Numbered from the stretch's first letter, positions 1 to 64,000 are shown. The stretch: DNA of 64,000 bases from an uncultured Bacteroidota bacterium (GCA_903926385.1 CAIYIS010000036.1:1-64000), one strand, 5' to 3'. The notes: a model not told the origin generated them from the letters alone. A program made the numbers and translations.

Positions 1-135
1 ATTCACAATAATCCTTGTCAAGAAAAATGGCTATTAGCAGAGAAACCCGAAGACTATAAACACTCAAGTGCAAGTTTTTATTTACTTAATAGTAAAGAAT
101 ATGATTTTTTGATGAGGTATGATGAAATACTGTAA
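1..135 (+). CDS. IS200-like / REP-associated (RAYT) transposase, C-terminal fragment
   Basis: The reading frame is open from the first base and ends in TAA at 133-135, so only the last 44 residues are present. They contain the pattern HNNPCQEKW...AEKPEDYKHSSASFY, close to the conserved end of Y1 (HUH) transposases of the IS200/REP-associated family (HxNPv..g.v..pedYkySSa..Y). The catalytic HUH motif and tyrosine would lie upstream of the window. A REP-like hairpin follows within 45 bases (178-203), the usual genetic neighbourhood of RAYT genes. The family call rests on this short tail only. Confidence 0.75.
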   Translation: MHNNPCQEKWLLAEKPEDYKHSSASFYLLNSKEYDFLMRYDEIL

Positions 136-143
136 ATTTGTGT

Positions 144-209
144 GATGGAAAAAACTCGGTATATTAACAGTCGTTCGTTTGCAGGTGAAAAAACACCTGC
201 AAAGGCATC
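144..209 (+). repeat. REP-like hairpin element, copy 1
   Basis: This 66-base block is about 85% identical (56/66) to the block at 42964-43029. Its core is a perfect 10-bp stem, TTTGCAGGTG and CACCTGCAAA, with a six-base A-rich loop at 178-203. The outermost base pair is T-A here and C-G in copy 2, a compensatory change that preserves pairing. It lies directly downstream of the transposase fragment, as REP elements do next to RAYT genes. Confidence 0.7.
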
Positions 210-339
210 GTTTCTGCAAATTTTGAAGAGTAAGTTAGGAACACAAACAAGGGCGAAAATTGATGCCGGTGCTTATTATTACAAAATATCTGTAAATGAT
301 AAATTAGTGGAAAATAAAAAATTAATAATTATCAAATAA
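210..339 (+). pseudogene. Relic of a T9SS C-terminal sorting domain
   Basis: The frame running out of the REP-like element to the TAA at 337-339 ends in AGAYYYKISVNDKL and then a KKLIIIK tail. This matches the last two strands of a type IX sorting domain (typical form G.Y.Y.i..n......KlvI.K). Nothing upstream supplies a signal peptide or the rest of the domain, and the frame begins inside the repeat element. The simplest reading is the remaining 3' end of a cell-surface protein gene cut off by the repeat/transposase insertion. The fragment is short, so the assignment is moderate. Confidence 0.45.
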
Positions 340-344
340 AATTC

Positions 345-385
345 AAAAGACATCTTGTGCATTCGCACAAGATGTCTTTTTTAAT
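345..385 (+). terminator. Rho-independent terminator
   Basis: A perfect 16-bp stem (345-360 with 365-380) has an ATTC loop and ends in a T-run. It sits between the T9SS relic and the first intact T9SS gene. Confidence 0.8.
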
Positions 386-393
386 AACCAAAC

Positions 394-1350
394 ATGAAAA
401 AAATTATCAGTCTTTATATAATATTGAATTTGTGTCAACTTTCTTCAGTAAATTCGCAAAATCTTGTTCCGAATCCTTCATTTGAAATAGATACCGCTTG
501 TCCAAACAATTATAGTCAAATATATTATGCTGTACCTTGGTTTGTTCCTCATACCAATTGGTCTTCTAGTGACTTGTTTGATACATGTTATTTAGCTATA
601 TCATCTGGGCAAGGAGTTCCGTTTAATCAAGATGGTGTTCAATGGGCAAGGACAGGAGTAAAATATGCAGGAATAATAACATATACAGATACTATTAATT
701 ATCGAGAGTATATTGAAGTGCCGTTATTGTCTCCACTAATAGTGAATAGAAATTACTGTGTTCAAATTTATATTTCATTATCAGAATTATCAAATGTTGC
801 AATAAGCAATATAGGTGCTTATTTTTCAATAGACAGCGTTTTAGACTCAACTCATGGCCATGCAATCGATTATTTTTTTCCACAAGTAGAAAATACAACT
901 ACAAATTTTTTAAATGATACAGCCAACTGGATGCTTGTGTCAGGCAATTTTATTGCCAATGGAGGGGAGCGATTCATGACAATTGGGAATTTTCATAATC
1001 CTTCAAATACGAATGTACAAAACATTTCAGGGAGCTCTCAGCAATATTCTTATTATTATTTGGATGATGTAAGCGTTATTGACTGCACTGATGTGGGGGT
1101 GGATGAAAATAATAAGGAGGATATGGTAGAGGTTTATCCAAACCCTGCAACGAACCAACTAACAATAAAGACTGCACAGTTTAAAGAAAAAGAAATAAGA
1201 ATTACAGATGTTTTAGGGAATTTAATTCAACAATCCATGCTTAACAGTCACCAATCCACTATTGATATAAGTAACCTTGCTAAAGGAATATACTTTATAG
1301 AACTACAAACAGAAAAAGGAATACTGCGAAGGAAGTTTGTAAAAGAGTAA
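394..1350 (+). CDS. T9SS-sorted secreted protein, NLVPNPSFE family, paralogue 1
   Basis: This 318-residue protein has an N-terminal signal peptide (about residues 1-21) followed by NLVPNPSFE, the start of a jelly-roll-like N-terminal domain. The middle contains YYYLDDVSVIDC, a typical end of a galactose-binding-like beta sandwich. The last ~75 residues form a type A T9SS sorting domain: VEVYPNPATN, then TDVLGN, DISNLAKGIYFIEL and a basic KFVKE terminus. It should be secreted through the Sec and type IX systems and attached to the cell surface. The next gene is a close paralogue in the same direction, and a third lies at 27390. Ligand and function are unknown. Confidence 0.85.
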   Translation: MKKIISLYIILNLCQLSSVNSQNLVPNPSFEIDTACPNNYSQIYYAVPWFVPHTNWSSSDLFDTCYLAISSGQGVPFNQDGVQWARTGVKYAGIITYTDTINYREYIEVPLLSPLIVNRNYCVQIYISLSELSNVAISNIGAYFSIDSVLDSTHGHAIDYFFPQVENTTTNFLNDTANWMLVSGNFIANGGERFMTIGNFHNPSNTNVQNISGSSQQYSYYYLDDVSVIDCTDVGVDENNKEDMVEVYPNPATNQLTIKTAQFKEKEIRITDVLGNLIQQSMLNSHQSTIDISNLAKGIYFIELQTEKGILRRKFVKE

Positions 1351-1425
1351 ATATTGCAATCAAATAATTAAGTAAACAATTAAAAACCCTTTTGTACTTT
1401 TGCACAAAGGTTTTGTTTCTTTTTT

Positions 1426-2415
1426 ATGATGAATAAAAACATTAAAATAATTTTCTTATTGTTCTGTCTCTGTCATCAAATGAGGTTGAATAAAGTTTAT
1501 TGTCAAAACTTAGTACCAAATCCTTCCTTTGAAATTGATACTGCATGTCCTAATAATTATAGTCAAATATATTATGCAGTACCTTGGTTCCAACCTCATA
1601 TTTTTAATGGGAATACTTCAAATAGTTCTTCAACAGATATACTTGATTCATGTGCTCAGAATTACGCAACAGTTGGTGTTCCTTGTAATTCATTTGGAGA
1701 TTGTTTATATCCAAGAACAGGAGGAGGAGATGCTGGTTTTTTCCCCATATATGATACCTTAAACTATCATGAATACTTAGAAGTACCGCTTACATCATCA
1801 CTTTTAGCCAACCATAGGTACTGTGTTGAATTTTATTTATCACTCTCCTTAAGTATGTCTGATGCTGCAATCAGTAACTTAGGTGCTTATTTTTCAATTG
1901 ATAGTTTGTTAGATACTACCCATTGGCATGCCATAAATTATGTAATACCTCAAGTTGAAAATCCAATAGGAGTATATTTAACAAGTACGTTGTGGACATT
2001 AGTGTCTGGAAGTTTTATTGCAAATGGAGGGGAAAAATTCATGACCATCGGTAATTTCCATCTTTTCGCAAATACTGATGTCATTCCTATTGTTGTTTCC
2101 CCTCCTTCTCTTGTATCCTATTATTATATTGATGATGTAAGTGTGGTGGATTGTATGGCAGATGGGGTAAATGAAAATAATAAGGAGGATATGGTTGAGG
2201 TATATCCAAACCCTGCAACAAATAGCCTCACCCTAACCCTCAATAAAGGAGAGGGAATAGTAGCACTCTATAATGTGCTTGGAGAATGTGTGCTAACAAC
2301 AAGTATAGTAAACCATAAAAAAGAAATAGATATTTCGTTTTTACCAAAAGGTGTATATTTTGTAAATGTAAAAAGTGATACACAAAGCATGAACAGGAAG
2401 TTTATTAAAGAGTAG
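1426..2415 (+). CDS. T9SS-sorted secreted protein, NLVPNPSFE family, paralogue 2
   Basis: This 329-residue tandem paralogue of the preceding gene starts at ATGATGAAT and has a signal peptide ending near VYCQ. It then shares the stretch NLVPNPSFEIDTACPNNYSQ with its neighbour, and the YYYIDDVSVVDC strand. The sorting domain begins at EVYPNPATN and ends in KFIKE. A GC-rich segment at 2225-2256, inside the sorting domain, resembles the dispersed palindromic element seen in intergenic gaps elsewhere in the window. A TACTTTTG -7 motif lies at 1395-1402, within a bulged hairpin that may also end the upstream transcript. Function is unknown beyond surface export. Confidence 0.85.
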   Translation: MMNKNIKIIFLLFCLCHQMRLNKVYCQNLVPNPSFEIDTACPNNYSQIYYAVPWFQPHIFNGNTSNSSSTDILDSCAQNYATVGVPCNSFGDCLYPRTGGGDAGFFPIYDTLNYHEYLEVPLTSSLLANHRYCVEFYLSLSLSMSDAAISNLGAYFSIDSLLDTTHWHAINYVIPQVENPIGVYLTSTLWTLVSGSFIANGGEKFMTIGNFHLFANTDVIPIVVSPPSLVSYYYIDDVSVVDCMADGVNENNKEDMVEVYPNPATNSLTLTLNKGEGIVALYNVLGECVLTTSIVNHKKEIDISFLPKGVYFVNVKSDTQSMNRKFIKE

Positions 2416-2775
2416 AAGAAATTATAAATTATGGATGATAAATTATAAATTAGGCTCGGGGCAGATATGTTCGGGGCCTTTTTTATTGGTGATTGATTAT
2501 TGTGTATTGATTATTTTTTATTGCCTATTGCCTATTGCCTTTTCGCTATTCACTATTCCCTTTTTATTCTCCTCAAGTAGCGTGTCATTCCGAACGCAGT
2601 GAGGAATCTCTTTTTATTGGTGATTGGCGAAGGTTTATTGCCTATTGCCTATTCGCTATTCGCTACTCCCTATTGCAAAATTGCCTACTGCCTAATTGCC
2701 AAATTTGAAATCTGAAATTTGAAATTTGAATTTCCCTACCTTTGCAATCACCAAAAATCATTTTACACTAAATAA
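2416..2775. repeat. Intergenic region of short low-complexity phrases
   Basis: This 360-base gap has no gene. It is built from reiterated phrases such as TTGCCTATTGCC, TTCGCTATTCGC and GAAATTTGAAATTTG, plus the phrase GTCATTCCGAACGCAGTGAG at 2582-2604. Related phrases occur at 22340-22430, 25800-26090 and 29195-29300. A -7 motif TACCTTTG (2737-2744) for ybeY lies at its right end. Confidence 0.6.
2737..2744 (+). promoter_or_regulatory. -7 promoter element for ybeY
   Basis: TACCTTTG matches the Bacteroidota -7 consensus TAnnTTTG and lies 31 bases before the ybeY start. A TTG occurs 15 bases upstream (2719-2721), slightly close for a -33 element. Confidence 0.5.
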
Positions 2776-3198
2776 ATGACACAATTTAAAAACGAAAATC
2801 TAAAGTTTACGCTTCGCAACAAAACCATTCTGAAAAAATGGATTTCGGCTACTATTAATAAGGAGAAGAGAAAAGAGGGGGATATTACTTTTATATTTTG
2901 TTCGGACGAGTATTTGCTCCACATCAATAAGCAATACCTCCAACACGACACGTATACCGATATTATTACCTTCGATTATTCGGAAGGAGACAGCGCTCAG
3001 CCCATTTCGGGAGATATATTTATAAGTATAGAAAGGGTAAAAGAAAATGCAGAAAAATTTTCAACCACTTTCGAAAATGAGTTGCACCGGGTGATTATAC
3101 ATGGTGTGCTGCATTTGCTGGGGTATAAGGACAAAACCAAAGCCGCCAAAGCCCAGATGACCTCCAAAGAAGATTATTATTTAAAACAACTCAAATAG
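2776..3198 (+). CDS. ybeY: Endoribonuclease YbeY (16S rRNA maturation factor)
   Basis: This 140-residue protein is a single-strand-specific metallo-endoribonuclease that acts in 16S rRNA 3'-end maturation and ribosome quality control in the cytoplasm. The zinc signature is HGVLHLLGYKD at residues 109-119. The first two histidines (109, 113) are present, and the third ligand of the classic HxxxHxxxxxH is Asp119, a substitution I recall from Bacteroidota homologues. Length is normal for the family. It reads towards panC, which ends 18 bases away on the other strand. Confidence 0.9.
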   Translation: MTQFKNENLKFTLRNKTILKKWISATINKEKRKEGDITFIFCSDEYLLHINKQYLQHDTYTDIITFDYSEGDSAQPISGDIFISIERVKENAEKFSTTFENELHRVIIHGVLHLLGYKDKTKAAKAQMTSKEDYYLKQLK

Positions 3199-3216
3199 CC
3201 CCCCAAAAAGAGAGAG

Positions 3217-4104
3217 CTAGTACATTATTACATTATCAATCAGTCTCACCGTTTGGAGTTGCACTGCTATACAAGCCACAGCCGAGCGGCTGGTATCGAA
3301 AGCTGCAATGGGTTGCAAGGTTTCGGAATCTACTATTTCAAAATAGTCGAGTTTAATAAGAGCGCTTAATTTAAAGGCCACTTCCACCAGTTTTTTCAAA
3401 TCGGCTATAGTCGCAAGTTGGTAATTCTCTTTTACAATGCTCAGGGTTTGGTAAATTAGTTTTACTTCATCTCTCTCTTCAGCCGAAAGTCTTCTGTTTC
3501 GGGAGCTCATGGCCAGTCCGTCAGTTTCGCGCACTATAGGGCAGGCAATAATTTCTATGGGCAGGTCGAGTTGTTTCACCATACTGCGGATAACAGACAG
3601 TTGCTGAAAATCTTTTTGTCCGAAAAAAGCTTTCACAGGTTGCACAATTCTGAAAAGTTTGCTCACCACCTGAGCCACTCCGTTAAAATGTCCGGGACGA
3701 TGAGCCCCTTCCATTACTTTATCCAAAAGTCCGAAATCAACGGTTTTTCCCATTGTCCAGCTTTTGTCTTCCATGTGTTGTTGTTTTAGTTCCAGTTCGT
3801 GAGCAGTATAAATTTCGCTTACTTCGGGAGCAAACAGAATATCGCATCCGGCCGAACGGAGAATAACACAGTCGGCATCTATTGTGCGCGGATATTTTTC
3901 TAAATCCGAAAGGTCGTTGAACTGAGTAGGGTTAACAAAAATACTGCATACCACAATATCGCATTGTTTTTTGGCGGCAGTTATCAAAGAAACATGACCC
4001 TGATGAAGAGCGCCCATGGTTGGGGCAAAACCAACAGTTTTACCTTCTTTTCGGATTTCGGTTAGATAACCGTTTAGTTTTTCTACAGAATGAATAATAA
4101 TCAT
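3217..4104 (-). CDS. panC: Pantothenate synthetase
   Basis: This 295-residue enzyme condenses pantoate with beta-alanine using ATP, the last step of pantothenate (vitamin B5, CoA precursor) synthesis in the cytoplasm. The nucleotide-binding signature PTMGALHQGH is at residues 28-37, and FGQKDFQQL and the MSSRN loop follow in the usual order. It is slightly longer than the common ~280 residues, with an insertion around HELELKQQHMEDKSW. Its promoter region is shared divergently with the GT5 gene. A minus-strand -7 motif (TAGATTTG) lies at 4173-4180. Confidence 0.95.
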   Translation of the reverse strand: MIIIHSVEKLNGYLTEIRKEGKTVGFAPTMGALHQGHVSLITAAKKQCDIVVCSIFVNPTQFNDLSDLEKYPRTIDADCVILRSAGCDILFAPEVSEIYTAHELELKQQHMEDKSWTMGKTVDFGLLDKVMEGAHRPGHFNGVAQVVSKLFRIVQPVKAFFGQKDFQQLSVIRSMVKQLDLPIEIIACPIVRETDGLAMSSRNRRLSAEERDEVKLIYQTLSIVKENYQLATIADLKKLVEVAFKLSALIKLDYFEIVDSETLQPIAAFDTSRSAVACIAVQLQTVRLIDNVIMY

Positions 4105-4172
4105 AGTTGTTATTTTGGGTGAAACATCAGTAAAATCAGTGCTAAAGAAGCACTGCTAATAAAAAAACGACA

Positions 4173-4222
4173 CAAATCTAATATTAAAATTTTGAAATAT
4201 CGAAAATAATTGTTTACTTTTG
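4173..4222. promoter_or_regulatory. Divergent promoters of panC and the GT5 gene
   Basis: Rightward: TTTG at 4191-4194, a 20-base spacer and TACTTTTG at 4215-4222, an excellent match to the Bacteroidota -33/-7 promoter. Leftward: TAGATTTG read from 4180 to 4173 serves as a -7 element for panC. Confidence 0.7.
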
Positions 4223-4257
4223 CACTCTTTTTAAAAACTTAACAAAAATTTATCCAC

Positions 4258-5088
4258 ATGAAGAAGAAAGCTAGAATTTTGTATGTTTCCACAGAAATCA
4301 CACCATATCTTGATGAAACCCCTATGGGGAAGATAGGCCGCCATTTACCTCAAGGCGTTCAGGAGAGAGGGCGAGAAATAAGAACCTTTATGCCCAAATT
4401 CGGTCATATAAATGAAAGACGTAATCAGCTGCACGAAGTTATTCGCCTTTCGGGTATGAATCTTATTATAGAAGGCAACGACCATCCGCTTATTATAAAA
4501 GTAGCATCTATTCAGGCTGCACGTATGCAGGTTTATTTTATCGACAATCAGGAATATTTCGAAAGAAAATTTGGATTGGTAGATAAAAAAGGAGAGCAAT
4601 ATGCCGATAACGATGAGCGCGCTATATTTTTCTGTCGCGGTGTTATCGAAACCGTTCAGAAACTTGGATGGGCTCCCGATGTGGTGCATTTGCAAGGCTG
4701 GATGACCAGTTTGATAGCCATATATCTTAAAAAAGTGTTTAAAGACAATCCTCTTTTTGTGGATACCAAAATAGTTTTTTCGGTATATGACGATGATTTT
4801 CCAAATCCTTTGAACAAAGACATTGTTAAAAAATTAACATGGGATGGAATTGATAAAGCCGATATTCCTCATTACAAAAACCCTACCTTTGTCAACGTTT
4901 GTAAACAAGCAATTGATTTGGCAGACGGAGTTGTAAAAGGAAGCGCTAAGATTAATTCGGAAGTAGAAAAATACATTAAAAAATCGGGTAAATTAGTTTT
5001 AGAATACCCTTCAATAGATGAATATGTGGATGCTTATTCCAACTTTTATGATGAAGTGATGGCAGAAGCAGGTGTATTGGTCGACTAA
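4258..5088 (+). CDS. Stand-alone GT5 (glycogen/starch synthase-like) N-terminal domain protein
   Basis: The 276-residue product begins with the GT5 starch-synthase catalytic fold: ARILYVSTEITPYLDETPMGKIGRHLPQ, with GKIG in the place of the ADP-glucose-binding KTGGL, and HLQGWMTSLI near residue 145. A full glycogen synthase has ~480 residues and a second, GT1-type domain carrying the nucleotide-sugar site. That half is absent here although the gene ends cleanly. This short form next to panC is, from general knowledge, common in Bacteroidota, so truncation is probably ancestral. Whether it still transfers glucose is doubtful. It starts 36 bases after a strong promoter and is followed nine bases later by the DUF4270 gene. 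Confidence 0.8.
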   Translation: MKKKARILYVSTEITPYLDETPMGKIGRHLPQGVQERGREIRTFMPKFGHINERRNQLHEVIRLSGMNLIIEGNDHPLIIKVASIQAARMQVYFIDNQEYFERKFGLVDKKGEQYADNDERAIFFCRGVIETVQKLGWAPDVVHLQGWMTSLIAIYLKKVFKDNPLFVDTKIVFSVYDDDFPNPLNKDIVKKLTWDGIDKADIPHYKNPTFVNVCKQAIDLADGVVKGSAKINSEVEKYIKKSGKLVLEYPSIDEYVDAYSNFYDEVMAEAGVLVD

Positions 5089-5097
5089 AAAAAATCT

Positions 5098-6564
5098 ATG
5101 AAATTAGTATCAGTTAGAAGTACAAAAACTTTGCAAACGCTCTCGTTTGCAAAGTTTTTTTTGTTGCCTTGTGCGGTATCGTTGATGGTTAGTATTTCGT
5201 CATGCGATAAATCCAGTACATTGGGGTTAAATGTTCAACCCGTTGGCGATTTGCTAAACGTGTGTTATGACGATACCACAAAACTGATAACAAAAACAGT
5301 GAGGGAAACACATCTGCGCACCGATCAGGGGCTGATAACTTCTGGTGCAGGACTTATCGGAAAGTATATTGACCCGATATTTGGCCGCACAGAGTCGGCA
5401 CTTTATACACAGGTTCGTCAGATTTACGATTATAATTCCAATAGTTTTGGAATTAATCCGGTTTGCGATTCAGTGGTTTTATCTTTAGCCTATGGCAATA
5501 ATGTGGCAAGCAACAATTCTTTGGGTAAGCCATGGTATGGTGAAGGGATTGGTAAAAGTCCGTTAAAAAATCAACGAATAAATGTGTACGAAGCCACCGA
5601 AGCGTATTCGCTTTCTACCGGTTATTATTCCGATACCACAAGACCTTTTCACGCCAATCATGATTTAGTGAAAGGTACATTTATGTTCAATCCGGAGTTA
5701 TCAAATTATGTTACTATTGGTGGTATAGTTTACCGTCCACAATTGCGCATACCACTAGAAAACGAATTCGGACAAACGATATTGAATAATCAAACTACAG
5801 GAAATCTTGCTAATAACACAGCCTTTCAGTCATTTTTCAAAGGCCTATATATTACAGCAACCAATACTACCGGATTGGGAGTGGGTGAAGGGCGAATTAC
5901 ACTTTACGATTTAGAATTTTCGACACTTACCGTTTACTTTAAAAACGATACAAGTACCATTCAATCTAAGTTAGTGTATACACTCAGTGGTGAAGGGCGA
6001 TGTATGTACTTCGACAGAGATACCATAAACAGAGCTTCAGAAATTAATGTTCAGGTGGCTGATACCAACAGAACACATAATTATTCTAGAACGTATGTTC
6101 AGTCTATGGGAGGGTTAAAAACATTGATCAGAATGCCATATTTAATGGAAAGGATTAAAGGTGGAGCTGTTTCCATTAATCAGGCAGAGTTGATAGTAAA
6201 AGTGGATCCAACCACTATAGATTACCATCAGGATACTTTTGAACCGCCTTACCTGCTTTTATTATTCGGAATTGACGATTCCGGCAACAGTTATTTAATT
6301 CCCGATTTGTATGAACACAATTACTCACCAGGTTATTTCAATGCTAATTATGATGCGACTACGCATGAATATCATCTGAAACTTTCGAGATATGTTCAGC
6401 AGGTACTCAACAAAAAAATTAATAACAATGGGTTGTATCTTGTCGTTTCTCATATTAGAGCAGCTTCTACTGCCAATCGGGTTGTGATAGGAGGAGGAGA
6501 CAATAGCACTGGCACCAACAACCTTCAAATGAAATTAAATATTACATATACTAAACTACATTAA
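5098..6564 (+). CDS. DUF4270 family lipoprotein
   Basis: This 488-residue protein has an N-terminal hydrophobic stretch ending in VSISSC, a lipobox that predicts a lipid-anchored envelope protein. The beginning TLGLNVQPVGD and the repeated beta-rich pattern, with internal YFKNDTSTIQSKLVYTL, fit the DUF4270 family of Bacteroidota. It lies between the GT5 gene (9-base gap) and glmS (2-base gap), so the three are probably co-transcribed. Molecular function is not known. The neighbourhood suggests a role in envelope or carbohydrate metabolism, which is inference only. Confidence 0.8.
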   Translation: MKLVSVRSTKTLQTLSFAKFFLLPCAVSLMVSISSCDKSSTLGLNVQPVGDLLNVCYDDTTKLITKTVRETHLRTDQGLITSGAGLIGKYIDPIFGRTESALYTQVRQIYDYNSNSFGINPVCDSVVLSLAYGNNVASNNSLGKPWYGEGIGKSPLKNQRINVYEATEAYSLSTGYYSDTTRPFHANHDLVKGTFMFNPELSNYVTIGGIVYRPQLRIPLENEFGQTILNNQTTGNLANNTAFQSFFKGLYITATNTTGLGVGEGRITLYDLEFSTLTVYFKNDTSTIQSKLVYTLSGEGRCMYFDRDTINRASEINVQVADTNRTHNYSRTYVQSMGGLKTLIRMPYLMERIKGGAVSINQAELIVKVDPTTIDYHQDTFEPPYLLLLFGIDDSGNSYLIPDLYEHNYSPGYFNANYDATTHEYHLKLSRYVQQVLNKKINNNGLYLVVSHIRAASTANRVVIGGGDNSTGTNNLQMKLNITYTKLH

Positions 6565-6566
6565 TT

Positions 6567-8408
6567 ATGTGTGGAATTGTTGCATATATAGGAAATAAGC
6601 AGGCTTATCCCATTCTCATCAAAGGTTTGCAACGTCTTGAATACAGAGGGTACGACAGTGCCGGAGTTGCCATGATTGAGAAGGATGAATTGAATGTATA
6701 CAAGTGTAAGGGCAAGGTAGGAGATTTAGTTAAATTCATTGGAGAGAAAAATACCAAAGGAACGATAGGGATTGGCCACACCCGATGGGCTACCCATGGA
6801 GAGCCTAACGATGTGAATGCTCATCCTCAGTTTTCGGCTTCTCAAAACATGGTGATGATTCATAACGGAATCATTGAAAATTATGCACCCCTAAAAGAAG
6901 AGTTAAAAAAACGTGGTCATATATTCTTAAGTGATACCGATACCGAAGTATTAATTCACCTTATCGAAGATATCAAACAAAAGGAGGGGGTAAGACTCGG
7001 AGAAGCTGTACGTATAGCCTTGAATCAGGTGGTAGGAGCGTATTCCATCGTCATTCTTTCCAAAGAAAATCCGGATGAATTGTTTGCTGCTAAAAAAGGA
7101 AGTCCAATGGTAATAGGTATTGGGGTGGATGAATTTTTTATTGCTTCAGATGCCACACCAATTATAGAATACACCAAAAATGTGGTGTATATGGAGGACG
7201 AAGAAATAGCTTATATAGAAAGAGGGAAAGATCTAAAAATAAAGACGATTAAGAATAAAGCAAAAACTCCTTATGTTCAGGAGTTGGAAATGAAACTGGA
7301 AGCCTTGGAAAAAGGCGGATACGACCATTTTATGCTAAAAGAAATATACGAACAACCCCGTTCTATTAAAGACAGTATGCGTGGTCGTTTGAGTTCCGAA
7401 AACAGGATTGTAAATCTGGGAGGAATTACTGAATACGAGCAAAAGTTTATTAATGCAAAGCGAATCATTTTTATTGCCTGCGGAACTTCTTGGCATGCCG
7501 GTTTGGTAGGAGAGTACTTATTCGAAGATTTGGCTCGTATTCCAGTTGAGGTGGAATATGCATCAGAGTTTCGTTACCGTAATCCAATAGTTTACGAGGA
7601 TGATGTGGTTATTGCCATTTCGCAATCGGGAGAAACTGCAGATACACTTGCTGCGATAGAGTTGGCTAAATCGAAAGGAGCTACAATTATTGGAATATGT
7701 AATGTTGTCGGTTCATCCATTGCACGAGCTACTCATGCAGGGTCGTATACTCATGCCGGACCTGAAATAGGTGTTGCTTCTACTAAAGCGTTCACAGCAC
7801 AGGTAACGGTGCTTACATTAATGGCATTGCGAGTTGCTTTTATGAAAGGTACTATTTCCGCTTCTCGTTTTAATGAGTTGATAACAGAGTTGGAAGCCAT
7901 ACCAGAAAAGGTGGAGAAAGTTTTATTAAAAAATGATCAGATAAAATTTATTGCAGATATATACAAAAACTCAACCAATGCCTTATACCTCGGAAGAGGA
8001 TATACATTCCCCGTGGCACTGGAAGGGGCTCTTAAGCTAAAAGAGATATCTTATATACATGCCGAAGGTTATCCAGCTGCAGAAATGAAACACGGCCCTA
8101 TAGCATTAATTGATGAAGAAATGCCGGTTATTGTAATTGCTACCAAAGGTGCCTCTTACGAGAAAGTGGTAAGTAACATACAAGAGGTAAAAGCCCGTAA
8201 AGGAAAAATTATCGCTATCGTTACAGAAGGAGATTCAATTGTAAAAGAAATGGCTGACTATACTATTGAAATTCCTGAAACAGATGAAATATTGGTTCCG
8301 TTGGTTTCAGTTGTTCCGTTGCAGTTATTGTCATACCATATTGCTGTAATGCGTGGATGTAATGTTGACCAGCCACGCAATTTAGCTAAATCGGTTACGG
8401 TGGAGTAG
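6567..8408 (+). CDS. glmS: Glutamine-fructose-6-phosphate aminotransferase (isomerizing)
   Basis: This 613-residue enzyme makes glucosamine-6-phosphate from fructose-6-phosphate and glutamine, the entry to peptidoglycan and LPS amino sugars. It starts MCGIVAYIG, giving the N-terminal nucleophile Cys2 after methionine removal. GHTRWATHG and HNGIIENY belong to the class II glutaminase domain (1-~240). Two SIS sugar-isomerase domains follow (ACGTSWHAG and SQSGETADT, then GRGYTFPVALEGALKLKEISY). The end DQPRNLAKSVTVE is the canonical C-terminus of the family. Length is normal. Confidence 0.98.
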   Translation: MCGIVAYIGNKQAYPILIKGLQRLEYRGYDSAGVAMIEKDELNVYKCKGKVGDLVKFIGEKNTKGTIGIGHTRWATHGEPNDVNAHPQFSASQNMVMIHNGIIENYAPLKEELKKRGHIFLSDTDTEVLIHLIEDIKQKEGVRLGEAVRIALNQVVGAYSIVILSKENPDELFAAKKGSPMVIGIGVDEFFIASDATPIIEYTKNVVYMEDEEIAYIERGKDLKIKTIKNKAKTPYVQELEMKLEALEKGGYDHFMLKEIYEQPRSIKDSMRGRLSSENRIVNLGGITEYEQKFINAKRIIFIACGTSWHAGLVGEYLFEDLARIPVEVEYASEFRYRNPIVYEDDVVIAISQSGETADTLAAIELAKSKGATIIGICNVVGSSIARATHAGSYTHAGPEIGVASTKAFTAQVTVLTLMALRVAFMKGTISASRFNELITELEAIPEKVEKVLLKNDQIKFIADIYKNSTNALYLGRGYTFPVALEGALKLKEISYIHAEGYPAAEMKHGPIALIDEEMPVIVIATKGASYEKVVSNIQEVKARKGKIIAIVTEGDSIVKEMADYTIEIPETDEILVPLVSVVPLQLLSYHIAVMRGCNVDQPRNLAKSVTVE

Positions 8409-8437
8409 GGGGTACTGAATTACTAATTCAGAATTAT

Positions 8438-9469
8438 TTATTCCAAATCAAACAAACTTCCTTTTTGCGAACGGGGAATTTTCCCCAGATGTTTATAGGC
8501 AAGGTCAGTGGCTTCGCGTCCTCTCGGGGTGCGTACCAAATATCCTTCCTGAATTAAAAATGGTTCATACACCTCTTCTATAGTTCCAGCTTCTTCACTT
8601 ACAGCGGTAGATATCGTAGTAAGTCCAACAGGGCCTCCTTTAAATTTTTCAATCAAAGCCGAAAGTATTCGGATATCCATTTCATCCAGTCCGTTCTTGT
8701 CTACATTTAGAGCAGACAACCCGATATGGGCAATTTCAAGGTCGATGGAACCTGTTCCTTTTATCTGTGCAAAATCTCGGATACGTCTGAGCAGTGCATT
8801 TGCAATTCTGGGTGTTCCCCGACTTCTGCGGGCTATTTCACTAGCAGCTTCATCGCTGATGGGTACATTAAGAATACTTGCCGCACGGATAATTATCTTT
8901 TTCAAAAGAGCTGCATCGTAATAATTCAGTCGGGAATTGATTCCGAATCTTGCTCTTAATGGTGAGGTTAATAATCCAGAACGAGTAGTAGCACCAACCA
9001 ATGTGAAAGGATTCAGTTTAATCTGCACACTGCGGGCATTAGGGCCGCTGTCAATCATGATATCTATCTTGTAATCTTCCATGGCAGAGTATAAATATTC
9101 CTCCACAATAGGACTTAGTCGATGAATTTCGTCAATAAATAAAACATCGTATTCTTCCAGATTGGTAAGCAGTCCCGCTAAATCACCGGGTTTGTCAAGT
9201 ACCGGGCCAGAAGTAATTTTTATGTTAACACCAAGCTCGGCTGCAATGATATTGGCCAATGTGGTTTTACCTAACCCGGGAGGGCCATGTAAAAGCACGT
9301 GGTCTAATGCTTCGCTGCGTTGTTTGGCGGCTTGAACAAATATCTTTAAATTCTCAACCACCTCCATCTGACCTGTGAAATCAGAGAACTCGGCAGGACG
9401 TAAAACTTTTTCAAACTCTTTTTCGGCAGAGTCTAAATTTTCACCATCAGGATTAATGTTAGGATTCAT
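8438..9469 (-). CDS. ruvB: Holliday junction DNA helicase RuvB
   Basis: This 343-residue AAA+ motor drives branch migration of Holliday junctions with RuvA. It has Walker [10 protein letters not shown] (residues 62-70), Walker B DEIHRLS (about 113), the sensor [18 protein letters not shown] and a C-terminal winged helix ending [16 protein letters not shown]. The start codon directly follows the stop codon of the upstream coiled-coil protein gene, which suggests translational coupling. It converges with glmS across 29 bases. Confidence 0.97.
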
Positions 9470-10387
9470 TTATTTTAATGTAATGCTGGACTGACCTACA
9501 ATAACATCATCGCAAATAATATCAATCAGATATTTTCCTGCAATAAAAGGATTAGGACTGGCACAAAATACATCCACAGCAACATCTTCGTTTGAATAGC
9601 TGACATCTTCACGGGCGGCATAAAACCCTTTTCCTCCGTTAAACTTTACCATATTGTCTTCATCAGGCGATTTGCAAAGTTCTTTTCCGTCAGGTGTGGT
9701 AATACGCACGAAAACGGTACGGTTGCCCTTTTTGGCGATTTTATTTTCACCTAAAACAAAAGAAACTTTGATACGTTCCACACGCGATGCCTTGGTAGTT
9801 TCTATTTCTTTTTTTCCTCCCGAACGGAACTTTACTCCTTTTACAGTAGGGTTTTCGGCTTTTAAAATAGAACCCAAATTAATAGTGTTAGACAGTGCTT
9901 CTTTATCTTTGGATAACTTGGAAGTTTTTTCTTTTTCCGAATGCAAATCGGAAGTTACTTTTTCTTTTTCGGCTATAATCACTTTATTCATTGTGTTCAA
10001 CGAATCAATTTCGATTACATAATGCTGCATGATTTTGCGAAGCGTTTCGGTTTCTTTTTTTAGCTTAGAAATAATGTAAGCATCACCCTTATGTTTTTCG
10101 GCTTGCTCAAGCAAATCGGCTATCTGAGCGCGTTTTGCATCCAAATCTTCGTTCAATGTCTTGTCGTTGGTTTGCAGTGTAGCGTACTGTTGTTGCAAGT
10201 CGAGTAGGTTTGCTTTTACATTATCGCTTTCGATAATTACATTTTGTTTCTCGATAACCACTGTGTTGGCACGACCGCGTTCCTGCAGCCAAAGCCATGC
10301 GAATATTCCATTTCCGATTAATAATAATCCAAGTAAAACAAGCAATAACTTGTTGTTCGATTTTTTTTCTTCCGGCTGAGATTCCAT
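9470..10387 (-). CDS. Membrane-anchored coiled-coil protein of unknown function
   Basis: The 305-residue protein has a short cytoplasmic N-terminus, one transmembrane helix (about residues 14-34, LLLVLLGLLLIGNGIFAWLWL), a long charged coiled coil (about 45-175) and a beta-rich C-terminal domain of ~120 residues ending in VIVGQSSITLK. No catalytic motif is visible. It lies immediately upstream of ruvB with no intergenic base, so they share a transcript. A minus-strand -7 motif TACTTTTG is at 10417-10424. Similar anchored coiled-coil proteins occur in many Bacteroidota, but I cannot assign a role. Confidence 0.75.
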   Translation of the reverse strand: MESQPEEKKSNNKLLLVLLGLLLIGNGIFAWLWLQERGRANTVVIEKQNVIIESDNVKANLLDLQQQYATLQTNDKTLNEDLDAKRAQIADLLEQAEKHKGDAYIISKLKKETETLRKIMQHYVIEIDSLNTMNKVIIAEKEKVTSDLHSEKEKTSKLSKDKEALSNTINLGSILKAENPTVKGVKFRSGGKKEIETTKASRVERIKVSFVLGENKIAKKGNRTVFVRITTPDGKELCKSPDEDNMVKFNGGKGFYAAREDVSYSNEDVAVDVFCASPNPFIAGKYLIDIICDDVIVGQSSITLK

Positions 10388-10416
10388 GTTAGTAAGATTA
10401 GTTAATTTAGTGCCTG

Positions 10417-10424
10417 CAAAAGTA
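10417..10424 (-). promoter_or_regulatory. -7 promoter element for the coiled-coil/ruvB operon
   Basis: TACTTTTG on the minus strand, 29 bases before the start codon at 10387, matches TAnnTTTG. Confidence 0.45.
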
Positions 10425-10453
10425 ATACATTTTTAGTGTAAAAGAAGAACACC

Positions 10454-11137
10454 ATGATAAAAGACTTTTTTGCTATGTTATTTCCTCAGGTTTGTGTTTC
10501 CTGCGGAAAGCCTTTGTACAAATACGAAAAGCTTATTTGTATGCTGTGTGAGTATAAGCTTCCTAAAACCGATTTTCATTTAGAAAAAGATAATCCCATA
10601 GAAAAATTGTTTTGGGGAAGAGTTCCTATAGAGGCAGCTGCATCGTATTACCGATTTACGAAAGGAGGAAATGTGCAGCATCTGGTTCATCAACTCAAGT
10701 ACAAAGGCAAAAGAGAAATAGGAGTGGAGATAGGTGAATTATACGGAAGGGAATTGATGAAGAGTGAACGATTTTCAGAAGTGGATCTTATCATTCCCGT
10801 TCCTCTGCACAAACGAAAGCTGAAGGCAAGAGGTTATAATCAGAGCGAAGTATTTGCTCAAGGTCTTGCCAAAAGCATGAAGAAGAACACGGACTTTGTA
10901 ACGTTGTATCGCGCGATGGAATCGGAAACACAAACCAAAAAGACTCGCTTTCTGAGATGGAAAAATGTTGATTCTATTTTTCAGTTAAAGGATGAGACAA
11001 CCTTAATGGGTAAGCACATTTTGCTGGTGGATGATGTTATTACAACAGGAGCTACCCTCGAAGCCTGCATACAGACTCTACTCAAAATTCCTAATGTAAA
11101 AGTAAGTGTTGCATCCATTGCCTGGGCTACTCATTAG
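10454..11137 (+). CDS. comF: ComF family phosphoribosyltransferase-like protein
   Basis: The 227-residue protein has an N-terminal zinc-finger-like double CxxC (Cys14, 17, 29, 32) and a type I phosphoribosyltransferase domain. Its PRPP loop VDDVITTGAT is at about residues 192-201, and IPVPLHKRKLKARGYNQSE is the other ComF hallmark. ComF proteins are linked to handling incoming single-stranded DNA in natural transformation, though many homologues occur in non-competent bacteria, so the biological role here is inferred from family only. It diverges from the ruvB operon. Confidence 0.88.
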   Translation: MIKDFFAMLFPQVCVSCGKPLYKYEKLICMLCEYKLPKTDFHLEKDNPIEKLFWGRVPIEAAASYYRFTKGGNVQHLVHQLKYKGKREIGVEIGELYGRELMKSERFSEVDLIIPVPLHKRKLKARGYNQSEVFAQGLAKSMKKNTDFVTLYRAMESETQTKKTRFLRWKNVDSIFQLKDETTLMGKHILLVDDVITTGATLEACIQTLLKIPNVKVSVASIAWATH

Positions 11138-11189
11138 AGGCTATTTGGCCTTCTGAAGAACTCAACCGTCCTCTTTCGATAATTTAATC

Positions 11190-11197
11190 TATTTTTG
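11190..11197 (+). promoter_or_regulatory. -7 promoter element for the fRMsr gene
   Basis: TATTTTTG matches TAnnTTTG. It overlaps a possible TTG start at 11195 and so supports translation from the ATG at 11216. Confidence 0.5.
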
Positions 11198-11215
11198 CAC
11201 CACCAAAAGCAGAAA

Positions 11216-11695
11216 ATGGCGGAGTCGATTATCATTTCGGGAAACAATAAAAAAGAAAAATACGAATCGTTAATTCCTCAGTTGATAGCATTAACAGAGG
11301 GCGAAACAGATGTGATAGCAAACATTGCTAATGTTGTGGCGGCATTAAAATATGCTATGGAGTTTTTTTGGGTTGGTGTGTATTTTGTAAAGGGAAACGA
11401 ACTGGTACTCGGACCTTTTCAGGGACCTGTGGCCTGCACTCGCATTGCTTTTGGCAAAGGCGTTTGCGGAAAGTGTTGGGAAGAGAAAGAGACCATCATA
11501 GTGCAAGATGTAGATAATTTTCCTGGACATATTGCCTGCAGTTCTTTATCCAAATCTGAAATTGTGTTGCCTGCAGTTAATAAAAACGGAGAGGTAACAA
11601 TGGTGCTGGATGTGGACAGCGAACACCTGGCTGAGTTTGATGAAACGGATAAATTTTATTTAGAAAAAGTAATAAACATAATTGAAAACAGATAA
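11216..11695 (+). CDS. msrC: Free methionine-(R)-sulfoxide reductase (GAF domain)
   Basis: Read from ATG 11216 the product has 159 residues, the usual size. It is a single GAF domain with WVGVYFV, LGPFQGPVACTRI, GKGVCGKCW and FPGHIACSS. The three family cysteines fall at residues 74, 84 and 108, with the same 10 and 24 spacing as Cys84/94/118 of the E. coli enzyme, so the catalytic and resolving residues are intact. It reduces free Met-R-sulfoxide using thioredoxin. The frame is open further 5' to a TTG at 11195, but a -7 box overlaps that codon. The last 14 bases overlap the next gene. Confidence 0.92.
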   Translation: MAESIIISGNNKKEKYESLIPQLIALTEGETDVIANIANVVAALKYAMEFFWVGVYFVKGNELVLGPFQGPVACTRIAFGKGVCGKCWEEKETIIVQDVDNFPGHIACSSLSKSEIVLPAVNKNGEVTMVLDVDSEHLAEFDETDKFYLEKVINIIENR

Positions 11696-13463
11696 ACACA
11701 TAGTAAACTTTCTTCCGTATTATTCTTCAAAAAACGCTGTGTTAACTTCGGCTGTTTTTTTGGTGCTATCATTTCTATTGTCATCATGCGCTCAGGTGGT
11801 GACTCCCGGTGGAGGAAAGAAGGATACCACACCACCAAAAGTTGTTAAGTATTCTCCCGACAGTGCTCAGGTTAATTTTAACACAAAATCTGTACTCATC
11901 ACTTTTGATGAATTTATTCAATTGAAAGACCTCACCAATCAATTGATTGTTTCGCCTCCGCTTAATAATACTCCTGATATTACTGTTAAAAATAAAACAC
12001 TATCTGTTGTGTTTGACAAAAAAGATACGCTTAAACCAAACACTACATATTGCATTAGTTTTGGAAATGCAGTGCAGGATATGACCGAAAATAATCCGGT
12101 AGATAATTTTAAATACATTTTTTCCACAGGCAATCTTATTGACTCGTGTTCGTTAAAAGGAAAAGTTGAAAACGGCTTTAACCACACCACCGAAAAAGGT
12201 TTGATGGTTATGTTGTATGCCCGGTTTACTGATAGTATTGTGTTCAAAAGTTTGCCCGATTATTTTGCTAAAACGAAGGATGATGGCTCGTTTCAGATTA
12301 ATAATATTAAAGAAGGTAAATACAAACTGGTGGTGTTGAAAGATGCAAATGCAAATTATAAATACGATGGCGATGCTGAAAGTATTGGTTTTATTGATGC
12401 TCCTGTGGATGTGACGGAAAAGAAAAGTTTGCTGATCGATTTGTTTCAGGAGCCGGCAAAGAAATTACATCTGAAAAAAGCTACCTACGATACGTATGGA
12501 AGAATTGTATTTGTGTTTAATAAAAGTGCCGACAGTCTTGAAATTAATCCTATTAATTTTACATTTAAAAAAGGAGACGTATTACTCGATTATTCTAAAA
12601 ACAAAGACTCATTGACCTATTGGTTCAGAAATATTGATAAAGATATTTTGAAACTTCAGTTGAAGAATGGAAGTAAAGTAATAGATACACTCGAATATAA
12701 AATCATTACTAAAGAAGAAGCTCTGAAATCAAAGAAACGACCACTGAAATTATATGTGGTAAATAATTTGAACGGCAGTCAAAGTGTAGATTTAAACAGC
12801 GAGTTGTGTTTACAGTTTTCTCAACCTATCGATTCCATTGCTAAATCTGCTGGGGCGGAACTAAAGGAGAATACGCCAAATGCTAAACATTTCGAATTGT
12901 CATTAGATGATAATGAAATTCATAAACGAGTCAAAATTGCCAGTTTGGTTTACGATTCGACAATGGTAATAGCTGACCCAGCTAATCCCGAGAATGTGCT
13001 TATTCCCGGACATTATAAAACAGTTATTACTTCTAAAGAAAATGCCAAATACCAGCTTTTCATTCCACCTGCCACTTTCACCGACTTTTTCGGATTGAAA
13101 AACGATACTATAAAAATGGATTTTAAAACACAGGAAGAAAAGTTTTACGGTACAGTTAAGTTAAAACTTAGCATTCCTGCTCCCAAGGGGCAGTATATTG
13201 TTCAATTATTAGACGATAAAGAAAGTGTGGTTCGTTACAGTTTTGTGAAAGCTGATGAAGAAATTTACTATGAATTTTTGCACCCTCAGCAGTACAAACT
13301 GAAAATAATTTATGATGAAAATGAAAATGGGAAATGGGATACCGGTAATTACTTACAAAAGATTCAACCCGAAAAAGTGATTTATTATGACGGCTCTATT
13401 AATATCCGTTCCAATTGGGATTTGGATTTAGAATGGAAGGTAACCGAGGATAAAAAAGACTAG
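11682..13463 (+). CDS. Ig-like domain lipoprotein (Big_5-type, Bacteroidota)
   Basis: This large lipoprotein has up to 593 residues. The N-terminus has a hydrophobic segment ending in the lipobox LLSSCA, followed by PGGGKKDTTPPKVVKYSPDSAQVNFNTKSVLITFDEFIQL, the typical opening of a Big_5-like Ig domain. A transthyretin-like segment follows (KDDGSFQINNIKEGKYKLVVLKDANANYKYDGDAE), and a similar one near the C-terminus (YDENENGKWDTGNY). No ATG precedes the lipobox. Candidate starts are TTG 11682, overlapping msrC, or an internal GTG shortly before the hydrophobic core, so the exact start is uncertain. Function is unknown. Confidence 0.82.
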   Translation: MKTDKHIVNFLPYYSSKNAVLTSAVFLVLSFLLSSCAQVVTPGGGKKDTTPPKVVKYSPDSAQVNFNTKSVLITFDEFIQLKDLTNQLIVSPPLNNTPDITVKNKTLSVVFDKKDTLKPNTTYCISFGNAVQDMTENNPVDNFKYIFSTGNLIDSCSLKGKVENGFNHTTEKGLMVMLYARFTDSIVFKSLPDYFAKTKDDGSFQINNIKEGKYKLVVLKDANANYKYDGDAESIGFIDAPVDVTEKKSLLIDLFQEPAKKLHLKKATYDTYGRIVFVFNKSADSLEINPINFTFKKGDVLLDYSKNKDSLTYWFRNIDKDILKLQLKNGSKVIDTLEYKIITKEEALKSKKRPLKLYVVNNLNGSQSVDLNSELCLQFSQPIDSIAKSAGAELKENTPNAKHFELSLDDNEIHKRVKIASLVYDSTMVIADPANPENVLIPGHYKTVITSKENAKYQLFIPPATFTDFFGLKNDTIKMDFKTQEEKFYGTVKLKLSIPAPKGQYIVQLLDDKESVVRYSFVKADEEIYYEFLHPQQYKLKIIYDENENGKWDTGNYLQKIQPEKVIYYDGSINIRSNWDLDLEWKVTEDKKD

Positions 13464-14161
13464 AAATAGCCCCCGATATTCACCTGCTTTTCTTTACCCG
13501 AAAAAACACTTTTTCGTGCCTTTTATGGGTACATTTACCTGAAATTCTACCTCAATACCTAGGTAGTCTGACTCCATAACATATCCTTTTGTTCTTATTT
13601 TCAATGTATTTTATCCTTTTTTAAGATTGATTGTTTCCAAAAACATGCTCCTTACCTCCGTAAGCAAGTTGCTTAGCTTCGTAAGTACTTTCTTTATCAT
13701 CGAGAGGACTTACTCTTTCAAACAACGATAGAGTTTGATTAAGTAAGCACTTTCTTTACCTTCGCGAGTACTTTGTTTGGTAAACAAAGTACTTTACTTA
13801 CCATCGAGAGCACGTTACTTACCATCCAACCTACTTTGTTTACCTTCGAGAGTACTTTACAAGGTACCGAAAGTCCTCGCGATGGTAAGGAACACGAAAA
13901 TGGAGGTTTTGGCCCTTTTTACGCTCCAAAGTGGAAGGAAAATGAAGGTAAAAAAGAAGAAAATGGAAGCAAATTACTTCCTTATGGAGGAGGATAACCT
14001 AAGTGTTCGGACATAAAAATTCGAATAGAGGGTGATGCTGTTGATATAGCATTAACCTTTGGGCTTATGCAGGTGGATACAAACTATCTCATATTTTAAA
14101 ATTGCTAATTCTTAATTATCCATTCTTAATAAATTCGTTCCTTTGTACAAAACATTGAACA
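13464..14161. other. 698-base intergenic region holding a 21-bp repeat array
   Basis: No recognisable gene. The left 180 bases are unique AT-rich sequence, 13644-13894 is the repeat array listed separately, and the remainder leads into purD with a weak -7-like TTCCTTTG near 14140. Short open frames across the array arise because 21 is divisible by three, and I do not count them as genes. Confidence 0.7.
13644..13894 (+). repeat. Degenerate 21-bp tandem repeat array (locus A)
   Basis: Units in strict 21-base register begin at 13644, 13665 and 13686. After a 41-base interval the register resumes at 13748, 13769, 13790, 13811, 13832 and 13853. The consensus resembles tACTTTctTTACC followed by aTCGagAG. 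The unit at 13769 is self-palindromic (CTTTGTTT..AAACAAAG). The terminal block 13874-13894 reads as an inverted unit (its reverse complement begins TGTTCCTTACCATCGCGAG). Three other arrays with the same period but different sequence occur in the window. Confidence 0.85.
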
Positions 14162-15463
14162 ATGAACATTCTTATACTCGGTTCGGGGGGCAGGGAGCAT
14201 GCTTTTGCATGGAAACTTTCTCAAAGTCCCAACTGTAACCAATTATTTATTGCACCCGGAAACGCAGGCACATCAGCCTTCGGAACCAATCTGGCAGTAT
14301 CGCCTACTGATTTTGCAGGGGTAAAAAAAATCGTTTTGGAGCAGGACATATCCATGGTGGTAGTCGGCCCGGAAGACCCTTTGGTGAAAGGCATTCACGA
14401 TTATTTTATAAACGATGATGAACTGAAAAGGGTAAGTGTAATAGGCCCTCAGGCCGATGGGGCCCAACTGGAAGGCAGCAAAGATTTTTCGAAACAATTC
14501 ATGGCTCGCCATCGCATACCTACTGCCCGTTACGAAACATTTACACCAGCCACATTAGCCGATGGGCTCTCTTTTCTGGAAACACTATCGCCTCCTTATG
14601 TTTTAAAGGCCGATGGACTGGCAGCCGGTAAAGGAGTGGTTATTCCGCTTAATCTGGCCGATGCCAAATCAGAACTCCACGAAATGCTTGCCAATGCTAA
14701 GTTTGGTAATGCTTCTTCAAAAGTGGTTATCGAAGAGTTTTTGCATGGCATAGAGCTTTCGGTATTTGTACTTACCGATGGTCATTCGTATAAAATATTG
14801 CCGGCAGCCAAAGATTACAAACGAATAGGAGAGCAAGACACCGGGTTGAACACAGGGGGCATGGGAGCGGTGTCGCCAGTTCCTTTTGCCAATACTGATT
14901 TTATTAAAAAAGTAGAAGACCGAGTGATAATTCCAACCATCAATGGACTTAAACAAGAAGGAATAACCTACAAAGGATTTATTTTTATTGGTCTGATGAA
15001 TGTAAACGGTGAACCTTTTGTGATAGAATACAACGTTCGTATGGGCGACCCTGAAACAGAAGTGGTCATTCCTCGCATCAAATCCGATTTACTCGATTTG
15101 TTTTCGGGAGTGGCAAATGGTAACCTTAACGAAAAGTCGTTCGAAACGGATAGTCGCTATGCCACCACAGTGATGCTGGTTTCGGCCGGTTATCCAGAAG
15201 AGTATGAAAAAGGAAAAGCCATTTCGGGATTGGATAAAGTATCCGACAGCATTGCGTTTCATGCAGGAACCACAAATCAAAAAACAAGTGATGATGCAGA
15301 ACAGACGGTAACTAACGGTGGACGAGTAATAGCTGTTACGTCTTACGGAACCACTATGGCAGAAGCATTACAAAAATCGTTTGCCAATGCCGAACTCATC
15401 CACTACGAAGGAAAATACTACCGCAAGGATATTGGGGAAGATTTGAAAAAGTACTTTAATTGA
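14162..15463 (+). CDS. purD: Phosphoribosylamine-glycine ligase (GAR synthetase)
   Basis: This 433-residue ATP-grasp enzyme performs the second step of purine synthesis, joining glycine to phosphoribosylamine. [19 protein letters not shown] is the N-terminal signature. [21 protein letters not shown], the GMGAVSP loop and [12 protein letters not shown] follow in normal order. Length is normal. It is followed by a bidirectional terminator. PurQ lies 1.4 kb further on, separated by two small membrane protein genes, a neighbourhood I recall from other Bacteroidota. Confidence 0.97.
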
Positions 15464-15500
15464 AAGTAGTAAGTGAGAAAATCTGGATAAAGGACACAAA

Positions 15501-15536
15501 AAAACACCCTGCAAACAGTATGCAGGGTGTTTTTTT
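15501..15536. terminator. Bidirectional terminator between purD and the small membrane protein gene
   Basis: The 13-bp stem AAAACACCCTGCA with TGCAGGGTGTTTT has a seven-base loop, with a T-run to the right and an A-run to the left, so it can serve both converging genes. Confidence 0.85.
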
Positions 15537-15549
15537 ATAAAGTAAAGGG

Positions 15550-15735
15550 TTACGCTAACTTGTTATTTGCTTCCGCTTCTTTGTTGAATTTTCTTTGCAT
15601 AAATAGCCAAGTAACAACAAGTGAAATAATAACAAGCCAGAAAAACAAATTAACACCAAAGCCAATAGGTTTCATAAATTGGAAAGTCCACTGAAAAAAA
15701 CTTCCTATTCCGTAAAAAATGTCTGTCATGTTCAT
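15550..15735 (-). CDS. Small one-helix membrane protein (DUF6341-like)
   Basis: Read from the ATG at 15735 the product has 61 residues, MNMTDIFYGIGSFF..., with one membrane helix (NLFFWLVIISLVVTWLFMQ) and a charged tail ending KEAEANNKLA. A longer frame starts only at a TTG at 15762 and is less likely. The size, the (M)TD.fYGi start and its position between purD and a DUF6427-like gene match a small Bacteroidota family I recall as DUF6341. The number is from memory. Function is unknown. Confidence 0.65.
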   Translation of the reverse strand: MNMTDIFYGIGSFFQWTFQFMKPIGFGVNLFFWLVIISLVVTWLFMQRKFNKEAEANNKLA

Positions 15736-15820
15736 AGTCAATAATTTTTTAAAAGTGGTCAAAAATACAATTATTATTTATACGCGCCATAATTTTTTTT
15801 AGCCTAATTTTATCCGCTGA

Positions 15821-16804
15821 ATGTTTATCCGATTTTTCAAAAACAATACGCCTTCTTATTTTTTCATTTTACCACTGTTCGCGCTGGTGTTTTGGATAGT
15901 TGCTTTTATGGGCGTTCCTCCTTTGGTCAGTTCTCATTCCTCTTCGCTGTTCAATGCTATGGCTGGTTATGTAAATGCCTTCCGGTTTATCGGCACCTGT
16001 GTTTCGTTTCTGCTGGTTACCACCGGAGCTTTTTTAATCAATCTTGTATTTAACGAAAGCGAAATTCTCGAACGTAAAACCTTTCTTCCGGCTTTGTTTT
16101 ACTTTGTTTTTATGAGCAATAATGAGTCAATGCTGGTGTTTCATCCGGCTATGATTGCCAATATCTTTATCATTCTATCCATACATTCCATGTATAACGG
16201 CTATCGCAAAACGGTTGCGTTCTCGCAGCTTTTCGATGCGGGAATGCTTTTGTCTGTGGCTTCGGTGTTTTATTTTCCGTCCATTATTTTGTTTCCGGTG
16301 TTAATCTTTGGGTTAATTGTGTTCAGGGCTTATAACTGGCGCGAGTGGCTGATTACTCTTTTTGGAGCACTTGTTCCATACTGTTTCGTGCTTACTTATT
16401 GTTTCTGGAACGATTCTCTGCTTGCATACTGGCATGATAAGCTGGCTTACTTTGTTTATCACGACCGGCCTTCGTTCGAATTTACTTCTTCCTTCTATTT
16501 CTTAATGACAATGGCTGTTATCATTGCTTTTTTATCGTTGAGTAAACTGGCTAACTCGGTTTTGGCAGGTTCGCAAAAGGCTAAGAAGAACTTAATTTAC
16601 ATCATCTGGTTTTTTCTGTTCAGCATCGCTTCGTTACTTCTGGCTCCCGATTTGGTTTCGCCTTACTTTTCGGTGCTGGCCATACCTTTCACCTTTTTTG
16701 CATCGTCTTATTTCTTTACCATGAAAAAAGAAGGTTGGGGCGAAATTCTTTTTCTTTTGCTTATCTCCGCTATTTTAGTGAACGATTTCGCAAAGTATTT
16801 TTAA
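15821..16804 (+). CDS. Polytopic membrane protein (DUF6427-like)
   Basis: The 327-residue product is almost entirely hydrophobic, with about nine to ten membrane segments and few charged loops. It starts MFIRFFKNNTPSYFF and contains NNESMLVFHPAMIANIFIILS, which resembles the Bacteroidota family DUF6427 usually found beside purD and a small DUF6341 protein. No transporter signature motif was recognised, and function is unknown. It is separated from purQ by 51 bases. Confidence 0.7.
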   Translation: MFIRFFKNNTPSYFFILPLFALVFWIVAFMGVPPLVSSHSSSLFNAMAGYVNAFRFIGTCVSFLLVTTGAFLINLVFNESEILERKTFLPALFYFVFMSNNESMLVFHPAMIANIFIILSIHSMYNGYRKTVAFSQLFDAGMLLSVASVFYFPSIILFPVLIFGLIVFRAYNWREWLITLFGALVPYCFVLTYCFWNDSLLAYWHDKLAYFVYHDRPSFEFTSSFYFLMTMAVIIAFLSLSKLANSVLAGSQKAKKNLIYIIWFFLFSIASLLLAPDLVSPYFSVLAIPFTFFASSYFFTMKKEGWGEILFLLLISAILVNDFAKYF

Positions 16805-16855
16805 CTTTACAGCCTGAATTGGTTTAGCATTTACACTATATATAATTAAAGGAAT

Positions 16856-17554
16856 ATGAAATTTGGAGTAGTTATTTTTCCGGGATCCAATTGCGATCAG
16901 GACATGATTTATGCATTACGCAACATCATGAATCAGGAAGTTGTTGAGTTGTGGCACAAAGATACCGACCTTAAAGGGTGCGATTTTATTGTGCTTCCGG
17001 GTGGGTTTTCGTATGGCGATTATTTACGTTCGGGTGCCATTGCCAGGTTTTCTCCTATCATGGAAAAGGTAATCGAATTTGCTAACAAGGGAGGTTATTT
17101 ATTGGGTGTGTGCAATGGTTTTCAGATTCTCTGCGAAGCAGGACTGGTACCGGGAGCATTGATGCATAACAATGAAAGGAAATTTGTTTGTAAAAATGTT
17201 TTTATAAAATCTCAAACTAAAGATACATTAATCACTTCGACCATACCGAGCGACAAAGCACTTAAAATTCCGGTTGCTCATGGCGAAGGAAAATATTATG
17301 CCGACTCAGCAACCTTAAAAGAGATGAATGCTAACGGACAAATTATTTTCCGTTATTGCGATGAAGGAGGAAACATTACCGAGGCTTCTAATCCGAACGG
17401 AGCAACAGATAATATAGCAGGTGTTTGCAATGCAGGTAAAAATGTATTTGGAATGATGCCTCACCCCGAGCGTGCGGTGGACAGTAACTTGTCTAACGAA
17501 GATGGTCGTTATATTTTCGATTCCATATTATCTATGATAGCGGAGAATAAATAA
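16856..17554 (+). CDS. purQ: Phosphoribosylformylglycinamidine synthase, glutaminase subunit
   Basis: This 232-residue class I glutamine amidotransferase supplies ammonia to the FGAM synthase complex with PurL and PurS, the fourth step of purine synthesis. The nucleophile is Cys86 in [19 protein letters not shown], and the catalytic His-Glu pair is in MMPHPERA near residue 201. It starts [14 protein letters not shown] as in typical PurQ. This is the separate-subunit form rather than the large fused PurL. It converges with the acyl-CoA dehydrogenase gene over a strong terminator. Confidence 0.96.
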
Positions 17555-17580
17555 GGAATAAAAGAATACATTAGTAGAAT

Positions 17581-17615
17581 AAAAAGAGGTGGCCTTTTAA
17601 GGACCACCTCTTTTT
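17581..17615. terminator. Bidirectional terminator between purQ and the acyl-CoA dehydrogenase gene
   Basis: A 12-bp stem, AAAAAGAGGTGG with CCACCTCTTTTT, lies between the two converging genes and has A/T tracts on both sides. Confidence 0.85.
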
Positions 17616-17636
17616 ATTTTATAAACAGGATTCTTA

Positions 17637-18815
17637 TTAATTGAACGCGTTGAATCCGGTTATGTCCATACCTGTTATGAGTAAGTGGATATCATGAGTT
17701 CCTTCATAAGTAATTACCGACTCCAGATTGGTCATATGGCGCATAATAGGATATTCGCCTGTGATGCCCATTCCTCCATGTATCTGACGAGCTTCGCGAG
17801 CTATCTGCAAGGCCATGTTCACATTGTTTCGTTTCGACATTGATATTTGAGCAGGAGTAGCACGGTGTTCGTTTTTAAGCACTCCCAAACGCCAGGTTAA
17901 CAACTGTGCTTTGGTAATTTCGGTAATCATTTCGGCTAATTTCTTTTGAGTAAGCTGAAATGCACCGATGGGTTTACCAAACTGAATACGTTCTTTTGAA
18001 TAACGTAAAGCTGAATCGTAGCAATCCATAGCTGCACCTATAGCACCCCATGCAATACCGAAACGGGCAGAATTTAAACAGCTCAATGGGCCTTTTAGTC
18101 CTTTTACGTTAGGGAATATATTTTCTTTCGGAACTTTTACATTCGAAAACACTAGTTCACCGGTGGCACTTGCACGCAAGCTCCATTTGCCATGTGTTTC
18201 GGGTGTTGTGAATCCTTCCATACCTCTTTCTATAACCATACCGCGAATTTCGCCTGCTTCATCTTTTGCCCATACCACTGCTATATCAGCAAACGGAGAG
18301 TTAGATATCCACATTTTAGCACCATTCAGTAAGTAGTGGTCGCCTTTGTCTTTAATATTTGTAATCATTCCCGAAGGGTTAGAACCATAATCAGGCTCGG
18401 TAAGTCCGAAACAACCCATCATCTCGCCTGCGGCAAGTTTCGGAAGGTATTTGCGTTTCTGATCTTCCGACCCGAATGTATAAATAGGAAACATAACCAG
18501 CGAACTTTGAACAGAAGCTGTACTGCGCAATCCGCTGTCGCCACGCTCAAGCTCCTGCATAATGATACCATACGAAATCTGGTCTAGTCCTGCACCTCCA
18601 TATTCAACCGGAATATAAGGGCCAAAAGCTCCAATCTCGGCCAATCCTTTTATCCATTGTTTAGGAAATTTTGCATCCTGACACGCTTGCTCCACTATAG
18701 GAGAAACTTCTTTTTTTACCCATGCACGGGCTGTTTCGCGAATCAGTTTATGTTCATCCGTTAATAATTCATCCATTAAATAATAATCGTGTGCTTCAAA
18801 TCTGTCTGTTGCCAT
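17637..18815 (-). CDS. Acyl-CoA dehydrogenase, glutaryl-CoA dehydrogenase type
   Basis: This 392-residue FAD enzyme has the family motifs GCFGLTEPDYGSNPSGM, WISNSP and RQIHGGMGITGEYPIMRHM. The catalytic base is Glu in TYEGTHDIHLLITG, about residue 371. The combination FGKPIGAFQLTQKKLAEM and the tail ITGMDITGFNAF is typical of glutaryl-CoA dehydrogenases (lysine/tryptophan breakdown: oxidation and decarboxylation to crotonyl-CoA), so that substrate is likely but not proven. It is monocistronic, with a minus-strand -7 box at 18843-18850. Confidence 0.88.
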   Translation of the reverse strand: MATDRFEAHDYYLMDELLTDEHKLIRETARAWVKKEVSPIVEQACQDAKFPKQWIKGLAEIGAFGPYIPVEYGGAGLDQISYGIIMQELERGDSGLRSTASVQSSLVMFPIYTFGSEDQKRKYLPKLAAGEMMGCFGLTEPDYGSNPSGMITNIKDKGDHYLLNGAKMWISNSPFADIAVVWAKDEAGEIRGMVIERGMEGFTTPETHGKWSLRASATGELVFSNVKVPKENIFPNVKGLKGPLSCLNSARFGIAWGAIGAAMDCYDSALRYSKERIQFGKPIGAFQLTQKKLAEMITEITKAQLLTWRLGVLKNEHRATPAQISMSKRNNVNMALQIAREARQIHGGMGITGEYPIMRHMTNLESVITYEGTHDIHLLITGMDITGFNAFN

Positions 18816-18842
18816 TGTCTTTGTTTTTTAATTTTTGAGATG

Positions 18843-18850
18843 CAAAAGTA
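18843..18850 (-). promoter_or_regulatory. -7 promoter element for the acyl-CoA dehydrogenase gene
   Basis: TACTTTTG on the minus strand, 27 bases before the start codon. Confidence 0.5.
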
Positions 18851-19032
18851 AGTATTTTGTGTTACGCTTAACCTAACTAAATATTTAACTACTGGCTTTG
18901 CTTCTTATTAGTGTTTTTGCGGAAAGCTTGATAAATAAGGCAAAAAGAAATGTTTTGCCACCTGCTCAGGCCGATTAGATGGTGTGAGTTTGTGATAAAA
19001 ATCATACTATTGATGTGTGCAGAAGAAAGAGG

Positions 19033-20193
19033 TTATTGGTTTTTGGGTTTGTTTTCTTCCTTCAGCAGCTTATACATTTGCTCTATAAAGCCAAATCCGC
19101 TCCTGCTCAGATTAATTTCATTAGAGGCGAGAAGAATGATATCGCGGTTAAAGGTTTGTTGTTTCAGATTTAGGTTTTCCACAGCCGCTGGCAAGTTATC
19201 GGGAGTTTGTTTCCATTCCACTTCTCTGTTATAATACCAAAAGGCGGAGTTGTTGCCGAATTCATGCGGAAGGAAATTATAAAACGAAATCCAGGAACGC
19301 ACATAACTGTCGCCAATAACGAGCACGTTAGGTTTGGTTTTAGTAGTATCGTTTCTGAAAATAATATTCGGATAGTACATGGGGTAAGAAGGGATATCGT
19401 GTATCAAATCCATAGCTTCTCCTATATCGGCATCTGTGTTTCGAGGTATGGTGGTTTCTTCTCCACCGTTTATAGTAAAATCAGGAAGATCAATATTTCG
19501 AAGTTTTTCGATGTATTTAATTAATGTGTCTGCAGCCACAGTGCTTCCGTATCCGCTCCAGTGCACACCGCATCGAGTGTTGAGCGGATGTTTTACGGTA
19601 GATTTTATTTTCAGAAAACAGGAACGAAAATCAATATGATTGATTCCTTGCTTTACAAATTGTTCGGAATACGCATCGTAATTACTCCTCGATTTTTTGC
19701 TTAAGTCGTATTGAGATGGGATATACTCAGGCTGAATGGCGGGCTTGCCCGGACAGATTACAAACATCAAATCTACGTTTCGTTTTTTCAATTCATCCTG
19801 CACATATTTTAGCTTCATTACTTGTGAAGCTATGGTATCATCGCCCTTAAAATCCATGCCCAAATAGGCTTCTATATATCCTCCACCAAATAAGTTCTGG
19901 TCTTTTCCCAAAACTACTTTACTTACTCTTACTTCGTCAAACAATGAGTAGCCTATCTGATTGCGCAAACGAACAAAGGAAGGATGCAACTCCGCTTGCT
20001 GTTCGAAATAAGTAACAGCACTATCCTGATATTTTCCGCTTAACCAGTTGGATGTGGTGAAAGATGGTTTGGGTATAACATAAATAGCGCCCTCCAGCTT
20101 TAGGGTGTGAATAAATGGAAAGTAGGTTTGAATTGTTTCACCAAAACAAATAAGCACGAAAAACAGAAACAAAACATTTTTTATTTTGTTCAT
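19033..20193 (-). CDS. AlgX/AlgJ-like SGNH-fold protein, pair 1
   Basis: The 386-residue protein has an N-terminal signal anchor and then a periplasmic domain of the AlgX/AlgJ type. Motifs visible are VVLGKDQNLFGGGYIEAY (the early 'G.dgwLf' region), CGVHWSGYG (the HW element) and VLVIGDSYVRSW (the GDS nucleophile block). These proteins accept acetyl groups passed by an MBOAT partner and O-acetylate exported polysaccharide. The MBOAT gene lies one base upstream in the same operon. A second, diverged pair lies 2.7 kb away. The polymer is unknown because no polysaccharide synthase is in the window. Confidence 0.8.
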   Translation of the reverse strand: MNKIKNVLFLFFVLICFGETIQTYFPFIHTLKLEGAIYVIPKPSFTTSNWLSGKYQDSAVTYFEQQAELHPSFVRLRNQIGYSLFDEVRVSKVVLGKDQNLFGGGYIEAYLGMDFKGDDTIASQVMKLKYVQDELKKRNVDLMFVICPGKPAIQPEYIPSQYDLSKKSRSNYDAYSEQFVKQGINHIDFRSCFLKIKSTVKHPLNTRCGVHWSGYGSTVAADTLIKYIEKLRNIDLPDFTINGGEETTIPRNTDADIGEAMDLIHDIPSYPMYYPNIIFRNDTTKTKPNVLVIGDSYVRSWISFYNFLPHEFGNNSAFWYYNREVEWKQTPDNLPAAVENLNLKQQTFNRDIILLASNEINLSRSGFGFIEQMYKLLKEENKPKNQ

Positions 20194-20194
20194 A

Positions 20195-21607
20195 TTAAAA
20201 TCTGAAATAAATAAATGGATTAAAATCGCTGGCGTTGATATCGCTTATGCAAATGACAAAAAGCAAGAGCAACATAGTTCCTTTACCAATGAGATAAAGC
20301 TTTTCCCATTTCATTTCTGCTTTTTCGAAACTTACACGAAACATGGGATAAAACGAAAGCACGGCAGCAATGATAAACATGGTCCAGAAACGAGGTTCGA
20401 AAACAGGCTGAGCAAAGTTTGTTTTGGTAAACGAAAATAACTTTTGAATATACTCTAGTGCAAAGTTCACATTGCCCGCTCTGAAAAATATCCAACCGAT
20501 GATGACCATAAAAAAAGTAAGTAGTACTCGTAATGGGGCCAATAATTTGTCGGTTAGTTTAATTAAAAACAACCGCTCTATTATGAGTAACAAACCATGA
20601 TAAGCTCCCCAGACAATGAACGTCCACGATGCACCATGCCATAAGCCGGAAACAAGAAAAACAATCCAGAGGTTTAACAATACTCTTGTTTTCGATACTT
20701 TATTTCCTCCCATAGGTATGTAGAGGTAATCTTTCATAAATCGGCCTAAGGTAATATGCCATCTTCTCCAAAACTCTGTTATGTTTTGTGATATATAAGG
20801 AAAGTTAAAGTTTTCGGGAAATGTAAAGCCCATCATCTTGGCTAAACCTATGGCCATATCTGAATAGCCTGAAAAGTCGAAATATATCTGAAAGGTATAT
20901 GCCAATATTCCTATCCAAGCTGTGAGGGTGGTCATATCGGCAGTGTGGAGGGCAAACACAGCATCAGCAGCGTTGCCAAGCGGATTGGCAAGTATTACTT
21001 TTTTAGATAATCCTTTAACAAAACGAAACATCCCTTCCAACCGATTGTCGATGTTGTAGGCACTATCTCTATTTTCTATCTGGTCGGCTATTTCGTTAAA
21101 CCTTACTATGGGGCCTGCAATTTGGTGAGGAAACATAATAATGTATAACACATAATCGCTGAATTTATCCAGCGGCTTGTGTACTCTTCGGTAGGCATCT
21201 ATAGCATAAGTGAGTTTGTGAAAGGTGATAAACGAAATACCTATGGGCAATGCCACCGTTGTCCAGTCCACCTGTTTCACTCCAAAACTCTGCAACATCA
21301 GATTGGTGTTTTCGACAAAGAAATTAGCGTATTTAAAATAACCCAGCAAACTTATGTTGAGAATAACCGAAATGATTAATGCCTGTTTGCTTGCTTTTCC
21401 TTCGGTTTGGTTAATCTGTTTTACCAAATAGAAATCGATAAACAACGAAAGCAACAAAACAAAAATAAACTTGGGAGCGCCCCATGAATAAAAGAAAATG
21501 CTTGCAATGAGAGCAATCAGGTTTCGGTGTTTGTACGGAGCGAGATAATAGGCCAGCAGAAACAGTGGTAAGAACGAAAGAATAAAAAAATTATTACTAA
21601 AAACCAT
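20195..21607 (-). CDS. MBOAT O-acyltransferase (AlgI-like), pair 1
   Basis: This 470-residue multi-spanning protein begins MVFSNNFFILSFLPLFLLAYY. It has the AlgI motifs FPHQIAGPIVRFNEI, YFDFSGYSDMAIGLAKMMGF, ITEFWRRWHITLGRFMKDYLYIPMGGNK and the catalytic His in SGLWHGASWTFIVWGAYHG. It moves an acyl (usually acetyl) group from the cytoplasm across the inner membrane to the AlgX-like partner encoded next in the operon. Length fits AlgI and DltB-type proteins. No good -7 box was found upstream. Confidence 0.92.
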   Translation of the reverse strand: MVFSNNFFILSFLPLFLLAYYLAPYKHRNLIALIASIFFYSWGAPKFIFVLLLSLFIDFYLVKQINQTEGKASKQALIISVILNISLLGYFKYANFFVENTNLMLQSFGVKQVDWTTVALPIGISFITFHKLTYAIDAYRRVHKPLDKFSDYVLYIIMFPHQIAGPIVRFNEIADQIENRDSAYNIDNRLEGMFRFVKGLSKKVILANPLGNAADAVFALHTADMTTLTAWIGILAYTFQIYFDFSGYSDMAIGLAKMMGFTFPENFNFPYISQNITEFWRRWHITLGRFMKDYLYIPMGGNKVSKTRVLLNLWIVFLVSGLWHGASWTFIVWGAYHGLLLIIERLFLIKLTDKLLAPLRVLLTFFMVIIGWIFFRAGNVNFALEYIQKLFSFTKTNFAQPVFEPRFWTMFIIAAVLSFYPMFRVSFEKAEMKWEKLYLIGKGTMLLLLFVICISDINASDFNPFIYFRF

Positions 21608-21730
21608 TGAGTTGTTTTGTTTCTGTTGCAGCTTTGTTCATACCTTTATGCACAACGCTGCATTTTACAATTCGTTTGAGTTGTCAAATATATTAATTTT
21701 ACAGCATCTGAAAATAAGTCAACTCATCTT

Positions 21731-22339
21731 ATGATAAAGTTAAATTCTGTTTCTGCTAACAAAACAATCATTCCGTTTGTACGTGTTTTGCTTCTGCTCA
21801 TGCTTATAGCGTATATTGTTTTTCGCATCCTTTATTTTCTTGGCTTTTTTATGGAAGATATTAATTGCTCTGCCGAAAAAGTGGTGGTGAAAGAGAATAA
21901 AGAATGTTTGATATCCGACAATGGTTACCGTTTTGATAATTCGATAGGCCGAACAGACGAAAAAGCGTTTGAAGGGAAATACTCGGTTAAGCTCATACCC
22001 GAAAGCCAATACGGAATGCCCATCACCTTTGATGTGCCAAAGGGAGGAGAAGAGTTTGAAGCCAGTGTTTGGTGTTTTGAGCAAGTTACTTCGGCCGATA
22101 GTGCAGGTTGGCCTTATCTGGTGGCATCGGTTGGTTTGCAGTTTTGGAAAGGGGCTAATGATGTTTCCGACCGCAAAGATGGATGGACAAAACTCCATTT
22201 TAAGTTTACCATTCCTCCTGCCAATTACACCGCACCTGTGGTGTTTTATTGTTGGAACAACACAAAGAATGCTGTGTTTTTCGACAACCTTACCATCAGA
22301 AGAAAAAATATCTGGAAGTTCTTTAAACAGGGAAACTAA
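21731..22339 (+). CDS. Membrane-anchored beta-sandwich protein, unknown function
   Basis: The 202-residue product has one N-terminal membrane helix (FVRVLLLLMLIAYIVFRILYFLGFF, about residues 17-41). An extracytoplasmic domain follows, containing GRTDEKAFEGKYSVKLIPESQYG, FEASVWC and VFFDNLTIRR. This resembles a jelly-roll (carbohydrate-binding-like) domain, in which 'fDNL' near the end is typical. It is divergent from the MBOAT pair 1 operon, so a role with the same surface polymer is possible but unproven. Confidence 0.6.
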   Translation: MIKLNSVSANKTIIPFVRVLLLLMLIAYIVFRILYFLGFFMEDINCSAEKVVVKENKECLISDNGYRFDNSIGRTDEKAFEGKYSVKLIPESQYGMPITFDVPKGGEEFEASVWCFEQVTSADSAGWPYLVASVGLQFWKGANDVSDRKDGWTKLHFKFTIPPANYTAPVVFYCWNNTKNAVFFDNLTIRRKNIWKFFKQGN

Positions 22340-22426
22340 ACAATTATTCAATTGTACAATTTGTCAGTAGGCAATTGAGTGTTTAATAAATTGCCTATTG
22401 TTCAATTGCCAAATTGCTCAATTGAT

Positions 22427-22891
22427 TCAATCTGGCTTTTGGTGAATAACTCCATACTTAATATGGTACCAAATGCGCTCGTGCCAGTAGTACACTATTA
22501 CTTTCAGGAACAATTCGGCTACTACCACTTTAGTGGCCATGGTAGTCATTTCGGGATGGTTTTTATTGAAAAACAATGCTAAGGCAAAGGTTACAAACGA
22601 GCCCAGAATACGCCACGTTATCGACTTGGCAATATGCCTTACGCGCGAAACAATATCGAAATCGAAATTAATATGATACCATATCCGCTCGTGAGCCAGA
22701 TATAAAACCATTTTAAAAAAGAACTCACCAATAGCTATTCCCGATGCTATATCGGCTGCATTTTCTTCTTTATGAAAGATAAGTAAAACCAGAAAATAAG
22801 TAGTAAAAAAGCTAAATACCCTCCACGTAATCGACTTTACGATGTGTCGTTTGTAAAGAATAACAGGCTTTTTGATATTGTTTAATGGCAT
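22427..22891 (-). CDS. Tandem DUF2061 membrane protein
   Basis: The 154-residue product consists of two copies of a ~62-residue unit. The first has VKSITWRVFSFFTTYFLV...HERIWYHINF, and the second has AKSITWRILGSFVTFALA...HERIWYHIKY. Each unit has two hydrophobic segments and ends in HERIWYHI, the DUF2061 signature. Many DUF2061 proteins are single-unit and cluster with sulfate-assimilation genes, but no such genes are here. A minus-strand -7 box TACTTTTG is at 22915-22922. Function is unknown. Confidence 0.85.
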   Translation of the reverse strand: MPLNNIKKPVILYKRHIVKSITWRVFSFFTTYFLVLLIFHKEENAADIASGIAIGEFFFKMVLYLAHERIWYHINFDFDIVSRVRHIAKSITWRILGSFVTFALALFFNKNHPEMTTMATKVVVAELFLKVIVYYWHERIWYHIKYGVIHQKPD

Positions 22892-22914
22892 TTGTTTTTA
22901 ACCTTGTGAGTTTT

Positions 22915-22922
22915 CAAAAGTA
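22915..22922 (-). promoter_or_regulatory. -7 promoter element for the DUF2061 gene
   Basis: TACTTTTG on the minus strand, 23 bases before the start codon at 22891. Confidence 0.45.
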
Positions 22923-22953
22923 ATTCAAAATTCAATAACTCCAACTACTTTTT

Positions 22954-24318
22954 TCAGTTCGCTATTTTTTCTTTTATCAACCTTTCTCTTTCGTTGTAGC
23001 ACCATACAGCCGCACCTATAAATTCATCCAGTGGCGAAATACCTTTTTGTTCAGCATTTTTAATCATTTGATTTTCCCATTCTTTATTTTTAGGAATAGT
23101 ACGAATGGTTTCGGTTATGAGAATGCGAAATTCTTTTTGTTTCAACTTTACATACTTGCTGTCGTGAGGAGCATATTGCTCATAAGCTTCGTCAATAAAA
23201 CCAAAAGGAAAAGCAGCCAGAGATGCATCTGTAGCCATAATCAAAATAGCATTTCGTTTTTCTATTTCCTTTTTAAAGCTAAATGTTTTATCCGTTTTAT
23301 CTGACGAAACTCCTTTGTTATAATTCCAGTAACTCCAGTTGGCAAACAAACTATCTATACAACCTGTAGCAACCATATTACTGAAATAACTATCGGATAT
23401 GGCAAGCAAATTAGGTTTTGTTTGATTAGTATCGCGATGATACCTGTAAGTTAAATATCCCATTTTGTAATGAGGCAATTCAGAAAACACATTCATCAAA
23501 TCGCCTTCGTCATTATCTGTTCTGATAAGCGTATCGCGCAGTTCGATGCTGTTTATGGAAGGTTTGTTAAGCCTTGTGTGATTTAATTCTTCCAGTCGTT
23601 TGGCAATGGTATCGATGGCCACAAAACAAGCATACTGCCCCCAATGCACTCCCGTTTGCGAATAAACAGGATATTTACTTTTACTTTTCTGCGAAGTAAA
23701 ATAACTTCTCAAATCAATATAATTCAACTCCGATAGCTGAAGCAAGCGGGCATAACATTGATAATTGGTGCTATCTGCCGCAGGCTGTTGTTGCTTTAGT
23801 GCATCCGGAATATGTTCCGGAAAATAACTTGCTTTGCCGGGGGCTAATGCAAACAGCAGCGTAATGTTTTTCTTTTTCAATTCTCTTGCCACCACTTCTG
23901 CTTTCTCCACCTGAAGGGCTATACGTTCTTTACCAATAAAATCTTTCCCCGTGTATCCGTCTATGTAGGCTTTGTCATACAGATAACCATCTTTGCCAAC
24001 TATCACAGTTTGAAATTTAGAAATGTTAAAGATGCTGTAGTTTATCTGACATTGCAATTTTACCAGCCAATCGTGAAAACCTGCATTTTCGTTAATGGCT
24101 TTTTCCATCTGTGGTTGATATGCTCCCGCATTCCACGATTGTAGCGTAAACTCAGGAAAGGCAGCTATATCAAAAAAGCCTTTTAATGGTTTTTCGTTTA
24201 CCAAACGAAATTGCTTTTGCACCATGGGTATAAACAGCGAAACCACCATCAGCGCCAACACCAGTTGTTTTAAACCCATTTTGTTTTTTTCTTCGGTTAC
24301 CTTTTCCATTGTTTTCAT
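22954..24318 (-). CDS. AlgX/AlgJ-like SGNH-fold protein, pair 2
   Basis: This 454-residue protein is the second AlgX-like partner. It has an N-terminal membrane anchor (QLVLALMVVSLFIPMV), then VIVGKDGYLYDKAYIDGYTGKDFIGK, GVHWGQYACFVA and LLAISDSYFSNM. The last block has Ser in place of Gly before the DS of the SGNH motif (SDSY instead of GDSY in pair 1), while the presumed nucleophile serine is kept. The C-terminus is about 70 residues longer than in pair 1, ending with a helical extension. It lies 11 bases downstream of its MBOAT gene. Confidence 0.78.
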   Translation of the reverse strand: MKTMEKVTEEKNKMGLKQLVLALMVVSLFIPMVQKQFRLVNEKPLKGFFDIAAFPEFTLQSWNAGAYQPQMEKAINENAGFHDWLVKLQCQINYSIFNISKFQTVIVGKDGYLYDKAYIDGYTGKDFIGKERIALQVEKAEVVARELKKKNITLLFALAPGKASYFPEHIPDALKQQQPAADSTNYQCYARLLQLSELNYIDLRSYFTSQKSKSKYPVYSQTGVHWGQYACFVAIDTIAKRLEELNHTRLNKPSINSIELRDTLIRTDNDEGDLMNVFSELPHYKMGYLTYRYHRDTNQTKPNLLAISDSYFSNMVATGCIDSLFANWSYWNYNKGVSSDKTDKTFSFKKEIEKRNAILIMATDASLAAFPFGFIDEAYEQYAPHDSKYVKLKQKEFRILITETIRTIPKNKEWENQMIKNAEQKGISPLDEFIGAAVWCYNERERLIKEKIAN

Positions 24319-24329
24319 CAGCCTAACGG

Positions 24330-25760
24330 CTAAAATTTATAATAAATAAAAGGATTAAAATCGCTGCTTATAACCGAACTGATGCTCAACATCAGCAGAG
24401 CGTAACACACTGCTCCCATTACCAGGGTTCGTTTGTTGGTAAGAGTGGCGGTAAACACATTTTGCTGCCAGCCTTCAAACTTATTCCACACCCCTGCAAA
24501 CGACAGCACACCTGCCACCACCATCAGCACATAAAAATCGTTCAGAAAATAAAAAGGATGACGGGTAGTAAAATCGAAGGCAAACATTTTTTGAACAATG
24601 GCATTGGCTGTAGGCAAATCGGGCGAACGGAAATACACCCAACCTATGAGCACAATACAATAAGTAACCACAATGCTTGGCAAACGACCAATAACTTTAT
24701 AAACACGCAACAAAAAAACACGGTCGGCAATAAGAAAGAAACCATGAAAAATGCCCCATACCACAAAGTTCCACGAAGCACCATGCCATAAACCCGACAA
24801 CAAAAACACCACAGCCAAATTAAAATACAATCGGGTTTTTGTTTTCACTTTATTTCCTCCCAGCGGAATGTAAAGATAATCCCTCATCCAGCGGCCCAGC
24901 GTTATATGCCATCGCCTCCAGAAATCGGTTATGCTTTGAGCTATGTAAGGATTATCGAAATTTTCGGGAAACTTAAAACCAATCATTCGCGCTATACCAA
25001 TGGCCATATCAGAATAACCCGAAAAGTCGAAATAAATCTGAAACGAATACGCCACCACACCCAGCCATACCACCGGAGTGCCCACTGTGGTCATGTCGGC
25101 AGCAAACAGCTTATCGGCTTCGGCACCCACCACATTTGCTATCAACACTTTTTTGGACAAACCAATACTAAACCGAAACAGCCCCATCAGTTTATTATGT
25201 ATCGTTTCCTGATTTCTTCGGTCGGTTATCTGGTCGGCTATTTCGTTAAACCTTACAATGGGGCCAGCTATAAGTTCGGGAAACAAAAGGATAAACAACG
25301 CATAGTTTTGTAGCTTGTCGAAAGGCGCATGTTGCCCCCTGTACACATCCATACAATAACTTATTTTTTTAAAGGTAAAAAACGAAATGCCTATGGGCAA
25401 AGCTATTTGGGCTATAGGCAAGCTATGAATGTGCAACCCGCTCAGCACAGCACTTATGTTTTGAACAAAAAAATTGAAATACTTAAAATACCCCAGCAAA
25501 CCCAAATTGAGCAACAACGATACCAGCAGCCATTGCCGTTTGCGCCTTTCCTCGCCAGCCTTATACATGGCCCTTACCACATAATAATCGAGCAAAACAG
25601 ACCCCAGCACCACAAACACAAACAACGGTGCGCCCCAGTAAAAAAACAAAACACTGGCCAGTAACAAAAACAGATTCTTGTACCGGTGAGGCATACCAAA
25701 GTACACCACCAGAAACACCGGAAAAAAATACAGAAGAAACAAACCGGAACTAAAAACCAT
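24330..25760 (-). CDS. MBOAT O-acyltransferase (AlgI-like), pair 2
   Basis: This 476-residue protein is a clear paralogue of the MBOAT at 20195-21607. It begins MVFSSGLFLLYFFPVFLVVYFG and keeps PELIAGPIVRFNEIADQI, FDFSGYSDMAIGIARMIGF, FWRRWHITLGRWMRDYLYIPLGGNK and the catalytic His region SGLWHGASWNFVVWGIFHG. It acts in the inner membrane as acyl donor for the AlgX-like protein encoded next. Two pairs suggest two acceptors or two acetylated positions. Confidence 0.92.
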   Translation of the reverse strand: MVFSSGLFLLYFFPVFLVVYFGMPHRYKNLFLLLASVLFFYWGAPLFVFVVLGSVLLDYYVVRAMYKAGEERRKRQWLLVSLLLNLGLLGYFKYFNFFVQNISAVLSGLHIHSLPIAQIALPIGISFFTFKKISYCMDVYRGQHAPFDKLQNYALFILLFPELIAGPIVRFNEIADQITDRRNQETIHNKLMGLFRFSIGLSKKVLIANVVGAEADKLFAADMTTVGTPVVWLGVVAYSFQIYFDFSGYSDMAIGIARMIGFKFPENFDNPYIAQSITDFWRRWHITLGRWMRDYLYIPLGGNKVKTKTRLYFNLAVVFLLSGLWHGASWNFVVWGIFHGFFLIADRVFLLRVYKVIGRLPSIVVTYCIVLIGWVYFRSPDLPTANAIVQKMFAFDFTTRHPFYFLNDFYVLMVVAGVLSFAGVWNKFEGWQQNVFTATLTNKRTLVMGAVCYALLMLSISSVISSDFNPFIYYKF

Positions 25761-25849
25761 TGGTTACCTCAACATTGCTTTATTACTCATGAGGACAAAT
25801 ATAAGTAAAACACTATTGCAATTGAGCAATTGTTCAATTTGGCAATTTG

Positions 25850-26090
25850 TCAATTGTTCAATTTGGCAGTAGGCAATCTCATATCTCAAATCTCAATACT
25901 CACATCTCACATCTCCATTGTTCAATTGGGCAATTTGTCAATTGTTCAATTTGGCAGTAGGCAATCTCACATCTCAAATCTCAATACTCACATCTCCATT
26001 GTTCAATTTGGCAGTAGGCAATCTCATATCTCACATCTCAATACTCACATCTCACATCTCAATACTCATATCTCACATCTAAATAGTAGG
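25850..26090. repeat. Three tandem composite low-complexity repeats
   Basis: Three units of ~60-85 bases each start with ATTGTTCAATTTGGCAGTAG and continue with TCTCATATCTCAAATC-type phrases. Unit starts are near 25853, 25939 and 25998. The same phrases occur singly at 22340-22430 and 29195-29300. Confidence 0.75.
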
Positions 26091-26105
26091 AGTGAGGTGT
26101 TAATT

Positions 26106-26462
26106 ATCGTTTTCTTTTATCAAACTATCAAGTTCTCGCAGCAACATATCAAGTTCTTTCATCAACATATCAAGTTCTCGCATCAACATATCAAGTTCTT
26201 TCATCAACATATCAAGTTCTTTCATCAACATATCAAGTTCTTTCATCAACATATCAAGTTCTCGCATCAACATGTCAAGTTCTCGCATCAACATATCAAG
26301 TTCTTTCATCAACATGTCAAGTTCTCGCAGCAACATATCAAGTTCTTTCATCAACTTATCATCTTCTCTCAGAAACATGCAATCTTCGTTCAGAAACATG
26401 CAATTTTCGATTTTCAGTAAGCAATCTTCTCCCGGCAACTTATCAACTTCTTCCAAAAACCT
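26106..26462 (-). repeat. 21-bp tandem repeat array (locus B), heptad-coding on the minus strand
   Basis: Seventeen uninterrupted 21-base units lie in one register (26106, 26127, ... 26442). The central units are nearly identical (ATCAAGTTCT, then TTCATCAACAT, alternating with a CGCATCAACAT form) and diverge towards the right end. On the minus strand they encode heptads such as MLMKELD and MLMRELD, an ideal coiled-coil pattern. The frame opens only with TTG at 26456 and no clear ribosome site, so I list it as a repeat and not as a gene. Confidence 0.9.
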
Positions 26463-26558
26463 GCTTTTTGGGCTTTACAGTTATCAATTAATATAATTCA
26501 TAATGGTCTAGTCTTTATGTACTCCATAATTTATTAACAAATTGTCATAAAAATGTAT

Positions 26559-26586
26559 TTTGTAATAATATTTATTTATATCTTTG
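26559..26586 (+). promoter_or_regulatory. Promoter of the orphan protein gene at 26629
   Basis: TTTG (26559-26562), a 16-base spacer and TATCTTTG (26579-26586) fit the -33/-7 pattern, 42 bases before the start codon. Confidence 0.6.
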
Positions 26587-26628
26587 CAGAACAATTAATA
26601 ATAATTTTAATTCTAAAACTTAAAAAAC

Positions 26629-27294
26629 ATGTCTCAAAAACAAGTATGTAAAGTAACGTGGGTTAAAAGCGACCCACTAGCAATGGCCTCTCAAGGCGAA
26701 ACATCAGTAACTAAAATGACAAGCAACTCATCAGTGCCCACGCCAACAGTTCCTTTATCGGATATGACGGCAGCCTGTAGTGCTGTCAGAAGCACTTATC
26801 CCACCCGACTGGGTGACGATGAAGAACGAATTGCATTTACCAATGCAGTAAATAACTTGGATGAAAAACTACATTTGCAAATAACTTATGTAGACGAATG
26901 TGCAAGCGGTGACCCCGTTATTATTATTGGCTGCGGATTTACTCCCACCTCTTTAACCAAAACACGCGCTACTATTACCGAACCTATAACTGCTATTAAA
27001 TTGACACCTAAATCGGGTGGTAACTTAAAACTTTTGATAGAGAACTTACCCATAGGTTGCAAATCGGTTACCTATGTTATTTTTACAAATGGTGTGTACG
27101 ATATTATATTAGATAGCAACAACACACTTATTATACCTGACGGAGCCAAAGGCATACGTATTATTCCGAAAGGAAAAGCCAAACAAACCGTTCGCGGATT
27201 GTCTACTTTTACATCGGTATCTCTTATAGCTTATTCGGTAAATGCGGCAGGCATGAGCGCACCCAGCGGTGTGTTTTCTACCAAACTTCTATAA
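26629..27294 (+). CDS. Orphan 221-aa protein with possible fibronectin III-like C-terminus
   Basis: The protein has no signal peptide. The N-terminal ~110 residues are rich in Ser/Thr and then helical (TPTVPLSDMTAACSAVRSTY ... AFTNAVNNLDEKLHLQITYVDECASGDPVIIIGCGF). The C-terminal half is beta-rich, ending SVSLIAYSVNAAGMSAPSGV, which resembles the last strands of a fibronectin III fold. This two-part layout resembles unannotated proteins of ~220 residues I recall from Bacteroidota. It has its own strong promoter and terminator and stands directly after 21-bp array B. A protein of comparable size and layout (41961) follows array C. Function is unknown. Confidence 0.7.
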   Translation: MSQKQVCKVTWVKSDPLAMASQGETSVTKMTSNSSVPTPTVPLSDMTAACSAVRSTYPTRLGDDEERIAFTNAVNNLDEKLHLQITYVDECASGDPVIIIGCGFTPTSLTKTRATITEPITAIKLTPKSGGNLKLLIENLPIGCKSVTYVIFTNGVYDIILDSNNTLIIPDGAKGIRIIPKGKAKQTVRGLSTFTSVSLIAYSVNAAGMSAPSGVFSTKLL

Positions 27295-27321
27295 CCATTA
27301 CCTTGTTTTAATTTAAAAACT

Positions 27322-27358
27322 AAAATCCTGCCAACACTTTTGGCAGGATTTTTTTTAC
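27322..27358 (+). terminator. Rho-independent terminator after the orphan gene
   Basis: The 12-bp stem AAATCCTGCCAA with TTGGCAGGATTT is followed by a T-run. Confidence 0.85.
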
Positions 27359-27377
27359 CCTATACCTATTATATATG

Positions 27378-27385
27378 TATATTTG
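27378..27385 (+). promoter_or_regulatory. -7 box immediately before T9SS paralogue 3
   Basis: TATATTTG matches TAnnTTTG and ends only four bases before the ATG at 27390, so transcription from it would give an almost leaderless mRNA. Confidence 0.4.
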
Positions 27386-27389
27386 TTTG

Positions 27390-28376
27390 ATGAAAAAGTC
27401 TAAAATAATTTACTTCCTTCTTTTCATGCTCAACTTGTTTCTGCATGATTTAGCTTTTTCTCAAAATCTTGTGCCGAATCCGGGGTTTGAAATAATTGAT
27501 TCTTGCAACCTACATGTTGGAGCAATTTTTTATGGACAAGTTTCATACTGGGACAAACCAACATGGGGGAGTCCAGATGCGTTTAATGCATGTACTCCGC
27601 TTATTAACTCAGTTAGCGTTCCTTCAAACACTTTTGGGTTTCAATATCCGCATTCAGGGAATGGTTATGCAGGTGAAACCTTTTATAGTCATTGTTGTGC
27701 AGGTTCTGTGGTTAGAGAATATATGCAAGTAGAATTGGATACAGCCTTGATAGCTCAACAGGTATATTGTGCAAGCTATTATATTGTTTTAGGAAATAAA
27801 ATAAAAATTGCAAATAATAATTTCGGAATGTATTTTTCAAATACACATGTATACATCGGAGCTTCCTTTAATGGAATATTGAACTTCATACCACAAATAA
27901 ATGATACGAATATTGTTACAGATACACTGAGTTGGAAATTAATTTCAGGGAACTTTATTGCGCAAGGGGGAGAACGTTATTTAATCATCGGAAATTTCTA
28001 TGCGGATTCTTTAACAGATACAGTTCCCATTATTGGGACAGATAATGAATCTTACTATTACATAGATGATGTGAATGTGCATTGCTGTAGTTGCGATACA
28101 ACAAGCCATATAGGCATAAATGAAATAACAGATATCAATACACTAACCATCTCCCCCAACCCCGCCAACAGCGAAATAAAAATAACAACCAATGATAATC
28201 TTAAGCTGGGAGAAGTAAAGATATATAATAGTATAGGAGCATGTGTGCTATTATCTCCTCCCCTGCGGGGAGGTAAGGAGGGGCTTTTAGATATATCTTC
28301 TCTCCCCCAAGGTTTGTACTTTATAGAAGTAATAACCCATAAAGGAATACAACGAAAGAAGTTTGTGAAGCAGTAG
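27390..28376 (+). CDS. T9SS-sorted secreted protein, NLVPNPSFE family, paralogue 3
   Basis: From ATG 27390 (MKKSKIIYFLLFML...) the product has 328 residues. The frame also opens at 27375, but that start lies inside a -7 box region. It has a signal peptide ending near LAFSQ, then NLVPNPGFEI, an inner domain with YYYIDDVNVHCC, and a T9SS sorting domain (ISPNPANSEI ... DISSLPQGLYFIEV ... KFVKQ). Inside the sorting domain the bases 28255-28284 form a GC-rich palindromic stretch translated as SPPLRGGKEG. This looks like a captured copy of the dispersed intergenic element. It is a diverged homologue of the genes at 394 and 1426. Confidence 0.83.
   Translation: MKKSKIIYFLLFMLNLFLHDLAFSQNLVPNPGFEIIDSCNLHVGAIFYGQVSYWDKPTWGSPDAFNACTPLINSVSVPSNTFGFQYPHSGNGYAGETFYSHCCAGSVVREYMQVELDTALIAQQVYCASYYIVLGNKIKIANNNFGMYFSNTHVYIGASFNGILNFIPQINDTNIVTDTLSWKLISGNFIAQGGERYLIIGNFYADSLTDTVPIIGTDNESYYYIDDVNVHCCSCDTTSHIGINEITDINTLTISPNPANSEIKITTNDNLKLGEVKIYNSIGACVLLSPPLRGGKEGLLDISSLPQGLYFIEVITHKGIQRKKFVKQ
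28255..28284. repeat. GC-rich palindromic element inside a coding sequence
   Basis: CTCCTCCCCTGCGGGGAGG and flanking bases form a hairpin in an otherwise AT-rich gene. It resembles the intergenic elements at 28411-28459, 37527-37558, 38694-38721, 40162-40199, 40244-40289 and 42735-42775. Confidence 0.6.
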
Positions 28377-28410
28377 CGTTTCTTTACCAAATACAAATGC
28401 TACTAATTTA

Positions 28411-28459
28411 CCCCTTAACGTCTCACCCCTCTCTTGTGGAGAGGGGTCGGGGGTGAGGT
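28411..28459. repeat. Dispersed GC-rich palindromic element
   Basis: TCTCACCCCTCTC with the complementary GAGAGGGG and GGGGGTGAGG forms a long hairpin 3' of the T9SS gene. Its sequence is like the copies in the efflux operon gaps. Confidence 0.7.
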
Positions 28460-28505
28460 GTTATCTTAGCCCTCCATAACCACCCAAAGTGATAAGGATT
28501 TTTGT

Positions 28506-28513
28506 TACTTTTG
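28506..28513 (+). promoter_or_regulatory. -7 promoter element for the cytochrome c gene
   Basis: TACTTTTG lies 48 bases before the start codon at 28561. No good -33 motif was seen. Confidence 0.5.
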
Positions 28514-28560
28514 TCGGCTTTTAAAAAAACAAGTATTAAAACCAACTAAAACCAAAACCT

Positions 28561-29193
28561 ATGTTCAGAGCAATTTTTTTAACCCATTTAATTTCGGTAA
28601 ACATATTTTTAATTGTTTATCTCGTAAAAACCATTTTGCTGGTAAGCAATAAAAACACCGCCCTTGCTAAGTTTACCAAGGTAGTTAAAGTTCCCGAAAT
28701 GATTGTCAGCACACTTTTTCTGCTAACAGGAGTTTATTTAATTATGCAAACCGGAGCATCCAAACTATTAATTATAAAAATAATATTTGTGTTGGTTTCC
28801 ATTCCACTTGCAGTTATCGGGTTTAAGAAAGGCAATAAAATACTGGCTGTTTTGTCCATGTTGCTTATCATAATGGCTTACGGCTTTGCCGAAATGAACA
28901 AAAAGAAAATAGTAAAACAAGAAATAGACCCTGTGTTGGCCAATGCAAGTTTACCAACTTACGATATCTTAAAACATGGAGCAGCGCTGTATTCGGCCTA
29001 TTGCCAAAGCTGTCACGGAGTGGAAGGTGCCAACGGTGCAGGAGGAATTAATCTTACCATTTCGCAAAAAAATATGGAGCAAATGAAAGAACAAGTAAGA
29101 AAAGGCAAAAGTTCTATGCCTCCTTACAAAGACTTTTTGAACGACCAGGAAATAAATGCTGTAGTGGCTTATGTAATGACGCTAAAGAAATAG
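28561..29193 (+). CDS. Membrane-bound cytochrome c (SirB2-like membrane domain plus monohaem domain)
   Basis: The 210-residue protein has four hydrophobic segments in residues 1-110 (TM1 HLISVNIFLIVYLVKTILLV, TM2 STLFLLTGVYLIM, TM3 IIKIIFVLVSIPLAVIGF, TM4 LAVLSMLLIIMAYGFA). A cytochrome c domain follows, with haem motif CQSCH at 148-152 and a probable axial Met in SSMPPY. It should face the periplasm and pass electrons between the quinol side and soluble carriers or an oxidase. It stands alone between a T9SS gene and hflX and has no link to the redox module at 46 kb beyond the shared domain. Confidence 0.85.
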   Translation: MFRAIFLTHLISVNIFLIVYLVKTILLVSNKNTALAKFTKVVKVPEMIVSTLFLLTGVYLIMQTGASKLLIIKIIFVLVSIPLAVIGFKKGNKILAVLSMLLIIMAYGFAEMNKKKIVKQEIDPVLANASLPTYDILKHGAALYSAYCQSCHGVEGANGAGGINLTISQKNMEQMKEQVRKGKSSMPPYKDFLNDQEINAVVAYVMTLKK

Positions 29194-29304
29194 ATATGAG
29201 ATATGAGATTTGAGATGGGGTTACTTAAGGTAATTCGTAATCTCACATCTCATATCTCACATCTCAATACTCAAATCTAACATCTCAAATCTCAAATCTA
29301 TCCC
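29194..29304. repeat. ATCTCA/TGAGAT phrase repeat with inverted halves
   Basis: GATATGAGATATGAGATTTG on the left is complementary to repeated CATCTCATATCTCACATCTC on the right, so the transcript can fold into an imperfect hairpin before hflX. It is the same phrase family as at 25850-26090. Confidence 0.6.
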
Positions 29305-30507
29305 GTGCACGATACATCATCAAAAAAAGAAACAGCTGTACTCATTGGTCTGATTAATAAAAATCAGGACGAAGAAACCATTACAGAATATCTTGATGAG
29401 TTGGAGTTTTTGGCCGACACTGCCGGTGCTACTATCAAAAAGCGTTACACCCAGCGTCTCGAACATCCCGACACACGCACGTTTATTGGTTCGGGTAAAC
29501 TTAACGATGTTCGCACCTTTGTTAACGAAAACCTCATAGATATTGTTATTATTGATGACGAGTTGAGTCCTGCTCAGCAACGCAACATCGAAAAGGATAT
29601 TAATACCAATCCAAAACATAAAATAAAAGTACTAGACCGCACCACTCTTATCCTCGATATTTTTGCATCGCGTGCTCGCACAGCACATGCCAAAACTCAG
29701 GTGGAGCTGGCCCAATATCAATACCTTCTTCCTCGACTTACCAAAATGTGGAGTCACCACGACCGTATTAAAGGTGGTATTGGTATGAAAGGAGCCGGAG
29801 AAAAAGAAATAGAAACCGACAGACGTATCGTTCGCGACCGCATAGCTCTTCTTAAAGAAAAGCTAACTACCATCGACAGGCAAATGGAAACACAGCGCAA
29901 AAGCAGAGGTGAACTTATTCGTGTGGCATTGGTAGGTTATACCAATGTAGGCAAAAGCACCATTATGAATTTGCTTAGCAAAAGCGATGTGTTTGCAGAG
30001 AATAAATTATTCGCTACGCTTGATACAACAGTGCGAAAAGTGGTGATAGAAAACTTACCTTTTCTGCTTTCGGATACTGTAGGATTTATTCGCAAATTGC
30101 CTACCACACTTATCGAATCGTTTAAATCTACATTAGATGAGGTGCGCGAAGCCGATGTTTTATTACATGTGGTAGATATATCTCATGCAGGTTTCGAAGA
30201 CCAGATAAATGTGGTGAATCAAACATTAACCGATATCGGTGCAGGCGATAAGCCCGTAATAATGGTGTTTAACAAAACCGATGCATTTACATTTGACGAA
30301 AAAGAAATAGACGATTTATCTCCTATTACCAAACGAAACATCAGCCTCGACCAGCTCGAAAAAACCTGGATGAACAAACTCGAAATGCCTTGTTTGTTTA
30401 TTTCGGCTATTAATAAAGACCACATGGACGAGTTTAAAAAAGTGCTTTATGATGAGGTGAAAGCACTGCATCAAAAGCGTTATCCTTACAATAAGTTCTT
30501 GTATTAA
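29305..30507 (+). CDS. hflX: GTPase HflX (ribosome-associated)
   Basis: The 400-residue protein has the HflX N-terminal domain (RTFIGSGKLNDVRTF, LDIFASRARTAHAKTQVELAQ and a Gly-rich linker GGIGMKGAGEKEIE). The GTPase domain has P-loop GYTNVGKST (211-219), the FATLDTTVRKV switch, DTVGFI and NKTD. HflX splits or rescues stalled 70S ribosomes under stress. No ATG is available near the 5' end, so translation probably begins at GTG 29305. The ~110 bases before it are phrase repeats. Confidence 0.95.
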   Translation: MHDTSSKKETAVLIGLINKNQDEETITEYLDELEFLADTAGATIKKRYTQRLEHPDTRTFIGSGKLNDVRTFVNENLIDIVIIDDELSPAQQRNIEKDINTNPKHKIKVLDRTTLILDIFASRARTAHAKTQVELAQYQYLLPRLTKMWSHHDRIKGGIGMKGAGEKEIETDRRIVRDRIALLKEKLTTIDRQMETQRKSRGELIRVALVGYTNVGKSTIMNLLSKSDVFAENKLFATLDTTVRKVVIENLPFLLSDTVGFIRKLPTTLIESFKSTLDEVREADVLLHVVDISHAGFEDQINVVNQTLTDIGAGDKPVIMVFNKTDAFTFDEKEIDDLSPITKRNISLDQLEKTWMNKLEMPCLFISAINKDHMDEFKKVLYDEVKALHQKRYPYNKFLY

Positions 30508-30531
30508 GAAATCACCGGGCTTAATCAGTCC

Positions 30532-31209
30532 TTACACCACCTCCCCGTCACTCAGGGTAATGATGCGGTCGGTGCGCTCGGCAAAGTGCATATCGTGAGT
30601 TACCACCACTATGCTTTGATTGAAGTTATCTTTTAATTCTTTAAAAATATCAAACACATTTTGTGAGTTTTTCGAATCGAGATTACCGGTTGGCTCATCT
30701 CCGAATATTATTTTAGGTTGATTAATAAGTGCACGGGCAATGGCCACACGTTGTTGCTGTCCACCCGAAAGTTTATTTGCTTTCTTTAATGCCTGATCGC
30801 GAAGCCCCAATAAATCTAGTTTTTGATAAGCATGTTCTTTTATTTCTGCATCGCTGAACCGGGCCAGTTTCATAGCCGGCAAACAAACGTTTTCCAGCAC
30901 AGTAAACTCCGGAAGGAGGTAATGAAACTGAAACACAAAACCTATCTTCTCGTTACGAATCTCTGCCAATTGATTTTTTGTTTTCAAACTTAAATCATCT
31001 CCGTCAAAATAAATATGTCCGGTATAATCGGTATCGAGTGTACTCAATACATATAATAAAGTACTCTTACCACTACCCGATGAACCAACAATAGCAACAA
31101 ATTCTCCTTGTCCTATTTCGATATTAATATTTTTCAACGCCTGAAATTCTACAGGGTCGTGAAAAGATTTATTCAGATTTTTGGTTTCTATTATTTTAAT
31201 CTTTTCCAT
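30532..31209 (-). CDS. ABC transporter ATP-binding protein (LolD/MacB type)
   Basis: This 225-residue ATPase has Walker A GSSGSGKST, the Q-loop QFHYLLPEFTVLENV, signature LSGGQQQRVAIAR, Walker B IIFGDEPTGNLDS and H-loop VVTHD. The sequence is of the LolD/MacB/FtsE family, which powers FtsX-like permeases. It is the last gene of a leftward block and starts two bases after the permease gene. With the permease and the adaptor at 32477 it forms a MacAB-like three-part exporter. Confidence 0.92.
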   Translation of the reverse strand: MEKIKIIETKNLNKSFHDPVEFQALKNINIEIGQGEFVAIVGSSGSGKSTLLYVLSTLDTDYTGHIYFDGDDLSLKTKNQLAEIRNEKIGFVFQFHYLLPEFTVLENVCLPAMKLARFSDAEIKEHAYQKLDLLGLRDQALKKANKLSGGQQQRVAIARALINQPKIIFGDEPTGNLDSKNSQNVFDIFKELKDNFNQSIVVVTHDMHFAERTDRIITLSDGEVV

Positions 31210-31211
31210 TT

Positions 31212-32471
31212 CTATTTCGACCGTATAATATCTATAGCATCCACTTTACCTGCTTTACGAGCCGGAATATACCCTGCAATGGAAGTTGCAATAAGCCCGA
31301 ACACAAAAGCAAAAACATAAAACCCGGGCGAAGAATTGAAGTGAAGATATTCCATCGACACAAATCCTTTTATATCCATCCTGATGTTTCCCACAATTTT
31401 TTGCATGATAAAACCAATTACCAAACCTAACAATCCACCGAGAATACCAATGATTAACGATTCGGTTAAAAATATTTTCTTGATGTCGCTGTCTTTATAA
31501 CCAATGGCTTTCAGTATGGCAATGTCGGGCATTTTCTCATAAATAATCATCATCAGAATATTGAAAATACCAAATCCGGAAACAATTAAAATGGAGATGA
31601 TGATTAGGTAAGTAACTAAGTTCTGAATCTTAAACACGCTGAATACACTTGCATTTGCCTCTTTCCAGTCGATGGCTCTGAAACCAAATTTGGCGTGATA
31701 ATATTTGGCCAACTCTTCGGACAAGGCAAAATCTTTCAGTTTAATATTGATGTCGGTTATGTACGATCCGTCAACTTGCAGTAATTTCTGAGCATTGCGA
31801 ATGTTTATGTAAGCACGGCTTTTGTCTACTTCTGTCAATCCGCTGTGATTAATACCTACAATTTTCATGTCCAGATTAACACCAAGCGGAGAAGTAACCA
31901 TAATGTTGTCGCCCATCTTTGCGCCTAGCAGGTCAGCTAATCCATCGCCCAGAATAATTCCATTGGGTATTGTTTCCAGTCGGGTTATATCACCTTGTTT
32001 CATGTTTTTCGAAACATCAAACAATATGTTTTCTTTTATAATATCCACTCCCGAAACACGACCCGCTATCTGCGAAATACCAACTTTAAAGATAGCTTGC
32101 GAACCCAGAAAAGGAGAAACACCAGCCACACGTGGGTCGCGTTCAAGAATAGAAATTATCTGGTAACCGTTCTTAATCTTGTTTTGTTCGTCCTTCGGCT
32201 TTTGATTTTGTACCACATTCCAGTGATTTTTATCATCATTTAGTTTGCTGATAATTCCTTTTCTGTTCTTTTCAGCTTCATTAAAAATACGAATGTTGGC
32301 AGTAGAGTTAACAGTTTCTTCAATAAAATAAGCCTGAAAGCCCGACATCAAACCAGCCTGAAATATAAAGATGGCGATACCAAAAGTAACTCCCAACATA
32401 GCAACAATGGTTTGCCTTTTTTTAGCAACCAAATGTGTTAATGCTATTTTGATAACCGGTGTTTGTGTCAT
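31212..32471 (-). CDS. FtsX/LolC-family ABC permease
   Basis: The 419-residue protein has one N-terminal membrane helix (RQTIVAMLGVTFGIAIFIFQAG), a ~220-residue periplasmic domain and three C-terminal helices. These include the FtsX motif GIFNILMMIIYEKMPDIAILKAIGYKDSDIKKIFLTESLIIG and the end AGYIPARKAGKVDAIDIIRSK. This is the LolC/E and MacB-permease layout with the ATPase encoded separately. The substrate could be a lipoprotein or a small toxic compound. The adjacent HlyD-type adaptor favours export in a tripartite pump. Confidence 0.9.
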   Translation of the reverse strand: MTQTPVIKIALTHLVAKKRQTIVAMLGVTFGIAIFIFQAGLMSGFQAYFIEETVNSTANIRIFNEAEKNRKGIISKLNDDKNHWNVVQNQKPKDEQNKIKNGYQIISILERDPRVAGVSPFLGSQAIFKVGISQIAGRVSGVDIIKENILFDVSKNMKQGDITRLETIPNGIILGDGLADLLGAKMGDNIMVTSPLGVNLDMKIVGINHSGLTEVDKSRAYINIRNAQKLLQVDGSYITDINIKLKDFALSEELAKYYHAKFGFRAIDWKEANASVFSVFKIQNLVTYLIIISILIVSGFGIFNILMMIIYEKMPDIAILKAIGYKDSDIKKIFLTESLIIGILGGLLGLVIGFIMQKIVGNIRMDIKGFVSMEYLHFNSSPGFYVFAFVFGLIATSIAGYIPARKAGKVDAIDIIRSK

Positions 32472-32476
32472 TGCTG

Positions 32477-33565
32477 TTAAGGTTTCACTATTTCGGTAGT
32501 TTCATCAATACCACTAAGTACTTCCACAAATTCTAAATCTTCCGCTCCCTTTGTAATCACGGTAAGTTCTTCGCTTCCTTTTTTCTTTACTTTATTTCCT
32601 TCTGCCAAAAACTCACGTGGAATCACCATGGAGTTCTTTTTCTCTGCCACAATAATATTTGCTTCAACTGACATACCCGAGAATATTTTGGTGCCTGCAT
32701 CCAGCGTTATTGTTGCCATTACTTTCGAAGTCTTGTTGCTCTGATTGATTCGCGGATAGCTCTCCACAAGGTTTCCTTTAAACACAGCATCTTTGTAAGC
32801 ATCTATCACGTATACAATTTGCTGATTGTATTTTAATAACGACACATCCGTTTCGTCAACACTCAACTCTACTTCAAAATGAGAAACATCACCTATCTCC
32901 ATTACCATTATCTGGGTGTTCACCAGTTCGCCTTCTTTTGGCAGAATATCATACACACGTCCGTTTACAGCAGAAGTAATGGTATAATCGTTTCTGTTCG
33001 ATTTCTGAGCGTCATATTGTATTTGTGCATTCTCCAGCTCCACTCTTATTTTATCTCGTGTAGACGAAAGAGAACTAACCGCCTTGAGGTAATTTTGTTT
33101 GGAAACATCAAACTGCGTTTTGGCCTGATCGCTGCTAAGTCTTGAGGTAGCATTATCTTTCATCAGCGACACATAGCGATTATAGTTTATTGAATCCAGT
33201 TCATATTTCGATTTAGCTGTGGCTACATCTTGTTTGAGTGCGGTGAGGTAAGCAGAGTTTTCGTTTGCATTTTTTTGTGCAAGGTCGAGTAAGTTTTTAG
33301 CGGTATTCACATTCAATTCGCTTACTTCGCTTTTAATGGTCATGAGCGGTTGGCCCACTTTAACCGTGTCGCCTATGTGAACATTAATTTTTTCGACATA
33401 CCCCGGAAGCTTGGTAAATACCTTATAATCGTTTAAAGGAAATATTTTACCCGAAGCATAAATAGCTTGAGTTATATCCTTCCGAACCGGTTTGGTGGTG
33501 TCTGCCGATTTTTTGCAAGCGGAAAACAAAATAATTACTGAAAAGAAAAGAGCGATATTTTTCAT
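32477..33565 (-). CDS. HlyD/MacA-type adaptor lipoprotein
   Basis: From the ATG at 33565 (MKNIALFFSVIILFSACKKS) the product has 362 residues with a lipobox FSAC. A barrel-sandwich/coiled-coil adaptor follows: PLNDYKVFTKLPGYVEKINVHIGDTVKVGQPLMTIKS, a long helical hairpin (about 70-170), VNGRVYDILPKEGELVNTQ and a beta-barrel domain. It is likely the periplasmic adaptor of the ABC permease/ATPase pair, using the TolC protein encoded at the head of the block. A frame extension to 33586 would overlap the DUF4260 gene and is less likely. Confidence 0.88.
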   Translation of the reverse strand: MKNIALFFSVIILFSACKKSADTTKPVRKDITQAIYASGKIFPLNDYKVFTKLPGYVEKINVHIGDTVKVGQPLMTIKSEVSELNVNTAKNLLDLAQKNANENSAYLTALKQDVATAKSKYELDSINYNRYVSLMKDNATSRLSSDQAKTQFDVSKQNYLKAVSSLSSTRDKIRVELENAQIQYDAQKSNRNDYTITSAVNGRVYDILPKEGELVNTQIMVMEIGDVSHFEVELSVDETDVSLLKYNQQIVYVIDAYKDAVFKGNLVESYPRINQSNKTSKVMATITLDAGTKIFSGMSVEANIIVAEKKNSMVIPREFLAEGNKVKKKGSEELTVITKGAEDLEFVEVLSGIDETTEIVKP

Positions 33566-33572
33566 ATTGATG

Positions 33573-33926
33573 TTATTTTTTACCAATTATTCCTAAATGT
33601 GTATTATTAAAACTATCCTGATATTTTAAACCATAGCCCATTACTCTGTCCATGCTCGAATGAGCAAAAAGAATAATGCCGGTGAATTGAAGCGAAGTGT
33701 TCTTAAAATAGATTCCTGCAAGGTACACAATAATAGCAAGTGCTTTGTGATGTATAAAATTATAAAGAAGGGCACCAACTTTAGGATTTGCTAAGTATCC
33801 AATCATGCTTAGATCGGGCACAAAGAGGAATGCTGTAAACCACCACCACGACATACCCAAACCGTTGAACAGATACATAGCAAAACTCAACATAGCTAAC
33901 TCCTCAAGTTTGATAATTTTTATCAT
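33573..33926 (-). CDS. DUF4260 family membrane protein
   Basis: The product has about 117 residues from MIKIIKLEELAML (a further in-frame start gives 123). It has three to four hydrophobic segments and the family hallmark HSSMDRVMGYGLKYQDSFNNTHLGIIGK at the C-terminus. DUF4260 proteins are small membrane proteins of unknown function. It sits between the RND pump (29-base gap from its end) and the ABC adaptor, within one transcription unit. Whether it serves either pump is unknown. Confidence 0.85.
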   Translation of the reverse strand: MIKIIKLEELAMLSFAMYLFNGLGMSWWWFTAFLFVPDLSMIGYLANPKVGALLYNFIHHKALAIIVYLAGIYFKNTSLQFTGIILFAHSSMDRVMGYGLKYQDSFNNTHLGIIGKK

Positions 33927-33973
33927 TTGTTTAAGTTTAATCAAGCTTTGCTGCTCAGCAAAGCCTGTTTAGA

Positions 33974-36900
33974 TTAGTGATCTAAATCTCCATAATCCAA
34001 TTTCTTTCCTTGTATAAGCAAGATACCACGGCAAACAAGAATATAGAAAGGAATGTACATAGCAGATTTTGGCATACCGAAATGTTCAAGTATAATCAGT
34101 GATTTACGTTTTAGTCGTTCTGCAATTAAATACATGGCCGGAACCAACAACAAGGTAAGGAAGGTTGCAAAGCCCAATCCGAATATCATTGTCCATGATA
34201 GAGGTCCCCAGAAGATTACGTTATCTCCTCCAAAATAAATATGAGGATTGCCATGTGTTAACAAGGTTTCAAAGTCGATGTTTAATCCTACTGCTAACGG
34301 AATTAAACCAAGTATAGCTGCAAAAGCAGTAAGTATAACCGGAGTCATTCTGGTTCTGCCTGCTTCTATAGTTGCATCCCAAAGGCTCATTCCTTCGTGG
34401 CGCGACAACTCAGCAAACTCCACCAACAAGATTCCGTTCCTCACCACAATTCCGGCAAGAGCAACAATACCAATACCAGTCATAACAATACTCATGTCCA
34501 TTTTGAAAATGGCAGTACCCAGCAATACTCCAATAATACTAAAGAATATTTCGGTTAGAATAATAACAGGTTTACCAATAGAATTAAATTGAGCCACCAA
34601 AACAAGTAGAATGATTAAGATGGAAATTCCCATGGCACGACCAAGGAAGGCACCTGTTTCGGCTTGTTCTTCTTTTTGTCCGGTCATAGCAATTTCTACA
34701 CTGCCTTGTTTTTTATATCCTTTCAATGCTTTCTGAACCGAAGCGGCTACTTCGTTTTCGTTGAATCCAGCTGAAGCGTTTGATGATAACGTAATCACTC
34801 GTTTCTGCATCTTACGTTTAATACCATCATAGGTATTGCTGTATTGAATGTCGCAGAAAGCAGCCAATGGAACACTTCTCAAAATACCTCCCATGTTCAT
34901 ATCACGGAAAGTTATTTTCAGATTTCGTAATGCTTCAATATTATTTCGCTGATCCATTTTATAACGTATTTGTATTGGATACTCATCATTTTCATCTCTG
35001 AACTTGGATGGCTGATCAATTCCGTACACAGCATTACGAATTTCCATTGCAATTTGTGCAGTTGAAATTCCTTCTCTGTTGGCTCTTTCGCGGTCGATAT
35101 TAAAAACAATTTCAGGTTTATTACTTTCAAAGTCGGACCTGAGATTATCCAAACCTGGTATTTGTTGACTGTTGAGGTATTGTTTCAATAGGATGGAATT
35201 GCTCACCAACTCATCAAATTTATCTCCTCTAATCTCAATGTTAACAGGCTTTGCCACTGGTGGTCCGTTTTGTTCTTGTGAGACCGTTATGTCAGCTCCA
35301 GGAATGTTCCAATGCAATTTTTGTAACTGCCTGAGATATTTCATAGTCGATATCCCTCCACGATATTCGAACTCAACAAACGAAATAGCAATCTTTCCTC
35401 TATTCGGATAATCACTTTGATCTTGGTCGCGAGGGTCGGTGGTTTGTTTGGTAACGTTAGTAATGATAGATTTCACAATCTTATTCGAATCGCCCAATAC
35501 TGAATTTACTTTTTTCTCTACCTGCAACATCACATTGTTGGTGATGGAAGGGTCAGTTCCAGTAGGTAATTTTACATATACATATACAAAATTAGGATCG
35601 CCTTGAGGGAAGAACACTACTTTAGGACTTCTCACCGCAAAAAAGATTGCAGAGAAAACAAACAAAAAGAATGTTCCAACAAGCGCCATCCAAGGACGTT
35701 TTAGAAAACGAATTAAAAAACGAGTATAACGTTCGCGGAAAGCAGGCCATGTTTTGTTTTGGAAATTCTCAATCACCTTATATAACCAGAAACGGTGAAT
35801 CAACATAAAGGCAGCAAAGAAAAGAACTAAGTTACCGAAAGCAGGATGGCCTAAAGCGTGACCAAGAAGAGAAGCTATTACATAAAGTATAATGCGCATT
35901 ATTCCCATTCTGTTTAGTCGTCCGTAATTCAATCGTTCTTCTTCATGTGTTTTCATAAATCGAACAGCAAACACAGGATTAATAATATAAGCAACTACCA
36001 ACGATGCAAGCAAGGTAGTGATTAAAGTTACCGGAAGGAAGAACATAAACTTACCTACAATACCACCCCAAAAAGCTAGAGGAATAAATGGAGCAAGTGT
36101 AGTAACTGTTCCACTAAGCACAGGAAGGAAGACTTCACCTGCAGCCATCTTGGCTGCTGTTTTAATATCTCGTTTTCCATTTTCGAAAAGTCGATGGGTG
36201 TTTTCAATTACCACAATGGCATCATCCACCACAATACCAAGTGCAAGCAAGAAAGCGAACAATACAATCATGTTCAACGAAAAGCCATACATAGGAAATA
36301 CCAAGAAGGCAAGGAACATGGAAAGCGGCACAGATGCTGCAACGAAGATAGCATTGGTAACGCCCATAAAGAACATCAGAATGAAGGTAACCAAAATAAA
36401 TCCAATGATGATGGTGTTAATCAAATCATGAAGCGTGCTTCTTGTTTTCTCCGACTGGTCGCCAGTTACAGTTACTCTTAAATCAGAAGGAAGCTCTTTT
36501 GATTTTTGCATAAGCGCGATGGCATTGGTAATATTATCGCTTGCTTCAATCAAGTTTTCACCCGAACGTTTTACAATATTCAACGTGATTACATTCTTTC
36601 CTTCGAGACGAGCATAACTTTCTTGGTCTTTGGTTCCATCTTTTACTTCCGCTATATCTTTCAAATAAAGTTTAGCGTTGGTAGCCGAATTGATAACCAA
36701 GTTTTTTATTTCTTCAACCGTTTTAAACTCGGCTTTTACAGTTAAGTTTCGTTTCATTCCATCCATCGGAACTAATCCTCCCGACACATTTAGATTCTCC
36801 GAACGCATAACATTTTTAATATCGCCAAGAGAAAGGGATGCTGCCTGCAATTTATACATGTCGACATTTACCTGAATTTCTCTTTCCAGATTTCCAACCA

Positions 36901-37438
36901 TTACTACTTTCGAAATCTGCTTCATGCTTTCTATTTTATCTTTCAGCAAGTCGGCATATTTTTTCAGTTTGTTCAAGTCAATGTCTCCGGCCAGATTGAC
37001 ATACATAATCGGCATATCGGAGAACGCTACTTCGAGCACATTAGGAGTGGCTGTTAAATCTTTTGGTAAATCGGTGGCTGCTTTATCCACAGCATCTTTT
37101 ACTTTTTGTTTGGCTACAGCAACATTTACATCGGTATTAAACTCTACCATGATAGACGATACATCTTGCAAAGAAGTACTGTTGAGTTTTTTTACTCCCG
37201 AGATAGATTTTAATTGTTTCTCAAGTGGCTTGGTAACAAGGTTCTCGATATTGGTTGGAGAGTTTCCGGCATACACGGTAGTAACATAAATGGTAGGCAC
37301 CACAATGTCGGGGAAACTTTCTTTAGGTAAATTATTATACGATTGAATACCGAGAAAGCATAGGATAAAGGTGGCAATAAAAATAGTTACCCTATTATCT
37401 ATTGCCCAGCTTGAAGGTCTAAATTCTTTAAAATTCAT
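33974..37438 (-). CDS. RND-family efflux transporter (AcrB/HAE1-like)
   Basis: The 1154-residue inner-membrane pump has the usual two repeats of one plus five helices with two periplasmic loops. NRVTIFIATFILCFLGIQSYNNLPKESFPDI is the start. GIVVDDAIVVIENT is the TM4 proton-relay region with paired Asp. It is ~110 residues longer than AcrB because of an insertion with extra hydrophobic segments after the first half (about residues 515-570, IMRIILYVIASLLGHALGH...FWLYKVIENF). Similar long forms are, to my knowledge, common in Bacteroidota. It works with the adaptor at 37564 and the TolC protein at 38756 to expel toxic compounds. Confidence 0.93.
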   Translation of the reverse strand: MNFKEFRPSSWAIDNRVTIFIATFILCFLGIQSYNNLPKESFPDIVVPTIYVTTVYAGNSPTNIENLVTKPLEKQLKSISGVKKLNSTSLQDVSSIMVEFNTDVNVAVAKQKVKDAVDKAATDLPKDLTATPNVLEVAFSDMPIMYVNLAGDIDLNKLKKYADLLKDKIESMKQISKVVMVGNLEREIQVNVDMYKLQAASLSLGDIKNVMRSENLNVSGGLVPMDGMKRNLTVKAEFKTVEEIKNLVINSATNAKLYLKDIAEVKDGTKDQESYARLEGKNVITLNIVKRSGENLIEASDNITNAIALMQKSKELPSDLRVTVTGDQSEKTRSTLHDLINTIIIGFILVTFILMFFMGVTNAIFVAASVPLSMFLAFLVFPMYGFSLNMIVLFAFLLALGIVVDDAIVVIENTHRLFENGKRDIKTAAKMAAGEVFLPVLSGTVTTLAPFIPLAFWGGIVGKFMFFLPVTLITTLLASLVVAYIINPVFAVRFMKTHEEERLNYGRLNRMGIMRIILYVIASLLGHALGHPAFGNLVLFFAAFMLIHRFWLYKVIENFQNKTWPAFRERYTRFLIRFLKRPWMALVGTFFLFVFSAIFFAVRSPKVVFFPQGDPNFVYVYVKLPTGTDPSITNNVMLQVEKKVNSVLGDSNKIVKSIITNVTKQTTDPRDQDQSDYPNRGKIAISFVEFEYRGGISTMKYLRQLQKLHWNIPGADITVSQEQNGPPVAKPVNIEIRGDKFDELVSNSILLKQYLNSQQIPGLDNLRSDFESNKPEIVFNIDRERANREGISTAQIAMEIRNAVYGIDQPSKFRDENDEYPIQIRYKMDQRNNIEALRNLKITFRDMNMGGILRSVPLAAFCDIQYSNTYDGIKRKMQKRVITLSSNASAGFNENEVAASVQKALKGYKKQGSVEIAMTGQKEEQAETGAFLGRAMGISILIILLVLVAQFNSIGKPVIILTEIFFSIIGVLLGTAIFKMDMSIVMTGIGIVALAGIVVRNGILLVEFAELSRHEGMSLWDATIEAGRTRMTPVILTAFAAILGLIPLAVGLNIDFETLLTHGNPHIYFGGDNVIFWGPLSWTMIFGLGFATFLTLLLVPAMYLIAERLKRKSLIILEHFGMPKSAMYIPFYILVCRGILLIQGKKLDYGDLDH

Positions 37439-37444
37439 AGTTAT

Positions 37445-37558
37445 TGAGCTCCTTCAACCTCACTTAAGAGAGGCCTCGCAGAGCGTTTTTATTATTATTA
37501 ATATTTACTTTTCATTTCAGTTGCATCACCTCCTCCCTTTCGGAGAGGTTGGGGGTGG
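37445..37558. repeat. Dispersed GC-rich elements between RND pump and adaptor genes
   Basis: Two GC-rich pieces (37458-37484, and 37527-37558 with CTCCTCCC pairing with GGGGGTGG-type sequence) flank an AT-rich stretch. The phrase GCAGAGCGT followed by an ATTATTATT run is shared with 38711-38735. Confidence 0.6.
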
Positions 37559-37563
37559 CTGTG

Positions 37564-38667
37564 TTATTTTTTATAAATAATGGTGCTTCCTTCGTTAATC
37601 ACATCATAACCCGAAACGATAAGCTGGTCGCCTTCTTTAAGCCCTGATGAAATTTCGGCCATACCATTATATACTTTACCAAGTGTTACCAGGTGTTTTT
37701 TTACAGCATTGCCTTCGGCTACGTATACAAAGGATGCATTGTTCTCATCTCTTTGAATGGTTTTTACGGGAACAATAATTTCGGGAGCGGATGATTCGTA
37801 ATCTTTAATGTTCAAACGCGAAATCATGTTCGGGTGATATTCCTGTTTGTTATCGAGCAATACTTCTACTGAGAACGAACGAGTGCTGTTGTTGATAGCT
37901 CGTGCCACAAAATTTACTTTTGTAATCAACGAGTCATTGGTATCAGGGAAACGAACAATTACTTCGCTACCTTTTTTAATTTTAGAAGCATAACTTTCGG
38001 CAACATCTGCTTTCACTTTCAGGTTAGAGAAATTGATAACACGAATGGCAGCTAAGCCCGGCATTACCATTTGTCCTAATTTAATATCCACTGCATCTAC
38101 AGTACCGATGATAGGCGAAATGATTTTAGACATACGCAATTGTTCTTGCAATGCTGCCATCTTTTTCTCCATACTTTCTTTGTTGGTTTTTGCTTGAAGG
38201 AACTGAACTTCGGTTCCAATTTTCTGATCCCACAATGATTTTGTTTTATCATAAATCTGATTTACCAAATCGGTGTTGGTTTGTAAATCGGATATTTGTT
38301 GAGCTATGGCACGTGCATCGGTTTCGGCCAATACATCGCCTTTCTTCACTTCATCGCCTGCTTTTACATTTATTTTAGTAATGGTTCCGGGCATTTCGGA
38401 ACTGATGCTTACGTTTTCATCTGCTTCAACATGGCCAACCACATCGATAAAGTTTTTGAACACTGCTGTTTTCAACGAAGCTACACTCACAGCAATTCCA
38501 CTTTGTACCGAATCAGACTTGTTGATTTCTGCTTCAAGCGTTGCAATTTTCGATTTTAATTCCGCTTCTTGTTTTTTCAAATTATCGAGTTCGGTTTGCT
38601 TATCGGGTTTCTGAGAGCAGGCTGTCAACATTGAAATTACACTAATGGCTAATACTATTTTTTTCAT
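37564..38667 (-). CDS. RND periplasmic adaptor lipoprotein (HlyD/AcrA type)
   Basis: The 367-residue protein begins MKKIVLAISVISMLTACSQK, a lipoprotein signal with lipobox LTAC. A coiled coil (KQTELDNLKKQEAELKSKIATLEAEINK), the adaptor core DENVSISSEMPGTITKINVKAGDEVKKGDVLAETD, a hairpin and a beta-barrel domain ending in SGYDVINEGSTIIYKK follow. The extra leading coiled coil before the biotinyl-lipoyl domain is noticeable. It links the RND pump to TolC and lies between the two genes. Confidence 0.92.
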   Translation of the reverse strand: MKKIVLAISVISMLTACSQKPDKQTELDNLKKQEAELKSKIATLEAEINKSDSVQSGIAVSVASLKTAVFKNFIDVVGHVEADENVSISSEMPGTITKINVKAGDEVKKGDVLAETDARAIAQQISDLQTNTDLVNQIYDKTKSLWDQKIGTEVQFLQAKTNKESMEKKMAALQEQLRMSKIISPIIGTVDAVDIKLGQMVMPGLAAIRVINFSNLKVKADVAESYASKIKKGSEVIVRFPDTNDSLITKVNFVARAINNSTRSFSVEVLLDNKQEYHPNMISRLNIKDYESSAPEIIVPVKTIQRDENNASFVYVAEGNAVKKHLVTLGKVYNGMAEISSGLKEGDQLIVSGYDVINEGSTIIYKK

Positions 38668-38693
38668 ATTGTTAGTTTATGCAGCCCTTGTAA

Positions 38694-38721
38694 TCTCCCC
38701 GAGGGGAGGCTTTGCAGAGCG
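38694..38721. repeat. Dispersed GC-rich palindromic element
   Basis: CTCCCCGAGGGGAG hairpin with the trailing GGCTTTGCAGAGCGT, between the TolC and adaptor genes. Confidence 0.6.
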
Positions 38722-38755
38722 TATTATTATTTATTTATATTTTCGTTTTACTAAT

Positions 38756-40147
38756 TTATTTTAAGTTACCGTTTGCTTTGTCAAAATCTATTTTAGCAAT
38801 TATAGCTTCGTACATAGCATTGAGGTAATTGGTTTGTGCTTCTTTCAGTGTTGTTTCGGCAGTAACCATTTCCAGATTGCTTCCTACTCCCTGGTCGTAT
38901 TTCTTTTTCGAAACACTTACCACATCTTCGGCTAACTTTATATTTTTCTTTTGATTTTCGAGTGATGACGAAGCATTGGTAAGACTTGCCGAAGTAGCAG
39001 CTAAATCCATGTCGATAGATTTTTTAATAAAATCCATATTGTTCTGTGCTTTCTCTAAAGATATTTTTGCTTCTTGACATTTGATGCCACGCTGAAAACC
39101 TGTAAAAATAGGCATCTTGATAGTTCCTCCAACCACTGCTGTAGGATACCAAGGGCGATACGTATCGAAAACAGTAAATTCATTTCGGTAGGCATTTCCA
39201 CTCAAACTACCATAAAGAAAGGCAAACGGAAGAAAGGAATAGCGCTGACGTTTTAAATCAAGTTGAGCAAGTGTAAAATTAGTTTCCATTAAACCATATT
39301 CAACACGTTTGTTGTAATCAAATTTGTCAGATTGAGCAAGCGTGCCAATATCGAACTTTACATCTTCTAATTTATCTGTCAAGGTAAGGTCGGCATTTAC
39401 TTCCATTCCCATTTGATATTTTAATAAGTAAGCACCCACATTCAGCAAACGATTTATTTTTTCTTGTTCTACCAAAAGGTTATTATACGTAACGGTTAAG
39501 CGGTCGAAGTCTAATTTTTCGGCAAAGCCGTTATCGTATAAAGCTTTTGTATCATCCATTGTTTTTTTCAATCGAGCAATGTTTGCATCCATTAGTTTTG
39601 CACGTTCGGTACTGATAAGAACAAGGTAATATGCTTTGCTTACCGAAGCAGTAACTTCAATTTTGCTGCGTTGAAGCGCTTTAGTCGACAATTCAGTAAA
39701 TACTTTTGATGCTTTCAGTCCCAGAAAGAAATCTGAATTAAACAACATTTGACTTGCATCTAAACCTGCCGAAGATTGATATTTGCTACCAAACTGAACA
39801 GGAATTCCTTCGCCTGCCGGTAACTCTGCTCTTGGTTTTAGTCCAAATCCATACTGATTAATTTGATAAACTGTAGGGCTGATGAAATCGGGCATTACCT
39901 GAGTAGGAATTTCAACAAAGTCTTTCAAGTCGAAGCTTGCATTAATCTGAGGTAAGCCGGCACCGGTAATTTCCTTCACTTTTCTCTGTGCCATTTTTTC
40001 ATCTAATACAGCATTTTTTATGTCGTTTTGGTTTTGCATGGCATATTCTATGGCTTGCTTTACCGAAAACGAAAAACTTGCTTTTGTTTGCGAATGACTA
40101 TGGAGAGCCATCAGCATTAATCCTGTTCCTAAAATTATTTTTTTCAT
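38756..40147 (-). CDS. TolC-family outer-membrane channel protein
   Basis: From the ATG at 40147 (MKKIILGTGLMLMALHSHSQ) the product has 463 residues with a Sec signal peptide. Two OEP repeats follow, rich in long helices (SVKQAIEYAMQNQNDIKNAVLDEKMAQRKV in repeat 1; VSVSKKKYDQGVGSNLEMVTAETTLKEAQTNYLNAMYEAIIAKIDFDKANGNL at the end). It provides the exit duct for the RND pump and probably also for the ABC exporter of the same block. A longer frame to 40168 exists but places seven residues before the signal peptide. Confidence 0.93.
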   Translation of the reverse strand: MKKIILGTGLMLMALHSHSQTKASFSFSVKQAIEYAMQNQNDIKNAVLDEKMAQRKVKEITGAGLPQINASFDLKDFVEIPTQVMPDFISPTVYQINQYGFGLKPRAELPAGEGIPVQFGSKYQSSAGLDASQMLFNSDFFLGLKASKVFTELSTKALQRSKIEVTASVSKAYYLVLISTERAKLMDANIARLKKTMDDTKALYDNGFAEKLDFDRLTVTYNNLLVEQEKINRLLNVGAYLLKYQMGMEVNADLTLTDKLEDVKFDIGTLAQSDKFDYNKRVEYGLMETNFTLAQLDLKRQRYSFLPFAFLYGSLSGNAYRNEFTVFDTYRPWYPTAVVGGTIKMPIFTGFQRGIKCQEAKISLEKAQNNMDFIKKSIDMDLAATSASLTNASSSLENQKKNIKLAEDVVSVSKKKYDQGVGSNLEMVTAETTLKEAQTNYLNAMYEAIIAKIDFDKANGNLK

Positions 40148-40161
40148 ATACTTTTTGTTTA

Positions 40162-40289
40162 GCCTCACCCCCGGCCCCTCTCCAAAAGAGAGGTGTGACG
40201 AATTGTGAAGTGTTTAGTTTATTACTTTTTTCATTAAATGTTTTACCCTCTTGCCCCTCTCTTTGGGAGAGGGTATAAAGGGGGAGGCA
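40162..40289. repeat. Two dispersed GC-rich palindromic elements between TetR and TolC genes
   Basis: 40162-40199 (CCTCACCCCC ... CCCCTCTCCAAAAGAGAGG) and 40244-40289 (CCCTCTTGCCCCTCTC ... GGGAGAGGG) each form a hairpin. Together they fill most of this 120-base gap in the presumed operon. Confidence 0.7.
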
Positions 40290-40290
40290 A

Positions 40291-40911
40291 TTATTCGTCC
40301 TCTGTTACTTGTTTATATTGATTAAATAGTTTATGTCCTTTAAGTGTACAAATTCCCAGTAAAAAATGGTCGAGCAGGGCCACTTGTACCTCAGTCATTG
40401 TAAACTGGTCGGGAGGAAAAGCAGCAGGATTTAATCCCATCTCCACTTCTTCTATACGCAACCGCGAAAGTATTTTTGCATTTACATCCGAACGAACCAG
40501 GCCTTCTTCAATTCCTCGTTTTATCGAATCTTCCACCATTTTAGCCATACAGTCTTCTTTGAAATTGCGGAAAATTTTCCAGGCACCGGGATGGTACTTT
40601 TGTAAGTCGTAAAACAGGTTGGCGTTAATTTTCGAAAACATAGCGTCAATATGTTTCATCAGTCCGAACACTTCCACAATTACATTTTCGGCTTCCTGAT
40701 TAACCTTCATAAATTGTGTTTCGTTGTGTTTTAATGTTGTTTCCATTAGCGTTTCCACGAGTTTGTTTTTGTCGGGAAAATACAGATAAATTGTTTTTTT
40801 AGATATAGCAAGGTGTTTGGCTATATCGTCCATGGTAATACTCTTGATACTGTATTTAAAAAACAGCTCACGAGCACCATTAACAATTCTTGTTTTTACA
40901 TCTAATTCCAT
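40291..40911 (-). CDS. TetR/AcrR-family transcriptional regulator
   Basis: The 206-residue protein has an N-terminal TetR helix-turn-helix (residues ~8-50: ARELFFKYSIKSITMDDIAKHLAISKKTIYLYFPDKNKLVETLM) and a divergent helical ligand domain. It is the first gene of the leftward efflux block. Two copies of a GGAAAC-N16-GTTTCC palindrome lie directly upstream, the nearer abutting its -7 box, so it probably represses itself and the downstream efflux genes. The inducing ligand is unknown. Confidence 0.93.
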   Translation of the reverse strand: MELDVKTRIVNGARELFFKYSIKSITMDDIAKHLAISKKTIYLYFPDKNKLVETLMETTLKHNETQFMKVNQEAENVIVEVFGLMKHIDAMFSKINANLFYDLQKYHPGAWKIFRNFKEDCMAKMVEDSIKRGIEEGLVRSDVNAKILSRLRIEEVEMGLNPAAFPPDQFTMTEVQVALLDHFLLGICTLKGHKLFNQYKQVTEDE

Positions 40912-40933
40912 TTTGTTTTTAAATTTTCGGGTG

Positions 40934-40941
40934 CAAAACTA
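40934..40941 (-). promoter_or_regulatory. -7 promoter element for tetR/efflux operon
   Basis: TAGTTTTG on the minus strand matches TAnnTTTG, 23 bases before the start codon. Confidence 0.6.
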
Positions 40942-40942
40942 T

Positions 40943-40970
40943 GGAAACATTTTTAATTCCCAACGTTTCC
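40943..40970. promoter_or_regulatory. Predicted TetR operator O1
   Basis: GGAAAC, 16 bases, GTTTCC. It begins one base upstream of the -7 box and covers the -33 region. The extended left arm TATGGAAAC is shared with O2. Confidence 0.7.
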
Positions 40971-41356
40971 TTAGTGATTATTTTTACATTTATTTTTTAT
41001 TCTATTGAAAAGTAATAGGGTTATGGAAACAAAAAAAGTGTTAAAAGTTTCCGAAAAGGGGTAAGAGATTCCAAATTTCAGATTTCAGATTTCAAATTGA
41101 GTGTCGGGAGGGAAGGAATTTTAGAATTCTAGATTTGTAGAATTTTAGAATGAAAGGGGAGGGGAAGGTTAGCCAAAAAATATTTAAACCAACAAAAACG
41201 AGTTGAGTTAAGAGGCAAAATACCCCTTTTTAATTGTTAATAAATTTTTTGAGCAGTTGTGATTTGCATCACGCCTTTTTTTTGCTGAAACCAATAAATT
41301 TGCAGTACAAAATTATTAAAACTTTAGATTAACTAACATTTTAACCACTCATTAAA
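40971..41356. other. Intergenic region upstream of array C
   Basis: Besides operator O2 it holds low-complexity phrases (41070-41150, TTTCAGATTTCAGATTTC and TTTTAGAATTC types) and a -7 box TAAATTTG at 41295-41302 that could transcribe rightward through array C into the orphan gene at 41961. No gene was seen. Confidence 0.55.
41025..41052. promoter_or_regulatory. Predicted TetR operator O2
   Basis: A second GGAAAC-N16-GTTTCC with the same arms and spacer length as O1 but a different spacer sequence. The centres are 82 bases apart. Confidence 0.65.
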
Positions 41357-41920
41357 ATGGCTCAAAACACAACAATAACAAAGCATATCGCAAGGTGCAT
41401 ACAGAAGGGTACGAAACCCTTTTGGTTATTGAGTTTTATCTCTTCCTTTTTATTTAATAAGCTAAATTTCTTTATTCATCAATGTTTTGGAGGTTATACA
41501 AAAAGCATTTTCAACTTCATTGGTTGTCTATCCAAATTTTCAAAAAGATTGGTTTTACTGACTCATAGGCCTAAATTATTTTCCAAAATGAGTGCTTGGC
41601 TTACCAAAAAGCAACCTTTGCCCACCGGTAGCCGATTATTGCTAACCAAAATCCTAACCTTGCCGACTCCCCGGCTGATATTGCTGACAGGTAAGCGAAC
41701 TTTTTTTACAGGTATCCGAATATTGCTAACCGGTAGCCAACCTTGGGCTACCAATGGGCAAGGGTTGGCTACTGATGGCGAGCATTGGCTACTGATGAGA
41801 AATCATCGGCTACCGGTAGCCAACCATTGCTTACCTGTACGCAACCATTCGCCACCAGTATGCAAACTTGGAATTTTAGTCGGCAATGGCACTTGCCTCT
41901 ATGCCGGCACGCATACATAA
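41357..41920 (+). CDS. Doubtful reading frame across 21-bp array C
   Basis: A 187-codon frame starts ATGGCTCAAAACACAAC 55 bases after a -7 box, and its first ~60 codons precede the array. The rest is translated heptads (e.g. RLLLTKI, LTLPTPR, LILLTGK, RILLTGS) whose openness is expected from a 21-base period. The composition (many Leu, Pro, Cys, Trp) is unlike a normal soluble protein, and the opposite strand is equally open over the array. It may be a leader frame for the orphan gene at 41961 or not translated at all. Confidence 0.2.
   Translation: MAQNTTITKHIARCIQKGTKPFWLLSFISSFLFNKLNFFIHQCFGGYTKSIFNFIGCLSKFSKRLVLLTHRPKLFSKMSAWLTKKQPLPTGSRLLLTKILTLPTPRLILLTGKRTFFTGIRILLTGSQPWATNGQGLATDGEHWLLMRNHRLPVANHCLPVRNHSPPVCKLGILVGNGTCLYAGTHT
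41546..41901 (+). repeat. Degenerate 21-bp tandem repeat array (locus C)
   Basis: Seventeen units, in 21-base register from 41546 with one 20-base unit near 41777-41817. The consensus is near AGCCAACCATTGC followed by TTACCGGT. The units at 41756-41796 match at least as well on the reverse strand. Same period as arrays A, B and D but unrelated consensus. It ends 59 bases before the orphan gene at 41961. Confidence 0.85.
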
Positions 41921-41960
41921 AACAAAAATAAAATCAATTAAATTATAATACTTATAACAG

Positions 41961-42653
41961 ATGGGTACATATGTTAAACAAGGCGATGGAGCGTTTGCCG
42001 ACCAGCTTACTCTTTTTGCAACTAAAATTCCGGTTTATCAAGCTCTGCTTGGTATTACGGATGCCGAAAAAGACAGCGCAATGGCAGATTCAAAATTGTT
42101 TAGATGGACACTCGATGTCCAGATTCAGGTGCAGGAGTACGCTCCACATATCACCGGTTTCAAAAATTTACTGCGTTACGGAGACGGCAGTTCAGTATTA
42201 ACCACAGTTCCGGTGCCTCCGGTGTACATAACACCTCCGGCACTGGTAGCAGCCAATGTTCAGTTGCGATTTACCAAGCTGGTAGACCGCATTAAAGGCT
42301 CTCTAAACTATACTACTGATATAGGAAGAGAAATGGGCATTGAAGGCACTCATTCGGATTTTGTGCCGAATGACGGAACGCCCGACTTGAAAGGCAAAAC
42401 AGCCTTTGGAGGGCATCCACTTTTGCATTACACCAAAGGCAAGTACGAAGGTGCTCAAATTTGGAAAGATTTAGGTGATGGAAAAGGGTTTGTATTGCTT
42501 GCAGTAAGCAATCATCCCGATTTTCTCGACTTAAGTGCTTTGCCTGCCACCAACGCTTCGGCTGTGTGGAAATACAAAGCTATTTATCTCTACAAAGGTG
42601 GCGTAGTGGGCAACTGGAGCCCAGTTATCGAAGTAACTGTAACCGGTGCGTAA
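41961..42653 (+). CDS. Orphan 230-aa protein, two-part layout
   Basis: The 230-residue protein has no signal peptide. The N-terminal ~130 residues are helical (FADQLTLFATKIPVYQALLGITDAEKDSAMADSKLFRWTLDVQIQVQEYAPHITGFKNLLRYGDG), with a proline-rich VPVPPVYITPP link. The C-terminal ~90 residues are beta-rich and end VVGNWSPVIEVTVTGA, resembling the closing strand of a fibronectin III domain ('W.SP.i.v.v'). The layout (helical bundle, Pro-rich link, FnIII-like end) parallels the protein at 26629 without obvious sequence identity. It follows 21-bp array C and has a strong terminator. Function is unknown. Confidence 0.75.
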   Translation: MGTYVKQGDGAFADQLTLFATKIPVYQALLGITDAEKDSAMADSKLFRWTLDVQIQVQEYAPHITGFKNLLRYGDGSSVLTTVPVPPVYITPPALVAANVQLRFTKLVDRIKGSLNYTTDIGREMGIEGTHSDFVPNDGTPDLKGKTAFGGHPLLHYTKGKYEGAQIWKDLGDGKGFVLLAVSNHPDFLDLSALPATNASAVWKYKAIYLYKGGVVGNWSPVIEVTVTGA

Positions 42654-42696
42654 ATCGAATAAGGCTTTTGGCCCTTTTCGATTTCCTAACAAAAAA

Positions 42697-42727
42697 AAAT
42701 CCTGCTCCTAATGGGGCGGGATTTTTT
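42697..42727 (+). terminator. Rho-independent terminator after the orphan gene
   Basis: A 12-bp stem, AAATCCTGCTCC with GGGGCGGGATTT (two G-U pairs), a four-base loop and a T-run. A 34/36-identical copy lies at 42905-42940. Confidence 0.8.
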
Positions 42728-42734
42728 GTGGATG

Positions 42735-42775
42735 GCCTCACCCCTTAATCCCCTTTCCAAAAGAGAGGGGGAGAA
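42735..42775. repeat. Dispersed GC-rich palindromic element
   Basis: GCCTCACCCC ... CCTTTCCAAAAGAGAGGGG, the same family as the copies in the efflux operon gaps. Confidence 0.65.
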
Positions 42776-42904
42776 GCAAGAAGGTTGTGGGGAAAGAATT
42801 TAGAACAATTGAACAAACGAATAGTGAATATTGAAGTGACTAGCACCATTCTAAATTCAATTATTCAAATGTTCAGTTGTTCTATTGTTAATTTAATACC
42901 CAAC

Positions 42905-42940
42905 AATCCTGCTCCTAAAGGGGAGGGATTTTTTGTGGAT
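42905..42940 (+). repeat. Second copy of the terminator-like 36-base sequence
   Basis: Identical to 42698-42733 at 34 of 36 positions. It is not preceded by any gene. One substitution introduces a mismatch in the stem. Confidence 0.65.
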
Positions 42941-42963
42941 AATAATAGATTATATATTTGCTT

Positions 42964-43029
42964 GATTGAAAAAACTCGATACATATACAGGTGTTCGCTT
43001 GCAGGTGAAATAACACCTGCAAGGGCATC
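42964..43029 (+). repeat. REP-like hairpin element, copy 2
   Basis: A 66-base block aligned without gaps to 144-209. The stem is CTTGCAGGTG with CACCTGCAAG at 42998-43023, with the outer pair changed from T-A to C-G relative to copy 1. No transposase gene is adjacent. Confidence 0.7.
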
Positions 43030-43254
43030 AAACAATAAGCAAAGTACAAAGCCCGTTGGACAAATCGGGGCTTTAATAAAGTGCCTTAATCTGTAAACAA
43101 AAGTGCGTTAATTTTTTGGGGTAAATGATATTGAATATTTTAGTAGTTTTGTAAGTGCATATATTAATATGTTATCAGTAATGCTAAGGGAAGTGCTAAC
43201 TTGAAACAGACGAACACTTAAAACGAAATCTAGAAAACAAAAACAAAAATACAA
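43030..43254. other. Gap upstream of the repeat-rich T9SS gene
   Basis: No gene seen. A -7 box TAGTTTTG at 43144-43151, ~100 bases before the start codon, with a possible TTTG at 43115-43118, may drive the T9SS gene. Confidence 0.45.
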
Positions 43255-44826
43255 ATGAAAAAAGTATACTCCATTATTTTATTTATTGCAATCGCAATAA
43301 ATACAAATGCACAAGCACCATTAATTAAGTGGGAAAAATCTTTCGGAGGTTCAAGTGACGAGACAGCATTTGTAGTAAGGCAAACCTATGATGCAGGTTA
43401 TATTGTGCTTGGGCAAGCCAATTCCACTGATGGAGATTTAGCGGGAGAATTAGGAGGATATTGGTTAATAAAGTTAGATAGCACAGGTGCTATCCAATGG
43501 CAACAGTGTTATGACGGTGGTGGCTCATATTTGAATTCTTTAGATATTACATCAGACCATGGTTATGTAATTGCAGGGGGTGTAGGCAGGCCGCAAATAA
43601 GTGGCATTTTAGATTTTAATTTTGGTATAATAAAAATTGATTCTATTGGAACTATTCAATGGACAAAATCACTTGGAGGTTCTGATATTGATTTTGCAAA
43701 TTCTATAAAACAGACTAAGGATGGAGGATACATTGCGGCTGGTATTTCAAAGTCAAACAATGGTGATGTAAGTGGACATCATGGAGATACTCTTACATAT
43801 GATTATTGGATTGTGAAACTTGATAGTTCCGCAAACATTCAATGGCAAAAATCATATGGAGGAGTTTCTTCTTACTGTGGTTCAGATTCAGATGATGGGG
43901 CTTATGTAGTAAGACAAACAAAAGATGGTGGATATATTGCGGCTGGTTATACATATTCTAATAACGATGATGTAAGTGGAAATCATGGAGGAAGTGATTA
44001 TTGGATAATTAAACTTGACACGGTAGGCTCATTACTTTGGCAAAAATGTTTAGGCGGAAGCGGTAATGATTATGCCTATTCTTTAGAGCCAACTCTGGAA
44101 GGCGGGTTTATAGTTGCAGGAAGTACTAATTCATATAATGGAGATATAACTTCCTATCAGGGAAATCAAGATGCTTGGGTGGTTAAGCTCGATTCAATAG
44201 GGAATATTCAATGGCAAAATTCAATGGGTGGGAGTTCTGATGATTGTGCAAAATCGGTTAAACAAACTTCCGATGGAGGATTCATTGTTACAGGGGGTAC
44301 ACTTTCAAATGATGGAGAAGTTTTAGGAAATCATGGAAATTACGATTGCTGGGTTATTAAATTAGATTCTTCGGGAATAATACAGTGGCAGAAAACATTA
44401 GGAGGGACTCAACAAGATTTTGCTAATTCAGTTGAACAAACAAACGATCGAAGCTATATTTTAACTGGAGGTTCACTATCTAATGATGGTGATGTAACAG
44501 GACATCATGGCACTTATTGGTACGCTGATTGTTGGGTTGTAAAACTCGATACTGTTTTCGCAACAGCTATTACTGAAATCAATAATCAACAATCATCAAT
44601 TCATATTTCTCCAAACCCAACAACATCAGTTTTTTCTATATCTTCATTAGAAGAAAAAATAATAGAAATAGAAATTCATAACATTGTTGGTGAACTCATT
44701 TATAAAACAAGTACTACAACACCACAAACAACAATAGATTTAAGCAAACAACCAAAAGGAATTTATTTTGTGCAAGTAACAGACACTAACAAGAACGTAA
44801 CGAACAAGAAAATAATAATGCAATAA
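43255..44826 (+). CDS. T9SS-sorted secreted protein with eight-fold 'GGS-D...WVVKLDS' repeats
   Basis: The 523-residue protein has a signal peptide (MKKVYSIILFIAIAINTNAQ). About eight repeats of 50-60 residues follow, each of the form GGSSDDxAxSVxQTxDGGFIVxGxTxSNDGDVxGxHGxxDxWVVKLDSxGxIQWQ, probably the blades of a beta-propeller. The end is a T9SS sorting domain (ISPNPTTSVFSI ... NIVGELIYKT ... DLSKQPKGIYFVQV ... KKIIMQ). It should be a secreted or surface-held protein. The repeats are typical of Bacteroidota surface proteins of unknown ligand. Confidence 0.87.
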   Translation: MKKVYSIILFIAIAINTNAQAPLIKWEKSFGGSSDETAFVVRQTYDAGYIVLGQANSTDGDLAGELGGYWLIKLDSTGAIQWQQCYDGGGSYLNSLDITSDHGYVIAGGVGRPQISGILDFNFGIIKIDSIGTIQWTKSLGGSDIDFANSIKQTKDGGYIAAGISKSNNGDVSGHHGDTLTYDYWIVKLDSSANIQWQKSYGGVSSYCGSDSDDGAYVVRQTKDGGYIAAGYTYSNNDDVSGNHGGSDYWIIKLDTVGSLLWQKCLGGSGNDYAYSLEPTLEGGFIVAGSTNSYNGDITSYQGNQDAWVVKLDSIGNIQWQNSMGGSSDDCAKSVKQTSDGGFIVTGGTLSNDGEVLGNHGNYDCWVIKLDSSGIIQWQKTLGGTQQDFANSVEQTNDRSYILTGGSLSNDGDVTGHHGTYWYADCWVVKLDTVFATAITEINNQQSSIHISPNPTTSVFSISSLEEKIIEIEIHNIVGELIYKTSTTTPQTTIDLSKQPKGIYFVQVTDTNKNVTNKKIIMQ

Positions 44827-45073
44827 CCCTTGAAATACTTGACACGAAAAGAAAACACTACTGATAACATAAGTAGCCGTTGCACAACCCTCTTTTTAAA
44901 ACAAAAATAAAACAGAAACCGGAAAAACCGACCTCAATAGATGCGTTTTAAGAGAGGATGGGATTTTTGGGATGGAATGTAGTCTGCTAAATTGCCATTG
45001 CTATAAAGCGAAAAAATAAGTTTGTTGGTAAAATAAAGACTAATGCGAAAATAATTTGCAACAATTCAAAAAG
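44827..45073. other. Gap without recognised feature
   Basis: About 250 AT-rich bases between the T9SS gene and the DUF2314 gene. I see no terminator with a good stem and no clear -7 box. Confidence 0.4.
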
Positions 45074-45577
45074 GTGAAAAAAATAATAGTGTCGATAGCA
45101 GTTGTAATTGCATTTGCAAATTGCAATAACCATACTACAACAAAAAAAGAACGCCTAGGCGAGCCTGACATTTATTCGGTAACCGACCAGGATTCGGAAA
45201 TGAATGATGCCATTAAAACAGCTAAAGAAACACTCAACAAATTTAATGATGCTTTAAAAAGTGGCAATACTAATTATACCGACTTCTGCCTTAAAGTGCG
45301 GTTTAAAGCACCAAACGGATGGGAACATATTTGGCTCAGCGATATAAAAATTAAGGACAATAAGTATATTGGAGTGATTAGCGATTTACCTGATTCGACC
45401 ACAGAAGTAAACCTTGGCGATACCATACAAATAATCAACGAGCATATTACAGACTGGATGTATACTGATAACAAAAAATTACGCGGAGGCAATACAATTC
45501 GGTTATTAAGAAAACGAATGACCGAGACCGAAAGAAAACAGTTTGATACAAACAATAATCTGATAATAGAAGAATAA
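45074..45577 (+). CDS. DUF2314 (YegJ-like) lipoprotein
   Basis: From GTG 45074 the product has 167 residues: a short hydrophobic signal with FANCNN as a lipobox-like end, then DSEMNDAIKTAKETLNKFNDALKSG, FCLKVRFKAPNGWEHIWLSDI, GDTIQIINEHITDWMYTDNKKLRGGNTIRLLRKRM. These are hallmarks of DUF2314 (E-H-x-W, D-W-M-Y, G-G-x-T). The function of DUF2314 is unknown. A TTG start six codons upstream is also open. No ATG precedes the signal. Confidence 0.78.
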   Translation: MKKIIVSIAVVIAFANCNNHTTTKKERLGEPDIYSVTDQDSEMNDAIKTAKETLNKFNDALKSGNTNYTDFCLKVRFKAPNGWEHIWLSDIKIKDNKYIGVISDLPDSTTEVNLGDTIQIINEHITDWMYTDNKKLRGGNTIRLLRKRMTETERKQFDTNNNLIIEE

Positions 45578-46174
45578 TGATTCTCTGGAGTTTCTGTATC
45601 CAACTTGAACAGCTCCCTTCTTTTGTGCCCATAGCGAGGCCTCAGCGAACTTTGTGGTAAAAAAATATCTGTAATTCTATACTCAAAATTTTACAGCAAA
45701 CTATCATTCAAAAATTTTACAACTATCGAATTCTAAAATTCATTTTCAGAATTTGCGGCTAACTTTTATTCTATAAAACCACAAAAATAGAATTTCGGAA
45801 TTCTTTCAAAAACCCACATTTGTCAATGTTTTTGCCTGTTACAAGAGCTTCAAAAAAAGGCATCAATAAAATGCAAGTTGATTACTTCTTTAATCATTTT
45901 TCTTAATCGCCCTAGTTCAAATATGATAACAATCAATATCAAAAACGGGAGTAAATAAATCAAAAAAGCAGAAGTAATGAAAGGCTATATTTTACAATGT
46001 TTTTCGAACATAATTAAAGTGTAAAAACAGTGCAAACCTGCGAAAAGGCAGGATATTACATGACTTGGCTCATCATTCAGTTCGTAAAGGCTCTATACAT
46101 TTGTCCCGGTTTTTAAATAGAATGTTTCATTAAACACAATTTTGATTACAAAAAGAAAACAAAAAACAATTATT
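45578..46174. other. 597-base gap with the promoter region of redox module 1
   Basis: AT-rich with no gene. 45690-45810 holds AAATTTTAC / GAATTCTAAAATTC phrases. 45923-45936 is ATGATAACAATCAA, a near match to an FNR-type TTGAT-N4-ATCAA site. The right end contains the ATGA-N6-TCAT dyad and -7 box listed separately. Confidence 0.5.
46060..46103 (+). promoter_or_regulatory. Promoter and dyad operator of redox module 1
   Basis: ATGA-CTTGGC-TCAT (46060-46073, centre 46066.5) precedes the -7 box TACATTTG (46096-46103). Centre-to-box distance is 29.5 bases, the same as for module 2. This places the dyad near -42 from the expected start, typical of a class II CRP/FNR-type activator. Confidence 0.6.
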
Positions 46175-47110
46175 ATGGAAAAAGAAGATGACAAATCAGA
46201 CCGTAGGAAGTTTCTAAAGCTTGGCGCCATAGCAGGCGGAGCAGTACTGTTAGGTTCGGCAATGAGCAAAGCCGTATCACTCGACAGTGTTAAAGAAACC
46301 GGTGAGAAAATAAAAGTTCTTACAGCGGATGGTAAAGTGGTTGAAGTGGATAGTAGCGCAATTGCACATCCTTCGGCCGAAAAACTTGCTCAAATCTCAG
46401 TTCGTGACGGTATTCCCGGCCGCAAACTGATAATGGTAATAGATCTTGCCCGATGTGCGAATGCAAGAAAATGTGTAGAAGGATGCCAGAAGATGCACAA
46501 CTTGCTTCCTCCTATCGAGTACATGAAAGTAAGGAAAATGCAGGACACTCCGCTTACCTCTCCTTATTGGTTTCCTACAGCATGCTATCACTGCGACAAT
46601 CCTCCTTGTACAAAAGTTTGTCCTGTAGGTGCTACTTATAAACGTTCGGATGGAATTGTGGCTGTAGACAGCGACAGATGTATAGGTTGTAAATTTTGTA
46701 TGGCAGCTTGCCCGTACTCGGCTCGTACCTTTAACTTTGGCCGACCAGAACAAAGGGAATATAATGAAACCCACAAACGATGCGATACACAAGTAAATTG
46801 CTGTGTAAGTAATGGAGGAATTGAAGGTACTGTTTCTAAATGCGATTTTTGCCCATCTCATGCTGCCGAAGGCACTTTGCCAATGTGTGTAACCGAATGC
46901 CCGAACGGAACAATTTTTTACGGAGATGAAATAGAAGATGTGGTTACAAACGGTGAAGACACTTTCAGATTGAAAAAATTATTGAGAGACAGAGCCGGAT
47001 ATCGCGAAATGGAAGAGTTAGGAACTAAACCACGTGTGTATTTCTTACCACCGGTGAAACGTAATTTCCCATTCGAAGAAGCGACTGAAGTATATAATAC
47101 AAAAGAATAA
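46175..47110 (+). CDS. Tat-exported four-cluster ferredoxin subunit (NrfC/PsrB-like), module 1
   Basis: From ATG 46175 the product has 311 residues. A twin-arginine signal (DRRKFLKLGAIAGGAVLLGS, RR at 10-11) predicts export of the folded protein. Four Cys groups follow: CANARKCVEGC, CYHCDNPPCTKVCPVG, CIGCKFCMAACPYS and CDFCPSHAAEGTLPMCVTECP. This is the DmsB/PsrB/NrfC pattern for four [4Fe-4S] clusters, facing the periplasm. It probably transfers electrons between the NrfD-like quinol protein (next gene, 21-base gap) and another redox partner. The molybdopterin subunit that normally accompanies it is absent. A frame extension to a TTG at 46142 would put 11 residues before the Tat signal and is unlikely. 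Confidence 0.9.
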   Translation: MEKEDDKSDRRKFLKLGAIAGGAVLLGSAMSKAVSLDSVKETGEKIKVLTADGKVVEVDSSAIAHPSAEKLAQISVRDGIPGRKLIMVIDLARCANARKCVEGCQKMHNLLPPIEYMKVRKMQDTPLTSPYWFPTACYHCDNPPCTKVCPVGATYKRSDGIVAVDSDRCIGCKFCMAACPYSARTFNFGRPEQREYNETHKRCDTQVNCCVSNGGIEGTVSKCDFCPSHAAEGTLPMCVTECPNGTIFYGDEIEDVVTNGEDTFRLKKLLRDRAGYREMEELGTKPRVYFLPPVKRNFPFEEATEVYNTKE

Positions 47111-47131
47111 TTTTTATTAAAAAATAAACTT

Positions 47132-48508
47132 ATGTTAGAAGAAAATAATAGAAAAGAAAGTACCCAATACGAAACCTTTACACAGGAAGAGTATATGGTA
47201 ATGAAGGATGATTTACTTCGTCCGATGCGAAAAATAAGACTAGGCGGTAAAGTTTGGATTGGATTTTTAATCATGGTTTGCTGTGCCGGTATTTATGCTT
47301 ATTATATACAGGAAACAAAAAGTAAATACGTTACCGTTTCGCTTAGAGATACAACATTCTGGGGAGTTTACATTTCTAACTTTGTGTTTTTTGTGGCACT
47401 TAGTTTAGTGGGTGTACTTATGTCGGCTGTGCTTAAACTCACCAATTTCGAATGGTACAGACCACTTTCCAGAATAGCAGAGATTATAGCAGTGGCTGCT
47501 ATTATGCTTGCGGGAGTTAGTATTGTTGCGGCAATGGGTCGTCCGGACAGACTACATTATTTGGTAATTCACGGGCGTATTCAATCTCCTATTGTTTGGG
47601 ATATCATAGTTATTATGACGTATCTGGCGACAAGTTTGGTTTTGCTCTACATACCTTTAATTCCATCTTTGGCAACCTGTAAAAATCACTTGACCAATTT
47701 ACCAAAATGGCAACTGAAAATGTATAATTTTCTTTCTTTTGGTTGGGAAGGAACTCCTGAACAATGGAAAATATTAAAAAGAACAGTAAAGGTTTTGACT
47801 GTATTAGTTATTCCTCTTGGTATTTCCATCCATACGGTTACGGCATGGCTTTTTGCTACTACACTAAGAGCAGAATGGGATAGTGCAAACTTGGGAGCGT
47901 ATTTCGTTTCGGGAGCCTTCTTATTAGGTGTGTCTGCAATGATATTGGCTATTTACATATTCAGGAAAGCCTATAATCTGGAAAAATACCTAACCGAAAT
48001 GCACTTTGATAAGCTCGGAAAAGTGCTAGTGTTAATGTCTTTAATTTATGGCTACTTTAACATTAATGAATTTTTAGTACCGGCTTATAAAATGTCGGGA
48101 TTGGTTAGTGATAAATTGAAAAATTTATTCAATGGCGAAGAGTCTGTGTTTTTCTGGTCAGTTTTGTTATTCGGAATTGTGTTACCTTCCATTTTACCAT
48201 TATTCAAGAAAATGAGAAAACCTTTACCGTTAACCCTTTTAGCCCTGGGGGTGTTTATTGCAGGTTGGTTTAAACGCTACTTGATTGTTATTCCTGGCCA
48301 GGCCGATCCATATCTTCCTATTCAAAATGTTCCGGATTCATGGAGACATTACAGTCCAAGTTTGGTGGAATGGACAATTGTTGCTGCAACCTTTGCAGCC
48401 ATGATGTTAATTGTAACATTGTTTTCGAAGTTTTTCCCTATCATTTCTGTTTGGGAAGTAGCCGAAGGCAGACTGGAAGGTAAAGAAGAAATAATAAACT
48501 ATAAATAA
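47132..48508 (+). CDS. NrfD/PsrC-family membrane protein, module 1
   Basis: The 458-residue protein has about ten hydrophobic segments. The first follows a charged N-terminal tail (KVWIGFLIMVCCAGIYAYYIQ), and internal hallmarks are FWGVYISNFVFFVALSLVGVLMSAVL and GRPDRLHYLVIHGRIQSPIVWD. The family binds quinol near the periplasmic side and lacks redox cofactors, so electrons must pass to the ferredoxin subunit. Its length is closer to ActC/PsrC-like members with ten helices than to the ~320-residue NrfD. It ends WEVAEGRLEGKEEIINYK and is followed eight bases later by the Ig-like protein gene. Confidence 0.9.
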   Translation: MLEENNRKESTQYETFTQEEYMVMKDDLLRPMRKIRLGGKVWIGFLIMVCCAGIYAYYIQETKSKYVTVSLRDTTFWGVYISNFVFFVALSLVGVLMSAVLKLTNFEWYRPLSRIAEIIAVAAIMLAGVSIVAAMGRPDRLHYLVIHGRIQSPIVWDIIVIMTYLATSLVLLYIPLIPSLATCKNHLTNLPKWQLKMYNFLSFGWEGTPEQWKILKRTVKVLTVLVIPLGISIHTVTAWLFATTLRAEWDSANLGAYFVSGAFLLGVSAMILAIYIFRKAYNLEKYLTEMHFDKLGKVLVLMSLIYGYFNINEFLVPAYKMSGLVSDKLKNLFNGEESVFFWSVLLFGIVLPSILPLFKKMRKPLPLTLLALGVFIAGWFKRYLIVIPGQADPYLPIQNVPDSWRHYSPSLVEWTIVAATFAAMMLIVTLFSKFFPIISVWEVAEGRLEGKEEIINYK

Positions 48509-48516
48509 TAAACAAG

Positions 48517-49065
48517 ATGAAAAATATAATATATAAAATTGCTATTCTGGCATCGTTTATATTGGTAGTGATGCCAACGTTTGCTCAGGATAAAGAAGCA
48601 AAAATCGCGTTGAAATTTGATAAAGTCGACTCTACCAATGTTTGCAAAGTTTCTGTTACTTCAGAAGGTGCAGCGGTTAAGGGGGTAAGCGTAAGTTTAT
48701 TTGTAAAACGCATGTTAAGCGACTTAATAATTGGAGAGCCTGGAACTACAGATGAGAGTGGAATGGCTAGTTTTACCGTACCAAAAGATATTCCTTCATC
48801 TGATGGAAATCTGACCTTAGTTGCTAAAATTATTGATGACGAAAATTATAAAAACACCCAAAGTAAAGGCGATGTAAATTGGGGAGTCGTTGTTGTAAGC
48901 GATAATTGTAATGTTGACGAACGCTCCATGTCGGCAGCCAGAAACAGAGCACCGGTATATTTAATAGCCACATCAATTTTTATTATCACTTTGGTTTGGG
49001 GCACATTAATATGGGCGGTTTTACAAGTATTTAAAATGAAACGAATAGTTAAACAAAAAAAATAA
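48517..49065 (+). CDS. Membrane-anchored Ig-like protein of redox module 1
   Basis: The 182-residue product has a Sec signal (MKNIIYKIAILASFILVVMPTFAQ), a ~110-residue beta domain (VCKVSVTSEGAAVKGVSVSLFVKR ... DESGMASFTVPKD ... GNLTLVAKIIDDE, the look of an Ig-like/carboxypeptidase-regulatory fold) and one C-terminal helix (VYLIATSIFIITLVWGTLIWAVLQVF) with a basic tail. No haem, iron-sulfur or metal motif is visible. It is probably a structural or assembly subunit holding the periplasmic proteins to the membrane. Module 2 has a longer homologue with two such domains. Confidence 0.75.
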   Translation: MKNIIYKIAILASFILVVMPTFAQDKEAKIALKFDKVDSTNVCKVSVTSEGAAVKGVSVSLFVKRMLSDLIIGEPGTTDESGMASFTVPKDIPSSDGNLTLVAKIIDDENYKNTQSKGDVNWGVVVVSDNCNVDERSMSAARNRAPVYLIATSIFIITLVWGTLIWAVLQVFKMKRIVKQKK

Positions 49066-49133
49066 TAAGATAAATAAAGTTCAATAAAAACAAGTTCAAT
49101 AAATAGTTAAACAAACAATTAAAATTAAATGTT

Positions 49134-49559
49134 ATGAAAAAAGTAAATCAAATTGCTCTACTACTGAGCGCAGGTGTTTTCTTAGTTGCTATGTCTTTTG
49201 GTACCGCCAAAGCACAGGCAAAGCCTAAAGGGAAAGAATGGAAAGTGGCCGATGCTGACGCAAAAAAGAAAAGTGCTGTAAAGAATGATGACGAAGCAAC
49301 CATTAAAGCAGGTAAAGATGTTTGGAATGTTCAATGCAAATCGTGTCATGGTGCAAAAGGATTAGGAGATGGTCCTAAAGCAGAAAAAATTGACATTTCT
49401 TGTGGTGATTTTTCATCAAAAGAAATTCAGGATTTATCTGATGGTGCGCTTTTCTATAAAACTACTGAGGGAAGAAAACCAATGCCATCTTTCAAAGAAA
49501 AACTAAGCGATACTGAACGCTGGCAAGTAGTAGCGTATATCAGAACGCTGAAAAAATAA
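49134..49559 (+). CDS. Periplasmic monohaem cytochrome c, module 1
   Basis: The 141-residue protein has a Sec signal (MKKVNQIALLLSAGVFLVAMSFGTAKAQ), a Lys-rich linker, haem motif CKSCH (68-72) and probable axial Met117 in GRKPMPSF. It ends RWQVVAYIRTLKK as class I cytochromes do. An extra Cys in ISCGDF (Cys90) is kept in both copies. It is about 75% identical to the module 2 cytochrome. It probably carries electrons away from the ferredoxin/NrfD-like unit. Confidence 0.92.
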   Translation: MKKVNQIALLLSAGVFLVAMSFGTAKAQAKPKGKEWKVADADAKKKSAVKNDDEATIKAGKDVWNVQCKSCHGAKGLGDGPKAEKIDISCGDFSSKEIQDLSDGALFYKTTEGRKPMPSFKEKLSDTERWQVVAYIRTLKK

Positions 49560-49578
49560 TTACTTTAAGTAATTATCC

Positions 49579-49667
49579 AAAACCCACAATTGATATAATT
49601 AAGACTCCCGAAAGCTCTGTTTTCTTAACAACTTTTGGGCTCTTGATTTATATCAATTGTGGGTTTT
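49579..49667. terminator. Long inverted repeat after module 1 (terminator-like)
   Basis: A perfect 20-bp stem (49579-49598 with 49648-49667) encloses a 49-base loop and ends in a T-run. The loop is large for a simple terminator and contains further partial pairing. An overlapping TTGATTTATATCAA (49643-49656) is a perfect FNR-consensus palindrome. Confidence 0.55.
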
Positions 49668-49942
49668 TATAAGTTTAACACCAACCCACGGCTCACCAAT
49701 TTGGTATTAAACATTGACCTCTGTATTCCCTATAAACAGAGACATTTCTTCTAAATTCCCCTCTCCATTTTTGTATTAGTTTATTGCTATACTCACTTAA
49801 TCTATTAGTCGTCTCAAGCCTCAAAACAGCAGTATGTATGACAAATGTCATAAATTGTATAGTTTTAAGCGTATACTTTTGCTTCCGATAAGACGCTTAG
49901 ACAAGCATAAATAACATTATATCAATAATAAAAAATAATATC
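49668..49942. other. Gap with promoter region of redox module 2
   Basis: AT-rich with no gene. It contains the promoter/dyad entry that follows; nothing else was recognised. Confidence 0.5.
49837..49881 (+). promoter_or_regulatory. Promoter and dyad operator of redox module 2
   Basis: TATGACAAATGTCATA (49837-49852) is a perfect inverted repeat of seven bases around two; its core is ATGA-N6-TCAT with centre 49844.5. The -7 box TACTTTTG is at 49874-49881 and a TTG lies 16 bases before it. Centre-to-box distance is 29.5 bases, equal to module 1. Confidence 0.7.
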
Positions 49943-50884
49943 ATGAATAACGAAGATAACCAATCAGACCGCAGAAAGTTTCTGAAATACGGATTTCTTG
50001 CTGCCGGACTCACAGTAGTCGGTGGTGGTTTACAAAAAGTTCTTTCACAGGATAAAGATAAAGATGCAGGGAAGAAAGTAAAAGTAATGACCACTGACGG
50101 AAAAGTTATAGAAGTGGACGATGCCCATTGTAAGGCAGCTCAATCTTGTTGCTCTCCGGCTACCCCTGAAGGAGCTAGACAAGGAATTCCAGGAAAGAAG
50201 TTTGTTATGGTAATTGACTTGTCACGTTGTGGTCATGAACTAAAATGTCAGCATTCTTGCCAAAGGTACCATCACCTTTCCGGTATGAATGTATGGTTGA
50301 AAGTTTTCAAAATGCAAGAAGGAGAACACACGGCCCCTTATTGGATGCCTAAGCCTTGTATGCATTGCGACAAACCACCATGTGTAAAAGTTTGTCCGGT
50401 AAGTGCTACTTTTAAAAGAGAGGATGGTATTGTGCTTGTGGATAACACTCGCTGCATCGGTTGTCGATTCTGTATGGCTGCCTGTCCTTATTCAACCCGA
50501 TCATTTAATTGGGAAGAGCCACAATTGTTAAATGAGACAACAGGCGTAGTATACTCTCCTGAAACAGGTTTCCCGCAAAAGAAAGGAACGGTTGAAAAAT
50601 GTGACTTTTGCCCAGATATGCTAAAACAAGGGAAACTTCCACATTGCGTAACAGCCTGTCCAAATGGAGTCTTTTTTATGGGAGATCTTAACGAAGATAC
50701 AGTTTCAAACGGTGCAGAAACTGTCCGTTTTAGCAAACTAATAAAAGATAAAGGAGGCTACAGATTGAACGAGATACTAGGTACCGAACCAAGTGTATAT
50801 TATCTTCCAGCTGTAAAACGTCTGTTCCCTTTCCAAGATCCACTTCCTGGTGAAAGTAATGAAGATAAAGAAAAAAAAGGATAG
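49943..50884 (+). CDS. Tat-exported four-cluster ferredoxin subunit, module 2
   Basis: The 313-residue homologue of the 46175 product has Tat signal SDRRKFLKYGFLAAGL and Cys groups CGHELKCQHSCQRYH, CMHCDKPPCVKVCPVS, CIGCRFCMAACPYS and CDFCPDMLKQGKLPHCVTACP. An extra CKAAQSCC segment appears between the signal and the first cluster and has no counterpart in module 1. It should hold four [4Fe-4S] clusters in the periplasm and partner the NrfD-like protein encoded 91 bases downstream. No catalytic subunit is adjacent. Confidence 0.9.
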   Translation: MNNEDNQSDRRKFLKYGFLAAGLTVVGGGLQKVLSQDKDKDAGKKVKVMTTDGKVIEVDDAHCKAAQSCCSPATPEGARQGIPGKKFVMVIDLSRCGHELKCQHSCQRYHHLSGMNVWLKVFKMQEGEHTAPYWMPKPCMHCDKPPCVKVCPVSATFKREDGIVLVDNTRCIGCRFCMAACPYSTRSFNWEEPQLLNETTGVVYSPETGFPQKKGTVEKCDFCPDMLKQGKLPHCVTACPNGVFFMGDLNEDTVSNGAETVRFSKLIKDKGGYRLNEILGTEPSVYYLPAVKRLFPFQDPLPGESNEDKEKKG

Positions 50885-50975
50885 AATCTCATTTCAAATT
50901 GTAAAAATTTAGGAGTGCATTAGAAATTAGCTGACGATTAAGGGAAGCATTATTAAAAATAAATTATAGTTGACA

Positions 50976-52349
50976 ATGGAAAATAAAGAAAGAAAAGAAT
51001 TGACGGAAACTGAAGCAATTGATTTATTGCATGAGTTAAACGAGGATATGTTGCCAAAAAAATTCGGCATAGTTGGTAATTCATGGACTGCGCTGCTTGT
51101 GATCATGCTTTTGACAGGTATTTATTGCTATATCAATCAAATAAGAAATGGTTTGTCAATTACAGGTATGAGGGATTTTGTGTTTTGGGGAATTTACATT
51201 TCCAATTTTGTGTTTTTCGTTGCCATAAGTTTGGTAGGATCATTAATAACAGCGGTATTATATCTATTAAAAGTTGAGTGGAGAGCACCATTATCTAGAA
51301 TATCTGAAGTAATTGCAGTTTCTGCAATTGTTTTCGCTGGTTTAATTATCATTGTAGATATGGGGCGACCAGACAGGATGATAAATATGGCACTTCACGG
51401 GAGAATTCAATCACCAATTATTTGGGATGTAATGGTTGTATCTACTTATATGACGCTTAGTTTTCTGCTGTTGTATTTCCCACTTCTTCCTGGTATCGCA
51501 TTTTGCAGAGACCGTTTAAAAGGAATACCAAAATGGCAACATAAGATGTATCAAATTCTATCATTGGGATGGAAATACAGTCCTCAACAATATGCTGTAG
51601 TTAAAAAAGCAATTACCATTTTATCAATAATTATTATTCCGGTGGCTCTTTGTATACATACCGTAACATCTTGGCTATTTGCAAGTACCTACAGACCTGG
51701 ATGGGATAGTACCAACTTTGGAGCATATTTTGTATCAGGGGCATTTTTGGTTGGTTCCGGAGGAGTTGTGGCGGGGATGTATATCCTAAGACAATTCAAT
51801 CCTGCGTATAAAAAATATCTTACTGATATGCATTTTGATAAGATGGGTAGGCTTTTGGCACTTCTTGCTTTGGTGTATGCATACTTCTCAATTAACGAGT
51901 ATCTTATTCCGGCATACAAAATGAAAGGGGAAGAAGCTGGCCACCTCAACGAATTATTTACAGGCTATTATGCACCAATGTTCTGGTCGGTACAGTTTTT
52001 TGGTATGATTCTCCCTATTTTGGTTCTTATGTTTAAAAAAGGTAGAAAACCATTACCAATGTTTATAATGGCAGTTTTTGTAATTGTTGGTGCGTGGTTT
52101 AAACGCTATTTGATTGTAATTCCTACTATGTCTTTTCTGCCAGTGCAGGAAATTCCGGAAGCGTGGAAACATTATTCTCCCACGTTTCAGGAGTGGGCAA
52201 TTACGGGAGGTTCATTAGCTGGTGCACTTTTGCTTATCACACTATTTGTAAGATTTTTTCCTATCATCTCAGTATGGGAAGTTGCAGAAGAAAAAGGAGT
52301 GTCTCATGATATTATTTACACACATTTACACGAAGGAAATGAAAAATAA
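50976..52349 (+). CDS. NrfD/PsrC-family membrane protein, module 2
   Basis: From ATG 50976 the product has 457 residues and aligns along its whole length with the module 1 protein, e.g. FWGIYISNFVFFVAISLVGSLITAVL, MGRPDRMINMALHGRIQSPIIWDVM, CIHTVTSWLFASTYRPGWDSTNFGAYFVSGAFL and FINEYLIPAYKM-type segments. It is a quinol-interacting membrane subunit. The last 11 bases overlap the start of the next gene (ATG 52339), which supports co-translation. Confidence 0.9.
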   Translation: MENKERKELTETEAIDLLHELNEDMLPKKFGIVGNSWTALLVIMLLTGIYCYINQIRNGLSITGMRDFVFWGIYISNFVFFVAISLVGSLITAVLYLLKVEWRAPLSRISEVIAVSAIVFAGLIIIVDMGRPDRMINMALHGRIQSPIIWDVMVVSTYMTLSFLLLYFPLLPGIAFCRDRLKGIPKWQHKMYQILSLGWKYSPQQYAVVKKAITILSIIIIPVALCIHTVTSWLFASTYRPGWDSTNFGAYFVSGAFLVGSGGVVAGMYILRQFNPAYKKYLTDMHFDKMGRLLALLALVYAYFSINEYLIPAYKMKGEEAGHLNELFTGYYAPMFWSVQFFGMILPILVLMFKKGRKPLPMFIMAVFVIVGAWFKRYLIVIPTMSFLPVQEIPEAWKHYSPTFQEWAITGGSLAGALLLITLFVRFFPIISVWEVAEEKGVSHDIIYTHLHEGNEK

Positions 52350-53283
52350 TCAACAAAATTCAATCGTAATTATCACGCGTTTCAAGGCTATTCTTGCTTC
52401 GCTTTTATTAGGTGCTTTTGCCCTTAGTTTCAATGTTGCTGTTTCTCAAGAAGCAAAAAAAGCAACTTCAAAACTTGCTTTTAAAATGAGACTTAGTTCT
52501 ATTTTAACTAATGGTATAAGGAGTGTGAAAGCAAATTTGAGTAAAATGGAGGACGGAAAAACTGTCTCTGTTGAAAATCTTGCATCTCCAATCAGGCTTT
52601 ATTTGAGTGAAGTAAAAAAATATGATCCTTCTAATGGAACTGGTTTAATCAGCAAAGCATATATTAATAGAGAGGGAGAAGGGGAATTCGAGTTTCCTGA
52701 CAATTTCAATAAGGTTACATCCGGAATGCATGAGTTTACCTTCATTGCTAAGTTAGAATCAGATTCTTTATATCAAGATGTGGAAAAGGAAGTAACTGTT
52801 TCAGATGCAAAACTAACTATTGAATATAATGGAAAGGATTCTATCAAAACTGCAACAGCTTGCCTGGTGGAGTGGAAGGGTAAGGAATATGTTCCTGTAA
52901 AGGAGGGAGAACTTAAACTTTGTATTAAAAGAGCTTTCAATTTCCTTCCTTTTGGGCCAAATGCACCTTCAACTGATGAGAACGGTAATGTTTCTGGAGA
53001 ACTACCCCTTGATGTTCCGGGAAACGCTAATGGTACTTTGACTATTGCAGCAAGATTAGAAGATCACGAAACTTTTGGAACGCTGGAAATAACCAAAGAT
53101 GTTCCATGGAATATTCTTCCAAAAGTAAATAAGGAACACGGGCGAACTTTATGGTCTCAGGGCGACAATGCCCCCTTATTATTGGTAATTTCATCATTGG
53201 TAATAATAACTGTTATTTGGGGTACAATAATATATTTGATATATTTGCTCACTAGAGTAAAGAAGTTTGGAAAGATGCCTTAA
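52339..53283 (+). CDS. Membrane-anchored double Ig-like protein of redox module 2
   Basis: From ATG 52339 (with AAGG six bases upstream) the product has 314 residues: signal segment AILASLLLGAFALSFNVAVSQ, two successive beta domains (about 35-150 and 160-270; the second ends in a stretch homologous to the single domain of the module 1 protein) and a C-terminal helix (APLLLVISSLVIITVIWGTIIYLIYLL). The frame is open to 52282, but that would embed the signal peptide. It carries no cofactor motif. The domain duplication relative to module 1 is the main structural difference between the modules. Confidence 0.75.
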   Translation: MKNNQQNSIVIITRFKAILASLLLGAFALSFNVAVSQEAKKATSKLAFKMRLSSILTNGIRSVKANLSKMEDGKTVSVENLASPIRLYLSEVKKYDPSNGTGLISKAYINREGEGEFEFPDNFNKVTSGMHEFTFIAKLESDSLYQDVEKEVTVSDAKLTIEYNGKDSIKTATACLVEWKGKEYVPVKEGELKLCIKRAFNFLPFGPNAPSTDENGNVSGELPLDVPGNANGTLTIAARLEDHETFGTLEITKDVPWNILPKVNKEHGRTLWSQGDNAPLLLVISSLVIITVIWGTIIYLIYLLTRVKKFGKMP

Positions 53284-53521
53284 GGCAAGATACACAAAAA
53301 ACGCTATGAAATAATTGAATTTTCAAAGAGTATAGAAAAATTGATTTCATTGGCACAATAGTTGTGACATAGTGTAAAATTCAATGAGTTTCGAAAATTA
53401 TCAAAAGAAACATGAGTATTTCACAATTTTTTTGAGCTTGTGTAGTCAATAAAATAACAAAATTAAAAAGTAAGTAGTAACAATAAATAAATAATAATTA
53501 ACAATTTAAAAAACAAATCGT
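53284..53521. other. Gap before the module 2 cytochrome gene
   Basis: 238 AT-rich bases. A CACAA-TAG-TTGTG palindrome lies at 53354-53366. No clear -7 box was seen, so the cytochrome is probably read from the upstream promoter. Confidence 0.35.
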
Positions 53522-53944
53522 ATGAAAAAAATCAGTAAAGCGGCTCTAATATTGGGCGCAGGAATGTTTATGGTAACTTTATCAATTGGCAGCCTAAGTG
53601 CCCAAGATAAACCAAAAGGTAAAGAATGGAAAGCTCCTGATGCAGAAGCCAAAAAGAAAAGCGCTGTAAAAAGTGATGAAGCTACACTTAAGGCAGGAAA
53701 AGATATTTGGGGTCAACAATGTAAATCTTGCCATGGTGTGAAAGGGCAAGGCGATGGTCCTAAAGCAGAAAAAATTGATATTTCATGTGGAGATTTTACT
53801 TCTGCAGAAGTTCAAGGTTTAAGCGAAGGAGCTCTTTTCTGGAAAATCACAGAAGGAAGAAAACCAATGCCATCTTTCAACGAAAAATTAAGTGAAACTG
53901 AGCGTTGGCAGGTAGTTGCTTACATCAAAACTCTTAAAAAATAA
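53522..53944 (+). CDS. Periplasmic monohaem cytochrome c, module 2
   Basis: The 140-residue near-copy of the module 1 cytochrome has a Sec signal ending LSAQ, haem motif CKSCH at 67-71, the conserved extra Cys in ISCGDF, and probable axial Met116 in GRKPMPSF. The block GPKAEKIDISCGDF is identical in both copies. Divergence is concentrated in the signal peptide and linker, as expected for a gene duplication under constraint. A strong terminator follows. Confidence 0.92.
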   Translation: MKKISKAALILGAGMFMVTLSIGSLSAQDKPKGKEWKAPDAEAKKKSAVKSDEATLKAGKDIWGQQCKSCHGVKGQGDGPKAEKIDISCGDFTSAEVQGLSEGALFWKITEGRKPMPSFNEKLSETERWQVVAYIKTLKK

Positions 53945-53993
53945 GTAAGCAATGCTGTTTTGTCGAATGTATTAGTTCGAAAAAATGAATTAC

Positions 53994-54038
53994 AAATACC
54001 CGGAGTCAACACAGTTTGCTCCGGGTATTTTTTTTCTG
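53994..54038 (+). terminator. Rho-independent terminator after redox module 2
   Basis: The 12-bp stem AAATACCCGGAG with CTCCGGGTATTT is followed by a T-run. Confidence 0.85.
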
Positions 54039-54068
54039 ATTATATGACAATACTGATTCAACTGGTTT

Positions 54069-54076
54069 TATTTTTG
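54069..54076 (+). promoter_or_regulatory. -7 promoter element of the molybdenum cofactor operon
   Basis: TATTTTTG lies 37 bases before moaA. An imperfect ATGA-N6-TGAT at 54044-54057 is nearby but at a different spacing from that in the redox modules. Confidence 0.5.
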
Positions 54077-54113
54077 TAAAATTGTAAAAATTATAATTAA
54101 CACATTTCTCTAA

Positions 54114-55097
54114 ATGTTAGTAGACAGCTTTAACAGGCAACATGATTATCTCCGAATTTCACTCACAGATAAGTGCAATTTACGATGCACATATTGCACA
54201 GTGGAAAACATACAGCAAGGGAGCAATGGCAAGTTGCCAATAATTACAGCAGATGAAATAGAAACTATCGCATCTGCTTTTGTTAAGCTCGGAGTAAACA
54301 AAATACGACTCACCGGAGGAGAACCACTAGTTAGAAAAGATGCTAAGGACATTATTACAAGGCTTTCAAAATATCCTGTTGAACTTACTATTACTACTAA
54401 TGGAGTTTTAGTAGATGAGTATTTGAGCACTTTTAAGGCAGCCGGCATACGTTCGGTTAACGTTAGTTTGGATACTTTGAGTAAAAAAAGGTACTTTTCC
54501 ATAACCAGACGAAATGAGTATGACAGAGCGTTAGCGAATATCAATTTGCTACTACAGGACGATTATCATGTAAAGGTGAATGTTGTAGTGATGAAGGGAG
54601 TTAACGATGATGAGGTGCTCAATTTTATTGAATGGACCAAAAACACTCCGGTTCATATTCGGTTTATTGAGTATATGCCTTTTTCGGGAAACGAATGGAG
54701 CAGTGAAAAAATGTTTTCGCATCAACAATTATTGGATTTGATTTCATCAAAGTATGAAATAATAAAATTACTGAACGAAAAGAACGATACGGCAAAAAAA
54801 TATTTTGTGCCAAAACACAAAGGAACCTTTGCTGTTATTAGCACCATGAGCGAGCCCTTTTGTTCAGGATGCAACCGGATGCGACTTACCTCGGATGGTA
54901 AGATGTACAACTGTTTGTATGAAAAACAAGAAATGGACTTATTAACGCCCTTGCGCAACGGAATGAATATTGAATCATTGATACAGGAATGTGTATTGAA
55001 TAAAAAAGCTATGCTGGGAGGTAACAATGAAAACGAAAATTGGGGTAAGCTGAATACTGAGACTCGCGAAAAAAGTATGATTAACCTCGGGGGATAA
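54114..55097 (+). CDS. moaA: GTP 3',8-cyclase MoaA (molybdopterin step 1)
   Basis: This 327-residue radical-SAM enzyme has the N-terminal cluster motif CNLRCTYC (Cys21, 25, 28). The C-terminal second cluster motif is FCSGCNRMRLTSDGKMYNC, and the enzyme ends in the Gly-Gly tail required for radical chemistry (NLGG). It converts GTP to 3',8-cyclo-GTP; MoaC (the fusion at 59830) completes cPMP. It is the first gene of a rightward, tightly packed operon running to 60750. Confidence 0.96.
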   Translation: MLVDSFNRQHDYLRISLTDKCNLRCTYCTVENIQQGSNGKLPIITADEIETIASAFVKLGVNKIRLTGGEPLVRKDAKDIITRLSKYPVELTITTNGVLVDEYLSTFKAAGIRSVNVSLDTLSKKRYFSITRRNEYDRALANINLLLQDDYHVKVNVVVMKGVNDDEVLNFIEWTKNTPVHIRFIEYMPFSGNEWSSEKMFSHQQLLDLISSKYEIIKLLNEKNDTAKKYFVPKHKGTFAVISTMSEPFCSGCNRMRLTSDGKMYNCLYEKQEMDLLTPLRNGMNIESLIQECVLNKKAMLGGNNENENWGKLNTETREKSMINLGG

Positions 55098-55141
55098 ATT
55101 TTTTTATACCTCGTTATTACTATTTAAACCTATCGAACAAA

Positions 55142-56332
55142 ATGATATCCGTTAATGAAGCCAAAAGTCTGACAGAGGAAAACAGTCTTGTACTGGAACC
55201 AACGGAGGTCTTATTATACGAAGCTACCGGAAAGATTATCACATCAGACATTTATTCAAACACAGATATGCCTCCGTTTAATCAATCATCCATGGATGGG
55301 TATGGATTCAGATATTCTGATTGGAATCATCAAATCCCTCTTGAAATAATTGATGAGATTCCTGCAGGAGTGTTTAGCGAAAGAAAACTTTTGCCTAATA
55401 CTGCCGTTAGAATATTTACCGGAGCTCCTGTCCCAGAAGGATGCGATACTGTGGTTATGCAGGAGAAAGTAAAAGTAATTCAAAACAAGGTTTATATTAA
55501 TGATGAATTGATAACCGAAGGGAAAAATGTTAGACTGCAAGGTGCACAAACTGCAAAAGGAAGTATTGCAGTAACAGCTGGAACTAAAATTACGGCAGGG
55601 GTTGCGGGCTATTTAGCAGGATTAGGTGTTGAGAAAGTTTCTGTTTACAGATATCCTAAAATATGTATCATCACCACAGGAAAAGAACTTACCCCACCCG
55701 GACAACTATTAAAAGCGGGCAAAGTATATGAATGCAATTCATATACTTTGAATGCTGCATTAAGAGAAATCAATTGTGAGCCAGTTACAATGATAACTGC
55801 GGACGATAATGAGGCAGAAATAACTAATGTAATTGAAACAAATTTGCTTCTTTGCGATATAATAATTGTTTCGGGTGGAGTTTCCGTTGGCGATTACGAT
55901 TTTGTTGCAAAGGCATTTGATAACTGCGGTGTAAAATGCATATTTCACAAAGTGAAGCAAAAGCCCGGAAAGCCTATTTATTTCGGAAAAAAGAATAATA
56001 CTTTGGTGTTTGGATTGCCAGGCAATCCTTCAGCATTGTTGACTTGCTACCATGAATATATTTTTCCGTCAATTATGAAAATGACAGGACATATACCACA
56101 AAAAAGTGATAAGCTGATTCTCCCGTTAGCTAGTACTTATAGCAAAAAGGAAGGACTAACTTATTTTCTTCAGGGAAAAATAAAGGGGTCACAAGTGTTT
56201 CCGTTCTTGGTGCAAGAGTCATTTCAGATGAGTTCTTTTGCTAGTGCAGATTGTATTATCCAAATAGATGAAGAGGTGACAGAAGTTAAGGAAGGGTCAT
56301 TAGTTGAAATTCATATTTTAAATCAATATTAG
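55142..56332 (+). CDS. moeA: Molybdopterin molybdenumtransferase MoeA
   Basis: The 396-residue protein has MoeA hallmarks: PPFNQSSMDGYGF (substrate loop), FTGAPVPEGCDTVVMQEK, the GVSVGDYDF segment of the MoeA/MogA fold, KQKPGKPIYFGKKNNTLVFGLPGNPSALLTCYHEYI, and a C-terminal beta domain. It inserts molybdate into the adenylated pterin made by MogA, which is fused to MoaC at 59830. Its stop codon is immediately followed by the ATG of the next gene. Confidence 0.96.
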   Translation: MISVNEAKSLTEENSLVLEPTEVLLYEATGKIITSDIYSNTDMPPFNQSSMDGYGFRYSDWNHQIPLEIIDEIPAGVFSERKLLPNTAVRIFTGAPVPEGCDTVVMQEKVKVIQNKVYINDELITEGKNVRLQGAQTAKGSIAVTAGTKITAGVAGYLAGLGVEKVSVYRYPKICIITTGKELTPPGQLLKAGKVYECNSYTLNAALREINCEPVTMITADDNEAEITNVIETNLLLCDIIIVSGGVSVGDYDFVAKAFDNCGVKCIFHKVKQKPGKPIYFGKKNNTLVFGLPGNPSALLTCYHEYIFPSIMKMTGHIPQKSDKLILPLASTYSKKEGLTYFLQGKIKGSQVFPFLVQESFQMSSFASADCIIQIDEEVTEVKEGSLVEIHILNQY

Positions 56333-56674
56333 ATGAATAAATATGAAATAAAAGGAAAATTGTGGATGGAAGTGGACAAGCTTCATATTGGAAAAGGCAG
56401 AGCAAGATTGTTAGAGAAAATAAAAGAACATGGTTCGATTTCGAAAGCTGCGCAATCTGTTGAAATATCGTACAGACAAGCCTGGGCAATGATTGATGAT
56501 ATGAACCGCACATCGGAAAAAGAAATTGTTATAAAATCGATAGGTGGAAATAAAGGCGGAGGAACTATTCTGACACAAGAAGGAGAGAATCTATTAAAAC
56601 AATTTCAAAAAATGGAAAACGAGTTTCAAAAATTCCTGTTGTTATTTTCAAAAGAACTTAATCAGAAACATTAA
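56333..56674 (+). CDS. ModE-like winged-helix regulator without molybdate-binding domain
   Basis: The 113-residue protein consists only of the ModE N-terminal winged HTH: GKLWMEVDKLHIGKGRARLLEKIKEHGSISKAAQSVEISYRQAWAMIDDMN, then GGNKGGGTILTQEGENLLKQF. Full ModE (~260 residues) has C-terminal molybdate-binding MOP domains, which are absent. It probably regulates molybdenum genes but would need another way to sense the metal. It is translationally coupled on both sides (adjacent to moeA; overlaps the next start by one base). Confidence 0.88.
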   Translation: MNKYEIKGKLWMEVDKLHIGKGRARLLEKIKEHGSISKAAQSVEISYRQAWAMIDDMNRTSEKEIVIKSIGGNKGGGTILTQEGENLLKQFQKMENEFQKFLLLFSKELNQKH

Positions 56675-57408
56675 TGACAACCACTCTGCTGCTTTTTTAT
56701 TCATTGCTATTAATCATTGCATTTCTTTATGCATCTGTAGGACATGGAGGAGCCAGCGGCTATCTGGCATTGATGACTTTCTTTTCATTTTCGCCTGACA
56801 CCATGAAACCTGCTGCATTGATAATAAATATTGCTGTTTCGTTGATAGCTTTTATTCAATATTACCGCAACGGTCATTTCAGATGGAGTTTGTTTTTGCC
56901 ATTTGCTGTAGCTTCAATTCCTGCCGCTTTTATTGGCGGACTTATAACTGTAAATGCTGGATTCTACAAAAAAACACTTGCTGTATTATTGCTCTTTTCT
57001 GTAATAAAACTTTTAGGAGTAAAAATTAAAATTAATAATTTCGAATTGAAACAAAACATTTTAATCTCAATTCTGATAGGAGCCTTTATAGGTCTTTTGT
57101 CTGGTATGATTGGGATTGGCGGAGGTATAATATTAAGTCCATTGATTTTGTTGTTGCACTGGGCTGACATGAAACAAACAGCAGCAGTGTCGGCATTGTT
57201 TATTTTTGTTAATTCACTAGCTGGTTTGGCTGGTTTATTTATTAAGGGATTTGATTATAAACCTGAAATAGGAATGATGCTTATAATTGCATTTGTGGGA
57301 GGATTGGTTGGTTCATATTTCGGAGCCAAAAAATTTGAAAGTAATTTGTTGTCAAAAATACTGGCACTCGTTCTTGTAATAGCTTGTGTGAAATTAATTA
57401 TTACGTAA
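56674..57408 (+). CDS. TSUP-family anion transporter (TauE/SafE)
   Basis: The 244-residue membrane protein has about eight hydrophobic segments in two similar halves, with the family motifs VGHGGASGYLALMTF in the first half and SGMIGIGGGIILSPLILLLHWADMKQTAAVSALFIFVNSLAGLAGL in the second. TSUP proteins move sulfite, sulfoacetate and other sulfur anions. Within a molybdenum cofactor operon a role with sulfite, or with an oxyanion resembling molybdate, is conceivable, but only its position suggests this. Confidence 0.88.
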   Translation: MTTTLLLFYSLLLIIAFLYASVGHGGASGYLALMTFFSFSPDTMKPAALIINIAVSLIAFIQYYRNGHFRWSLFLPFAVASIPAAFIGGLITVNAGFYKKTLAVLLLFSVIKLLGVKIKINNFELKQNILISILIGAFIGLLSGMIGIGGGIILSPLILLLHWADMKQTAAVSALFIFVNSLAGLAGLFIKGFDYKPEIGMMLIIAFVGGLVGSYFGAKKFESNLLSKILALVLVIACVKLIIT

Positions 57409-57411
57409 ACA

Positions 57412-58011
57412 ATGAATAGAAAACGAGATCCTGTGAACGGTTACATTCTTGCGGGAGGGAAAAGCCTGCGTATGGGAACTGATAAGGCTTTTCTTGCATT
57501 TAGGGGTAAAACTTTAATTCAGCATGTAATCGAAAAGTTAAGCCCGGCAGTGGACGAAATAATTGTTATTTCGAATAATTTGAGTTTTTCAGAAATGAAG
57601 ACTGATGTGATAAGTGATGTGATAAAAGATAAAGGGCCGGCCGGAGGGATACACGCGGCACTTCAACATTGCAGTTCTTCAAAAATATTTGTTGTTAGTT
57701 GCGATATGCCTTTCGTAAATACAGAAGCAATAAAACACATAATAAAGAACTCTTTGAATACTCAAATTACTTTGCCATTTCATAAAAATAATCTTGAACC
57801 ATTGTTTGGAGTTTACTCGAAAGATTGTTTTTTGCAATGGGAGCAACTAGTGCAACAAAACGTCTTGAAACTATCGGATATTATTTCTCATTTTTCATTG
57901 CAGAAGTTAGTTACTGATAAACACCCAGTGTTTACTAACGCAATGTTCACAAATATCAATACAAAAGATGATTTTATAAACGCACAAAAAGTAGACACCA
58001 ATGGAAATTAA
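57412..58011 (+). CDS. mobA: Molybdenum cofactor guanylyltransferase MobA
   Basis: The 199-residue protein starts with the nucleotidyltransferase motif YILAGGKSLRMGTDKAFL (residues 11-28) and contains KGPAGGIHAAL and VVSCDMPFVNTE (metal-binding Asp). It attaches GMP to the molybdenum cofactor, making the bis-MGD form used by DMSO-reductase-family enzymes such as nitrate, polysulfide or formate oxidoreductases. The genome therefore probably encodes such an enzyme outside this window. It overlaps moaD by 11 bases. Confidence 0.93.
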   Translation: MNRKRDPVNGYILAGGKSLRMGTDKAFLAFRGKTLIQHVIEKLSPAVDEIIVISNNLSFSEMKTDVISDVIKDKGPAGGIHAALQHCSSSKIFVVSCDMPFVNTEAIKHIIKNSLNTQITLPFHKNNLEPLFGVYSKDCFLQWEQLVQQNVLKLSDIISHFSLQKLVTDKHPVFTNAMFTNINTKDDFINAQKVDTNGN

Positions 58012-58234
58012 TTTACTTGTGTTCGGGCAACTATCCGACATAACCAAATGCTCAGAAATGAAAATTGCTCACGTGAACGATACACAGCAACTCATCATCA
58101 AACTTACTACTCAGTTTCCGGAGTTGGCATTATCAAAATATTCTGTTGCTGTGAATCGGAAGGTTGTTTTTGAAAATACAATGTTAACGGATAAAGATAC
58201 AGTGGCTCTGCTTCCGCCATTTTCGGGTGGATAA
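58001..58234 (+). CDS. moaD: Molybdopterin synthase sulfur carrier subunit MoaD
   Basis: The 77-residue ubiquitin-like protein ends in the obligatory Gly-Gly (PPFSGG), which is activated by MoeB and carries the dithiolene sulfur as thiocarboxylate. Length is normal. It lies directly before its activating enzyme gene. Confidence 0.93.
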   Translation: MEINLLVFGQLSDITKCSEMKIAHVNDTQQLIIKLTTQFPELALSKYSVAVNRKVVFENTMLTDKDTVALLPPFSGG

Positions 58235-58248
58235 TAAAGTAAAAAAGA

Positions 58249-59358
58249 ATGGCAGAGAATAACAGATATCATAGGCAAATAATTCTGAAAGAATTCGGAG
58301 AGTCGGCACAAGTAAAACTGAAGCAGGCGAAAGTGTTAGTTATTGGTTCGGGCGGTTTGGGCTGTCCGGCACTTCAATATTTAGCAGCTGCAGGTATTGG
58401 TACGATAGGAATTGTCGATTTTGATTTAGTCGACTTATCTAATCTGCAACGTCAGACACTTTATTCGATGAAAGATATTGGTAAGCCCAAAGCATTAGTA
58501 GCCGCTTTTAAACTTAACGATTCGAATCCCGAAATAAATGTTGTACCTTATACCTTTAAACTTACAAAAGAAAAAGCGTTGGAATTATTTCCGTTCTATG
58601 ACATTATAATGGATGGAACAGATAATTTTTCATCGCGTTACTTGATTAACGATGCTTGTGTGATATTAAACAAACCTTTGATATATGGTGCTGTTCTGCG
58701 TTTCGAAGGACAGGTGGGAGTTTTCAATATGGCGGATAAACAATCAGGAATAAAAACCAATTACCGCGATATGTTTCCTGAACCACCCGAAGCAACATCT
58801 GTAATGAGTTGTAAAGAAGCGGGGGTGCTTGGTGTATTGCCCGGAATTATTGGTGTAATGCAGGCCACGGAGATTATTAAAATTATTTCAGGAGTTGGCA
58901 AACCGCTTTGCAACAAAATTATTTCTTATAATTCGTTACATAATTCCTTTCATGATTTCGAAATTTATCCGAGCACTATAGCGACAAATAATTATCCAAA
59001 AGATGAAGCAGAATTTTTGAACTTTGATTACGATTGGTTTTGCGGGGCATGTTCGAATGTTAAAGAAATTACTGTTGACCAATTTGACAGTATGAGAAAA
59101 AATGAAAAAGTGATGATTATAGATGTGAGAGAAAAGGGCGAACACCCACTGATAACAGAATTTGATTATGTCAATATCCCCTTAAATGAATTTCAGAAAT
59201 CTATGTCAGGTATATCAACAGAAAATAAGATTGTGATATTTTGTAAATCAGGTAAACGCAGCGCCACCGCTGTGAGTATGCTTAATGAAGCGTTTCCTCA
59301 ATGCGATGTATGTAGTTTAGTCGAAGGCATTGAGAATTGGAAAATGATAAATCAATAA
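58249..59358 (+). CDS. moeB: MoeB-type MoaD adenylyltransferase fused to a rhodanese domain
   Basis: The 369-residue protein has an E1-like adenylation domain: Rossmann motif GSGGLG (33-38), DFDLVDLSNLQRQ, and DGTDNF (122-127). A rhodanese domain (about 275-369) follows, with active-site loop CKSGKRS (332-338) whose Cys can carry persulfide. E. coli MoeB binds zinc with two CxxC pairs. Here the first is NYRD (171-174) and only CGAC (265-268) remains, so the usual zinc site looks broken. It activates MoaD and may supply its sulfur through the rhodanese part. Confidence 0.93.
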   Translation: MAENNRYHRQIILKEFGESAQVKLKQAKVLVIGSGGLGCPALQYLAAAGIGTIGIVDFDLVDLSNLQRQTLYSMKDIGKPKALVAAFKLNDSNPEINVVPYTFKLTKEKALELFPFYDIIMDGTDNFSSRYLINDACVILNKPLIYGAVLRFEGQVGVFNMADKQSGIKTNYRDMFPEPPEATSVMSCKEAGVLGVLPGIIGVMQATEIIKIISGVGKPLCNKIISYNSLHNSFHDFEIYPSTIATNNYPKDEAEFLNFDYDWFCGACSNVKEITVDQFDSMRKNEKVMIIDVREKGEHPLITEFDYVNIPLNEFQKSMSGISTENKIVIFCKSGKRSATAVSMLNEAFPQCDVCSLVEGIENWKMINQ

Positions 59359-59364
59359 TTAATA

Positions 59365-59817
59365 ATGAAAGAAAAAAAGAAACATACAGTGTTGGTTGAA
59401 GGCCCTATAACCGCAGCTTTTATAGCCGACAGCATACAAAAGCATAGTAGTAAAACAAACATTGGAGCACATGATATTTTTCTCGGGCAGGTGCGTAATG
59501 ATTTAATTAGCGGAAAAACTGTTGTTGCTATTGAGTATTCAGCATACAGTGAAATGGCAGAAGAAAAATTTCATGCCATTCGCGAAGCAGCATTTGCCAA
59601 ATATAATTTGGTATGTATGCATATTTATCACAGCACAGGGATGGTAAAAGCAGGAGAAATTTGTTTGTTTGTTTTCGTTTCGACCAAACATCGTAAAGAT
59701 GCTTTTGATGCATGTCGCGAAATAACAGAGCAAATAAAGGCATTGGCACCGGTTTGGGGAAAAGAAATTTTTGAAGACGAAACCTACACCTGGAAAGAAT
59801 TAAATAATGGTAATTGA
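59365..59817 (+). CDS. moaE: Molybdopterin synthase catalytic subunit MoaE
   Basis: The 150-residue protein has GAHDIFLGQVRND and YSAYSEMAEEKFHAIREAAFAKY, then HSTGMVKAGEICLFVFVSTKHRKDAFDACREITEQIKALAPVWGKEIFED, with the conserved active-site lysines (Lys in QIKALAP and in WGKE). With MoaD it converts cPMP to molybdopterin. Confidence 0.95.
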   Translation: MKEKKKHTVLVEGPITAAFIADSIQKHSSKTNIGAHDIFLGQVRNDLISGKTVVAIEYSAYSEMAEEKFHAIREAAFAKYNLVCMHIYHSTGMVKAGEICLFVFVSTKHRKDAFDACREITEQIKALAPVWGKEIFEDETYTWKELNNGN

Positions 59818-59829
59818 TAACAATACGAG

Positions 59830-60750
59830 ATGATAGACATAACCTATAAATCGAACACACTTAGAACAGCCACAGCACAGGCTATTGTAAAGGTTAGTAA
59901 ACAAGAAACAATGGATGCGGTGCTCAACAAAACTGTACCAAAAGGAGATGTTTTTGAAATGGCCAAAACAGCGGGCTTGTTTGCCGTTAAGCGCACCAGC
60001 GATATGATTCCGGATTGTCATCCCATGCCGGTAGAATTCACATCTGTTCGATTTGCTGTGAACGGACTTGAAATTACTATTGAAACCGAAGTGCACACTA
60101 TTTACAAAACGGGAGTGGAAGTTGAAGCTATGCATGGTGCTTCTGTGGTTGCCCTTACTGTTTACGATATGCTGAAGCCTATTGATAAAGGAATAGAAAT
60201 TTGCTCCATAAAACTGCTGGAGAAAAAAGGTGGCAAATCCGATTTCCTTGACAATTTCCGTAAAGATTTAAAAGCCGCTGTTATAGTTTGCTCCGATAGT
60301 ATTGCTGCCGGCAAAAAAACAGATAAAGCTGGAAAGGCAATTATTCAGAAACTTGAAAAGTGTAATGTGTCGGTTGCGAATTATATTATTATTCCCGATG
60401 ATAAAGAATTTATTCAAAAAACCGTTTTGAAACTTCATTCAGAAAAAACAGACCTGATTATTTTGACCGGAGGCACGGGGCTTTCGCCACGAGATAATAC
60501 CCCGGAGGCAATTAAACCTTTGTTAGATAAAGAAGTTCCGGGAATAATGGAAGCTGCCCGAAATTATGGACAAAACCGAACACCTTTTTCCATGCTTTCG
60601 AGAGGAATAGCAGGCATTAAGGGCAGTACGCTTATTTTGACTTTACCCGGTTCAACAAAGGGAGCCTACGAATCGATGGATGCATTGTTTCCATACATTC
60701 TCCATATATTTAGAGTAACAGCCGGGGCCGAACATGAGCAGGGTAATTGA
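59830..60750 (+). CDS. MoaC-MogA fusion (cPMP synthase and molybdopterin adenylyltransferase)
   Basis: The 306-residue bifunctional protein has residues 1-~140 as MoaC (LRTATAQAIV, KGDVFEMAKTAGLFAVKRTSDMIPDCHPM, GVEVEAMHGASVVALTVYDM). The MoaC part lacks the usual ~15-residue N-terminal extension (it starts MIDITYKSNTLRTATA). From ~147 on it is MogA/MoaB (AAVIVCSDSIAAGKKTDKAG, LILTGGTGLSPRDNTPEAI, the PGSTKGAYES phosphate loop). It combines the second step of cPMP synthesis with the adenylation before MoeA. It is the last gene of the operon. Confidence 0.94.
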   Translation: MIDITYKSNTLRTATAQAIVKVSKQETMDAVLNKTVPKGDVFEMAKTAGLFAVKRTSDMIPDCHPMPVEFTSVRFAVNGLEITIETEVHTIYKTGVEVEAMHGASVVALTVYDMLKPIDKGIEICSIKLLEKKGGKSDFLDNFRKDLKAAVIVCSDSIAAGKKTDKAGKAIIQKLEKCNVSVANYIIIPDDKEFIQKTVLKLHSEKTDLIILTGGTGLSPRDNTPEAIKPLLDKEVPGIMEAARNYGQNRTPFSMLSRGIAGIKGSTLILTLPGSTKGAYESMDALFPYILHIFRVTAGAEHEQGN

Positions 60751-60991
60751 AATTCTGGCCTAATCATTAAGTTTCTATTTTAGCCCAAGAGGCTGTTTTT
60801 ATCAATTATACCATGAATAATCCTGTTTTTTATAAAAACAAGTCTGGATAACTTCCAATCTTGGTATTCCCCTATTTCCTGAAATACTATAAGGCTGAAT
60901 TCAGTTCTGCTGTATCATAAATGAATGAAATTGCGACAATAAGATAGCTTTTTGCACATTAAAAAGATACTGAAAAATGGCAAAAAGTAAG

Positions 60992-61138
60992 GTTTCTACG
61001 GTGGTACCGAAAGTTTCGGCACCACCGTAGAACTTTTCAGCACCACCTTAGAAAGCTCTGGCGCTAACGCAGAAAATTTCTGTGCTACCGCAGAAAATTT
61101 CTGCGCCACCGTAGAAAGTTTCGGTACTACCTTAAAAA
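60992..61138 (-). repeat. Degenerate 21-bp tandem repeat array (locus D)
   Basis: Seven units start at 60992, 61013, 61034, 61055, 61076, 61097 and 61118. The consensus is near GTTTCTGCGCCACCG followed by TAGAAA. The first unit is inverted relative to the second, giving a hairpin 60993-61032 whose stem is broken by one mismatch. On the minus strand the units read as heptads (VVPKLST, VAQKFSA, VAQKFSA, LAPELSK). Confidence 0.88.
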
Positions 61139-61385
61139 CCTGCTTTTCTATTTTTTTCCCTAATAAAACAAGTTCAAGAGTGAGTACTTTATCCATATCA
61201 TATCCTTACCAATCATTTTCATGGCACAAGAAACCTAATTGATGTAATTTACAATTTACCATAAAAATTTAGTTATTTAAAAGTATGACGAAGTAAACTG
61301 TTTAATAAATGAAATTGCACGAAGTTAAAATATCTTTAACTCTGTTAAATTATCCTAAAATAAAGCGTTTCGCTGCAATTAAGGA

Positions 61386-61393
61386 TACTTTTG
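61386..61393 (+). promoter_or_regulatory. -7 promoter element before the small secreted protein and RND genes
   Basis: TACTTTTG matches TAnnTTTG and rules out the TTG at 61391 as a start codon. Confidence 0.5.
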
Positions 61394-61420
61394 GCACGTA
61401 TTTTTCTGTTGAGCCTAAGT

Positions 61421-61780
61421 ATGAAATTTTTCAGATTTGTTATTGTTGCTTGTTTCTTTTTGCTGAGCGCTTTGCCCAGCAAGAGTATTACAACAATGTA
61501 TTGCTTACCATTTACTGAATACGACATTGCCCAAAGTCCACTTTCTGACGATGAAACAAATGCTTCCGATATTAATATTGATGAAATAGCGGAGTTTGAT
61601 TTTGATGAATCAGACGAGAGTAATACCAGTGCTCCAGTAAGTAAATTTATTTCATTCGAAGAGTTTAGTGCTCATTTTAAAACAGCAATTTCTGTTGTAA
61701 TCATTAATTCTAATCAGCAGAATTTTAATTTTTCTGATCTTTATCATTCCCCGAGTTACCTTCAGGTTTTTCTTATCTGA
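61421..61780 (+). CDS. Small secreted acidic protein, unknown
   Basis: From ATG 61421 the product has 119 residues: signal peptide MKFFRFVIVACFFLLSALPSKS, then an acidic Asp/Glu-rich stretch (DDETNASDINIDEIAEFDFDESDESN), then a C-terminal part with FISFEEFSAHFKTAISVVIINSN. No family was recognised. It has its own -7 box and stands ahead of another small secreted protein and an RND efflux pair, in the same direction, possibly one transcription unit. Confidence 0.6.
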   Translation: MKFFRFVIVACFFLLSALPSKSITTMYCLPFTEYDIAQSPLSDDETNASDINIDEIAEFDFDESDESNTSAPVSKFISFEEFSAHFKTAISVVIINSNQQNFNFSDLYHSPSYLQVFLI

Positions 61781-61855
61781 GAAACTTTTTTCTCTTTTCA
61801 AACACTCCAACTTAGTTTTTAATAATTTAATTTCACGTTTCTAATAAATTTATTT

Positions 61856-62086
61856 ATGAGATTCAGTATTCTTATACTGCTCATTCCAGCATTTATGCAG
61901 GTTCAATCAGGCAGAGGCTTGTTTCGGTTGGAAGCAATTCATCTAGATAAAGCCAAAACCGATCAGAGCTTTATGAATAAAAGTTTGAGTTTCGTTGCAG
62001 TCAAGTACAATGTTGATAGTACTAAAGCAAATGTGAAAGAAATAAACCGGAACTGGAAAAATAATTTTTATACAAAATACAATTAA
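61856..62086 (+). CDS. Small secreted protein, unknown
   Basis: The 76-residue product has a short signal-like start (MRFSILILLIPAFMQVQSG) and a basic tail ending RNWKNNFYTKYN. It lies five bases before the RND adaptor gene, so it is probably co-transcribed. No homologous family was recognised. It could be a small accessory protein or, less likely, a spurious frame. Confidence 0.5.
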   Translation: MRFSILILLIPAFMQVQSGRGLFRLEAIHLDKAKTDQSFMNKSLSFVAVKYNVDSTKANVKEINRNWKNNFYTKYN

Positions 62087-62091
62087 TCGCA

Positions 62092-63174
62092 ATGAATAAA
62101 ACAATTTCTCTGATTAGTCTTATTTCCTTAATTGGATTTACTGCCTGCAATTCAAAAGTAGAAGAAAAAAGCCAAGAAGGTATTTATACAGTTACAAGCC
62201 CAATGGTAATGGATACCTCATTTACCAAAGAGTATGTTGCCCAAATTCAATCTTTACAGAATGTGGAAATACATGCAATGGTAAAAGGGTACCTCGAAAA
62301 AATTAATGTTGACGAGGGACAATATGTTAGTGCAGGTCAGGTGCTATTTAATATTCGCCCGATAGAATTTCAAGCTGAGTTGCTCAAGGCGAAAGCAGAG
62401 GCAAAAGCTGCAGAGTTAGAATTGAAAAATGCAAAAACACTAGCCGATAAAAATATAGTTTCACAAACAGAACTTTCGTTGGCACAAGCTAAACTTGATC
62501 AGCAAAATGCTGAAGTAGAACTTGCGGAACTCAATCTTTCCTATTGCGAAATTAAAGCTCCTTTTAATGGAATAATTGACAGAACAAAATTTAAGGCAGG
62601 TAGCTTGATTGATGAAGGAACGCTATTAACCTCCATTTCGAACAACAATGATGTATATGCGTATTTTAATATTTCGGAAATGGAATATCTTGATTATAAA
62701 TCAAGGGCAAAAGATGATGAACAAAACATTGCAACCTTGGTTTTGGCAAACGGGCAAGAGCATAAGTATAAAGGAACGATTGAAACAATAGAAAGTGAAT
62801 TTGACAACACTACTGGAAACATTGCTTTCAGGGCAAAATTCCCTAATCCCGATTTGCTTTTGAAACATGGTGAAACTGGTAGAATACGATTGAGAGTTCC
62901 CATATCGAAAGGACTCATCATACCTCAAAAAGCAACATTTGAAATTCAGGATAAGGTATATGCTTACATCGTTGACCAAAACAATGTTGTAAAATCAAGA
63001 AATATAACCATTAAGCAAAGATTATCTAACCTTTACATCATCCAATCAGGACTTACTGCAAACGACAAAATATTATTGGATGGAATTCAAAATGTAAAAG
63101 ATGATGACAAGCTTAAAACAAAATTCATTCCTGCAGCTGAGGTTATTAAAAATTTACAACTCATTAAACAATAG
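62092..63174 (+). CDS. RND periplasmic adaptor lipoprotein (AcrA/MexA type)
   Basis: The 360-residue protein has a lipoprotein signal with lipobox FTAC. FTKEYVAQIQSLQNVEIHAMVKGYLEKINVDEGQYVSAGQVLFNI is the lipoyl half-motif, followed by a helical hairpin (LLKAKAEAKAAELELKNAKTLADKNIVSQTELSLAQAKL), IKAPFNGIIDRTKFKAGSLIDEGTLLTSI and a beta barrel. It belongs to a separate system from the adaptors at 32477 and 37564 and is followed 21 bases later by its pump gene. Confidence 0.93.
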   Translation: MNKTISLISLISLIGFTACNSKVEEKSQEGIYTVTSPMVMDTSFTKEYVAQIQSLQNVEIHAMVKGYLEKINVDEGQYVSAGQVLFNIRPIEFQAELLKAKAEAKAAELELKNAKTLADKNIVSQTELSLAQAKLDQQNAEVELAELNLSYCEIKAPFNGIIDRTKFKAGSLIDEGTLLTSISNNNDVYAYFNISEMEYLDYKSRAKDDEQNIATLVLANGQEHKYKGTIETIESEFDNTTGNIAFRAKFPNPDLLLKHGETGRIRLRVPISKGLIIPQKATFEIQDKVYAYIVDQNNVVKSRNITIKQRLSNLYIIQSGLTANDKILLDGIQNVKDDDKLKTKFIPAAEVIKNLQLIKQ

Positions 63175-63195
63175 TAGTTTTATAACTTAAATAAT

Positions 63196-64000
63196 ATGTT
63201 TCAGAAATTTATTCATAGGCCTGTTTTATCTATTGTTATTTCACTTATCATTTTGTTGTTAGGTGCTATTGCAATGGTGCAACTTCCCGTAACACAGTTC
63301 CCTTCCATATCTCCACCCAAAGTAAATGTTACTGCAGATTATCCGGGAGCTAATGCGGAATTATTAATAAAATCTGTTGTTATTCCTTTGGAACGAGCAA
63401 TCAATGGAGTTCCAGGTATTAAATACATTGACTCGGATGCAGGAAATGATGGGGAGTGTACTATTTCAATAATTTTCGAATTGGGCACAGATCCTAATAT
63501 TGCATCAGTAAATGTTCAAAACAGAGTGGCTAGTGTTGTTAATAAACTGCCTCCAATAGTAGTGAGAGAAGGCGTAAAGATTACAAGAGAGGAATCCAAC
63601 ATGCTAATGTATTTAAATTTATACAGCAAAGATTCTACTCTTGATGATAAGTTTCTATACAATTTTGCGGATATAAATATTCTTTCAGAATTAAAAAAAA
63701 TAGATGGTGTGGGCTTTGCCGATATTCTTGGAAATAGAGAGTATTCGATGAGAATTTGGTTGAAACCTGATAAAATGCTGGCTTATAAAATTTCGGCTGA
63801 CGAGGTACTAACCTCTTTAAACGAACAAAGTCTGGAAGCATCACCCGGCAGAACTGGTGAAAGTTCAGGAAAAAAATCACAAGCATTTGAATATGTTTTA
63901 AAATACCCTGGTAGATTTACTACCAAAGAAGGGTATGAGAATGTAATTTTAAGATCGAATGCAAATGGAGAAATACTAAGGCTAAAGGATGTGGCTGATG
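63196..64000 (+). CDS. RND efflux transporter (HAE1/AcrB family), N-terminal part, cut by window end
   Basis: The frame starts ATGTTTCAG at 63196 (MFQKFIHRPVLSIVISLIILLLGAIAMVQLPVTQFPSISPPKV) and remains open to the window end, ~268 residues. TM1 and the first porter subdomains are visible: YPGANAELLIKSVVIPLERAINGVPGIKYIDS and KITREESNMLMYLNLYS. This N-terminus is typical of HAE1-type drug efflux pumps. The upstream adaptor completes the pair. No TolC gene is visible inside the window. Confidence 0.93.
   Translation, partial: MFQKFIHRPVLSIVISLIILLLGAIAMVQLPVTQFPSISPPKVNVTADYPGANAELLIKSVVIPLERAINGVPGIKYIDSDAGNDGECTISIIFELGTDPNIASVNVQNRVASVVNKLPPIVVREGVKITREESNMLMYLNLYSKDSTLDDKFLYNFADINILSELKKIDGVGFADILGNREYSMRIWLKPDKMLAYKISADEVLTSLNEQSLEASPGRTGESSGKKSQAFEYVLKYPGRFTTKEGYENVILRSNANGEILRLKDVAD

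Follow-up and report, generated by a model that had tools for sequence, protein, structure and literature searches.

Two adjacent four-gene modules in a Bacteroidota genome as candidate menaquinol:cytochrome c oxidoreductases with interchangeable endpoints

Two neighbouring four-gene units in the genome of an uncultured Bacteroidota bacterium would each encode a membrane-bound menaquinol:cytochrome c oxidoreductase whose endpoints are interchangeable. Judging from sequence, we give this reading a probability of about 0.72. The units lie head to tail on the + strand, at 46175-49559 and 49943-53944 among the open reading frames (ORFs) of the window, by which we mean the whole stretch of 64,000 nucleotides that was analysed (1-64000 of contig C36, genome G000). 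The genome comprises 4.27 Mb in 85 contigs and is 99.75% complete, and its nearest named relatives are Bacteroidota. Both units have the same gene order, with a Tat Fe-S protein followed by an NrfD protein, a beta-sandwich/transmembrane (TM) protein and a monohaem cytochrome c. The genes of both copies and the adjoining molybdenum-cofactor (Moco) genes are as follows.

46175-47110, + strand: copy 1 Fe-S subunit (alternative TTG start at 46142), with the Tat signal SDRRKFLK and four cluster motifs
47132-48508, + strand: copy 1 NrfD-family membrane subunit, 458 aa (Pfam NrfD, 97 bits; cut-off 25.8 bits)
48517-49065, + strand: copy 1 third subunit, with a signal peptide, one beta-sandwich (Ig-like) domain and a C-terminal TM helix
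49134-49559, + strand: copy 1 soluble periplasmic monohaem cytochrome c, with CKSCH (Pfam Cytochrome_CBB3/Cytochrom_C)
49943-50884, + strand: copy 2 Fe-S subunit, with a Tat signal and a match to the 4Fe-4S dicluster family
50976-52349, + strand: copy 2 NrfD-family membrane subunit, 457 aa from ATG (Pfam NrfD, 110.5 bits)
52339-53283, + strand: copy 2 third subunit, with a signal peptide, two beta-sandwich domains and a C-terminal TM helix
53522-53944, + strand: copy 2 soluble periplasmic monohaem cytochrome c, with a match to the class I cytochrome c family
54114-60750, + strand: adjoining Moco genes (moaA, moeA, ModE-like HTH, TauE/SafE, mobA, ThiF/moeB-rhodanese, moaE and moaC-moaB)

Gaps between genes within a unit are at most 238 bases, with one gene pair overlapping, and the gap between the units is 383 bases. 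Promoters (24 versus 29.7 by chance, from models that do not cover the Bacteroidota type) and terminators (6 versus 5.0) were near chance. A preliminary description of this DNA had listed eight genes in two copies of one gene order; all were found as described on the + strand, and the family scans agree. It had also noted that neither copy includes a molybdopterin or multihaem subunit, and none was seen among the window's ORFs. A chance gene order is ruled out, since the same order recurs in dozens of Bacteroidota genomes. The Moco genes are probably context and not part of the complex.

An alignment of 54 family members of the Fe-S protein revealed 15 conserved cysteines. Fourteen are present in every sequence, and the remaining one in 47. 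The ferredoxin had been described as having four cluster motifs. These are present; however, the first holds three cysteines, not four (C-x5-C-x3-C), so that a [3Fe-4S] cluster, or one with another ligand, may be among the four. For the NrfD subunit, we compared the sequence to ActC of alternative complex III (ACIII), in which the quinone-site residues have been defined (PMC8076601). Ser152 and Asp157 (copy 1 numbering) align to Ser164 and Asp169 of ActC and are invariant in 58/58 relatives. A Ser near the quinone pocket is conserved in the quinone-reactive NrfD branch and absent in ActF (PMC8076601). Two other residues of the ActC quinone site, His139 and Asp253, correspond to Leu in the window NrfD family, which counts against our reading. 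At the TMH2 position of His139, where the quinone-reactive branch has Glu, Asp, His or Ser, the residue here is Leu92, and a Ser is found one residue earlier.

The only solved structures that match the window NrfD proteins at E<=0.001 are ActC chains of ACIII, and copy 1 NrfD is 25% identical to ActC of the same genome. The best NCBIfam match of the Fe-S subunits is DsrO (158.6 bits for copy 1 and 185.4 for copy 2; cut-off 200) and that of the NrfD subunits is DsrP (113.5 and 126.5 bits; cut-off 350). A published dendrogram places ActC, ActF and DsrP in one of four main groups (PMC8076601). Whereas Psr and Nrf had been named as the known relatives, the nearest ones that we found in solved structures and NCBIfam are ActC and DsrOP.

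The third subunit has no significant match to a Pfam or NCBIfam family. An AlphaFold2 model of the copy 2 protein (mean pLDDT 85.5) comprises a signal helix, two beta-sandwich domains and a C-terminal TM helix (280-311). The copy 1 protein has 182 aa and is without the first beta-sandwich domain, in agreement with the earlier observation that the Ig-like subunit is single in one copy and double in the other. Searching with the model retrieved only generic Ig/macroglobulin-type sandwiches, and sequence matches to solved structures, mostly ubiquitin chains, look spurious; a known redox fold was thus rejected. In 11 loci, the cytochrome c and the Ig/TM subunit are fused into one protein of ~300 aa, in which the cytochrome domain precedes the Ig/TM domain. 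This fusion argues that the two subunits work together, and it makes docking of the cytochrome by the third subunit likely.

To find relatives, 84,980 species genomes were scanned with two short peptide patterns, by which distant relatives will be missed. The scan resulted in 60 module loci, several of them on short contigs or from MAGs. When 247 Bacteroidota genomes were drawn evenly, eight had the module, including the window's genome. We considered as informative the 46 modules for which two or more upstream genes are available. A DUF5777 barrel gene (PF19089, 240-245 bits) lies at most three genes upstream on the same strand in 34 of these, and 33 additionally have a haem lipoprotein (F4). 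Neighbour clustering revealed a recurrent upstream set that consists of the barrel, the monohaem lipoprotein F4 and at least one of EB_dh-like, dihaem, hexahaem and YceI lipoproteins. Loci mostly labelled Bacteroidales, Marinilabiliales or similar have terminal enzymes downstream of the module in place of the barrel. These are aa3 oxidase genes with SCO (L075, L079, L081 and L083), CcoNO and CcoP of cbb3 (L069 and L087) or NapA and NapB (L085 and L089). An HMM check of representative downstream enzymes was positive (NapA, 1415 bits vs 904). Profiling the gene order across Bacteroidota, as had been proposed, thus yielded modules with varied linked endpoints.

As oxidases, Nap and barrels occupy the same position, a lost or unlinked catalytic subunit is disfavoured. 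A constant core with interchangeable endpoints is more in keeping with a quinol:cytochrome c oxidoreductase than with an orphaned molybdoenzyme anchor. In Campylobacter, Nap is fed via the menaquinol:cytochrome c reductase Qcr (PMC6195509); therefore, the wiring of Nap through a quinol:cytochrome c reductase does occur. The two Nap-linked loci also hold NapG/NapH-like genes, another quinol dehydrogenase, which counts against our reading.

The Moco genes directly downstream of the window copies could signal that the module wires electrons for a dedicated molybdoenzyme whose gene lies elsewhere. In the Flavobacterium loci L057 and L067, homologues of the genes from moeA to moaCB immediately precede the module in the same order, and NapA lies directly downstream in L085 and L089, as this explanation would predict. 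However, a search of the window's genome for an unlinked catalytic subunit of the DMSO-reductase family (PF00384), which the preliminary description had proposed, returned two formate dehydrogenases (FDHs) with NuoEF-type partners, ActB and no others. These three enzymes account for the Moco genes, which furthermore are missing from most module loci. In the draft genomes of three other carriers (G037, G040 and G041), no PF00384 match was found. With no candidate beyond the FDHs besides ActB, and three module genomes without a family match, an unlinked partner of this family was rejected as unnecessary, and we consider a dedicated molybdoenzyme improbable. The earlier suggestion that quinol is wired to a separate enzyme holds in that partners are separately encoded; it does not hold for a single missing subunit, as the partner varies by locus.

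Apart from the module, the window's genome encodes a complete ACIII followed by caa3 genes (contig C45), a cbb3 cluster (C81), a NorBC-like pair (C48) and a clade II NosZ above the cut-off (C23), and it lacks bc1. A check for Act genes and bc1 had been part of the same proposal. The nos cluster, as read from its ORFs, includes a cytochrome c lipoprotein, nosZ, a nosL-like gene, nosD, nosF and nosY, and neither nosG nor nosH is among them. If our reading is true, the module would be a candidate electron supply for clade II N2O reducers without nosG and nosH. Two observations count against the reading: cytochrome c could already be a substrate of the genome's own ACIII, which leaves the need for two more complexes unexplained, and nothing in the window itself indicates the acceptor.

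Among 36 genomes of the same genus, 11 carry the module. A NorB-like gene is present in 10/11 carriers compared to 6/25 others (p=0.0003, shared ancestry ignored), and the comparison is similar among genomes that are at least 90% complete (9/10 versus 3/16, p=0.0008, likewise ignoring shared ancestry). NosZ occurs in 7/11 carriers compared to 4/25 others (p=0.008, again with shared ancestry ignored). A further point against our reading is that the NorB-like protein may differ from canonical NO reductases.

We count as support for a menaquinol:cytochrome c oxidoreductase the fusion, the ActC match, the invariant Ser and Asp, the lack of bc1, the nos cluster without nosG and nosH, the missing PF00384 matches in G037, G040 and G041 and the co-occurrence with the NorB-like gene and NosZ. 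Such an enzyme without its own catalytic subunit had been suggested in the preliminary description, and the varied endpoints of the relatives and the genome's lack of bc1 point the same way. The four proteins are predicted to form a complex in which quinol would be oxidised at the periplasmic side of NrfD, as homology to ActC and the conserved site residues suggest. Electrons would pass from NrfD to the Tat-exported Fe-S protein and then to the class I cytochrome c, which the third subunit, with its beta-sandwich and TM anchor, would hold on the complex. From the cytochrome, they would reach the interchangeable endpoints. In the window's genome, the most likely acceptors would be NosZ, cbb3 and the NorBC-like enzymes, in parallel to ACIII/caa3; in relatives, they would be aa3, cbb3, Nap or the outer-membrane DUF5777 barrel with its haem lipoproteins. 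As the direction is not fixed by sequence, the complex could also run in reverse, taking electrons from outer-membrane donors or periplasmic cytochrome c to reduce quinone, and the barrel/cytochrome cassettes would suit uptake as well. However, the links to aa3, cbb3 and Nap and the co-occurrence with NosZ all require cytochrome c reduction. Furthermore, class I cytochromes are usually higher in potential than menaquinone. We thus regard reverse flow as very unlikely.

The two copies had been called tandemly duplicated. Two copies are indeed adjacent, but a recent duplication is contradicted by their identity of 52% for the Fe-S and 49-51% for the NrfD subunits and by their separate clades. 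The Ig proteins are 28% and the cytochromes c 74% identical. In the NrfD tree, copy 1 groups with barrel-linked modules of Flavobacterium and other Bacteroidota, whereas copy 2 belongs to a separate clade with the same-genus genomes G023, G020 and G021 and the barrel-linked loci L033-L037. Copy 2 NrfD is 94% identical to the G023 protein. In BLAST searches with the Fe-S, NrfD and Ig proteins, the other window copy ranks only about 35th-46th. We thus rejected a recent tandem duplication, as each copy is nearest to barrel-linked modules of other genomes. Only the cytochromes c are closely alike between the copies, and their nearest relatives are cytochromes of the same genus, which suggests homogenisation or a common partner. 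In G023, a copy-1-like Fe-S gene lies at the end of one contig and a copy-2-like NrfD gene at the start of another, consistent with the same tandem order split by assembly.

The position of both window copies next to barrel-linked modules on the tree, together with the barrel in 34 and the haem lipoprotein in 33 of the 46 informative loci, points to a further explanation. The module may be the inner-membrane half of an extracellular electron-transfer chain, for which the window's genome would use an unlinked barrel. Electrons would run from quinol through NrfD/Fe-S and cytochrome c to the haem lipoprotein and DUF5777 barrel, and on to surface multihaem lipoproteins and an external acceptor, or in reverse from an external donor. 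The DUF5777 protein (~300 aa; model pLDDT 85.3) is modelled as a porin-like barrel with 12 long strands that resembles the 12-stranded porins NanC and KdgM (target TM-scores 0.71 and 0.75). Acidic residues directly follow the lipid Cys in 31/33 F4, 14/14 dihaem, 6/6 hexahaem and 12/14 EB_dh lipoproteins, and in 14/56 other lipobox matches; such residues are a surface-export signal in Bacteroidetes (PMC5080379). Most linked hexahaem, dihaem and EB_dh lipoproteins thus carry a putative export signal, although their surface exposure stays a prediction since the lipobox search was a simple pattern. A single DUF5777-YceI-haem lipoprotein cassette is encoded in the window's genome, at 157085-159006 of the module's own contig, C36.

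However, this cassette is ~103 kb from the module, and neither window copy adjoins a barrel. A DUF5777 gene occurs in 36/36 same-genus genomes, with or without the module. A barrel as direct neighbour of the window copies was thus rejected. In addition, cassette contents vary, and MtrCAB-type conduits are far larger than a barrel of 12 strands paired with a monohaem protein. We consider an extracellular route possible, with the odds somewhat against it. Similarly tentative is the idea that the core, the DUF5777 barrel and the surface haem lipoproteins form an undescribed Bacteroidota extracellular electron-transfer system, including cultured Flavobacterium, whose core was re-plugged in evolution into oxygen, nitrate and N-oxide respiration. 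DUF5777 is named nowhere in the open-access literature searched, which amounts to 5.39 million papers. In cultured Flavobacterium, the barrel-linked form would offer a candidate extracellular electron-transfer system that is amenable to genetic tests.

Lastly, we compared the proposed menaquinol:cytochrome c oxidoreductase to known systems. We found no description of the four-gene unit in the open-access literature searched, and the four-protein membrane complex is apparently undescribed. It resembles ACIII (ActABCDEF; e.g. PDB 6btm, 6f0k and 6lod) in its ActC-type NrfD, ActB-like Fe-S domain and ActE-like monohaem cytochrome c. ACIII feeds haem-copper oxidases, and in this the aa3- and cbb3-linked relatives would be alike. 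In contrast to ACIII, the window modules are without the pentahaem ActA, the large N-terminal domain of ActB and the second NrfD-like subunit ActF, and have the Ig/TM subunit instead. Membership in ACIII was rejected, as ActA, large ActB and ActF are absent beside both copies and the genuine ACIII is on C45. PsrABC/NrfABCD membership was rejected as well: the window showed no molybdopterin or multihaem catalytic subunit encoded with either copy, and the genome's PF00384 enzymes are FDHs and ActB.

DsrMKJOP is similar in that DsrO and DsrP are the best NCBIfam matches (up to 185 and 126 bits), but the window module has an Ig protein and a monohaem cytochrome. The scores are below the cut-offs of 200 and 350, and neither DsrM, DsrK nor the trihaem DsrJ was found in the window ORFs or the recurrent neighbour families, so that this membership was rejected too. 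With MtrCAB and other porin-cytochrome conduits, the relatives share the idea of a barrel and cytochromes tied to a quinol dehydrogenase; their barrel differs in having ~300 aa, 12 predicted strands, the DUF5777 family and a monohaem lipoprotein partner. An MtrCAB-like conduit was rejected for the window copies, which have no barrel beside them, whereas barrel and cytochromes occur in 33/46 relatives.

Two further systems are known from other bacteria. CbcSTU (Cbc4) of Geobacter consists of an Fe-S protein, a membrane subunit and a c-type cytochrome and has been termed a menaquinol:ferricytochrome c oxidoreductase (PMC11434368). By that description and not by sequence, it resembles the window module in having no catalytic subunit; the window module differs in its class I monohaem cytochrome and its added Ig/TM subunit. 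SirCD of Shewanella is a stand-alone Fe-S and NrfD/PsrC-type quinol dehydrogenase that is able to replace CymA for several acceptors (PMC11434368). Unlike the window module, it has no cytochrome or Ig subunit of its own, and it stems from a different phylum. By analogy, both would serve as functional precedents for the window module. If our reading is true, the module would offer Bacteroidota a compact alternative to bc1 and ACIII, with a single core that serves several respiratory endpoints.

A DUF5777 gene was found in all 36 genomes of the same genus, whether the module was present or absent. Further features, in the window unless a locus (L) or a contig (C) of its genome (G000) is named, are:
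54114-60750, Moco gene block
13745-13860, 26112-26361 and 61009-61131, short tandem repeats, 21-base period
L010:4217-4862 and L011:4976-5356, further short tandem repeats, 21-base period
G000:C36:157085-159006 (L108:9086-11007), cassette encoding a DUF5777 barrel together with a YceI-like protein and a monohaem lipoprotein
L133:4743-11144 (G000:C23), clade II nos cluster
L132:8316-10077 (G000:C48), NorBC-like pair

Like the module, a gene for a secreted 308-aa protein with seven CxxCH motifs lies on C36 (G000:C36:76416-77342 = L007:16417-17343), and at 28561-29193 of the window a C-terminal cytochrome c domain is fused to a SirB-like membrane domain.

In two Flavobacterium loci (L057 and L067), homologues from moeA to moaCB lie upstream of the module in the order of the window's Moco block. 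Downstream of the L057 module, at a distance of a few genes, lies the gene for a ResB/cytochrome c assembly fusion protein (15643-18789). A module locus of the Bacteroidota type is also present in L051 (CALPUN020000055.1), whose contig title, Bifidobacterium breve, is probably wrong.

The repeat at 26112-26361 comprises 11.9 copies of the 21-base period; judging from translations, repeats of similar appearance occur on C7.

The nos cluster on C23 encodes a cytochrome c lipoprotein, and neither nosG nor nosH was found within it. In the NorBC-like large subunit on C48, which scores weakly as ccoN, the usual helix VI FeB histidine appears by eye to be missing, with WNQ read there. This enzyme may be something other than a standard NO reductase.
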